A DNA stretch of 36,476 nucleotides, from assembly GCA_028280105.1 (NCBI GenBank), contig JANQML010000101.1, positions 1 to 36,476 of the forward strand, given 5' to 3'. Position numbers and translations under genes: made by a program. The notes below the pieces were generated by a model. It saw only the letters and a program-made list of their open reading frames with translations. It had not been told where the DNA came from and searched no databases. This DNA comes from Desulfobacula sp. GTDB lineage: Bacteria; Desulfobacterota; Desulfobacteria; Desulfobacterales; Desulfobacteraceae. Below, piece by piece: positions 1-36,476 of this stretch (its first letter is position 1; each line of letters opens with the position of its first letter).

Positions 1-201
1 TGCCAGTATGTCGCCCGTCGTTTTGAATGCCATGCCGAACACCCAGAAGATGGGCAACATGATAAATATGAAAACCAGTACAATACTAAAATTGATCAGG
101 AGCGATTCAATCTTTTCCCGCGGTGTCCAAAGCTGGTATTCCGCCCAAAAGAGGGATAAGCGGCTGGCTTTGCGGGATTTATTTGAAATATTTTTGTTCA
201 T
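1..201 (-). CDS. ABC sugar-type permease, MalG-like (partial, N-terminus)
   Basis: The first 67 codons of a binding-protein-dependent transport permease; the rest lies beyond the window. The translation starts MNKNISNKSRKASR, has a charged cytoplasmic leader, then one long hydrophobic segment (about residues 36-56, with LPIFWVFGMAFKT), which is the usual first membrane segment and early periplasmic start of MalG/UgpE-type permeases. The ATG at 201 has an AGGAG ribosome site a few bases upstream and lies 22 bases after the stop of the MalF-like gene. It therefore looks like the last seen gene of the same minus-strand operon. No ATPase gene is visible; it may follow off the window edge. Confidence 0.8.
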   Translation of the reverse strand, partial: MNKNISNKSRKASRLSLFWAEYQLWTPREKIESLLINFSIVLVFIFIMLPIFWVFGMAFKTTGDILA

Positions 202-223
202 GACAGTTTATTCTCCTGTTTGA

Positions 224-1141
224 TTACGACAGTTTATCCTGAGCCTTCCGCCAATAAGTGATCAAGGCTTTGCTGACAATGAAAACCAAAATAAAATTGA
301 CTACCATAATGGTGGCACCGCCGGAGAAGTCCTTGTAAGAGAAGGATCGCGTGTAGGCGGTGACCTGATAATTCATGAGGACGTCAAAGGGGCCGCCTTT
401 TGTCATACCATAAATGATATCGAATTGACGCAGGGAATCGATCAACCGGAAAACAAGAGCGACTAAGTAATACGGTAACACCATCGGTAGTGTGAGATTT
501 TTAAAGATGAAGAACCGGGAAGCGCCATCCACCCGGGCGGCCTCAAAAGGCGCCTGGGGCATTGCCCTCAGACCTGCCAGGATCAAAAGGGCGAAAAACG
601 GGGTAAATATCCAGACGTCCACAAGAACCACTGTTGCCATGGCGCTCTCGGGCGCGGAACCCCAGGGGAAATCCTGCAGTCCGAAAAAACTTAAAAAATA
701 GTTGAGTACGCCGAAGGTGGGACTCATCATGAGCTTCCATAAAAGAGTGCCGACGATGGGGGCGATCATCAAAGGAAAGAGCAGGAACACCCTTCCAATC
801 TTGGCGGCAATCGTTTCCGTATTGAGCAGTAATGCGATGATAAGCCCTAACACGGACTCGATTGCTACAGCGTAAAAGGCATAGCGAAATGTCACCGAAG
901 ATTGGTGCCAGAACTCTCTGGAGGTAATCAGATCAATATAGTTGCGCAACCCCACAAAGGAGACATTGGCGCTTCCCAGACGAAAATCGGTCAAAGTATA
1001 GTAGACACTCGTAAAGAAAGGGATGAGAATTCCCACCATGACCAGCAGGGCCGGCATTAACAATAGATACGGTTGCCAGTTAATGATCCTGCTGGACCGT
1101 GGTTTCTTTTGTATTGCCGAAAAGTCTTGAGATTGCTCCAC
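224..1141 (-). CDS. ABC sugar-type permease, MalF-like
   Basis: Inner-membrane permease of a carbohydrate-type ABC importer, 305 residues. It has about six hydrophobic segments, and the ATPase-contact EAA loop is visible near residue 200 (EAARVDGASRFFIFKNLTLP), with the conserved G and the downstream hydrophobic-P pattern. The start is GTG at 1141 behind an AAGGAT sequence. It sits between the solute-binding protein gene (upstream) and the second permease (downstream, 22-base gap), the standard order for this transporter class. The substrate cannot be read from the sequence; sugars, sugar alcohols or glycerol-phosphate esters are typical for the family. Confidence 0.9.
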   Translation of the reverse strand: MEQSQDFSAIQKKPRSSRIINWQPYLLLMPALLVMVGILIPFFTSVYYTLTDFRLGSANVSFVGLRNYIDLITSREFWHQSSVTFRYAFYAVAIESVLGLIIALLLNTETIAAKIGRVFLLFPLMIAPIVGTLLWKLMMSPTFGVLNYFLSFFGLQDFPWGSAPESAMATVVLVDVWIFTPFFALLILAGLRAMPQAPFEAARVDGASRFFIFKNLTLPMVLPYYLVALVFRLIDSLRQFDIIYGMTKGGPFDVLMNYQVTAYTRSFSYKDFSGGATIMVVNFILVFIVSKALITYWRKAQDKLS

Positions 1142-1230
1142 GCTAAAACCATCCTTTCTCTTATAGATTCATGTAGATTGATCCCCCTCGCCTAACCGTT
1201 GAAGGCGGGTGGACGGTCCGGTGTCCGCAC

Positions 1231-2565
1231 CTATTTTTTCAACCGATCAATCTTTTTTGTCACTTGGTTCAGGTTTTTCTCGGGATCACCGTAGCCGGCG
1301 ACAATTTTCTGGATAGCCGCCGCCCATTCGGCAGTGAACTCAAAAAAGTTTTTCTGGGGAGTATAGTAGAGCCCGCTGTTTTCAGTGGTCGCATTGAACA
1401 CCCTGTAGTAGCCGGTGTGATCGGCAAAGCGTTTCTCGAACTCGGGGTTGGCCCAAACAGATTTTCTGACCGGGTTGATCAGTACATCGTTAAGGGCCGC
1501 ATCAGTCAGATGGTCTTTGCCGGCCACCCATTGTAAAAAGTACCAAGCCGAATCTTTTTTACCGGAGTTCGCATTCATGGCCATCAGCCAAACCCAGAGG
1601 GCTGAAGCGTTTTGTCCGTCGGGCTTTCCTGGCGGTTCGGTCCAGGCGATTTTTCCCCACACAGCCTCATTGGCCGGCTGGTGTACGAAAAAGCCAAGGA
1701 CATCGGCGTCATAGGCCATCACCGCCTTTCCGCCGACCATATCCGAGAAAACTTCATACCAGGTCATCGATGCATAATTGGGCGGCCCACCGTCCTTGAG
1801 AATCTTGCCCCAGAGTTTATGTGCATCGACAATTTCCTTGGGCTCGTCAATGGTGCATTCCATGTCGGCGTTGAAATCCTTACCGCCATAAGAGGCGAAC
1901 CATGAAAGAACACTGGGATGAATTGTGGCCCAACTGCGGGTGCCCCTTACGGACAGAGGATACATGTCCGGTTCGGCCTTTTTCAATTTGACAACAACAT
2001 CATGGAGCTGTTGCAGGTTTTTGGGAGGTGCGATTTTATGTTTATCCAGGATGTCCTTACGATAAAACAGTGCGCTGCCGTGCGACACCCACGGCAAGGC
2101 CCAGGTACTGCCGCTGCCCACCGCACTCCCGCTTTCAAGATTCCACCGGCCGGCAGCGATCATGCTAGGCAGAAAATCGTCCAGATCGAAATCCGGATTG
2201 GTCAACTTACCATCGGCGATATAACCGTCAAGGGGCTTTATCCAATTACTTGAGGCAAACTCCCAAATCTGCTGGGCACCGGTCATAAACACATCATACT
2301 CGTCTGAACGACCGGCCAATATGAGCGTCAGTTTGTCAAAATACTCTTCCTCGGGAAGTACATCATAGGTCACCTGGATTCCAGTCAGTTCAGTGAATTT
2401 CTCCAATCGCTTGATGGTGGCATCAGTCCAGGTATGCGCCACCAGCATCAGCTTAATACTTTCGCCCTCATGGGCGCGCCAGTCAAAGGCATGCACCGTA
2501 TTCGTGATAAATAAAGATGACAAAAATAATCCCACGGCTAAAAATAATGCTGCAAAGGTTTTCAT
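1231..2565 (-). CDS. ABC transporter extracellular solute-binding protein, family 1
   Basis: Periplasmic binding protein of the sugar-type ABC importer, 444 residues. It begins with a Sec signal peptide (MKTFAALFLAVGLFLSSLF..., cleavage probably after VHA, near residue 26). The mature part shows family-1 features: a first strand followed by WTDATIKRLEKFTELTGIQV, and YDVFMTGAQQIWEFA. Late in the protein come aromatic-rich stretches (WALPWVSHG, LWVWLMAMN) typical of the cleft and hinge of sugar binders. The ATG at 2565 follows a strong AAAGGAGG at good spacing. It is the second gene of the operon, after the GntR regulator and before the two permeases. The ligand is unknown. Confidence 0.9.
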   Translation of the reverse strand: MKTFAALFLAVGLFLSSLFITNTVHAFDWRAHEGESIKLMLVAHTWTDATIKRLEKFTELTGIQVTYDVLPEEEYFDKLTLILAGRSDEYDVFMTGAQQIWEFASSNWIKPLDGYIADGKLTNPDFDLDDFLPSMIAAGRWNLESGSAVGSGSTWALPWVSHGSALFYRKDILDKHKIAPPKNLQQLHDVVVKLKKAEPDMYPLSVRGTRSWATIHPSVLSWFASYGGKDFNADMECTIDEPKEIVDAHKLWGKILKDGGPPNYASMTWYEVFSDMVGGKAVMAYDADVLGFFVHQPANEAVWGKIAWTEPPGKPDGQNASALWVWLMAMNANSGKKDSAWYFLQWVAGKDHLTDAALNDVLINPVRKSVWANPEFEKRFADHTGYYRVFNATTENSGLYYTPQKNFFEFTAEWAAAIQKIVAGYGDPEKNLNQVTKKIDRLKK

Positions 2566-2689
2566 CTAAAGCCTCCTTTCTGATGCAGTCGTTTTGACAT
2601 GGACGCACACCAGGTTGAAATTTATCCTGTGGATGAGGGGCTTTTTAAATACCATCGCCCATCACCGTATTTTTTTCTGCAGGACAGTA

Positions 2690-3400
2690 TCATATACCCA
2701 GTTCGTAGCCCGCTTTGAATTTATAGATGGCACGGGATCCCTTAATCGGGACGCCTGTGTCTGACAGCGTAACGCGAAAGCGGATCAAAACCGGAATTCC
2801 GGCCTCGATACCAAGCAGTTCCGCTTCGCGCTTTTCGACTGTGGCAACTGTGACTTCATCTACCGCACGGCTCGAATTAAGTCCGAATTTTTCCTGCATG
2901 ACCTTGAAAGAAGACTGCCCCTCCCCTTTACTCTCAAATACATCGCGCGTAACACCCGGATAGAGTTTGGCCGGCATATATGAATACTCAACCTGTACCG
3001 GCTCATCGTCCGCCAACCTCAGCCGCTCCATTACGATGACTTCATCGGACGGTTCCAGCTGAAGTCTCCCCTGGACTGCGGGCCAGGCCGGCACGGTTTC
3101 AAATTTCAGTATTTGCACCCCGGGTTTCTGGTTGCGCTTCCTGGCTTCTTTCGTTACGCTATGATTGCCAGTAATCGTCCCCCACAACACGTGTGTCGGG
3201 ATCCTGTAGTCACCGGGTTTCCCCGGATTGCGCTCGACGATTCCTTCATAGACAAGATCACCAATAGCTTCCTGGACCTCTTCTTCCGAAGCGCTGAATT
3301 GAGATTTAAGTTCGTCAATACTGGGCAGGCTCTCGCCCGGATTAAGCAGCCCTTCAATGACGTTTTTATTAATACTTCGCGCAATGTGATGCATATGCAA
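2690..3400 (-). CDS. GntR family regulator with UTRA ligand domain (HutC type)
   Basis: 236 residues. The N-terminal winged helix (about 5-65) has the GntR pattern: GLLNPGESLPSIDELKSQFS, then VQEAIGDLVYEGIVERNPG. The C-terminal half is a UTRA effector-binding domain: a conserved Arg-rich strand (VIVMERLRLADDEPV), YSYMPAKLYPGV, and a closing strand (GIPVLIRFRVTLSDTGVPI). It is first in the operon ahead of the binding protein and permeases, so it most likely represses its own import operon and is released by the transported compound. A perfect 14-bp palindrome lies 46 bases upstream of its start (3447-3460). The start at 3400 gives MHMHH; the second Met is an alternative. Confidence 0.88.
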   Translation of the reverse strand: MHMHHIARSINKNVIEGLLNPGESLPSIDELKSQFSASEEEVQEAIGDLVYEGIVERNPGKPGDYRIPTHVLWGTITGNHSVTKEARKRNQKPGVQILKFETVPAWPAVQGRLQLEPSDEVIVMERLRLADDEPVQVEYSYMPAKLYPGVTRDVFESKGEGQSSFKVMQEKFGLNSSRAVDEVTVATVEKREAELLGIEAGIPVLIRFRVTLSDTGVPIKGSRAIYKFKAGYELGI

Positions 3401-3446
3401 ACCTCCCTGATATTGAGTCGTTTCTAAAGTTTAATTGATTGGTACA

Positions 3447-3460
3447 AATGTACGTACATT
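3447..3460. promoter_or_regulatory. Candidate GntR operator, perfect 14-bp palindrome
   Basis: AATGTACGTACATT is a perfect palindrome in the promoter region between the divergent GntR gene and the small LuxR-like gene. GntR/HutC regulators commonly bind short palindromes near their own promoter, so autoregulation of the ABC operon is a reasonable inference. No binding data are available. Confidence 0.5.
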
Positions 3461-3516
3461 CGTATATGTAATTTTAACAACTACATCCCGTATATCTTGT
3501 CAAGTATTTTTTTTAC

Positions 3517-3555
3517 TTGTATTAAAAAAATAAAAAAATTATTTTTTTAATACAA
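3517..3555. repeat. Perfect 17-bp AT-rich inverted repeat with 5-base loop
   Basis: The left arm TTGTATTAAAAAAATAA (3517-3533) and right arm TTATTTTTTTAATACAA (3539-3555) are exact reverse complements, separated by five A. The outer TTGTA...TACAA ends look like a wide operator, while the whole could form a hairpin. It lies between divergent genes, where a terminator is not expected, and just upstream of an ORF that carries an IS5-type transposase fragment, so a leftover of a mobile element is also possible. Confidence 0.6.
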
Positions 3556-3668
3556 TCAACGCCCTTAACCTGGATAATTCGTGATAACGTATAAAGAGAG
3601 CAGCCAAATATTTTGAAGATATAATATAATTCAGTTGCTTAAACAGAACTGAAATCAAGAATTTTGTT

Positions 3669-3968
3669 ATGACACTTTACCTGAAATATACTCGCAATCT
3701 CAGTGATGAGGACGTGGTTGAGGGTTGGGTAGAGAATTCTTACTGGCAATACTTTGAAATTAACCTGAAGCAATTATTGACACCCAAACAGTTGGAGATT
3801 TTAAAGTGGATTAAACAAGGAAAAACATCTTGGGATATTTCCATGATTCTTAACATCAGTGAACGGACGTTCGATTTTCACGCCACCAGTCTCCAGAAGC
3901 GGTTGGGTGCGATAAAACGAACTCAAGGTGTTGCAATCGCCTGCAGTATCGGTATTATAGATTTATGA
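3669..3968 (+). CDS. Chimeric small ORF: IS5-type transposase fragment plus LuxR-type HTH
   Basis: 99 residues. Residues 3-29 (YLKYTRNLSDEDVVEGWV, ENSYWQYF) match the conserved stretch near the N-terminus of IS5-family transposases. The sequence then changes abruptly at residue 30 to a complete LuxR/GerE-type helix-turn-helix (LTPKQLEILKWIKQGKTSWD, ISMILNISERTFDFHATSLQ) of the kind that ends quorum-type LuxR proteins (TSWDI, ISERT, RTQGVA). The autoinducer domain normally found before this HTH is missing. There is no clear ribosome site before 3669. In frame upstream a stop occurs within about 50 bases, so the transposase fragment has no further N-terminus. The stop overlaps the next gene start (ATGA). 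It could be a working stand-alone DNA-binding protein or a remnant; identification of both parts is from motif recognition. Confidence 0.65.
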   Translation: MTLYLKYTRNLSDEDVVEGWVENSYWQYFEINLKQLLTPKQLEILKWIKQGKTSWDISMILNISERTFDFHATSLQKRLGAIKRTQGVAIACSIGIIDL

Positions 3969-4315
3969 ATATGAAAAATGATAAAAATGGAACAACGTGT
4001 CAAATGAATGAATTACAAATACCCGAAGGTATAAGTGGTGACCCTGATGCCATGGAAATGATAAGGGTCTGGATCGGAAACAGGGATATCCACGTCTCCA
4101 TGCTGCTGGGAATGTGGGAAGGGGCATCCAATGCAGAGATTGATGAAAGGGAAGCCTGGGGAGAACTGCTGGCAGACCTGATCCGTCATATTGCAAACGG
4201 GCTGACCCAAAGCCATGACTATAATAAGGACGCCTCTGAAATGAGGATTGCCAATGCCGTCATCAACCACCTGGGGTTTGGTGCAAACACGATTCAAGGC
4301 ACCGTCAAAAGCTGA
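3965..4315 (+). CDS. DUF5076-like protein
   Basis: 116 residues, function unknown. The core ...DPDAMEMIRVWIGNRDIHVS, ...GMWEG... and AWGELLADLIRHIANGL resembles the uncharacterised family DUF5076 (E/R-V-W-I, H-V-S, W-G-x-L-x-D-L-x-R-H-x-A pattern). It is a small soluble protein without signal peptide or membrane segments. The start at 3965 overlaps the stop of the LuxR-like ORF by four bases, suggesting translational coupling; ATG at 3971 is an alternative. A strong hairpin lies downstream before the convergent tctC. Confidence 0.7.
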   Translation: MNMKNDKNGTTCQMNELQIPEGISGDPDAMEMIRVWIGNRDIHVSMLLGMWEGASNAEIDEREAWGELLADLIRHIANGLTQSHDYNKDASEMRIANAVINHLGFGANTIQGTVKS

Positions 4316-4425
4316 TCCTGATATGTTACGGCTTGTATGTGGCCTATGATGTACGTCCCGGTTTCCCCAACTTAACATCAAGGGGTACCGAATACAATTT
4401 TCCCCTTGAGGGATGATTTTCGTAG

Positions 4426-4462
4426 GTTTGGAGCAGTATTCCTTTAAAATACTGCTCCAAAC
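4426..4462. terminator. 15-bp perfect hairpin between convergent genes
   Basis: GTTTGGAGCAGTATT (4426-4440) and AATACTGCTCCAAAC (4448-4462) form a perfect stem with a 7-base loop. It sits between the end of the DUF5076-like gene (plus) and the end of tctC (minus), so it probably ends transcription from one or both sides. There is no long T run on either flank. Confidence 0.6.
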
Positions 4463-4479
4463 GCTGACTTCCCTTATTC

Positions 4480-5454
4480 TTAAGATTCTTTTTTCAGTTT
4501 TCCAAGAGACTCAAGTAATTTTTTAAGGGATTCTTTTCTTTCTACAAATGCCTTTTTAGCCGTTTCCGGGGTCATGATATTCAATGTGTACCCCGCTTTT
4601 TTCATTTCCTCCTGATATTCAGGCAGGTGGGCTGCTTTTTGAAACGCATCGGTCAATATTTTCACAGCTTCCGGGTCGGCACCCGTGGGCGCGGCAACGC
4701 CCCGGTCGCTGCTGGGAATATAGGACTTGACCCCAAGTTCTTTAAACGTGGGTAAATCCGGTGCCAGAGCCACCCGTTCATCCGCACCGACTGCCAGCAC
4801 ACGGACTTTTTCTCCCAGCCGGAGCATGCTGGCAAGCGTATCTGAAATCAACATGATCTGGCCGCCGAGCAATCCTGCCATTGATTTGGCAGAGCCTTTA
4901 AACGGAATGGTGCTGAACTTGAGCCCTTTCTCTTTTTCAACCTGCAAAATGGCCAGATGATGTGCCAGGTACAGACCGGCCGTGCCAACCGTTATTTTTC
5001 CGGGATTCTTTTTTGCGTCTTCGAGCACATCATCCAGTGTCTTGTATTTACTGTCCGCTCGAACGGCCCACACTGTAGGATCTGCACTGGCAAGGACAAG
5101 CGGCTCAAAGCTCTTGTAATCGAATTTGGTCTTCTTAACCATCGGATAGGTCAGGATATGGGGCAGATTTATGCAGGTGAGAAAATAGCCGTCTGTCGGC
5201 CGGGTTGACATCGTATTCCACCCGACAATCCCGCCGGCACCGGGTACGTTAATGATCGCGATCCGTTTGCCCAATATCTTTTCAGTATATTTGGAGAGGA
5301 TCCTGATCTCCGTGTCAGTCGGGCCTCCTGCAGAGAAGATCACCATCAGTTCAATGGGTCTTTCCGGGAAACCGGCATGACTCTGGATACCAGTGAATAA
5401 TGAAAGGCCAACGGCTAAAATGATGACCGTAGATATTTTTTTTAATTTTTTCAT
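4480..5454 (-). CDS. tctC: Tripartite tricarboxylate transporter binding protein (TctC/Bug family)
   Basis: Periplasmic carboxylate-binding protein, 324 residues from the chosen start. The signal peptide is MKKLKKISTVIILAVGLSLF and onward, ending near SHA. The Bug-family hallmark follows at once: FPERPIELMVIFSAGGPTD. Other family features include IINVPGAGGIVGWN and VPFKGSA-like IPFKGSAKSMAGLLGG. I chose ATG 5454 rather than 5466 because a GAGG ribosome site lies just before it, and the upstream ATG would consume that site. It follows the fused tctAB by 30 bases and is the last gene of the grd-tct operon. The ligand is an organic anion in known members; here it may be the Grd substrate (inference). 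Confidence 0.92.
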   Translation of the reverse strand: MKKLKKISTVIILAVGLSLFTGIQSHAGFPERPIELMVIFSAGGPTDTEIRILSKYTEKILGKRIAIINVPGAGGIVGWNTMSTRPTDGYFLTCINLPHILTYPMVKKTKFDYKSFEPLVLASADPTVWAVRADSKYKTLDDVLEDAKKNPGKITVGTAGLYLAHHLAILQVEKEKGLKFSTIPFKGSAKSMAGLLGGQIMLISDTLASMLRLGEKVRVLAVGADERVALAPDLPTFKELGVKSYIPSSDRGVAAPTGADPEAVKILTDAFQKAAHLPEYQEEMKKAGYTLNIMTPETAKKAFVERKESLKKLLESLGKLKKES

Positions 5455-5484
5455 AACATACCTCATTACTTAATAGTTAAATTC

Positions 5485-7524
5485 TTACAGCATTATTCCG
5501 GCGGGAGTCGATACGACTAAAAATTTATAAAAAACGGCCATCATCACAGCCGTAAACGCAACAGATATACCCAAACATTGCAGGCAGAATTTCCCGGTTC
5601 GTTTCCGCTGCAGAAAAATGGGCATGCCCGTCATGAACAAAAATGTAGACGCATAAAACCCCAATACTTCGACCGAAAAGATGTAGGCAAAGGTAAAAAT
5701 GATAACCAGTGTCATGGTGAGTGCCGGCCATTTTTCAAAGATTACTGCGGATGATTCCTTTGACGGTGCCAGGATGCTTTGGGCCAATAATAAAACAGAC
5801 ATTATAATCAGGGAAACGACCAGTATTTGAGGAAACAGCCTGGGCTCCGGCTCAATTGTCTTTGTATGGAAAAAAAGTGCGACAGACCCGATGAACAACA
5901 CCCCCCCTAAAACAATATTCCACTTTTGCATATTCACTTTGGACAATGGCCAGAGACCGGTTGAGAGGCTGCGCTTTAATACCCCTTTTTCGCTGTTTCG
6001 CTGGATTTTCCTGCTCTTGCTCTCTTTGTATTCAAGGAAGAATGCAAACCCTGCGGATAGAAACGCCAGAAAAATGACAATGATGCAAATCGGCCGGGTC
6101 AGAAAATAGGAAAGGGTTGATCCGTCGGCACTGCCGAGGCGCACACCCAGCAGCAAACCATTCTCCGCAATGCCGCCAAGTATCAGTCCGAGAACAATTG
6201 CGGCTGCTGAAAATCCCAATTTTGCGCCCATATACATCAACACCCCCAGACACCCCATGATATAAACATCCCCCATGCTGTTCCGGGTGGCATAGGTGCC
6301 GATAATGCAAAGGGATAAGATTGCCGGTCCAAGGAAATATTTCGGCACTTTTAATATGCGGGCCATATAGTTTGTGATCGTGATACCGATGGCAAACATC
6401 AAAAACTGGGCCAGAATCATGGCAACCATAAAGGTGTAGGTCACGTCTGCCCGGGACGTATAAAGTTCGTGGCCGGGAAACAGTCCGTGGATCATCAGGC
6501 CGCCAAGCAGAACCGCTGCTGTGGGACTGCCGGGAATTCCCAGGGTAAACAGGGGGATTAAAGACCCGCCGGCCATGGCATTATTGGCTGCTTCGCATGC
6601 GATGACACCATCCGGGTTCCCTTTCCCAAAGGTGTCCCGTTGATCTTTGGGTGAGAACCGTTTTGTTTCGTTGTAGGCTGTCAATGCCGAGACCTGTCCG
6701 CCCGCCCCCGGGATAATACCGATAACCGTTCCCACCAGTGAACCGATACTTAATGCACGGATCCGTCCAAGGGTGCTGACAACCGTCTTGGATAACATGC
6801 CTTTTCTTGATTCAACTTCGGAAATTGTACTGTCAGGTTGTGTAAACGTCTGTTCGAAATAGAGCAGAACCTGTGATAAGGCGAACAGACCGATCAATCC
6901 GGCCACGATATGAATGCCGGCCAATAGGATGTCAGAATCAAACGTATACCGGTAGCTTCCGGTTACCGAGTCCATTCCGATGGTGGATAACAAAAGACCA
7001 ATGGCACCGCTGATAATGCCCTTGACCATTGACCCGACAGAAAGAGACGCAATGATGGTGACACCGAAGATGGCGACCCAGAAGATTTCGGCGGGCCCGA
7101 ATTTCAAGGAAATCTGGGCCAGGGGCGGAGAGAAAATCAACAAGGCGACCATGCCCACTATCCCGCCGATCAGTGATGCCGTTGTCGCATAGTAAATGGC
7201 CTCCCTGCCTCTGCCCTGTTTTGCCATTGGGTGTCCGTCAAACAGGGTTGCGATGTTGGCAGGCGCACCCGGTATATTGAAAAGAATGGCCGTGATCGCC
7301 CCTGCGTATACGCTTCCGCAATAAACACCACCCAGAAGAATAAGCCCGGCAACCGGATCCATACCAAATGTAAACGGCACCAGAATGGCGACCCCCATTG
7401 TGGGTGTCAGTCCGGGGAGGGCGCCGACGACGATACCTCCCAAAACACCTGCAAACAGCACCATAAGGTTGCCAAAAGCAAACACATCCGGCAGTATACC
7501 CATCATTGAGTAAAATAGATCCAT
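5485..7524 (-). CDS. tctA: Fused TctA-TctB tripartite tricarboxylate transporter membrane protein
   Basis: 679 residues, against about 500 for TctA alone. Residues 1 to about 500 are TctA: a long multi-spanning protein with GALPGLTPTMGVAILVPFTF, the LFNIPGAPANIAT signature, and its internal repeat GIIPGAGGQVSAL and LFTLGIPGSPTAAVLLGG. After a basic linker (about 500-535, EYKESKSRKIQRNSEKG) comes a four-helix TctB-like domain (NIVLGGVLFIGSVALFFHTK, EPRLFPQILVVSLI, ... GFYASTFLFM). So both membrane subunits of the symporter are on one chain, with tctC directly downstream. AAGGAG lies before the ATG at 7524. No TctD/TctE two-component genes are near. Placement after grdA implies co-expression with the reductase. 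Confidence 0.92.
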   Translation of the reverse strand: MDLFYSMMGILPDVFAFGNLMVLFAGVLGGIVVGALPGLTPTMGVAILVPFTFGMDPVAGLILLGGVYCGSVYAGAITAILFNIPGAPANIATLFDGHPMAKQGRGREAIYYATTASLIGGIVGMVALLIFSPPLAQISLKFGPAEIFWVAIFGVTIIASLSVGSMVKGIISGAIGLLLSTIGMDSVTGSYRYTFDSDILLAGIHIVAGLIGLFALSQVLLYFEQTFTQPDSTISEVESRKGMLSKTVVSTLGRIRALSIGSLVGTVIGIIPGAGGQVSALTAYNETKRFSPKDQRDTFGKGNPDGVIACEAANNAMAGGSLIPLFTLGIPGSPTAAVLLGGLMIHGLFPGHELYTSRADVTYTFMVAMILAQFLMFAIGITITNYMARILKVPKYFLGPAILSLCIIGTYATRNSMGDVYIMGCLGVLMYMGAKLGFSAAAIVLGLILGGIAENGLLLGVRLGSADGSTLSYFLTRPICIIVIFLAFLSAGFAFFLEYKESKSRKIQRNSEKGVLKRSLSTGLWPLSKVNMQKWNIVLGGVLFIGSVALFFHTKTIEPEPRLFPQILVVSLIIMSVLLLAQSILAPSKESSAVIFEKWPALTMTLVIIFTFAYIFSVEVLGFYASTFLFMTGMPIFLQRKRTGKFCLQCLGISVAFTAVMMAVFYKFLVVSTPAGIML

Positions 7525-7562
7525 TCGATTCTCCTTGAATTTAATCTGAGCTAATGTTTCTT

Positions 7563-7603
7563 CCCGGAAAGTTACTTAAAAATGTCATAAATAACTTTCC
7601 GGG
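7563..7603. terminator. 12-bp perfect hairpin between grdA and tctAB
   Basis: CCCGGAAAGTTA (7563-7574) and TAACTTTCCGGG (7592-7603) pair exactly around a 17-base loop. It lies in the only sizeable gap (104 bases) between the reductase genes and the transporter genes. No T tract follows on the minus strand, so it may act as a processing or attenuating stem that sets lower tct expression rather than a full stop. Confidence 0.5.
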
Positions 7604-7628
7604 CAGCCTTAACAGATGGTCTAAATTT

Positions 7629-8084
7629 TCAGACACCTTCCCGTATTTTTGATAAAGACGCCTCCAGTTGTGATGAATCGGTTGTGAGTTCAAAAATACC
7701 GAGCTTATCCTGGTACGTATCTTCCGGTATGATTTCTTTAAAAACAGGTTCAAGGATATGGTAGACTTTGAGTCCCAACTGGACTCCTGCCAACGGACCT
7801 GCAAAACTCGGATCTCCCGTGGTCAAAGTTTCCGCACTGATTTCAACACCCTCAATATCAGCAGCACCCAAAACCACAACCAGTTTGTCGCGCCCGTGCT
7901 CTTGAGCAAGGCGCATCATAAGAGATTGATTTTCCGCGTCCATGGCACCGGCAGCCGTTCAGACAAAACACTCGGTAACCTGATAGATGACCTCGCACCC
8001 GGCCTCTTTCAGCACCTCGTTGATTGTCGGACCCGGCACGCCGTCCCGCTCGCCAAACGCCACGAACAGTTTGTCTTCAAACAT
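7629..8084 (-). CDS. grdA: Glycine/sarcosine/betaine reductase selenoprotein A
   Basis: Small carrier selenoprotein of the reductase complex. Its selenol takes the carboxymethyl group from protein B, and it is re-reduced by thioredoxin. Read from ATG 8084 (ribosome site AAGGAGG), the frame meets TGA at 7961-7959 and continues without other stops to 7629, giving 151 residues with Sec at 42, close to the family length near 157. The Sec context ECFVUTAAGAMDAENQ, the start ERDGVPGP, and ...GDPSFAGPLAGVQLGLKVYH are the GrdA signature. A short stem-loop (7934-7951) after the UGA could serve as SECIS but is weak. Ordinary gene callers will report only the part after the UGA, from ATG 7943. Confidence 0.95.
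7934..7961 (-). other. Sec UGA codon of grdA with candidate SECIS
   Basis: UGA at 7961-7959 (minus) lies in the invariant GrdA context CFV-U-TAAGAMD. The following bases 7951-7934 can fold as CCG-GU...AC-CGG with a short loop. The Sec assignment is strong from protein context; the fold is only a candidate. Confidence 0.75.
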
Positions 8085-8113
8085 AAAATAATCCTCCTTC
8101 TCTTTATCTGTTA

Positions 8114-9565
8114 CTAATTATTATTGCTGCTGTTTTTTTCCAGGAAAAAGCTGAGTCCGTCAGACAACCTGGACATCCTTCCCAGAAACAAACTGCCTTT
8201 TGCGACAAATAACGAATTCTTAATTTTCCCCTGGGCCATGGCCTCTGACGCATGTCCCAGATAGGGGACGGCTGCCGGAATATGCCCCTGGGTGGGAGAA
8301 AAGCCCGGCATGCCGCGTTCATCAATAAACCGCTGCATTTCGGTGCGGTCTATTTCCTTGTTCATAACGGCAAGCGCAGCCATCAGTTTATAGTTGTTTA
8401 AAGGGACGTTGCCGCTGCCTTGCGGTACGGTGACCTCAGGGTTGTGCAGCTCGGTCGAAATTTTATCGACTTCCGTTATTTTTTTACCCATCTTCTCAAG
8501 CGGCCGGATCACCAGGGAGGTCATGATATCCTGCTGGGCAGACCCGTCTCCGATGGTATGCTTTCCAACGGAGTCCAGACGTATCACCGGGCTGACACCG
8601 TCATCCTTTGTAATAAGAAAGGCCATGCTTCCCAGGACGTCTTCCAGAATGGGCATGTTGTGGTTGAGATGTCCCTGGAATTTCATTCCCAGCTTGGTCT
8701 GGCAGCCGCCGCCGAAAACGACGACCGTATCAAATGTTCCGGCTTTAACCAGGCTTGCCGCATGAACCATGGCATAAACCGGGCCGGCACAGAATGCTTT
8801 AACGTCGCTGCCCGTTGCATTCACCAATCCGCAGTCTTCACCCACAGCCTTTGCCAGGTTGCCGCCTCCCCGCTGATAACGGTCTCCGATGGCCTCTTCT
8901 GAGCAGGACATGATGTAATCAACCTGTTCCGGTTTTGTATCTGACCGTTTCAGCAATTGCCGCACAGCCAGAACACCGGATGCCTTGGTGATAAGGTTTT
9001 CAAAAAGCACTTCCGCCTGAAGGGATTCATCCTCATCGTGATCCCTTTGGAATGACCCCACAAGATCCTTTTGATAGTAGAGCGGCAGGGCCCCGCTGTT
9101 TTCAATGGCGTACTTAACCTTATTCACGGGTTTGCCCTCGCCAAGTTTCTCCAGATCCGTCCGGACGGACAGCGGGTGATCTGCAACTGCGGATCGAAGC
9201 TGCTCTGTAAATTCCGGAGTGAACCAGACCAGGTCAAACTGGTCGAACATTTTCAAAAACCCGTAAAATTCCAACTGGTTGAGGAAAGGGCCGTATGCGC
9301 CTTCCCTGCTGGCGCCTTCAACCGGATTTTTCCACCAGGGTTCAGGCCGCTTTGCCAGGTCTTCAGGATGCATGTTGCCGATAAAAACCTGGTTAGGGGG
9401 ATAACTGACCGCCTCGTCAAAACTTCTCAGGCGGGCCTGGATTTCAGGTCCAAGCTGGGGGTTGTATTTTATCTCTCTTTTGGGTTTTGATCCGTAACGG
9501 ACAAACTCAGGCGTGTGTGCGAGCAAATAGGCGTAGGATTGAACTACCGGGAAATCACCCATCAT
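8114..9565 (-). CDS. grdC: Glycine/sarcosine/betaine reductase protein C, GrdC
   Basis: 483 residues. In known systems protein C takes the acetyl group formed when selenoprotein A cleaves its carboxymethyl selenoether, holds it as a thioester, and with GrdD releases acetyl phosphate. The fold is that of ketoacyl synthase III/thiolase enzymes. The nucleophile region is visible as DVKAFCAGPVYAMVHAA (Cys259), followed by VVVFGGGCQTKLGMKFQGHL, and a late Asn/His-type region (ELHNPEVT; GFSPTQGHIPAAVPYLGHA). The N-terminal region has LWxTPE-like VWFTPEFTEQL. The start overlaps the trxA stop (ATGATG), with AGGAG upstream. The usual partner grdD is not next to it, nor anywhere in this window. Confidence 0.93.
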   Translation of the reverse strand: MMGDFPVVQSYAYLLAHTPEFVRYGSKPKREIKYNPQLGPEIQARLRSFDEAVSYPPNQVFIGNMHPEDLAKRPEPWWKNPVEGASREGAYGPFLNQLEFYGFLKMFDQFDLVWFTPEFTEQLRSAVADHPLSVRTDLEKLGEGKPVNKVKYAIENSGALPLYYQKDLVGSFQRDHDEDESLQAEVLFENLITKASGVLAVRQLLKRSDTKPEQVDYIMSCSEEAIGDRYQRGGGNLAKAVGEDCGLVNATGSDVKAFCAGPVYAMVHAASLVKAGTFDTVVVFGGGCQTKLGMKFQGHLNHNMPILEDVLGSMAFLITKDDGVSPVIRLDSVGKHTIGDGSAQQDIMTSLVIRPLEKMGKKITEVDKISTELHNPEVTVPQGSGNVPLNNYKLMAALAVMNKEIDRTEMQRFIDERGMPGFSPTQGHIPAAVPYLGHASEAMAQGKIKNSLFVAKGSLFLGRMSRLSDGLSFFLEKNSSNNN

Positions 9566-9900
9566 GCGATCTCCTCCCCGGCCAGAAATTTTTCAACGGT
9601 ATGGCGCAAATCTTCTTCAGTAATCTGATCGCCCGAGATCCGTCCGACCTCCTCACCGTCGCGGTAGAAAAGAAAGGCCGGCAGGCTCATCAGTCTCAAC
9701 CCCATGCACAACCGCCGGTTTCCGGTCGTATCCACTTTCAACAGCCGCATTTCATCTTTATGCGCTTCGGCAAGGGCCTCCATGGTGGGCATCAACTCAA
9801 TACACCGCACGCATTTGGGGCCCCAGAAATCAACAACTATCGGTTTTGGACCCTCTTTAACGAGATCATGATAGTTGTCTTTGTTAATTTCAATTTCCAT
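9562..9900 (-). CDS. trxA: Thioredoxin of the reductase operon
   Basis: 112 residues, single thioredoxin fold. It passes electrons from the thioredoxin reductase encoded in the same operon to selenoproteins A and B. The active site is WGPKCVRC (Cys30, Cys33), not the common WCGPC; the cis-proline loop is MSLPAFLFY (Pro74). Atypical active-site motifs are known for thioredoxins in glycine reductase clusters. The start ATG 9900 follows GGAGG; the gene begins 23 bases after the true stop of grdEB and overlaps grdC by four bases, so it is tightly coupled to the complex genes. Confidence 0.93.
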   Translation of the reverse strand: MEIEINKDNYHDLVKEGPKPIVVDFWGPKCVRCIELMPTMEALAEAHKDEMRLLKVDTTGNRRLCMGLRLMSLPAFLFYRDGEEVGRISGDQITEEDLRHTVEKFLAGEEIA

Positions 9901-9923
9901 TTTTGAATCCCTCCGGTTTAAAA

Positions 9924-12464
9924 TTATTTGCCGGGCGGTTCAGTCAGGTCTTGAACCGCATCCGTTACTATTTTTTTTCTCAATTTTTTTTCATCTGCAG
10001 GGGGAAGTGCCGGATCTCCCACAGGGTGCGGGATGGCGGTTGCAGGGTAAATACGGTTGGCCCCCACTGTCCGGGCGATACTTGTCAGTGTACAGATCAG
10101 AACGGACGGAATGCCGGCCCGCTCCAGTTCTTTTACGATCGTTGCGCCGCAACGGGTACCGGTCCCTCATGTGGAAGTAAACACGACACCCACCTTTTGT
10201 TTAAATTGCCGCCGGATATCCTCGGCTATTTCCCGGCCGAATTTTTCGGAGTTTTCCACTGAGGTGGCATTGCCGGCCGTGGTATAGAAATAATTCCCCA
10301 CCTTTCCCACAATCCCCGCATCTTCCAGATCCCTGAGTGCATCCAGGGGCAGCAGCCGGTTCGGATCTTCCTGGGCAGCGGCATTATCGTATCCGCCGTG
10401 TGCCACTGTATATTGATCCGGGTCCAGGCGTTGCAGATCACCTATGGGATATTTTCCGAACCTGGTGGCCATGGACATTTCAATACGGTCCGGGTTATCC
10501 TTTGGGGTCAATCCCCCTTCGGTACAGAGTATAACCGTTGAATCAGACAGATTTGCCAGCGGAGGCGCCGGATCAACCCGGTCAAACCTGGGTAAAGGCA
10601 GTTCCGTCTTTGGTTCCAGACCCTTCATTTTGGCCGCCAGCATTGAAACGGCCCGCATTGCACCATTCTCTGTCCTTGTAATGGAATGACGGATATTTCT
10701 GGTCAAATAGCTTCCTGTTTCAGGGGATCTGCCTTTGCTCAGGCACAAGGCCAGTTCCACCATGGCTTCAGCCGCCTGTTTCATTTTCGCTGCCGATTCC
10801 CCGCAGGGGACCATGTACGTGTCATTCCGGTAGACATCCACACCGGGATTGGACTCGGCGATTCCAACCACCGTGGGGATGGACAGTTTCTCCCCCACGG
10901 CTTTGCCAGCCGCCCCGCAGGCCATTCCATAACGCCCGGCAAGGAAACAGGGGCCTGCGATAAAGAGGTCGGGAGAATAGTGTCCGGCAAGTTCTGCAAC
11001 CGAGGCGCTTATTTCGTCCAGATTTGTTCCCATGGTATTGTCACCGCAAATAATGGTGGCGACAATTTCCGCTTTTTGGCCAAACAGCATTTTAAAGGCC
11101 ATGCCGGGTCCAACCGGACCTTCCCTGACCTGGAGTTCCGCATCGGCCTTATCCTCTCCGCCGATCTGGCCGAAGAACTGGTTCAGGTAATGAACCACTC
11201 TGAACGGTCCCTCTTTTTTAGAAACAGACCCTTGGTTTCCAGCACCGTCCGCACTGCAGGACAAATAGCCGAATCCAAGCTGGTTTGTGGAAGAATGCAC
11301 GCGGCTTAGGGGCAGGGAAGCTGTCTCTTTAAGCGAATTTTCCACCCCCGGGAAACGATCGGAACCGATAATGGTTTCTGCGGCAGGCAAGGTGATCCTG
11401 AAATCATTGTTCCCCGTGCTGACAATATGCTCCGCCTCTGCAGTGGTCTCTGCCAGAGAGGGGGTTTTCCCGTCTTCACCGGCAAACTCATTCAAAATAA
11501 GGACGGTTTTGATGCCTTCCCGTTCCAGGCGGCGGCAGATCATCATCACGTCGGTGAGGGTGTTGGCCCCACCTTCCTGATTAATGACAACACCGGACAA
11601 GTCCATATCTTTGGCGATGTGTACGATCTTTTGGGCAACCTTTTCCTTGTCTTCCAAACGACTCATTTCATTGGCCAGGATTACCCCGGAAAAATGAATC
11701 GACCGGCCGTGCTGTTTGATCATTTCGTAAACCAAGGGATTGTTCTGGTGAATATAGGTGCAGGTTTTATTGCTGGGCATGACAAAATTTCCGCTTGTGA
11801 CGGCGTTATCCAGTGCCTCAAGCGGATTTAAAGACAGCGGCATCACCTCATCCATTGCCTGACCCTTTAAATATGTTCTTCGAAGGTCTCCCTGGGACTG
11901 TACAAGATAAACAAGTCCTGTCCCGGCTTTGTCATTCTGGGGTAAAGGCCATGTGAACCGTACGGATTGGTCCGGTTCACAGGTCGTTGCCAGGCTGCCA
12001 AGATATTCTGCGGCCTTAAAAAGGTTTTGCCGGATGGCATGATCCGCATCAACCCTGCCGGCCTCGTTTCTGACCTCAAAGACCAGTACAAGATTATGGG
12101 TACCGGAAAACGGAGAGAACCATCCGGCCGCCTGGCTCATATCAACCAGGCCTTCCTGTATGCCGGGAAGTTCACAAACACCCATGACGGCAGCCCCTCT
12201 TAAAATATGCGTTTTTCCTTTCCCGTGTTCTGTTTGGGAAGGTCCTTGTTTTACCCTGGGTTCGACGATATCCAGTACAGGGGCGATTCTGACCGAATGG
12301 CCCGGCCGGGCAATCTCAATCCCGATCAATCGTACAGATGGATCATCATCAAGCAATGCTGCCAGATCATCCTTTTGAATGGCCAGTTTTCCATCTGAAA
12401 GCGTTCCCTTTGAAGAAAAAACCATTTCTTTGACAGGGTGGATGAGGTGTTCCAATTGCATCAT
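9924..12464 (-). CDS. grdB: Fused GrdE-GrdB: pyruvoyl proprotein plus selenoprotein B
   Basis: 846 residues, joining two subunits normally encoded separately. Residues 1 to about 410 match GrdE (proprotein of the substrate-binding subunits); the site of self-cleavage to a pyruvoyl group is visible as SNKT-CTYIHQNNP (Thr234-Cys235). From about residue 420 (FRVVHYLNQFFGQIGGEDKA) to the end it is GrdB, with ICGDNTMG, AGPCFLAGRYGMACG and SNPGVDVYR. The frame meets TGA at 10169-10167 (Sec766, context VFTST-U-GTGTRCGAT), then runs 80 more residues (GANRIYPATAIPHPVGDP) to TAA at 9924. The GrdB redox motif is usually given as UxxCxxC; here it is UxxGxxC. It is second in the operon after trxB. Whether glycine, sarcosine, betaine or another N-substituted glycine is the substrate cannot be told. 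Confidence 0.95.
10140..10169 (-). other. Sec UGA codon of grdB domain with candidate SECIS hairpin
   Basis: UGA occupies 10169-10167 on the minus strand. Twelve bases later, 10154-10140 form a perfect 6-bp stem CGTTGC/GCAACG with a GGC loop. Bacterial SECIS elements lie inside the coding region just after the UGA, with about 11 bases between UGA and the apical stem and a G-rich loop, so position and shape fit. Confidence 0.75.
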
Positions 12465-12513
12465 AATTTTAATTTCCCAATAGGTTGATTATGGTAATCG
12501 CCACGTTCAACAT

Positions 12514-13473
12514 TTAAGCAACTTCACCCGGGTATGCATTACATCTTTTCATCATGAGGTATTTTTCTGCTGTGATGGCAGCCTGCGAGCCGTCACCGAC
12601 CGCAGTGGCAACCTGCTTGACCTCTTTTTTGCGGACATCACCGGCAGCAAAAAGTCCGGGTACGGATGTTTCCAATCTCTCATTGGTAAGAATCCAGCCG
12701 TCAGGGTCTGTAGCAACGGCATCGGAAAGAAAAGAGGTGTTGGGGATCTGCCCCACATAAATAAAAGCCCCATTTGCTTTTAAATCCCGTTTTTCAGATC
12801 CGTTGACGCTGGCAAGCCGGATATTTTCAAGAAGGTCATCCCCCTCGAATTTTTCAACCACACTGTCCCAGATAACGCTTACATTGTTGCAGCCGCGAAT
12901 GAGGCATTGGCAGGCATCTGAGGCACGGAACCGATCTCGTCTGTGAATGATGTACACATGGTTGCATAACCGGGACAGATAGGCCGCCTCTTCAAGGGCC
13001 GAATCCCCGCCACCCACCACAGCGACATCCAGCCCCTCGAAAAAATTCCCGTCACATACCGCACAATAGGAAATGCCGGCCCCGGAAAATTTTTTCTCGC
13101 CCCGGGCTCCCAAACGTTTAGGGGAACACCCGGTGGCAACAATGGCAATCTCACTTTGAACGACCCTGTCGCCTGCCGTAACGATAAACCGGTCGCTTTC
13201 CTGCTGTAAGGTTGTCGAGCCGGCCCTTTTCAGAACCTCACAATTGTATTTTTGCGCCTGTTCCAGAAACAGGTTGGCAAGATGTTGGCCTGTGATGCCA
13301 TCAGGATGTCCTGGATAATTGTAAATATCATCCGTCAATAACATCTGCCCTCCCGGGCTCTTGGGTTCCAAAACAACCGTTTTAAGCCCTGCACGGGCAC
13401 CGTACAATCCTGCGGTCAATCCGGCCGGCCCCGCTCCTAAAATGATTAAGTCGACATTTTTCGGCACTGTCAT
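12514..13473 (-). CDS. trxB: Thioredoxin reductase
   Basis: 319 residues, FAD- and NAD(P)H-dependent, reducing the operon thioredoxin. The FAD motif GAGPAGLTAGLYGARAG is near the start, the redox site CAVCDG is at Cys137/Cys140, the nucleotide motif is VVGGGDSALEEA, and the final FAD motif is GLFAAGDVR. I start at ATG 13473, which has GGAG at normal spacing; a longer frame to 13497 would need TTG. It is first in the operon, so the electron supply is made together with the Grd proteins. A short palindrome (13509-13518) and a TTGACA box (13555-13560, minus) lie upstream. Confidence 0.94.
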   Translation of the reverse strand: MTVPKNVDLIILGAGPAGLTAGLYGARAGLKTVVLEPKSPGGQMLLTDDIYNYPGHPDGITGQHLANLFLEQAQKYNCEVLKRAGSTTLQQESDRFIVTAGDRVVQSEIAIVATGCSPKRLGARGEKKFSGAGISYCAVCDGNFFEGLDVAVVGGGDSALEEAAYLSRLCNHVYIIHRRDRFRASDACQCLIRGCNNVSVIWDSVVEKFEGDDLLENIRLASVNGSEKRDLKANGAFIYVGQIPNTSFLSDAVATDPDGWILTNERLETSVPGLFAAGDVRKKEVKQVATAVGDGSQAAITAEKYLMMKRCNAYPGEVA

Positions 13474-13508
13474 TTTTTCTCCATCCTGAAAAATCAAAAT
13501 ACTATAAA

Positions 13509-13518
13509 GCTATATAGC
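13509..13518. promoter_or_regulatory. Candidate operator upstream of the trxB-grd operon
   Basis: GCTATATAGC is a perfect palindrome 36 bases before the trxB start. On the minus strand it lies downstream of TTGACA (13560-13555), the likely -35 box; no good -10 box is seen at standard distance. The divergent GntR/UTRA gene at 13731 is the natural candidate to bind here. Confidence 0.4.
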
Positions 13519-13730
13519 ATTTATGATATTTAGGCTTTCATACCCTTTTTAATTTGTCAAGAAAAAACAAATAAAATATTAACTTGCTGTATTTTAAGGG
13601 ATATTTTCAGAAAGCACTGTTTCACAGAATAAAATGTTGATTAGATGAATTGAGCCTTTATCCGGAAAAATGAATTTCTAAGAGAGATCTGACACTATAC
13701 AGCAGGGACCATTTGTGTTAATTAACCGCT

Positions 13731-14510
13731 ATGAAAACGGAATTCTATTTAAAATATAAAACATCCGTCCCCAAAGGCCTGCCCAAATATGCAGAATTGA
13801 GAGAAATCATACGCAGTGCCATAATGGATGAATACTGGAAAAATGGGGAAAAAATACCGAATGAAAGAAAGATTTCAGATATCACCTCTTTCAGTCTGGG
13901 AACCGTTCAAAAAGCATTTAGGGATCTGGTTTCCGAGGGTGTTGTCGAGCGCCGGCAGGGACACGGATCATTTGTTTCCTTAGACAAAACACAAATGACG
14001 GATCCATGGCACTTTCGCTTTTCTGAAGGTTTAAATAAAGAGCCGTTGAAAGTTTATCCAAATGTCCGGTTCAAGAAAAAAATCATCAGGCAGGATAATT
14101 GGGCCAAGTTATTGGAACCGACCGAAGGCAGACTCATTCAAATTGACCGTACCGTTGCCATAGAAGACCGGTTCAAGATATACAGCAAATTCTATTTATC
14201 CGAGAAAAAATTTGAACGGCTGATTGAAAAATCTAACAAAGAACTGGAATCCGAAAATATAAAAACTATTTTACATCACGAATTCAACGTCCATTTCTCA
14301 AATATTTCCCAAACATTCCAGTGTGTTACATTCCCGGATCAGATTTGCGAACCACTTGAAGTTGAAAGCGGGACAACCGGGATGCTGATGGAAATCTTTG
14401 CCTATTCAAATCAGAAAAGGACCATCTATTATCAAAAAGTATATATCCCCCCCAATGATCTGAAACTGATTGTCACCGACTCGGTTAAGGTCCCGGATTT
14501 ATGGAGATAA
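13731..14510 (+). CDS. GntR family regulator with UTRA-like domain
   Basis: 259 residues. The winged helix at about 16-80 follows the GntR pattern (GLPKYAELREIIRSAIMDEY, GEKIPNERKISDITSFSLGT, VQKAFRDLVSEGVVERRQGH then GSFV). The C-terminal part has the UTRA layout (IQIDRTVAIEDRFKIYSKFY ... TIYYQKVYIPP). It is divergent from the selenoprotein operon, with 257 bases between the starts, and so is the likely ligand-responsive regulator of trxB-grd-tct. The DNA around it is AT-rich. There is no clear ribosome site before ATG 13731. Confidence 0.85.
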   Translation: MKTEFYLKYKTSVPKGLPKYAELREIIRSAIMDEYWKNGEKIPNERKISDITSFSLGTVQKAFRDLVSEGVVERRQGHGSFVSLDKTQMTDPWHFRFSEGLNKEPLKVYPNVRFKKKIIRQDNWAKLLEPTEGRLIQIDRTVAIEDRFKIYSKFYLSEKKFERLIEKSNKELESENIKTILHHEFNVHFSNISQTFQCVTFPDQICEPLEVESGTTGMLMEIFAYSNQKRTIYYQKVYIPPNDLKLIVTDSVKVPDLWR

Positions 14511-15066
14511 TTTTGTTGGCTCAACCAGGGGTATGTACGTCAAACCCAAAGGGGATTTAAACCCCGGGTTGCTGCCGATGATGATACGCATCATGCATTG
14601 GCCCTTGGGACAGATCAGCAGGTCCGCCTCAATGTATGGAAGGGAGTCTAACGGATCTCTCTGGTTTGCACTTTTCATTTTCAAACCGAGTCTGCCGAGT
14701 AAAAAAACGCTGTTAACAAATCGCCCCGGCTAAAACCCCCCAAGCAAAATGACAACGGGAAAAGCATGGTGTTGATTGGGTCAAATTAGCCAATGAAGTT
14801 TTCCATATGGCTGGCAGGTGCTCTATGGAAAAGTTTTCTGGATAGCTTTGGGCAATAGTGGAAAAACATAATTTTTTTCTTGACAAAAAAAAATTATTGA
14901 TGGTAGGCTTTAATTATCAATTATTAATAATTGATAATTGATTGAAGCCATTTAGGTGGCTTAAATACAATGATCTTATCATCAATAAACAAAGGTCGTT
15001 GTAGCCGGCATCCCTACGGTAGGAAAAATAGAGGCATCGTAAATATTATTAATAAGGAGGTAAACT
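14511..15066. other. Intergenic region without recognised gene
   Basis: It holds an imperfect hairpin just after the regulator gene (14543-14570, AACCC/GGGTT and GGGG/CCCC arms), possibly its terminator, and the promoter-palindrome unit at 14880-14939. Open frames here (for example 14470-14733 plus, 14499-14684 minus) resemble nothing I know and lack ribosome sites. Confidence 0.6.
14880..14939 (+). promoter_or_regulatory. Promoter with 28-bp perfect palindrome ahead of the ABC transporter genes
   Basis: TTGACA at 14880-14885, 18 bases, then TAGGCT (14904-14909) as a weak -10. From 14912 to 14939 runs a perfect 28-bp palindrome whose left half is AATTATCAATTATT. Its place over the expected transcription start is that of a repressor site. 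The same layout recurs at 22217-22275. Confidence 0.65.
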
Positions 15067-15114
15067 ATGCTGTCATTAAAGTCTGTTGTGACTAAAAGCA
15101 TCTTAATCTTATAA
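15067..15114 (+). CDS. Possible 15-residue leader peptide or gene remnant
   Basis: An excellent ribosome site (AAGGAGG, 15054-15060) is followed six bases later by ATG and a 15-codon frame MLSLKSVVTKSILIL ending in TAA. The peptide looks like the start of a signal peptide. It lies in the leader of the transporter genes, 63 bases before the binding-protein start. It may be a leader peptide or what is left of a deleted gene. Confidence 0.35.
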   Translation: MLSLKSVVTKSILIL

Positions 15115-15177
15115 TTAGAGGCATGTGTTCAAATCAGGATCACACTAAAACCCTTTTACAATGGAGAATAGGCCGTG

Positions 15178-16776
15178 ATGAAAAAGAATCGTAGATTGCA
15201 CTGCTGGTGCATGATATTTTTATTTGTTTCCGTGATGACTTTGGGGACAACAGGTTCGGCAATGGCTCAGGAGCCAATTAAAGGCGGTATTTTGAATGCT
15301 GTCTTGAAAGCAGAACCACCACACCTTGTCAGTGCGTTGCACACCGCTGACCCTACGCAGATAATCTCAACTAAAATACACGATGGCATAATCAACTATG
15401 ACATGGAAGGCAATTGGCAGCCGGCACTGGCTGAGTCTTGGGAGATAAACTCGGACACAACGGAAATTAAGTTCAATTTGCGCAAAGGTGTCAAATGGCA
15501 CGATGGAAAAGATTTCACTTCAGAGGACGTTGCTTTTTCGATCATGTTGGTAAAAAAACATCATCCACGTGGCAAGGTGACCTTTAAAGAGGTTGCATCG
15601 GTTGAAACACCGGATCCCTACACGGCAGTCATAAAATTTAACACGCCGTCTCCATATGTCAAAAGATTACTTAGTTCTATGGAAACCCCAATGGTTGCCA
15701 AACACATTTATGAAAATACGGATGCTCTGACAAATCCAAATAATATTGCTCCAATCGGGACGGGACCATTTAAATTCGTGAAATGGGTAAGGGGAAGTCA
15801 TATTATTCTTGAGAGGAATCCGAATTATTGGGATAAGCCTAAGCCTTATCTCGACCGTATAGTGTTTCAGATAATCCCGGATCATTCCGCTCGTTCAATT
15901 GCATTGGAGTCTGGTGAGATCGACGTAGGGCCGATAAATCCCGTTCCATTATCCGATGCCAATCGTTTATTATCTATGCCGCATTTGGTCGGTGACTCAA
16001 CCGATAATGCCTTTGTGAGTCCTTTTACTCGCCTTGAGTTTAACTTGGAGAATAAGTACCTGAAACACAGGAAGGTACGCCAGGCTATCGCCCATTCAAT
16101 TGATAAACAATTCATTCTTGATAACATATGGTTTGGACATGGAGAGATCGCGACAAGCCCTGTCCATGTCCTGTTGAAACCTTTTTATACTGCGGATGTT
16201 CCTAATTATGATTACAACCTCGATAAAGCCAACAGACTTTTGGATGAGGCGGGTTTCAAGAAAGATGCAAAAGGTATCCGATTTAAATTGAACCATGATT
16301 ATTTACCGCTGGGATCTCCCTATGAGCGAACTGCTGAATACCTTAAGCAGACCCTCAAGAAGATCGGTATCGATATCACTATTCGCGGATCGGACTTTCC
16401 CACGTACATTCGCCGCGTCTACACGCTACGTGATTTCGACTTCACAAATAATATGATGTACGGTACAGCAGACCCCACTGCCGGCCTACAACGTTTATAT
16501 TATTCAAAAAACTTCATACCTGGTGTACCATTCTCCAATGGTTCGGGTTACTCCAACCCTGAAATGGATCGTTTGCTGGAGGCTGCTCGGACAGACACTA
16601 AAAATAGAGTGAAGTTTTGGCATGATGTGCAGAGGTTAGTGGTAACCGATTTGCCGGATTATCCTCTTACGTATCTTTTCAGAACCACAATCTATAATAA
16701 AAGAGTTAAGAATCTCATCATTAGATCAACAGGATCATTTGACAATTGGGCTGATGCCTACCTTGACAAAAAATAG
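15178..16776 (+). CDS. Peptide/opine ABC transporter binding protein (family 5)
   Basis: 532 residues from ATG 15178 (GTG 15175 also fits the GGAG site). The Sec signal peptide ends near SAMAQ. The mature part has the family-5 pattern: a GG start (PIKGGILNAVLKAEPPHLVS), ALAESWEINSDTTEIKFNLR, KGVKWHDGKDFTSEDVAFSI, IGTGPFKF, and a late R-x-A-hydrophobic-H-S-I-D block (VRQAIAHSIDKQFI). It binds dipeptides, oligopeptides, nickel, opines or similar in known members. It heads a full set dppBCDF-like, and the next genes encode an opine-dehydrogenase-type enzyme and a RidA protein, so a non-peptide amino-acid derivative is as likely as a peptide. Confidence 0.92.
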   Translation: MKKNRRLHCWCMIFLFVSVMTLGTTGSAMAQEPIKGGILNAVLKAEPPHLVSALHTADPTQIISTKIHDGIINYDMEGNWQPALAESWEINSDTTEIKFNLRKGVKWHDGKDFTSEDVAFSIMLVKKHHPRGKVTFKEVASVETPDPYTAVIKFNTPSPYVKRLLSSMETPMVAKHIYENTDALTNPNNIAPIGTGPFKFVKWVRGSHIILERNPNYWDKPKPYLDRIVFQIIPDHSARSIALESGEIDVGPINPVPLSDANRLLSMPHLVGDSTDNAFVSPFTRLEFNLENKYLKHRKVRQAIAHSIDKQFILDNIWFGHGEIATSPVHVLLKPFYTADVPNYDYNLDKANRLLDEAGFKKDAKGIRFKLNHDYLPLGSPYERTAEYLKQTLKKIGIDITIRGSDFPTYIRRVYTLRDFDFTNNMMYGTADPTAGLQRLYYSKNFIPGVPFSNGSGYSNPEMDRLLEAARTDTKNRVKFWHDVQRLVVTDLPDYPLTYLFRTTIYNKRVKNLIIRSTGSFDNWADAYLDKK

Positions 16777-16783
16777 GATAATG

Positions 16784-16821
16784 GCGTACCCAATGACCCT
16801 TGCTGGGTAGATTGGGTGCGC
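16784..16821 (+). terminator. Hairpin after the binding-protein gene
   Basis: GCG-ACCCAAT-ACCC on the left pairs with GGGT-ATTGGGT-CGC on the right around a short loop; TTTTATTGTT comes some bases later. Such a stem behind a binding-protein gene often allows more binding protein than permease to be made. Confidence 0.5.
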
Positions 16822-16981
16822 TGATACACCTTTTATTGTTAAGGATTGAAGCAAAAATAATCTACTCCCGGCAGAAATGAAGAAAGCCGAAACGACTCTT
16901 ACTTTCACCGACGTCTACATCATGATATTGTGGGTATAATATATGAGATATATAAAAATTTTTTAAGTAGGTTTTGATAAA

Positions 16982-17950
16982 ATGACTAAATATATAATCA
17001 GGCGGCTTCTTCAGGCGATTCCTGCAATCCTGGGTATCATAACAATCAATTTCATTATTTTGAATCTTGCCCCTGGTGATGCCGTAGATGTTCTTGCCGG
17101 AGAAGCGGGCACTGCCACTCCGGAATATCTTGCACAACTTCGGCATCTCTACGGCCTCGACCAGCCCTTGTACGTCCAATACTTTAAGTATATATGGAAC
17201 CTAATTAATTTTGATCTCGGTTTTTCATACCGCAACCAAATGCCTGTAATCGATCTCATAATGCAAAGAGTTCCGGCGACGCTGCTTCTTATGGTGTCCT
17301 GCATAACTCTGGCTGTAATATTGGGTTCTTTGCTGGGTGCAATTGCCGCCAGGTACTCAGGGACAGTCATTGATTATTTTACAACTTTTATAGCTCTGCT
17401 TTGTTACTCTATCCCGGTTTTTTGGATAGGGCTTATTATGATCATCATTTTTTCTATAAATTTAGGGTGGTTGCCTAGTGGCGGCATGGTGACTTTAGGT
17501 GCCGGTTATACCGGTCTTGCGTGGGTTTGGGATGTTTTAAAGCATTTAATTATGCCCTGTACTTCGCTTGCATTGCTTTTTATGGGAATTTACACCCGGC
17601 TCATGCGAGCGTCAATGTTAGAAGTTTACGATTTGGATTTCGTTCGTACCGCGTATGCCAAAGGTCTGTCAGACGGGCGCATAGCCACAAGGCACGTTAT
17701 GCGAAATGCTTTTCTTCCGGTTGTAACAATGGCTGGTATTCACACAGCAGGAATTTTGGGAGGGGCAGTTGTTGTTGAGGTGGTTTTCAATTGGCCAGGC
17801 CTTGGCAGGCTGGCGTTTGATGCGGTCTTTGCAAGGGATTTTAATCTCCTTTTGAGTATTTCGGTTCTATCTTCAATCCTTGTTATTGCAGTCAACATTA
17901 CAATAGACATAATATACACTTTTCTTGATCCCCGGATTGAGGTGCGCTAA
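16982..17950 (+). CDS. ABC transporter permease, DppB-like
   Basis: 322 residues, six hydrophobic segments, inner-membrane channel subunit. The N-terminus MTKYIIRRLLQAIPAILGII, then LAPGDAV and LRHLYGLDQPLYVQYFKYIW, is the DppB/OppB signature. The EAA loop is visible as DFVRTAYAKGLSDGRIATRH, followed by AFLPVV. The stop shares a base with the next start (TAATG), so dppB and dppC are translationally coupled. The ribosome site is weak. Confidence 0.93.
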   Translation: MTKYIIRRLLQAIPAILGIITINFIILNLAPGDAVDVLAGEAGTATPEYLAQLRHLYGLDQPLYVQYFKYIWNLINFDLGFSYRNQMPVIDLIMQRVPATLLLMVSCITLAVILGSLLGAIAARYSGTVIDYFTTFIALLCYSIPVFWIGLIMIIIFSINLGWLPSGGMVTLGAGYTGLAWVWDVLKHLIMPCTSLALLFMGIYTRLMRASMLEVYDLDFVRTAYAKGLSDGRIATRHVMRNAFLPVVTMAGIHTAGILGGAVVVEVVFNWPGLGRLAFDAVFARDFNLLLSISVLSSILVIAVNITIDIIYTFLDPRIEVR

Positions 17951-18795
17951 TGATAAATACGATCCGAGAATTTTGGTTTCAATTTAGCCAGCACCGTGGT
18001 GCAGTTGTTGGAGCAATTGTTATTGTGATGATTCTGTTAATGGCAGCATGCGCTGATCTGGTCTTTGATCACGGTCCGCTTGATCTTGTCGCTAAACCTT
18101 TTCTTCATCCAGGTGAAAATTTTCAGCACCCCCTTGGTACCGATAGTTTAGGGAGGGATGTTTTGGCCGGCATCTTTTTTGGTACGCGTGTCTCTCTTCT
18201 TATCGGTCTTATTGCGACGATAATTGCGACCACAGCAGGTGTTACTATCGGCGCTTTTTCCGGATATTACGGTGGCAGGATTGATGACGGACTTATGAGA
18301 TTTACGGAAATTTTCCAAACGATCCCCGCCTTCCTGCTGATGATAATTATTGTCGCCATATTCCAACCGTCAATCAAGGTAATAGTGATTGCGATCGGCC
18401 TTACTGCATGGCCGGATATTGCACGATTGGTTCGAAGTGAATTTGTCTCTTTGCGAGACCGCGAATTTGTGGAGGCCGCAAGAGGTATTGGAATGAGAGA
18501 TATTCGAATTATTTGTACCCAGGTCCTGCCAAACGCAATTGCACCGATTGTAGTAATGGGATCCTTTGTTGTAGCAAGATCAATCCTCAATGAATCCGGT
18601 CTGGCCTTTTTGGGTCTGGGGGATCCAAACGTTATGAGCTGGGGAAGTATGATAGGCCGTGGCAGGGAAGTGATGCGAATTGCCGAATACCTTAGCATAA
18701 TCCCCGGGGTTGCGATTTTTCTTACCGTGGTGGCATTGAATATGCTCGGAGATGGGTTGAACGATGCCCTTAACCCACGCCAGAAGAAGCGTTAA
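17950..18795 (+). CDS. ABC transporter permease, DppC-like
   Basis: 281 residues, the second channel subunit. Family marks include HPLGTDSLGRDVLAGIFFGT near residue 57, then SLLIGL, and an EAA loop EFVEAARGIGMRDIRIICTQ with LPN following. The C-terminus (GDGLNDALNPRQKKR) is typical for DppC/OppC. It overlaps dppB by one base and is 11 bases from the first ATPase gene. Confidence 0.93.
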   Translation: MINTIREFWFQFSQHRGAVVGAIVIVMILLMAACADLVFDHGPLDLVAKPFLHPGENFQHPLGTDSLGRDVLAGIFFGTRVSLLIGLIATIIATTAGVTIGAFSGYYGGRIDDGLMRFTEIFQTIPAFLLMIIIVAIFQPSIKVIVIAIGLTAWPDIARLVRSEFVSLRDREFVEAARGIGMRDIRIICTQVLPNAIAPIVVMGSFVVARSILNESGLAFLGLGDPNVMSWGSMIGRGREVMRIAEYLSIIPGVAIFLTVVALNMLGDGLNDALNPRQKKR

Positions 18796-18806
18796 GGAGA
18801 GATCTG

Positions 18807-19787
18807 ATGTCAGTACTTGAGGTAAAGAACCTTCAAACAAATTTCTATACACGGGCGGGAATCATTCGCGCCGTAGACAATGTCAGCTTTTCTGTAAATA
18901 GGGGAGAGACTCTTGCCGTAGTCGGTGAATCAGGATGCGGAAAGTCAGTTACAGCATTGTCAGTTCTTAGACTTATCCCCTCACCTCCCGGGCGTATTGA
19001 TGGTGGTGAAATTCTGCTCAAGGGAAGAGATTTACTTAAGTTGACTCCTGGTGAAATGAGGGCACTGCGAGGTAGCCAGGTTTCCATGATATTCCAGGAA
19101 CCGATGACATCTCTCAATCCGGTTCATCGTGTGGGATTTCAGATTGGCGAAGCGATATTGGCTCATGAGAATATTTCTAAAAGAGATGTAACCAATCGTT
19201 GTCTTGATTTGCTCGAGTTGGTCGGAATACCGGACCCAAGTCGTTGTATACGCGAATATCCCCATAGGCTTTCAGGGGGCATGCGCCAACGCGTCATGAT
19301 TGCGATGGCCGTCGCTTGTAATCCAGCCGTTTTGATTGCAGACGAACCAACCACCGCTTTGGATGTCACCGTACAGGCGCAGGTGCTCAAACTCTTAAAA
19401 CGACTAAAGGATGAATTAGGGTTGGCTTTGATTCTTATTACCCATGATCTTGGGGTGGTTGCGGAAACGGCAGATAAAGTAATTGTCATGTATGCGGGAC
19501 GCAAAGTAGAGGAGGGTTCGACTGTCCAAATATTTAAGCGCCCTTTACATCCTTATACATCAGGCCTCCTTGGGGCAATTCCGCGTATTAATCAGGAACA
19601 GAATTGCAGAGATTATTCACTAAAAGAAATCAAGGGGGTTGTACCGCCGCTTCTAAAAAGACCGAAAGGATGCTCGTTTTCCCCGAGATGTCCACGTGTC
19701 CTTGACAAATGCCGTGTTGAGAAACCGTCTCTAATATCATTGAGCACCGGCCAGCAAGCCGCCTGTTTCAATCCCGAGGATTGGTGA
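18807..19787 (+). CDS. ABC transporter ATPase, DppD-like
   Basis: 326 residues. Walker A GESGCGKS is at 40-47, the Q-loop is in MIFQEPMTSLNP, the signature is LSGGMRQRV, Walker B is VLIADEPTTALD, and the H-loop is ITHDLGVV. The C-terminal extension with Cys pattern GCSFSPRCP is the oligopeptide-type tail. An AGGAGA ribosome site precedes the ATG. It works as a pair with the DppF-like protein. Confidence 0.94.
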   Translation: MSVLEVKNLQTNFYTRAGIIRAVDNVSFSVNRGETLAVVGESGCGKSVTALSVLRLIPSPPGRIDGGEILLKGRDLLKLTPGEMRALRGSQVSMIFQEPMTSLNPVHRVGFQIGEAILAHENISKRDVTNRCLDLLELVGIPDPSRCIREYPHRLSGGMRQRVMIAMAVACNPAVLIADEPTTALDVTVQAQVLKLLKRLKDELGLALILITHDLGVVAETADKVIVMYAGRKVEEGSTVQIFKRPLHPYTSGLLGAIPRINQEQNCRDYSLKEIKGVVPPLLKRPKGCSFSPRCPRVLDKCRVEKPSLISLSTGQQAACFNPEDW

Positions 19788-19942
19788 GAGATTAAAGAGG
19801 ATTCGTGAGAGATTGAAATAGAAGTAGTACCCCGGGTAAACGGGATGAAATCCGGGATAACTGTCTCCACAAAAGTCATACATAAAAATCAAGAAATCAA
19901 CTCCTGGGGTGGTAATATTTTTTCAATAAATTTGGATATAAG

Positions 19943-20899
19943 ATGGAACCTTTACTTTGTGTTAAAGATTTAAAAAAATACTTTACAACACCACGCGGTA
20001 TTTTAAAAGCTGTCGATGGCGTCTCGTTAACTTTGGAAAAAGGCCAGACAGTTGGACTCGTGGGCGAATCCGGATGCGGTAAATCGACTCTTGGAAAATC
20101 CATTATGAGGCTCACCGAGCCTACGAGCGGCAATATCTCTTTTGAAGGAATAGACGTTTTGAGTTTAAGTAAAAGGGAACTAAGGCCATTTAGGAAAAGA
20201 ATACAATACATTTTTCAGGATCCTTTCTCTTCCTTAAATCCTCGTTCCACTGTTCAGCGCATACTCAAAGAACCTTTGATCGTACATGGTGTAAAAGATA
20301 AAACCGAGTGTAAAAATAGAATAGAATGGCTTATGAACAAGGTCGGCCTTGGAATTGAAAGCCTGAACAATTACCCACACGAATTTTCAGGTGGCCAACG
20401 ACAGCGTATCGGTATAGCGAGAGCGCTTGCATTGAATCCGAGCCTTATCATCTGTGATGAACCGGTTTCAGCGTTAGATGTCTCTATCCAGGCCCAGATA
20501 TTGAATCTTTTAAGTAAGCTGCAGCGTGAATTGGGACTCTCGTATTTGTTTATTTCTCACGATCTCTCAGTCGTTAAGTATATTTCAGATATTGTCATGG
20601 TGATGTATCTTGGAAAAATTGTTGAAGTAGCAAACCATGCGGATATCTGGTCCGAACCGCTCCATCCCTACACGCAAATACTTATGTCCTCAGCCCCGCT
20701 GCCAGATCCTGTCATCGCTACCAAACGCCACGAGACCTCTTTAAAAGGAGATGTGCCAAGCCCCTTAAATGTGCCTTCAGGATGCCGGTTTCGCACCAGA
20801 TGTCCCATCGCTGTTAAGAGTTGTTCGGAAAATGAACCTGCGTTGCGGGAAGTGAGAGGAGACCATTTTGTGGCTTGCGATCTTGTTGTCACCAGGTAA
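19943..20899 (+). CDS. ABC transporter ATPase, DppF-like
   Basis: 318 residues. Walker A GESGCGKS is at 41-48, the Q-loop YIFQDPFSSLNPR, the signature FSGGQRQRIGIARAL, Walker B LIICDEPVSALD, and the H-loop FISHDLSVV. The C-terminal tail has GCRFRTRCP. It is separated from dppD by 155 bases holding a direct repeat of GTGAGAGATT and no gene. It completes the transporter. Confidence 0.94.
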   Translation: MEPLLCVKDLKKYFTTPRGILKAVDGVSLTLEKGQTVGLVGESGCGKSTLGKSIMRLTEPTSGNISFEGIDVLSLSKRELRPFRKRIQYIFQDPFSSLNPRSTVQRILKEPLIVHGVKDKTECKNRIEWLMNKVGLGIESLNNYPHEFSGGQRQRIGIARALALNPSLIICDEPVSALDVSIQAQILNLLSKLQRELGLSYLFISHDLSVVKYISDIVMVMYLGKIVEVANHADIWSEPLHPYTQILMSSAPLPDPVIATKRHETSLKGDVPSPLNVPSGCRFRTRCPIAVKSCSENEPALREVRGDHFVACDLVVTR

Positions 20900-21001
20900 A
20901 AAAGCGTCACATCATGGGTTGGTTGTGCCGTCAGATGGACAGCCGTGGGTTTCGGTAGAGACTGAATATTTTCAAACTCCAAAATTAGCAGGTGTTCTGT
21001 A

Positions 21002-22096
21002 ATGAAAGACAAAGTAGCAGTTCTTGGCGGTGGTGCCGGTGCTCATGCAGAGGCTTTCGAACTTGCCACCAAAGGGTTCAGAGTGAATATCTGTCAAGTT
21101 CCAGAGCGTAAAAATAATTTTAAGAAAACGCTTATGGGCAAAATAAAGGCCACTGGCAAAATCAGGGGTGTTGCAAAGCTAAATCTGGCAACTACCGATT
21201 TTCAGGAGGCAATAACGGGTGTCAAGACTATCTTTTTAGCAGCGCCATCTTTTGCCCATAAGTTATTTGCCTCCTACTGCGCCCCTTACTTAGAAGATGG
21301 GCAGATCATTGTTTTAACGCCAGGGACGGGTGGGTCGCTAGTTTTTGCCAAGGAATTAAGAGATAGAGGTGTTAGAAAAAATCTAACCATAGCTGAAACA
21401 ATAGCACTTCCCTATGGAACGAGAATGCAAGAGCCTGGGCATGTTCAAATACGGGCTAAGACTGTAAATAACCCTATTGGTGTGTTCCCTGCCAAAAGGA
21501 CAGATGAAGTTGTTCAGTATTTACAACAATTTTATCCTGAATTGGTGCCCTTATCGAATGTACTTGAGGCCGCTTTGAATAGCACAAACGCAATCCTTCA
21601 TCCGGCGGCAACGCTACTCAATGTTGGCAGTATAGAATCTGGTAATTGCTTCATGTTGTATAAAGATGGAATGGGTCCGTCGTCACTAACCTTAATGGGC
21701 GCCTTGGTAAACGATAGAGCGATGATTGGAAAGGCATTTGGGCTTAATATGGATACCGGAGATGCCTTTCAGAAAGGAAGAATAGAAGCCTTGAAAGAGT
21801 TCTTAGATAGTACCCTTGGCGAAAATTCGTACGAGGCGGTATCACGTTTGAAAGGGCCTTCATCTTTAGAAAACAGGTATATTACGGAAGATGTCCCTTA
21901 TGCTCTTGTTCTGTGGGAATCGCTTGCCAATGCGGTTAATGTAAAAGTCCCTGCAATAAGTTCAATTATCGAGATTTTTTCTATAATTTGTGGGGTCGAT
22001 TTTCGAAAAGACGGGAGAACCGTTTACGATCTGGGTTTATCCGGATTAAGTCTTTCTCAAATAACTAAATTTTTGCATGACGGAGAAGAAGATTAA
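21002..22096 (+). CDS. Opine dehydrogenase family protein (NAD/NADP octopine/nopaline dehydrogenase)
   Basis: 364 residues. The N-terminal Rossmann domain has GGGAGAHAEAFELATKGFRV (from about residue 9). The C-terminal domain has NSTNAILHPAATLLNVGSIE, where His200 fits the catalytic histidine of this family. Known enzymes reduce or oxidise the C-N bond joining an amino acid to a 2-keto acid; in breakdown they give amino acid plus keto acid. It lies directly after the ABC transporter genes (102-base gap) and before an enolase-superfamily gene and a RidA gene, which argues for catabolism of an imported opine-like or other N-substituted amino acid. The ribosome site is weak. The substrate is not predictable from sequence. 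Confidence 0.88.
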   Translation: MKDKVAVLGGGAGAHAEAFELATKGFRVNICQVPERKNNFKKTLMGKIKATGKIRGVAKLNLATTDFQEAITGVKTIFLAAPSFAHKLFASYCAPYLEDGQIIVLTPGTGGSLVFAKELRDRGVRKNLTIAETIALPYGTRMQEPGHVQIRAKTVNNPIGVFPAKRTDEVVQYLQQFYPELVPLSNVLEAALNSTNAILHPAATLLNVGSIESGNCFMLYKDGMGPSSLTLMGALVNDRAMIGKAFGLNMDTGDAFQKGRIEALKEFLDSTLGENSYEAVSRLKGPSSLENRYITEDVPYALVLWESLANAVNVKVPAISSIIEIFSIICGVDFRKDGRTVYDLGLSGLSLSQITKFLHDGEED

Positions 22097-22466
22097 CCGG
22101 ATATTTCACGAATCGATTTTACTTTAGCTGTTAGGCATTATGTCTAATTCAACCGCCCGGCACATTGTGCCAATTGCTTTACATAACCGTTTTTTTTGAA
22201 AAACTCAGTTTTTTTCTTGACAGAAATTTTCTTTTAATGCTAAACTTAATTATTGATTATTAATAATCAATAATTGATCTGGGTTCTTTAGAATCGATAT
22301 GGTTGTAACTACCAGAGCAATATTTCACCACCGATCCGGTGAACCCATAGTCATCTTGATCCTGAATATTACCAGGTGGGATCGTATTTTGTTTAGAACG
22401 TTAGCATAAATAACCCGATGCAACTATAAGGAAGATAACTTAAACAGACTAAAAGGAGAATTATTT
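22097..22466. other. Intergenic region with second promoter unit
   Basis: After the dehydrogenase there is a small GGCAC/GTGCC hairpin (22159-22171), then the promoter-palindrome unit at 22217-22275, then a leader of about 190 bases with a TTCACC/GGTGAA stem. AAAGGAG precedes the next start. No gene is seen. Confidence 0.6.
22217..22275 (+). promoter_or_regulatory. Promoter with second 28-bp perfect palindrome
   Basis: TTGACA at 22217-22222, 18 bases, then TAAACT (22241-22246) as -10. A perfect 28-bp palindrome runs from 22248 to 22275, left half AATTATTGATTATT. Same box, spacer and palindrome placement as at 14880-14939, with the core TTATTAATAA shared, so the same dimeric regulator probably binds both. 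Confidence 0.65.
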
Positions 22467-23561
22467 ATGAAAATTAACCGTATAGAGGCATATAAGCTAG
22501 AGATTCCCTTTCTGGAGAGAATCGTGACATCTTTTACTTCATATGACAATATGGAGGCACTGGTAGTAAAGGTCTCTGCAGGGGAACATTTTGGTGTTGC
22601 CGAAACTACTGCTGTTGCAAGCCATTCGGGTGAATCTGTAGGCAGCATTCTGGCAGCACTGGAACATCTTGCTCCTCTTGTGCTTGGTGAAGATCCACGT
22701 GAAATTCGTAAAATTCATGAAAAAATGAATCACATTGATATCAACAATGCTGCAAAGGCAGCTATTGATATCGCTTGTCATGATTTGATATCAAAACATT
22801 ACAATGTTCCCCTTGCCACCTTGCTGGGTGGGGTTGTTCAGGAAAATTTTGACACAGAACATCTAGTACCTATTAAACCGATTGAAGAAACGGTTGCTTA
22901 TACCAAAAAACTTGTAGAAGAAGGGTATAAAATATTTGAGTTAAAAGTTAAAGGAAGCAAAGACGATGTGAAACGAGTACAGGCCACCCTAGATGTGCTC
23001 GAGCCAGGTTCTGATGTTGTTATCGACTTCAACCGTGCAGGTAATGCACTTACAGTAGGCCGCTTTATTAATGCAATAGATCCCAAACAGTGCAACATTT
23101 TCATTGAACAACCAACCGGCACTCTGGAAGAAACCGCAGAGGTCAGAAAAAACAGCCGTTTCCCTATAATTGCCGATGAGCTGATAAAATCACTTAGAGA
23201 TACAGTCAAAGTGGTTAATTCAGGTGCAGGTGATGCCATATCCATTAAGCTGCTTGTTGTTGGCGGTTTTTTACCTGCTATGGAAATTGCCAGTTATGCC
23301 ACAGCAATGGGTATTCCATTCCGTGTTGATGATATGTGTGTAAGTCGGCATGGCAATACAGCTTCATATGTACTTGCAAGCGCCTTGCACAGCATCGTTA
23401 ACGGTACGTCTACCTCCACCCTTCTGGCTGATCATGAAGATATTGTGCCTGAGGGTGTCAGCATCGACAATGGTATTGCCAGTCTGAAACAGCAGCCTGG
23501 AATAGGTGCAACCATAGACTTTACCAAGCTGGGAGAAGCAATAGCAAAGTGGTCCCTCTAA
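22467..23561 (+). CDS. Enolase superfamily enzyme, muconate-lactonizing subgroup
   Basis: 364 residues. Capping domain at 1-120, barrel afterwards. The subgroup acid-base residues are visible: K160 and K162 (LKVKG), metal ligands D187 (VIDFN), E214 (FIEQP) and D237 (IIADE), and the second general base K261 (SIKLL). These mark proton abstraction next to a carboxylate. Known members include dipeptide epimerases, N-acylamino acid racemases, hydroxyproline 2-epimerase and cis-3-hydroxyproline dehydratase. The DxD that binds the dipeptide amino group in Ala-Glu epimerases is not evident (ADHED at that place). It is the first gene after the second palindrome promoter and is followed by ridA, which would suit a dehydratase making an enamine. 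Confidence 0.88.
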   Translation: MKINRIEAYKLEIPFLERIVTSFTSYDNMEALVVKVSAGEHFGVAETTAVASHSGESVGSILAALEHLAPLVLGEDPREIRKIHEKMNHIDINNAAKAAIDIACHDLISKHYNVPLATLLGGVVQENFDTEHLVPIKPIEETVAYTKKLVEEGYKIFELKVKGSKDDVKRVQATLDVLEPGSDVVIDFNRAGNALTVGRFINAIDPKQCNIFIEQPTGTLEETAEVRKNSRFPIIADELIKSLRDTVKVVNSGAGDAISIKLLVVGGFLPAMEIASYATAMGIPFRVDDMCVSRHGNTASYVLASALHSIVNGTSTSTLLADHEDIVPEGVSIDNGIASLKQQPGIGATIDFTKLGEAIAKWSL

Positions 23562-23697
23562 CTGGACGGTTTGCCTTTGCCTGCCCTAAACAATCAATTC
23601 GTATCATGTTAAGGGGTTCTCCTTACTATTGCTGTACAAAAAGGTGAAATATTATAAATTAAAAGAAAAATTTGAATGATTGAGGAGAAATTGAAAG

Positions 23698-24084
23698 ATG
23701 AAAACTAGATATTTGCAGCCTTCAACATTGCCTGTGCCAGCCGCGCCCTATGTTCCTGGAATAAGAAAAGGTATGTTTCTGTTCACTTCAGGGCAGATCT
23801 CAGTGGATGGTAATGGCAACGTAGTTGGCGAAGGTGATATCAAGGCTCAAACCTTGCAGGTACTTCAAAATATGAAAACCATCCTGGAAGAAGGTGGTGC
23901 AAAAATAACAGATGTTGTGAAAACCACTGTTTTCATAGCAGATATAAATGATTTTGCTGCAATGAATCAAGTCTACACTGAATTTTTTGGCGACTGCAAA
24001 CCGACACGGAGTACGGTACAGGCAACCTTGGCTCGCCCGACGTTACTAGTTGAAATAGAAGCCATAGCAATCGTCGCAGAATAG
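23698..24084 (+). CDS. ridA: RidA family enamine/imine deaminase
   Basis: 128 residues, trimeric family. Arg104 (PTRSTVQATL) and Glu119 (VEIEAIA) match the residues that hold the carboxylate and water in active RidA, so it should hydrolyse 2-imino or enamino acids to keto acids and ammonia. GGAG precedes the ATG. Next to an opine dehydrogenase homolog and an enolase-type enzyme it probably clears an imine or enamine intermediate of that pathway. Confidence 0.93.
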   Translation: MKTRYLQPSTLPVPAAPYVPGIRKGMFLFTSGQISVDGNGNVVGEGDIKAQTLQVLQNMKTILEEGGAKITDVVKTTVFIADINDFAAMNQVYTEFFGDCKPTRSTVQATLARPTLLVEIEAIAIVAE

Positions 24085-24578
24085 AGCCGAGCCGCCAAAC
24101 GGCCGAAGAGCTTGGGGTGAATAGCTGCTAATTTTTTGGGTTTGCTGTGAACATGTTCCTGGCATTGCCACTACGGCTAAAGTCAAATCGATTCGTCAAA
24201 TATCCGGGTTCGTTTCTGTAGAAAAACAAGCCATTTTGTTCAAATTCAAGGCGGATAAAAATTTTAACGACAGACATATGAATAGCCCTCGGATTAAAAA
24301 TTTTATTCAACACGGAAAGTGGCCAAAAGAAGCCGTTTTTCTACGGGAACGAATTCGATATCGTACCGATTGTGACGGTACTGCCGTTAGCATATCCCTT
24401 TCCACTGGGGTCCCCGGGGGCGGCAGTGCGCCAAAGCATAAGACGGTATCACCGGGAGTTGTGTTGCCGGTTAGCCTTAATATCCGGTTTTATGAAAAGC
24501 ACCTTGTGTCTTTTAAATCGTAATGATATGAATTTTATTAAAATATGATAATATAATCTATAATGATGACAAATAAAA
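24085..24578. other. 494-base region without recognised gene
   Basis: It contains a decayed inverted repeat (separate entry, 24200-24361) and a very AT-rich stretch before the regulator gene with TATAAT-like boxes. The frames 24236-24523 (plus) and 24128-24313 (minus) have no family resemblance and no ribosome site. Confidence 0.6.
24200..24361. repeat. Imperfect inverted repeat, about 28 bp, 107 bases apart
   Basis: The left arm (24200-24227) contains TTCGTTTCTGTAGAAAAAC. The right arm (24335-24361) read on the other strand contains TTCGTTCCCGTAGAAAAAC, and both arms have ATATC further out. The core GTAGAAAAAC is exact. This could be a worn miniature mobile element or a long RNA hairpin after ridA. 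Confidence 0.5.
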
Positions 24579-25265
24579 ATGACAAAAATAAACACTAAAA
24601 CTCTAAGTTTGCAAGCTGCTGGTTATATAAGAGAAGCCATTCGCAATAAACAACTGCAACCGGGGGACAAGCTCACAGAACTGGCCATTGCCGATGAACT
24701 GTCAACCAGTCAGGGACCTGTACGCGAAGCCCTGCAAATGCTTGTTTCAGAAGGTCTGGTAAGAATCAGAGGAAAACGGGAAAAACATGTTGCCATGCCA
24801 AGCGCTAAGGAGGTTCTTGACAGCTATTTTGCCGGTGGTGTTCTTGAAGGAGCCACAGTGGCGGCAGCAATTGATAATTTTACAGATGATGACATGGCCC
24901 ATATTGAAAAAATTGTGAAAAAAATGCAAGATGTTGGTGAGATGAGTGATTCTGATAAAGCGATTGATCTGGTAGCGACTCTTGATGCAGAGTTTCACGA
25001 TTTTCTTTTTTCCAAGGGCAATAAAGAGTTTGTAAGAGAACTCTGGTTCCGTTCATGCCAGGTCATCGGAAAATTTTTATTCTATCAAAAATGGCGTGAA
25101 CTAGTCAATCCCAAAGAAATCTACACACGTCACAAAAAAGTGATGGAAGCCGTTAAACTGCGTGATAAAAACCTTATTGAGCAGACCATACGGGATCACT
25201 ATAACTCTGCTGGAGAATTCTTTGCTCAATGCTGTAATGATCAAAAAGAAAAAAATAACATCTAA
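24579..25265 (+). CDS. GntR family regulator with FCD domain
   Basis: 228 residues. The winged helix at about 8-70 has IREAIRNKQLQPGDKLTELA, then ELSTSQGPVREALQMLVSEG. The all-helical FCD effector domain shows the usual metal-site histidines (AEFHDFLF, YTRHKKVM, IRDHYNSA). This family senses small carboxylates. It closes the block of transporter, opine-type dehydrogenase, enolase-type enzyme and RidA genes, so it is the best candidate for binding the two 28-bp palindromes. Confidence 0.9.
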   Translation: MTKINTKTLSLQAAGYIREAIRNKQLQPGDKLTELAIADELSTSQGPVREALQMLVSEGLVRIRGKREKHVAMPSAKEVLDSYFAGGVLEGATVAAAIDNFTDDDMAHIEKIVKKMQDVGEMSDSDKAIDLVATLDAEFHDFLFSKGNKEFVRELWFRSCQVIGKFLFYQKWRELVNPKEIYTRHKKVMEAVKLRDKNLIEQTIRDHYNSAGEFFAQCCNDQKEKNNI

Positions 25266-25616
25266 ATTGGCAATGGCTCATACCATATGGCGTGGGTAAT
25301 AAGCCAAAGGCATCTTACGAATTTTTTTATAAGAGATTTTATTTTTTCATAAAAAAGTGTTGAAATCTCTGCTCCAACCGCCTTTAACTGGCCTGATCAA
25401 ACGATAAATGCCGTGGCTTCCGAAGTGAATCATTGGGGGATGCCTGTTTATCTTGATAATCGACCATGATCTGTGGTGGTCTCCCTTATCCGATCCGCCT
25501 GTGCACCTGATACCGGGAGACTGAGGCAGTCCCCCGGTATAGATGCGTTACAACATGATTTAATGTGTCATCCACCTCGTATCAAAGGGTTGCGGCAGGC
25601 TATTACAGTATCCGGG
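25266..25616. other. Intergenic region between convergent genes
   Basis: No gene seen. It carries an AT hairpin near 25321-25360 and a strong stem at 25510-25540 (separate entry). Confidence 0.6.
25510..25540. terminator. Strong hairpin after the aldehyde dehydrogenase gene
   Basis: ATACCGGG plus GACTG pair with CAGTC plus CCCGGTAT around an AGG loop; one unpaired base on each side. It follows the end of the minus-strand dehydrogenase gene. No T tract, so termination is likely but not certain. Confidence 0.55.
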
Positions 25617-27146
25617 CTATGAGGCAACACAACTTCGAACCGATTTGTCGTTGCCGCAGCTTTTCCCGGCTTCACCGACACCTTCTGGCGGAGTGACCCG
25701 GACGGTGGCCACTTTGTTCTGGGTAAAGAAATCAATGCCGTCTTTGCCCTGCACCTTATCGGTTCCCAGGTGAGAATCTTTGATTCCGCCAAAGGGCAGA
25801 TAGGGGTGGGGCGCACAGATGCCGACATTGACACCCACCATCCCGGCGTCTGCTTCGGCAATAAACTTTTCCGTGTAATACTGGTTCTGGGTAAAAATAC
25901 AGGCGCCGTTTCCGAATTCCTGGGACCTGATCAGGCCAAGTACATCATCCAGGTCATTGATTTTCATAATCGAGACAACAGGCCCGAAAATTTCCTCTTT
26001 GGCAATGGTTCTGCAGGGGGTGACATCTGCAAATACCGTGGGCCCGATAAAATAGCCGTTTTTAATTCTTTCCGGAAGCTCTGGATTTCGGCCGTCCAGC
26101 AGGAGTTTTGAGCCCTGTTCAACACCGATTTGAATATAGTTTTCAATGCTTGCTTTGGCTTTGGCGGAAATCACCGGACCCATGTAAATATCAGGGTCCA
26201 TGGCATCGCCGATGGTCACCTGCTTGGAGGCTTCAAGCACCCGCTCGACCAATTCGTCGTAAATCTGTGGCACTGCGGCAACGATGGACCCGGCAAGACA
26301 GCGCTGGCCTGCGGACCCATAACAGGAGTGAAGGAAATTTTCAATGAACACGTCCCAGTTAAGGTCTTCCATGGCCACCAGGTAGTTTTTAGCACCACCC
26401 AGAAGCATGCTTCTCTTTCCGCCCCTGCCGCAGGCTTCTGCCATTTTCTTGGCTGTGGGTGTGGAACCGACTAGGCAGACACCGGTCATCTTTGGGTTCT
26501 CATACCATGTACCCGGAACGGACCGGTTGCCGTGGACAATATTGATGACCCCTTTGGGAAGGCCGACTTTATTGAAAATGTCTCCCATCTTCTGCATAAA
26601 CAGCGGAGACTGGGTGGACGGTTTATAAATAAACGTGTTACCCGCACCGATAGCATAGGGCAAAAACCACCCGAACACCAGTGCCGGAAAGTTAAAGGGC
26701 GCCACCCCGCCGAACACGCCAAGCGGTTGCTTGATGACCCGGCCGTTGATGTTGGCGGCAATGCCATCCAGGGTTTCTCCCTGCATCAGAGTGGGGATGG
26801 AACAGGCTGCTTCAAAGATCTGGATAACACGCTGGATTTCACCCCTTGCCTCACTGATATGTTTGGCCTGGTCAACGGCAATGGATACGGCCAGTTCTTC
26901 TAAATTGTCAATCATTGCCTGGCGGATATCAAAAAGATATGTGACCCTTTTACCGATACTCAGTTTTCTCCAGGCATGGTATGCATCATAAGCCGAGTCC
27001 ACTGCATCCAGAGAGGTTTTTTCCGAAGACAGGGGGACTTCCCCGATCTGTTCACCGGTTGACGGATTATACAGCGGCACCATCTCCACCCCTGTTTCTT
27101 CAACCCACTCACCATGAATAAAATTTTTAATTTTCATAAATTCCAT
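25617..27146 (-). CDS. mmsA: Methylmalonate-semialdehyde dehydrogenase-like (CoA-acylating) aldehyde dehydrogenase
   Basis: 509 residues, soluble. Catalytic Cys283 lies in YGSAGQRCLAG. At the place where most aldehyde dehydrogenases have the general-base Glu there is GGAKN (Asn254), as in methylmalonate-semialdehyde dehydrogenases. PFNFPA (about 150) and EEIFGPV also fit. These enzymes turn malonate or methylmalonate semialdehyde plus CoA and NAD into acetyl- or propionyl-CoA with CO2 loss. The C-terminus has an extra tail (about 20 residues after KVATVRVTPPEG) not seen in typical members. AAGGAG precedes ATG 27146. It stands alone, divergent from a GntR/FCD regulator; no other valine or inositol genes are near, so a different semialdehyde is possible. 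Confidence 0.85.
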   Translation of the reverse strand: MEFMKIKNFIHGEWVEETGVEMVPLYNPSTGEQIGEVPLSSEKTSLDAVDSAYDAYHAWRKLSIGKRVTYLFDIRQAMIDNLEELAVSIAVDQAKHISEARGEIQRVIQIFEAACSIPTLMQGETLDGIAANINGRVIKQPLGVFGGVAPFNFPALVFGWFLPYAIGAGNTFIYKPSTQSPLFMQKMGDIFNKVGLPKGVINIVHGNRSVPGTWYENPKMTGVCLVGSTPTAKKMAEACGRGGKRSMLLGGAKNYLVAMEDLNWDVFIENFLHSCYGSAGQRCLAGSIVAAVPQIYDELVERVLEASKQVTIGDAMDPDIYMGPVISAKAKASIENYIQIGVEQGSKLLLDGRNPELPERIKNGYFIGPTVFADVTPCRTIAKEEIFGPVVSIMKINDLDDVLGLIRSQEFGNGACIFTQNQYYTEKFIAEADAGMVGVNVGICAPHPYLPFGGIKDSHLGTDKVQGKDGIDFFTQNKVATVRVTPPEGVGEAGKSCGNDKSVRSCVAS

Positions 27147-27265
27147 TGTTGCACTCCTTTGAATGATTAAAGCTACGGTTTCAAGCGTTAAATAATAGAT
27201 TCTCCTATCTTTAAGAGAAGTTGGGTGTCTTAGTTTTGCAGAGGTTTTTTATCATGCCTATACTT

Positions 27266-27419
27266 TCTGATATATCAGATTTAAGGTATTGTCAATGAGA
27301 AATATCAATAAATAAGATAAGGATAGATATATAATCTTTTTATTACAGATTATTATGACGAAATGGCGTCTTGTAAAGAGGACCAGGGGTCTGCGTATCA
27401 TTGCTTCCTGATATATCTG
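27266..27419. promoter_or_regulatory. Two CTGATATATC sites in the divergent promoter region
   Basis: TCTGATATATCAGA at 27266-27279 is a perfect 14-bp palindrome. CTGATATATCTG at 27408-27419 is the same core with one mismatch. One site is near the dehydrogenase start, the other near the regulator start, within the 335-base gap between them (27147-27481), as expected for a GntR/FCD regulator that controls both genes. Nothing else is seen in the gap. Confidence 0.6.
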
Positions 27420-27481
27420 TTGTCTTTTCGGGGTATTTATAATAATATTTTCTGAAAAGGAAAAAAAGGAGGTTTATCTAA

Positions 27482-28135
27482 GTGGCCAAACAATCCCAAT
27501 CATTAAGAGAAATGGTGTACTCATATTTTTGCGCTCAGATGAAAACAGGAATGTTGGTTGTGGGTGATTTTATTGATCAAGCTGAAATATGTGAAAAACT
27601 TGGTATCAGCAGGGCTCCTCTAAGGGATGCCCTGATACAGCTTGAAACAGAAGGATTTGTTTCCATACGGCCAAGAAGAGGCGTTTTTATAAAACCCTTG
27701 ACTCTCAGGGACATTAAAGAAAGTTATGATGTGCTAGGCGCTTTGGAGGCTTCAGTCATTCTATCCGTGTTTGATAAGATCACAAAAAAGCATATCTGCA
27801 AAATGAGGGAGATCAACGATAACCTGCTCAATGCCCTGGAATGCTCCGATTTTGAACTCTATTATAAACTAAATGGTGATTTTCATGATACTTTTCTTGA
27901 TATAGAAGATAATCAATTGATAAAAAAAATCATCGCCCCTATAAAGCAGCGCCTGTATGATTTTCCCCTAAGAAATTATGATCCTGAGTGGGAAAAAAAC
28001 AATCTCAAGGAGCATGATAGATTAATTGAATCTTTGGAAAAAAAAAACAGACAGGGCGCTGCAAGTATTTTACAATATGAACATTGGTCATTCTCTCTGC
28101 AGAATGAACATATAAAATCCTTTTACGAATTATAG
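27482..28135 (+). CDS. GntR family regulator with FCD domain
   Basis: 217 residues, GTG start after a strong AAAGGAGG. The winged helix (about 5-72) has LGISRAPLRDALIQLETEGF, then VSIRPRRGVFI. The FCD helices carry histidines in GDFHDTFL, KEHDRLIE and QYEHWSF. Divergent from the aldehyde dehydrogenase gene, which it most likely regulates along with itself through the CTGATATATC sites. Confidence 0.9.
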   Translation: MAKQSQSLREMVYSYFCAQMKTGMLVVGDFIDQAEICEKLGISRAPLRDALIQLETEGFVSIRPRRGVFIKPLTLRDIKESYDVLGALEASVILSVFDKITKKHICKMREINDNLLNALECSDFELYYKLNGDFHDTFLDIEDNQLIKKIIAPIKQRLYDFPLRNYDPEWEKNNLKEHDRLIESLEKKNRQGAASILQYEHWSFSLQNEHIKSFYEL

Positions 28136-28292
28136 GTATGGAAACTTCATGAAGATTTTACATTTGCAGTTCGATCCGAATCATTACTGTAATTACTGTA
28201 CAAAATATAGAAATTGAACTTTTCGGACAAAAAATCGTTGGCCACCTTTAATTTTCCGATTTGTTTATTAAATTTCACCGGCTTTGGTTTCA

Positions 28293-31200
28293 CTATTTTT
28301 CTCCTGATCTCACAAATTTTGATTCATACTTAATATTGAAAAAAACGGCATATAAAGTCGGTACAAAGACCAGGGTCAGAAGGCTGGCAAATCCCAGGCC
28401 GAAAACAATGGTCACCGCCATGGAGACAAAAAACACATCCGTAAAAAGGGGGATCATGCCCAGCATGGTTGTCAGGGCTGCAAGTACGACCGGCCGCATT
28501 CGGCTCACACCGGAATCCACCACTGCGGCAAACGGCGCCTTGCCTTGTCGGATTTCCAGATCGATCTGATCGATGAGCACGATGGCGTTTTTAATGAGTA
28601 TACCTGACAGGCTCATCAGACCCAGCAGTGCCATAAATCCGAAGGGCTGCCCGAACATCAGGAGCCCTGCCGTTGCCCCGATGACGGCCAATGGAACGGT
28701 AAGCCAGATGATCAGCGGTTGACGAAAGGCATTGAAAAGGGCGACCACGATCAATATCATGAGTCCGAAAAATATGGGAACGGATTCCGCCAGCTGGCCC
28801 TGTGACTCAACACTGTCCTCCTCTTCACCGGACCAGGCAATAAAGTAGCCCGGCATTCCCTTTAGGGGGATCATATCATCGAATTTAAGGGGGATGGTAT
28901 TGGCCGTATAGTCTTCAGGTGATATTTCTTTTCCCAGGTAGGCAGATGTATCCACACCCAGTGCCAGTTCGATTTTAGGCTTCAGCCGTGCAAGCAAAAT
29001 AGACGGAAGCTCGGTACGGGCATCACAGTGCAGTTTGATCATCCCGCGGCGATTCCGCCTTGAGACACGGATATTTTCAGATGTTGTGGTAAACCCGTCT
29101 ATCACTGTGAGCAGGGGGATATCACGGCCGGCGGTGGGACTGAATATCTGGATATTACGCATGTCTTCCATGGTTTTCCGTTCATTTTCCGGAGCACGGG
29201 CCACAATGGGAATCAGTTCCACACCTTCCCGGTAAACTCCGACCGGCACCCCTGAGAAATTGGCCTGTACGGCCTGCGCCACCATGGGACGGTCGATTCC
29301 CTGCCGCCGGGCCCGGTCCTCGGCAATGACCGGATGAACCACTTTAACCGGTGTTCCCCACTCACTGCGCACGGCTTTTGCACCCGGATCATCGGCCATA
29401 ATTGCCAGGGCTTTTTCCCCAAGAGACCGTAACACCGAAGGGTCCGGCCCGTTGATTCTCAACTGGATCTTGCCCCCTTCACCCGGTCCCAGTGTAAATT
29501 TTTTTACGTTGACGATGGCATCGGGCATGATCCGCTCCAGGCCTTCCTGGGCCTTGGTGTAGACCGAGTCGATCATCCCGCGGTCAGATATGGAGACCAG
29601 AATATTGCAATAGTTTGTGTCTACCTCCACAGGGGCGGCATACGTGAGCATAAAACGGGGGTGTCCCGCCCCTACGGCTGAAGCAATATCCGTGACACCG
29701 TCCAGTGTGGCCAAATATTCTTCCATCCGGGCCACCTGCTTTTCCGTTTCACGGATATGGATTCCTTCCCGGAACTGGCACTCCACAACCAGCTGGGGAC
29801 GGTTGGATGCGGGAAAAAACAGATCTTCCAAATAACCGAAACCGAATACCGCCAGTAGAAACAAGCCGGTAACAATGGATATGGTGACCCATCGAAAGCG
29901 GATGGCCGAGATCAGAAATTTGCGGTATATCTGATAAAACCGGCCGGTGTAAGGTCCTTGGGCCTCCTTTTTTTTACTGTTTTTATCTTTTTTCCCCTTC
30001 AGAAACTGTTGGGTTATAAATTTTCGGTATATCTTATAAAATGGACCGTTGTAAGATCCTTTGGTTTTTTTTTCTTTTCCGCTTTTATCTTTTTTTACTT
30101 TCAGAAACTGCTGGGCCAGTAAAGGGGTTGTCGTTACCGCGGTAAGCCAGCTTAAAGAGAGAGAGATAAGAATCACATAATATAGGGAACGGCAGTATTC
30201 CCCGGTGGCATTTTCCATGCTGCCGATGGAGGCAAATGCAAGAACGGCCACTGCTGTCGCAGCCAGCAGGGGAAGCGCATTCTGCCCCACCACTTCAACG
30301 GCGGCTCTTCTGCCTTCCATCCCCTGTTCCATCCGCACCTTCATCCCGTCAACCACCACAATGGCATTATCCACCAACATGCCCAGGGCAATGATAAGCG
30401 CACCTAAAGAGATACGCTCCAGGGCGATGTTGAAATATTCCATCACCACAAAGGTTGCGGCAATGGTGAGGATGAGGATGAATCCGATAATCAGGCCGGA
30501 GCGCAGCCCCATGAAAATAAGAAGAACGATGATAACAATGGCCACGGCTTCTGTCAGACTCATGACAAACCCGTTCACTGCCTGGGTAACGGCATCGGAC
30601 TGCATGGCAATGACATTGAGTTCCATGCCCACGGGGATAAGGGGCATCAGTTCATTAATCCGCTGTTTTACCGCCTCCCCCATGGTAACGACATTACCGC
30701 CCTGAACCGTTGAAACGGCGATACCCACCGCAGCCTTCCCATTAAACCGTAAAAAATTTAGAGGCGGTTCCATATATCCCCGCCGGATATCGGCCACATC
30801 CCTTAAATAGATCAACCGTCCGTTCCGCCCGGCAATGAAGAGCGAACCGAAATCTTTTTCCGATGTAAACGTACCGGTGGGATAGACGGCAATATGTTCA
30901 CTGCCGATTTTAATCCTGCCGGAATCGGCCGGAAGGTTTTTGGCATGGAGAGCCCTGAAAATTTCATCCCGGGTAATGCCCAGTGCCGCCATTTTATCTT
31001 TGGCCATCTCTACATAGACAACCTCGGTCTGCTCTCCGAAGAGCACGATCTTTTTCACATCAGTGACGGCAAGCAGCTCCCGTTTGAGCAGCTCAGCCAC
31101 CTTTTTGAGTTCACGATAGGAATAGCCTTCGCCTGTCAGTGCAAAATATACCCCGTAGACGTCTCCAAAATCATCATTCACGATTGAAGGCGAGGTTCCG

Positions 31201-31571
31201 GAGGGCAACTGGATTTGAACATCATTTATATTCTGGCGCATTTCATCCCACACCTGCGGGAGAAGCGCTTTGTCATACTTATCTTTGATAACGACCCTGA
31301 CAATGGAAAGCCCCCGGGAGGAGTAGGATTCCACCCGTTTGAGCTGACCCAGTTCCTGCACGGCTTTTTCTATTTGTTCCGTGACCTCTTTTTCAACCTC
31401 CTCAGGCGACGCGCCCGGGTAAGGGGTTATGATCAATGCTTCCTTGATGACAAATTCAGGGTCTTCCAGCCGGGACAGATCATGGTACGCCAGATAACCA
31501 AGCACCAGAAAAACCAGGGACAATGTCCATGTGATGGTATGTTTTCTTATGGATAATTCTGCAATATTCAT
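28293..31571 (-). CDS. RND efflux pump, AcrB-like
   Basis: 1092 residues, inner-membrane proton-driven drug/solute exporter. It starts MNIAELSIRKHTITWTLSLV, with the two-fold repeat of large periplasmic loops and 12 membrane helices. The proton-relay helix reads LGMLVDNAIVVVD, with Asn where AcrB has its second Asp; the matching Lys is present in GILIKNAIVLID. Between membrane helices 6 and 7 a 34-residue segment is duplicated in tandem (residues 487-520 and 521-554), very rich in Lys. This adds to the length (AcrB is about 1050). It starts three bases after the adaptor stop and shares its operon and sigma-54 promoter. Confidence 0.93.
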   Translation of the reverse strand: MNIAELSIRKHTITWTLSLVFLVLGYLAYHDLSRLEDPEFVIKEALIITPYPGASPEEVEKEVTEQIEKAVQELGQLKRVESYSSRGLSIVRVVIKDKYDKALLPQVWDEMRQNINDVQIQLPSGTSPSIVNDDFGDVYGVYFALTGEGYSYRELKKVAELLKRELLAVTDVKKIVLFGEQTEVVYVEMAKDKMAALGITRDEIFRALHAKNLPADSGRIKIGSEHIAVYPTGTFTSEKDFGSLFIAGRNGRLIYLRDVADIRRGYMEPPLNFLRFNGKAAVGIAVSTVQGGNVVTMGEAVKQRINELMPLIPVGMELNVIAMQSDAVTQAVNGFVMSLTEAVAIVIIVLLIFMGLRSGLIIGFILILTIAATFVVMEYFNIALERISLGALIIALGMLVDNAIVVVDGMKVRMEQGMEGRRAAVEVVGQNALPLLAATAVAVLAFASIGSMENATGEYCRSLYYVILISLSLSWLTAVTTTPLLAQQFLKVKKDKSGKEKKTKGSYNGPFYKIYRKFITQQFLKGKKDKNSKKKEAQGPYTGRFYQIYRKFLISAIRFRWVTISIVTGLFLLAVFGFGYLEDLFFPASNRPQLVVECQFREGIHIRETEKQVARMEEYLATLDGVTDIASAVGAGHPRFMLTYAAPVEVDTNYCNILVSISDRGMIDSVYTKAQEGLERIMPDAIVNVKKFTLGPGEGGKIQLRINGPDPSVLRSLGEKALAIMADDPGAKAVRSEWGTPVKVVHPVIAEDRARRQGIDRPMVAQAVQANFSGVPVGVYREGVELIPIVARAPENERKTMEDMRNIQIFSPTAGRDIPLLTVIDGFTTTSENIRVSRRNRRGMIKLHCDARTELPSILLARLKPKIELALGVDTSAYLGKEISPEDYTANTIPLKFDDMIPLKGMPGYFIAWSGEEEDSVESQGQLAESVPIFFGLMILIVVALFNAFRQPLIIWLTVPLAVIGATAGLLMFGQPFGFMALLGLMSLSGILIKNAIVLIDQIDLEIRQGKAPFAAVVDSGVSRMRPVVLAALTTMLGMIPLFTDVFFVSMAVTIVFGLGFASLLTLVFVPTLYAVFFNIKYESKFVRSGEK
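29910..30113 (-). repeat. Tandem 34-codon duplication inside the RND pump gene
   Basis: Two 102-base units (30113-30012 and 30011-29910). Unit 1 begins QQFLKVKKDKSGKEKK and unit 2 QQFLKGKKDKNSKKKE; both end in a FYxIYRKF block. About 21 of 34 residues agree. In-frame, in the cytoplasmic loop. Confidence 0.9.
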
Positions 31572-31574
31572 CGA

Positions 31575-32891
31575 TTATAACCTTTTCTCCCCGGAATCCC
31601 AGATACTGACCGTCGCTCCGGATTTCAGTTGGGTTACCCCTGCCGTTACAATGGTCTCTCCTCCGGTGAGACCGTCAAGAATGACGATCCCTTCGGACCC
31701 GGCAGGCGATCCCATTTTCACCCTGTTCTTTGAGATCGTCATATCTGCTTTATCAAGCCGCCAGACAAACGGAATGCCCTCTGAATCCTGGGTAACCGCC
31801 ACCGCTGGGATGACGATGCGTTCAGGGGGTTCAAAGAACGAACCCGGAAGTCCCTCAACCGTTGCCGTCATGCCCGGCAGAATATTGATCTCCCGGGGCC
31901 GGGGCATCTCTAAAACAATTCTGTAGGTCTGGGTCTGCGGATCGGCATGGGTGGAAAATTCCCTGATTTTAAGCGAAAACACCCGGTCCGGTGCCACGGT
32001 AAACCGGGCCGCCATTTTAAGCGTCTCTTTTTGATTGATTCTGGCCATCAGGGTTTCCGGAATATCCACAGCAATCTCGATCTTGGAAACATCCTCCAGC
32101 AGAATAACGGGTTGTTTGGCCTGAATTTTCTGATGGTTCTCAACATAGCGTTGGGCCACATATCCTGTGAAAGGGGCCCTTAAAAAAGTATCATCCAACG
32201 CATCCCGAGCCGCTTTCAGTCTGGCTTTCAACCCCGATATCCTGGATTCCATGGCTTCGATATCCTCTTTTCTGGCTCCGTTTTTTGCCTTTGCAAGACC
32301 CTGGCTTGCCGCTTCAAGCTGTGCTTTGGTCACATCCCGCAGGCTGGTATGATGATCGAACTCAATCCGGGAGATATATTGTTTTAACCATAATTTTCTG
32401 GATTGCCCGTATTGTTCCTCGGCAAAGAGATACTCTGCTTTGGCAGCTTCCAGGGCTGATTCCAGCATCTTGATATCTTCTGCCCTTGCCCCTTTTTTCA
32501 TGGATTTCAGATTGGCTCTGGCCTCGGATAATCCGCTTTTGATTCCATTGAGATGATTTTCAAAATCCCTTGGATCGATTCGGGCGATGAGCTGCCCCTT
32601 TTCAACCTGGCGGCCTTCCTCCACCAACAGTTCCATCAACGGCCCGGACACCTTGAAAGAGAGGTCCACCCGCTGACCGGCCCGGGTTTTTCCCGGCAGT
32701 GATATACGATTGTCATGGACGGTTTCGGATACGGTAATGACCTTTACCGGCCGGACAGCCGGTTTCAGGACGGCATCCTCTGCCTGATGGCACCCGGCAC
32801 CGGTAAAAAGAATTATAATAAGGGCTGCTGCATAACGCCGCATAGGCAGCGTTTTATTGTTTGATTGTAATGATATGCTTGAATTTGACAT
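31575..32891 (-). CDS. RND periplasmic adaptor (membrane fusion protein), lipoprotein
   Basis: 438 residues. A lipobox FTGAGC near residue 34 marks a lipid anchor. Then come a barrel-sandwich half (VDLSFKVSGPLMELLVEEGR), an unusually long coiled-coil hairpin with two GARxEDI repeats (KKGARAEDIKMLESAL and KNGARKEDIEAMESRI), the return strand (DTFLRAPFTGYVAQRYVE), and the beta-barrel and membrane-proximal domains (MTATVEGLPG). It links the pump to an outer-membrane channel; no TolC-type gene is in the window. Confidence 0.93.
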   Translation of the reverse strand: MSNSSISLQSNNKTLPMRRYAAALIIILFTGAGCHQAEDAVLKPAVRPVKVITVSETVHDNRISLPGKTRAGQRVDLSFKVSGPLMELLVEEGRQVEKGQLIARIDPRDFENHLNGIKSGLSEARANLKSMKKGARAEDIKMLESALEAAKAEYLFAEEQYGQSRKLWLKQYISRIEFDHHTSLRDVTKAQLEAASQGLAKAKNGARKEDIEAMESRISGLKARLKAARDALDDTFLRAPFTGYVAQRYVENHQKIQAKQPVILLEDVSKIEIAVDIPETLMARINQKETLKMAARFTVAPDRVFSLKIREFSTHADPQTQTYRIVLEMPRPREINILPGMTATVEGLPGSFFEPPERIVIPAVAVTQDSEGIPFVWRLDKADMTISKNRVKMGSPAGSEGIVILDGLTGGETIVTAGVTQLKSGATVSIWDSGEKRL

Positions 32892-32967
32892 GATCTTAAC
32901 CTCTTATTGATGGGGTTGTGTAAGGTGTTAACATACGTGGATTTAACAGATCTTTTATCTGTTCAAC

Positions 32968-33321
32968 TTATCTTTTCATACGGCTCCGGCGTTCTGCCGG
33001 CTCAGCAGGCGGGAGGATCTCAACGGACTCGCATGTTTTCCAGATCGAATGGTGTATCAGCCCTACGGAACGGAGCATCCGGGATAATTGTTCCGTCCCG
33101 CCCGGCTCCATACCGTCTTCCGTTTCAGAACAGTGCAGCCAGACCGCCCAGTCATTTTCCACCTGTTCACTTTTGCACAGGCTGAACGTGTGAACCGGGT
33201 AGCCGGATTCTTTGAATAATTTGGCTGCTTCTTTAAAAATTTCTTTGATCCTCTCCTCAGGGTATATCCTGTTAAGGCGGATGATGATCATTTCCAGCCG
33301 TTCTTGAGTTGTTTTTTTCAT
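32968..33321 (-). CDS. Unknown small protein, first gene of the RND operon
   Basis: 117 residues starting MKKTTQERLEMIIIRLNRIY. I chose ATG 33321 because AGGAG lies just before it; a longer open frame (to 33525) would run back through the promoter. No signal peptide or membrane helix. It is mostly helical at the N-terminus, then has SGYPVHTFSLCKSEQVENDW and a basic tail. I do not recognise a family. It lies downstream of the -24/-12 promoter and 76 bases before the adaptor, so it is co-expressed with the pump. Confidence 0.7.
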   Translation of the reverse strand: MKKTTQERLEMIIIRLNRIYPEERIKEIFKEAAKLFKESGYPVHTFSLCKSEQVENDWAVWLHCSETEDGMEPGGTEQLSRMLRSVGLIHHSIWKTCESVEILPPAEPAERRSRMKR

Positions 33322-33356
33322 ATGACGCTCCTTTTTTGTCATTTTTGAAAGCTTTT

Positions 33357-33374
33357 TAGCATCTTCTGTGCCAA
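33357..33374 (-). promoter_or_regulatory. Sigma-54 (-24/-12) promoter of the RND operon
   Basis: Minus-strand TTGGCACAGAAGATGCTA has GG and GC exactly ten bases apart and TGGCAC at -24, close to consensus TGGCACG-N4-TTGCA. It lies 36-53 bases before the start of the small first gene, with activator sites behind it and a sigma-54 activator gene divergent. Confidence 0.85.
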
Positions 33375-33425
33375 ATTTTAAATGATTGAATTTAATTGAT
33401 ATTAAAGCAATCGCCAAAATAAAGA

Positions 33426-33488
33426 GCCGTATATGGCATTCTTCTGGTGCCGTATACGGCTCTTTATGATATAAGTGCCGTATATGGT
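33426..33488. promoter_or_regulatory. Three GCCGTATAyGGy palindromes, candidate activator sites
   Basis: GCCGTATATGGC (33426-33437), GCCGTATACGGC (33449-33460, perfect) and GCCGTATATGGT (33477-33488). The first two also lie in a larger hairpin-like repeat (AAAGAGCCGTATA...TATACGGCTCTTT). They are about 50-130 bases upstream of the -24 box and just ahead of the activator gene, the right place for enhancer sites and autoregulation. Confidence 0.8.
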
Positions 33489-33511
33489 TTTTAAAATTTT
33501 TTGGAGGGAAG

Positions 33512-35083
33512 ATGAAACCGATCAACGATGTTTTTTTCTACCAGGCCACGCTCCGGATCTGCGGCAGCCTCAACATAGAAACAATGATGCACAACTGCCT
33601 TGACTTCATCAGGAACTTCATTCCGGCTGACTGCATCGGCCTGCACATTTATGACTTGGAAACCCATATTTTTGAAGATTTCTCCTTTGTCGGAGATGCG
33701 GGAATCGATAACAGCAAAGTGATTTTAAAGCTGGACCGGGACACTGTCGATTATGTCAACACACTCAGGGATAAAGATCCCCTGCACCCGGACTTTATCA
33801 TCAACAACCCTGCAAACGATCCTGTGGCAAAAATTTTTTGGGAGGCTGACAGACACCCGGTCGTATCCTATATCTCCTCCCTGCTGGAAGTGGGGGACAA
33901 TAAGATCGGCATCGTCTCCCTTCTGTCCAAAGGATACAACCGTTACGCCGCAAAGGACTTGAAGCTGCTGAACCAGCTGAACGGCCCGTTCACCATCTCC
34001 CTGTCCAATGCATTGAAACACCGGGAATTGAAGCGGTTAAAAGAGATGCTTGCAGATGACAACCGCTATCTTAACCGGCAGCTTTATCAATTGACCGGAG
34101 ATGAGATTATCGGGCAGCACTTTGGATTACGGGAGGTGATGGAGATGGTGAAACAGGTTGCCCCGCTGTCCAGCCAGGTTCTGCTGTTTGGAGAAACCGG
34201 CACGGGTAAAGAGGTGATCGCCAATGCCATCCATTATTCATCCCCCAGGGCGGATGCCCCGTTTATCAAGGTCAACTGCGGCGCAATTCCCGACTCTCTT
34301 ATTGACAGTGAACTATTCGGGCATGAAAAAGGTGCGTTTACCGGTGCGTTAAAACAGAAACGGGGACGGTTCGAGCGGGCACACAGGGGAACGCTTTTTT
34401 TGGATGAAATCGGTGAACTGCCGCTGGGTGCACAGGTCCGGCTTTTACGGGTGATCCAGACCCGGGAGATTGAACGGATCGGCGGTACAGAGACCGTTCC
34501 CGTAGATATCCGCATTATCGCCGCCACCCATAGGAAATTAGAGGAGATGGTATCCCGGGGCAAATTCAGGGAAGACCTTTGGTTCCGGTTAAATGTTTTT
34601 CCAATTACCATTCCCCCGCTCCGGTACAGAACCGACGATATCCCGGCCCTTGTCAGTTTTTTCATTGAAAAAAAAACAAGGGAGATGAACCTGAGTAACG
34701 GAAAGAATCCGGCCCCGGGCGCCATGGAAGCCTTGCAGGCATATTCGTGGCCCGGTAATGTCAGGGAGTTGGAGAATATGGTTGAACGTGCTCTGATCCG
34801 AAGTGTGACAGATTCCCCCGGCGCCCCTCTCCGGTTTGATGAACCGGGTCTTTCCCAAAACCGGCCGTTAAAAAACAGACCGGCCACCCCGTCTCCCCCC
34901 CCGGTTCTGAATATGGACCAGGCCATGAAACATCATATCGAATCGGTTCTCCATCTTGCCAACGGCAAGATCCGGGGTCCGAACGGCGCAGCCGAACTGT
35001 TGGGCATCCCCTCCAGCACACTGCGGAACAGGATGAACAAATTGGGGATCCTCTATGGCAGGCAGGCCCAGAAAAAAAATTAA
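33512..35083 (+). CDS. Sigma-54 dependent activator, GAF-AAA-HTH
   Basis: 523 residues. A GAF sensor spans about 1-170. The AAA+ domain carries Walker A GETGTGKE (about 227), the sigma-54 contact GAFTGA (about 274), Walker B GTLFLDEIGELPL, and the arginine-finger region FREDLWFRLNVFPI. A Fis-type HTH closes the protein (IRGPNGAAELLGIPSSTLRN, RMNKLGI). It resembles FhlA/NorR-type regulators without a receiver domain, so a small ligand or redox signal in the GAF domain is likely. GGAGG precedes the ATG. Divergent from the RND operon and its -24/-12 promoter, which it surely activates. Confidence 0.94.
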   Translation: MKPINDVFFYQATLRICGSLNIETMMHNCLDFIRNFIPADCIGLHIYDLETHIFEDFSFVGDAGIDNSKVILKLDRDTVDYVNTLRDKDPLHPDFIINNPANDPVAKIFWEADRHPVVSYISSLLEVGDNKIGIVSLLSKGYNRYAAKDLKLLNQLNGPFTISLSNALKHRELKRLKEMLADDNRYLNRQLYQLTGDEIIGQHFGLREVMEMVKQVAPLSSQVLLFGETGTGKEVIANAIHYSSPRADAPFIKVNCGAIPDSLIDSELFGHEKGAFTGALKQKRGRFERAHRGTLFLDEIGELPLGAQVRLLRVIQTREIERIGGTETVPVDIRIIAATHRKLEEMVSRGKFREDLWFRLNVFPITIPPLRYRTDDIPALVSFFIEKKTREMNLSNGKNPAPGAMEALQAYSWPGNVRELENMVERALIRSVTDSPGAPLRFDEPGLSQNRPLKNRPATPSPPPVLNMDQAMKHHIESVLHLANGKIRGPNGAAELLGIPSSTLRNRMNKLGILYGRQAQKKN

Positions 35084-35084
35084 T

Positions 35085-35104
35085 TACGACATACCGGTGT
35101 CGTA
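35085..35104 (+). terminator. Hairpin after the activator gene
   Basis: TACGACA (35085-35091) pairs with TGTCGTA (35098-35104) around TACCGG, two bases after the stop codon. No T run follows, so it could instead be an operator for the next genes. Confidence 0.4.
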
Positions 35105-35199
35105 TTAGGCTGGATATGATGGCTTCCAATAAATGGCAGCCGCATATTTGATTTGAGCGGTTGTTTAATGGTAATTTTGAATAAAAAAAGGAGGTTTTC

Positions 35200-35454
35200 A
35201 TGATCGAGCAGCAATACTGCCAGAGTTGCGGCATGCCCATGGCCGAGGATCAACTCAAAGGCACCCGGACCGATGGATCACTGACGGATGAATTCTGCAC
35301 CTATTGTTTTCAACAGGGAAAATTTACCCAGGATGTCACCATGGAGGAGATGATTGAGATCTGCGTTCCCCATATGGTGGATTCCGGCATGCCCGAGCCT
35401 GAGGCCCGGAAGCTCATTACCGCCACTTTGCCCGGGCTCAGCCGCTGGAAATAG
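35200..35454 (+). CDS. Zinc-ribbon protein
   Basis: 84 residues. Cys pairs YCQSCGMPM (residues 7 and 10) and FCTYCFQQGKFTQDVTMEEM (33 and 36) match the putative zinc ribbon family (zinc_ribbon_2 type: CQSCGMP...G-T-x-D-G-S...YCxYC). Function unknown. AGGAGG precedes the ATG. It ends one base before the start of the WYL regulator, so the two are co-translated. Confidence 0.88.
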   Translation: MIEQQYCQSCGMPMAEDQLKGTRTDGSLTDEFCTYCFQQGKFTQDVTMEEMIEICVPHMVDSGMPEPEARKLITATLPGLSRWK

Positions 35455-36372
35455 ATGAAATCGGACCGCCTGCTGGCCATCACCCTCTATCTGATCAACC
35501 GGAAAAAAGCCACTGCCCGGGAAATGGCCGACTATTTTGAAGTCTCGGTGCGCACCATCCAGCGCGACATGGAATCCCTGTCCCTGGCAGGGATTCCGGT
35601 CTGGGCCGACCGGGGGAAAGAGGGGGGGTACCGGATGATGGACACCTACATGATTTCCCGGCAGTTCTTTGATCCCGGGGAATTGTCAGCCCTATCCGCC
35701 CTGGTCCGGCGTCTGAACATCCTTTTGAACCGCCCGGAGTTAAAAGCAACCGAGCAAAAACTGCTCAGCCTCCTGAACGCCAACAGCAGTAAAAAAAAGC
35801 ATGACCCCCTGATCATGGATTTCACACCCTGGGGAATGGATAAGCCCATGCTGGCCAGAATCCAGGCCCTTCACCGGGCCGTGGAAGAAAACTCTGCCGT
35901 CCGGCTCTGCTATACAGCGCCCTCCGGCAACATGAGCGACCGCACCGTGGAACCCGTAAGCCTGGTTCTCAGGGGGGCGGCCTGGTATATCCATGCCTTC
36001 TGCCGCCTGCGGTCCGGCATGCGCCTGTTCAAGGTGAGCCGGATCATGAAACATGATGTGCTGCTTCAAAGGTTTGACCCCGGCCGCCATCCCCCGTATA
36101 AGGATGAGGCATCTACGGACAACCGTCCCACCACCCTTTTTGTACTCAGGTTTTTGCCCACGGCCCAGGGCCGGATCACGGATTATTGCACCCCGGATCA
36201 TCTCCACCCCATGCCTGACGGCACTATCATGGGATTTTTTCCATTTCCCGAGGATGAGTGGGTCTACTCCTGGATACTCAGTTTCGGCCCTATGGCAGAG
36301 GTGCTGGAGCCTCCCCATGCCAGGGAGCGGATCCAGGAGATGATCAGGGCCATGGCCCGAGCCTACAGGTGA
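35455..36372 (+). CDS. HTH-WYL family transcriptional regulator (YafY type)
   Basis: 305 residues. N-terminal HTH_11 type winged helix: ATAREMADYFEVSVRTIQRD, MESLSLAGIPVWADRGKEGG, YRM. A WYL domain follows from about 140 (VRLCYTAPSG ... VEPVSLVLRGAAWYIHAFCR, LRSGMRLFKVSRI) and a C-terminal extension. WYL domains bind nucleic acids or small ligands. It starts directly after the zinc-ribbon stop and probably regulates that pair. Confidence 0.92.
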   Translation: MKSDRLLAITLYLINRKKATAREMADYFEVSVRTIQRDMESLSLAGIPVWADRGKEGGYRMMDTYMISRQFFDPGELSALSALVRRLNILLNRPELKATEQKLLSLLNANSSKKKHDPLIMDFTPWGMDKPMLARIQALHRAVEENSAVRLCYTAPSGNMSDRTVEPVSLVLRGAAWYIHAFCRLRSGMRLFKVSRIMKHDVLLQRFDPGRHPPYKDEASTDNRPTTLFVLRFLPTAQGRITDYCTPDHLHPMPDGTIMGFFPFPEDEWVYSWILSFGPMAEVLEPPHARERIQEMIRAMARAYR

Positions 36373-36476
36373 AAAAAAGAACCAAACCTCCCTTACCCAA
36401 TCTCCAAGATATGAAGAACTTGCCATGACCTGCACGTTGAACTGCTATTCAAAACAGATTCAAATATTCCGGCCAT

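Follow-up and report, generated by a model that had tools for sequence, protein, structure and literature searches.

A Desulfobacula sp. gene that joins GrdE-like and GrdB-like parts and probably encodes a single-chain protein B

Results

The window analysed here is the whole 36,476-nucleotide stretch of contig JANQML010000101.1 (Desulfobacula sp., assembly GCA_028280105.1). Its minus strand carries, in order, genes for a thioredoxin reductase, a fused GrdE-GrdB-like protein (E-B), thioredoxin, GrdC, GrdA, TctA-TctB, and TctC (Table 1). The frame of the fused gene runs from position 12464 to 9924 over 846 codons, and its sole in-frame stop is the TGA at codon 766. Gly_reductase (PF09338) matched residues 2-403 of the window protein in Pfam (E 2.8e-104), GRDB (PF07355) matched residues 421-765 (E 2e-127; 425.7 bits, cut-off 22), and the selenoprotein B model TIGR01918 matched residues 422-841 at 506.7 bits, above its cut-off of 65.45. 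These matches agree with an earlier, sequence-only reading of the locus, which had placed GrdE and GrdB in one 846-residue frame, here on the minus strand, and had proposed a profile search against both families. The C-terminus also matched PF24696 (UGSC) weakly, just below the cut-off, and a sequence search of Protein Data Bank chains with the window protein (E ≤ 0.01) gave no match. An AlphaFold2 model built from three rows (the window protein and the separate E and B proteins of the relative L033, described below) had a mean pLDDT of 48.2 and a pTM of 0.33; it was too poor for placing the sites of the two halves and was discarded.

Table 1. Positions of the features described in the text. 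Positions are those of the window unless another record is named.
Feature	Position	Strand	Remark
Thioredoxin-reductase-like flavoprotein	12514..13497	-	Pyr_redox_2; 44% to L033 counterpart
Fused GrdE-GrdB-like gene	9924..12464	-	846 aa with Sec766; open reading frame and Pfam
E part, residues 1-406	11247..12464	-	Up to conserved GrdE end column; PF09338
E-half loop S224-L244	11733..11795	-	Includes Phe227 and Thr234-Cys235; 21 residues identical to L033
Phe227 codon	11784..11786	-	Column of pyruvoyl-forming Cys of GrdE/PrdA
Linker GAGNQGSVSKKEGPF, residues 407-421	11202..11246	-	15 residues
B part, residues 422-846 and stop	9924..11201	-	PF07355, TIGR01918
GTG codon 423	11196..11198	-	9 bases downstream of GAGGGA
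TGA, Sec766	10167..10169	-	Motif UGTGTRCG; UxxG, not UxxC
SECIS_4 (RF01990)	10129..10166	-	Starts directly after TGA766
Thioredoxin	9562..9900	-	Profile match
GrdC (component C, beta)	8114..9565	-	NF040746, 659.5 bits vs cut-off 450
GrdA selenoprotein, Sec42	7629..8084	-	NF040748, 185.8 bits vs cut-off 130
TctA-TctB fused transporter subunit	5485..7524	-	Fused likewise in L033
TctC solute receptor	4480..5466	-	80% to L033
PrdA-PrdB frame, P. acidaminophilum	L098 1461-3488, about 258960-260987 of NZ_CP007453.1		

The selenocysteine predicted at codon 766 was borne out by three observations. The RF01990 element scored 45.6 bits (E 1.1e-7, gathering 38), TGA occupies the same position in all 38 of the other GrdB rows (2 of which are duplicates), and a tRNA-Sec gene (75.9 bits) lies elsewhere in the window assembly. 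The context STUGTGTRCG lacks the UxxC arrangement; Gly replaces its Cys in the window and in L033, L037, L044, L045, L054, and L067.

The assembly consists of 413 contigs, with completeness of 98.25% and contamination of 6.51%. The idea that the window is a foreign contig was judged unlikely, because its composition falls inside the spread of 20 contigs sampled from the same assembly and, for a flanking gene, a genome of the genus contains a counterpart that matches at 76% over residues 1-496.

Trees of the E and B halves, from which L068 and L069 (E) and L042 (B) were excluded, gave the same sister, L033 (Desulfarculus MAG SURF_10, QZKP01000039.1), with support of 100/99 and 100/98. The next relative in both trees was L054, with moderate support (94/90 and 93/82), and neither half of the window protein fell inside the glycine/sarcosine or betaine clades. 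L033 shares with the window the gene order GrdE, GrdB, thioredoxin, GrdC, GrdA, TctAB, TctC, with identities ranging from that of the reductase to that of TctC in Table 1, and the L033 reductase gene lies further upstream, behind a GntR-like gene. L033 also has the Phe, Ser, and Thr-Cys columns considered below and the UGTGTRCG motif. Unlike the window, it encodes the two proteins in separate genes, which are 53% (E) and 61% (B) identical to the corresponding window halves. The longest stretches of identity between the two are residues 224-244 of the E half (21 residues) and residues 757-786 around Sec in the B half (30 residues), implying that both sites are under constraint.

GrdD (component C alpha; NF040747, E ≤ 0.001) had no match in the window assembly, so that a complete glycine reductase, as judged by the presence of GrdD, was not found there. 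Nor did GrdD turn up in the flanking sequence fetched for L033, L074, L075, L080, and L081, though GrdC and GrdA occur there; GrdD adjoins grdC in L071, L072, and L073. The TGA at codon 152 of the window GrdA (7629-7631) was considered as a second Sec codon and rejected, as the GrdA proteins of L033 and L075 end within 2 residues of it. A. noterae GrdA has a Cys near this point, and we read the TGA as an ordinary stop. A GrdA-like paralogue with Cys for Sec (CSLCC versus CFVU) lies antiparallel to the operon in L033 (12375-12893, minus strand) and in L075 (2450-2970, minus strand).

We compared the junction between the halves, which enzymes of this type normally have as separate proteins, with the ends of separate GrdE proteins. 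In 33 of 34 relatives GrdE stops exactly 8 residues past the window Phe398 column; the 34th (L009) is cut by the end of its contig or locus, and the stops used are TAG, TAA, and TGA. L005 and L043, which had no junction anchor in a first comparison, were assessed by this end-column analysis. At the stop column the window has GGT (codon 407), and its frame continues through the linker GAGNQGSVSKKEGPF into RVVHYLNQFF. Every GrdE-GrdB relative that we read is split here. The sequence-only reading had counted split relatives against a fusion; such relatives are indeed the rule, but in the window itself the two halves run together.

The same splitting would fit an artefact, in which two separate genes are concealed by an error of sequencing or assembly or by a frameshift confined to one strain. 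The linker contains a run of six A, and GTG423, the sole ATG, GTG, or TTG in codons 404-440, could be a grdB start with GAGGGA upstream of it. We simulated all single-base indels in codons 404-421 (54 deletions and 216 insertions). The next stop after a deletion was codon 427 in all 54 cases. Insertions gave a stop at codon 416 in 142 of 216 cases, which would be a possible though unusual gene end, at codon 439 in 69, and at codons 404, 406, 410, 417, and 418 in one case each. However, none of the 270 indels restored a stop at codon 407, where GGT is at least 2 base changes away from any stop codon, and this result argues against a simple sequencing error. There is no grdB ATG in this region, and a start at GTG423 would make GrdB 2 residues shorter than the shortest start in the panel. 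Thus, a stop and start hidden by such an error, a possibility raised with the original reading, did not emerge from the simulation, and we consider an artefact unlikely.

A genuine fusion might also be combined with internal initiation at GTG423, such that the fused chain and a free GrdB-like protein are both made. The spacing between GAGGGA and GTG423 would suit a start codon, but no other panel row starts at this position and the product would be shorter than any of them; we regard this arrangement as somewhat less likely still.

In several further relatives, grdB follows a stop in the frame of grdE; in L033, grdE ends in a TGA that overlaps an ATG in another frame. The halves also share a frame, separated by no more than a stop and a short gap, in L070 (P. 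acidaminophilum grdG/grdF) and at several phylum loci. Where the two genes share a frame across such a short gap, read-through joins could form easily.

We surveyed fused and split forms in one phylum and in plasmid records. The sequence-only reading had called for such a survey. Among the genomes searched at the class, genus, and phylum levels, the GrdE-GrdB join was seen solely in the window. PF07355 matched in 118 of 389 class genomes. Strong matches among those listed came from 7 other genomes (G222, G021, G172, G148, G104, G315, and G127; E 7.3e-66 or better), with open frames of 262-386 codons versus 773 in the window, and the other listed matches had E-values of 1e-16 or worse, covered mostly the C-terminal part, and lay in open frames of at most 362 codons. 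Many class genomes encode short proteins that match the C-terminal part of PF07355 alone (e.g., G000:C231:1605-1844). With the whole fused protein as query, 19 of 395 phylum genomes matched. In 7 other genomes with one hit across both halves, a further stop lies inside the hit, and in the remaining matches the halves were separate hits or one half alone exceeded the threshold. A genus search matched 1 of 26 genomes, the window itself. Of 63 genomes in the class to which the Desulfarculus MAG L033 belongs, 5 matched, with joined halves in none. Of 23 matching plasmid records, 4 regions were read and all are split. A scan of genome contigs for relatives returned one locus, L033; three scans of viral contigs for more relatives found none, and a class search around G414, covering a single genome, added nothing. 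Searches of the open-access literature turned up neither a fused GrdE-GrdB nor a fused PrdA-PrdB. The GrdE-GrdB join has one assembly as its only source, a point against the reading favored below.

The sequence-only reading had also proposed that Thr234-Cys235 is the pyruvoyl-forming pair, so that cleavage would leave a chain of residues 235-846 with an N-terminal pyruvoyl group and Sec766. The pair is present in the E half, and we mapped it onto characterized proproteins. The pyruvoyl peptide of C. difficile GrdE comprises aa 242-266, that of PrdA in the same study comprises aa 421-427, and the PrdA N-terminal peptide is quoted at m/z 642.3457 (all from the available text of PMC9908766). Residue 250 of A. 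noterae GrdE aligns with window residue 235, and its SGN-C cysteine, 8 residues earlier, is therefore residue 242. The m/z of the PrdA peptide fits pyruvoyl-IGPASK in a hand sum of residue masses. The TC-[IV]GP cysteine of PrdA aligns with window Phe227 in three of three proteins (A. noterae, P. acidaminophilum, and E. gilvus). Because the GrdE and PrdA cysteines both align with residue 227, the pyruvoyl column is 227 and not 235. The second conserved Cys of GrdE (SAC) is Ser231 in the window.

The window E half thus lacks the Cys that marks GrdE, GrdG, and PrdA as proproteins, and with Phe227 and Ser231 it lacks both processing cysteines, as do the GrdI/FarE-like proteins that the available text of PMC10838667 describes as not being proproteins. 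Cys occupies the 227 column in 21 of the 35 rows that have both parts, and 20 of these 21 rows have the second Cys too; in the long-branch row L009, the Cys at this column depends on a gapped alignment. By the motifs in the available text of PMC9751293, 11 of the 21 rows match glycine, 3 match sarcosine, and 7 match neither, and the 14 rows that lack this Cys all fail to match either motif. Tyr or Phe fills the column in 13 of these 14 rows and Thr in 1, and the second Cys is kept in 2 of them, implying that the two Cys losses do not always occur together.

A relocated cleavage site at Thr234-Cys235 would gain from the occurrence of the pair in L033, within the longest identical stretch of the E half, and from Thr-Cys being the residue pair at the PrdA site as well. 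However, it would lie 8 residues past the known pyruvoyl-Cys column, Cys occurs at column 235 in just 2 of 35 rows (the window and L033), and FarE/GrdI proteins without both cysteines are stated not to be proproteins (PMC10838667, available text). We therefore hold a relocated site to be quite improbable, and the assignment of Thr234-Cys235 as pyruvoyl-forming is not supported. The accompanying idea of carbonyl and selenol in one polypeptide keeps its Sec766 part and probably loses its pyruvoyl part; with the residue at the processing site changed, the placing of both reactive groups on the window chain is probably wrong.

The window E half kept 41 of 57 conserved columns, the lowest retention among 31 rows (L033, 51 of 59), in counts that excluded L068, L069, L009, and L050 (E) and L042 and L009 (B). 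Low retention in the E half could mean decay or changed function. A decaying locus, with an E half on its way to losing function and a fusion that arose as a side effect, is consistent with this retention and with the end branch of 0.78 in the E tree versus 0.36 in L033, but it seems very improbable given that the whole frame is open, the active-site loops are frozen relative to L033, and the operon is intact and syntenic with L033.

The finished plasmid NZ_CP007453.1 of the isolate Peptoclostridium acidaminophilum DSM 3953 encodes a PrdA-like part followed by a PrdB-like part, the two sharing a single open frame (Table 1). The PrdA-like part reaches 555 bits at 8-436 against TIGR04480, short of that model's cut-off of 700, and the PrdB part matches TIGR04483 at 446-673 with 303.9 bits versus a cut-off of 300. 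In a tblastn search of plasmid records with this frame, 25 matched, in 22 cases across 80% or more of the frame; the P. acidaminophilum record alone matched the whole frame in one piece, and the other long matches came in 2-3 pieces. Like the window gene, this frame joins a proprotein-like part to a selenoprotein-like part. Unlike the window gene, it belongs to the paralogous proline-reductase family, retains the pyruvoyl Cys (Thr264-Cys265, with Sec at codon 588), and has a possible internal start. The annotation begins a separate prdB at the ATG of its codon 438, so that the frame may yield one protein, two, or both. As judged from open frames, joins of proprotein and selenoprotein parts thus occur beyond the window, in a sister family, and this join implies that fusion does not require loss of processing. 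A pyruvoyl Cys and Sec in one polypeptide, as proposed for the window, is a better fit to the P. acidaminophilum frame.

Discussion

We favor the interpretation, at a probability of roughly two in three, that the fused gene of the window specifies, as one chain, the protein B of a glycine-reductase-type selenoenzyme whose E component is of the non-pyruvoyl kind. The E half looks like an unprocessed component of the GrdI/FarE kind, and protein B is therefore probably one uncut Sec chain. In domain content, Sec, and GrdA/GrdC/thioredoxin context, the window resembles the glycine and sarcosine protein B systems (GrdE/GrdB and GrdG/GrdF), in which, unlike in the window, the pyruvoyl Cys is present. 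The betaine GrdI/GrdH rows (E. gilvus L073, annotated as GrdH, and A. noterae L093/L087, assigned by tree only) share with the window both Phe at column 227 and Ser at column 231, and GrdI of betaine reductase, described as not being a proprotein in the available text of PMC10838667, is in this respect like the predicted E part. In contrast to the window, these rows consist of separate genes, form a distinct supported clade, and keep UxxC. The same text describes FarE as lacking the two cysteines, as not being a proprotein, and as similar to GrdI, and FarB as lacking the conserved CxxC; the window E half likewise lacks the processing cysteines and its B half has Gly for the first Cys, whereas fluoroacetate FarE and FarB are encoded by separate genes.

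The substrate class is constrained by published motifs and model cut-offs. The GrdB glycine motif matched 11 of 35 rows and the GrdF sarcosine motif 3 of 35 (both from the available text of PMC9751293), with the window in neither set. The window scored 488.6 bits against the sarcosine GrdF model NF040794 (cut-off 800), 435.5 bits against the betaine GrdH model NF040795 (cut-off 775), and 75.9 bits against the fluoroacetate FarE model NF053623 (cut-off 675). By these measures, the predicted enzyme is not a glycine or sarcosine reductase by motif, nor a betaine or fluoroacetate enzyme by model cut-off.

Under the single-chain interpretation, the fused E-B chain would stay uncut, and the frozen loop 224-244, where Phe227 stands in for the pyruvoyl Cys, may be the means by which the E domain shapes the substrate site. 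TctABC would import a carboxylate or carboxymethyl compound that needs no Schiff base, and selenol chemistry at Sec766 and GrdA could then lead to a carboxymethyl-selenoether. Thioredoxin would re-reduce the selenoenzyme system. GrdC would receive the acetyl group. As GrdD was not found in the assembly, GrdC might hand this group on otherwise, perhaps to CoA, which is a guess.

If the fusion is real, it would provide protein B as one polypeptide with its domains fixed at 1:1, which would be convenient for structural work. A fusion without pyruvoyl processing in the window, beside a PrdA-PrdB frame that retains it, would allow the role of the carbonyl to be compared, and the P. acidaminophilum frame makes the one-chain question testable in a cultured species. 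Were the relocated site true after all, this lineage would have given up the ancestral cysteine, and the PrdA-PrdB frame would represent a second, independent route to the same layout.

A divergent cluster at 15175-24084 of the window encodes an Opp-type ABC transporter, an octopine/nopaline-type dehydrogenase, an enolase-superfamily protein, and a RidA-like protein. From this cluster, we would guess that N-carboxymethyl amino acids are candidate substrates.
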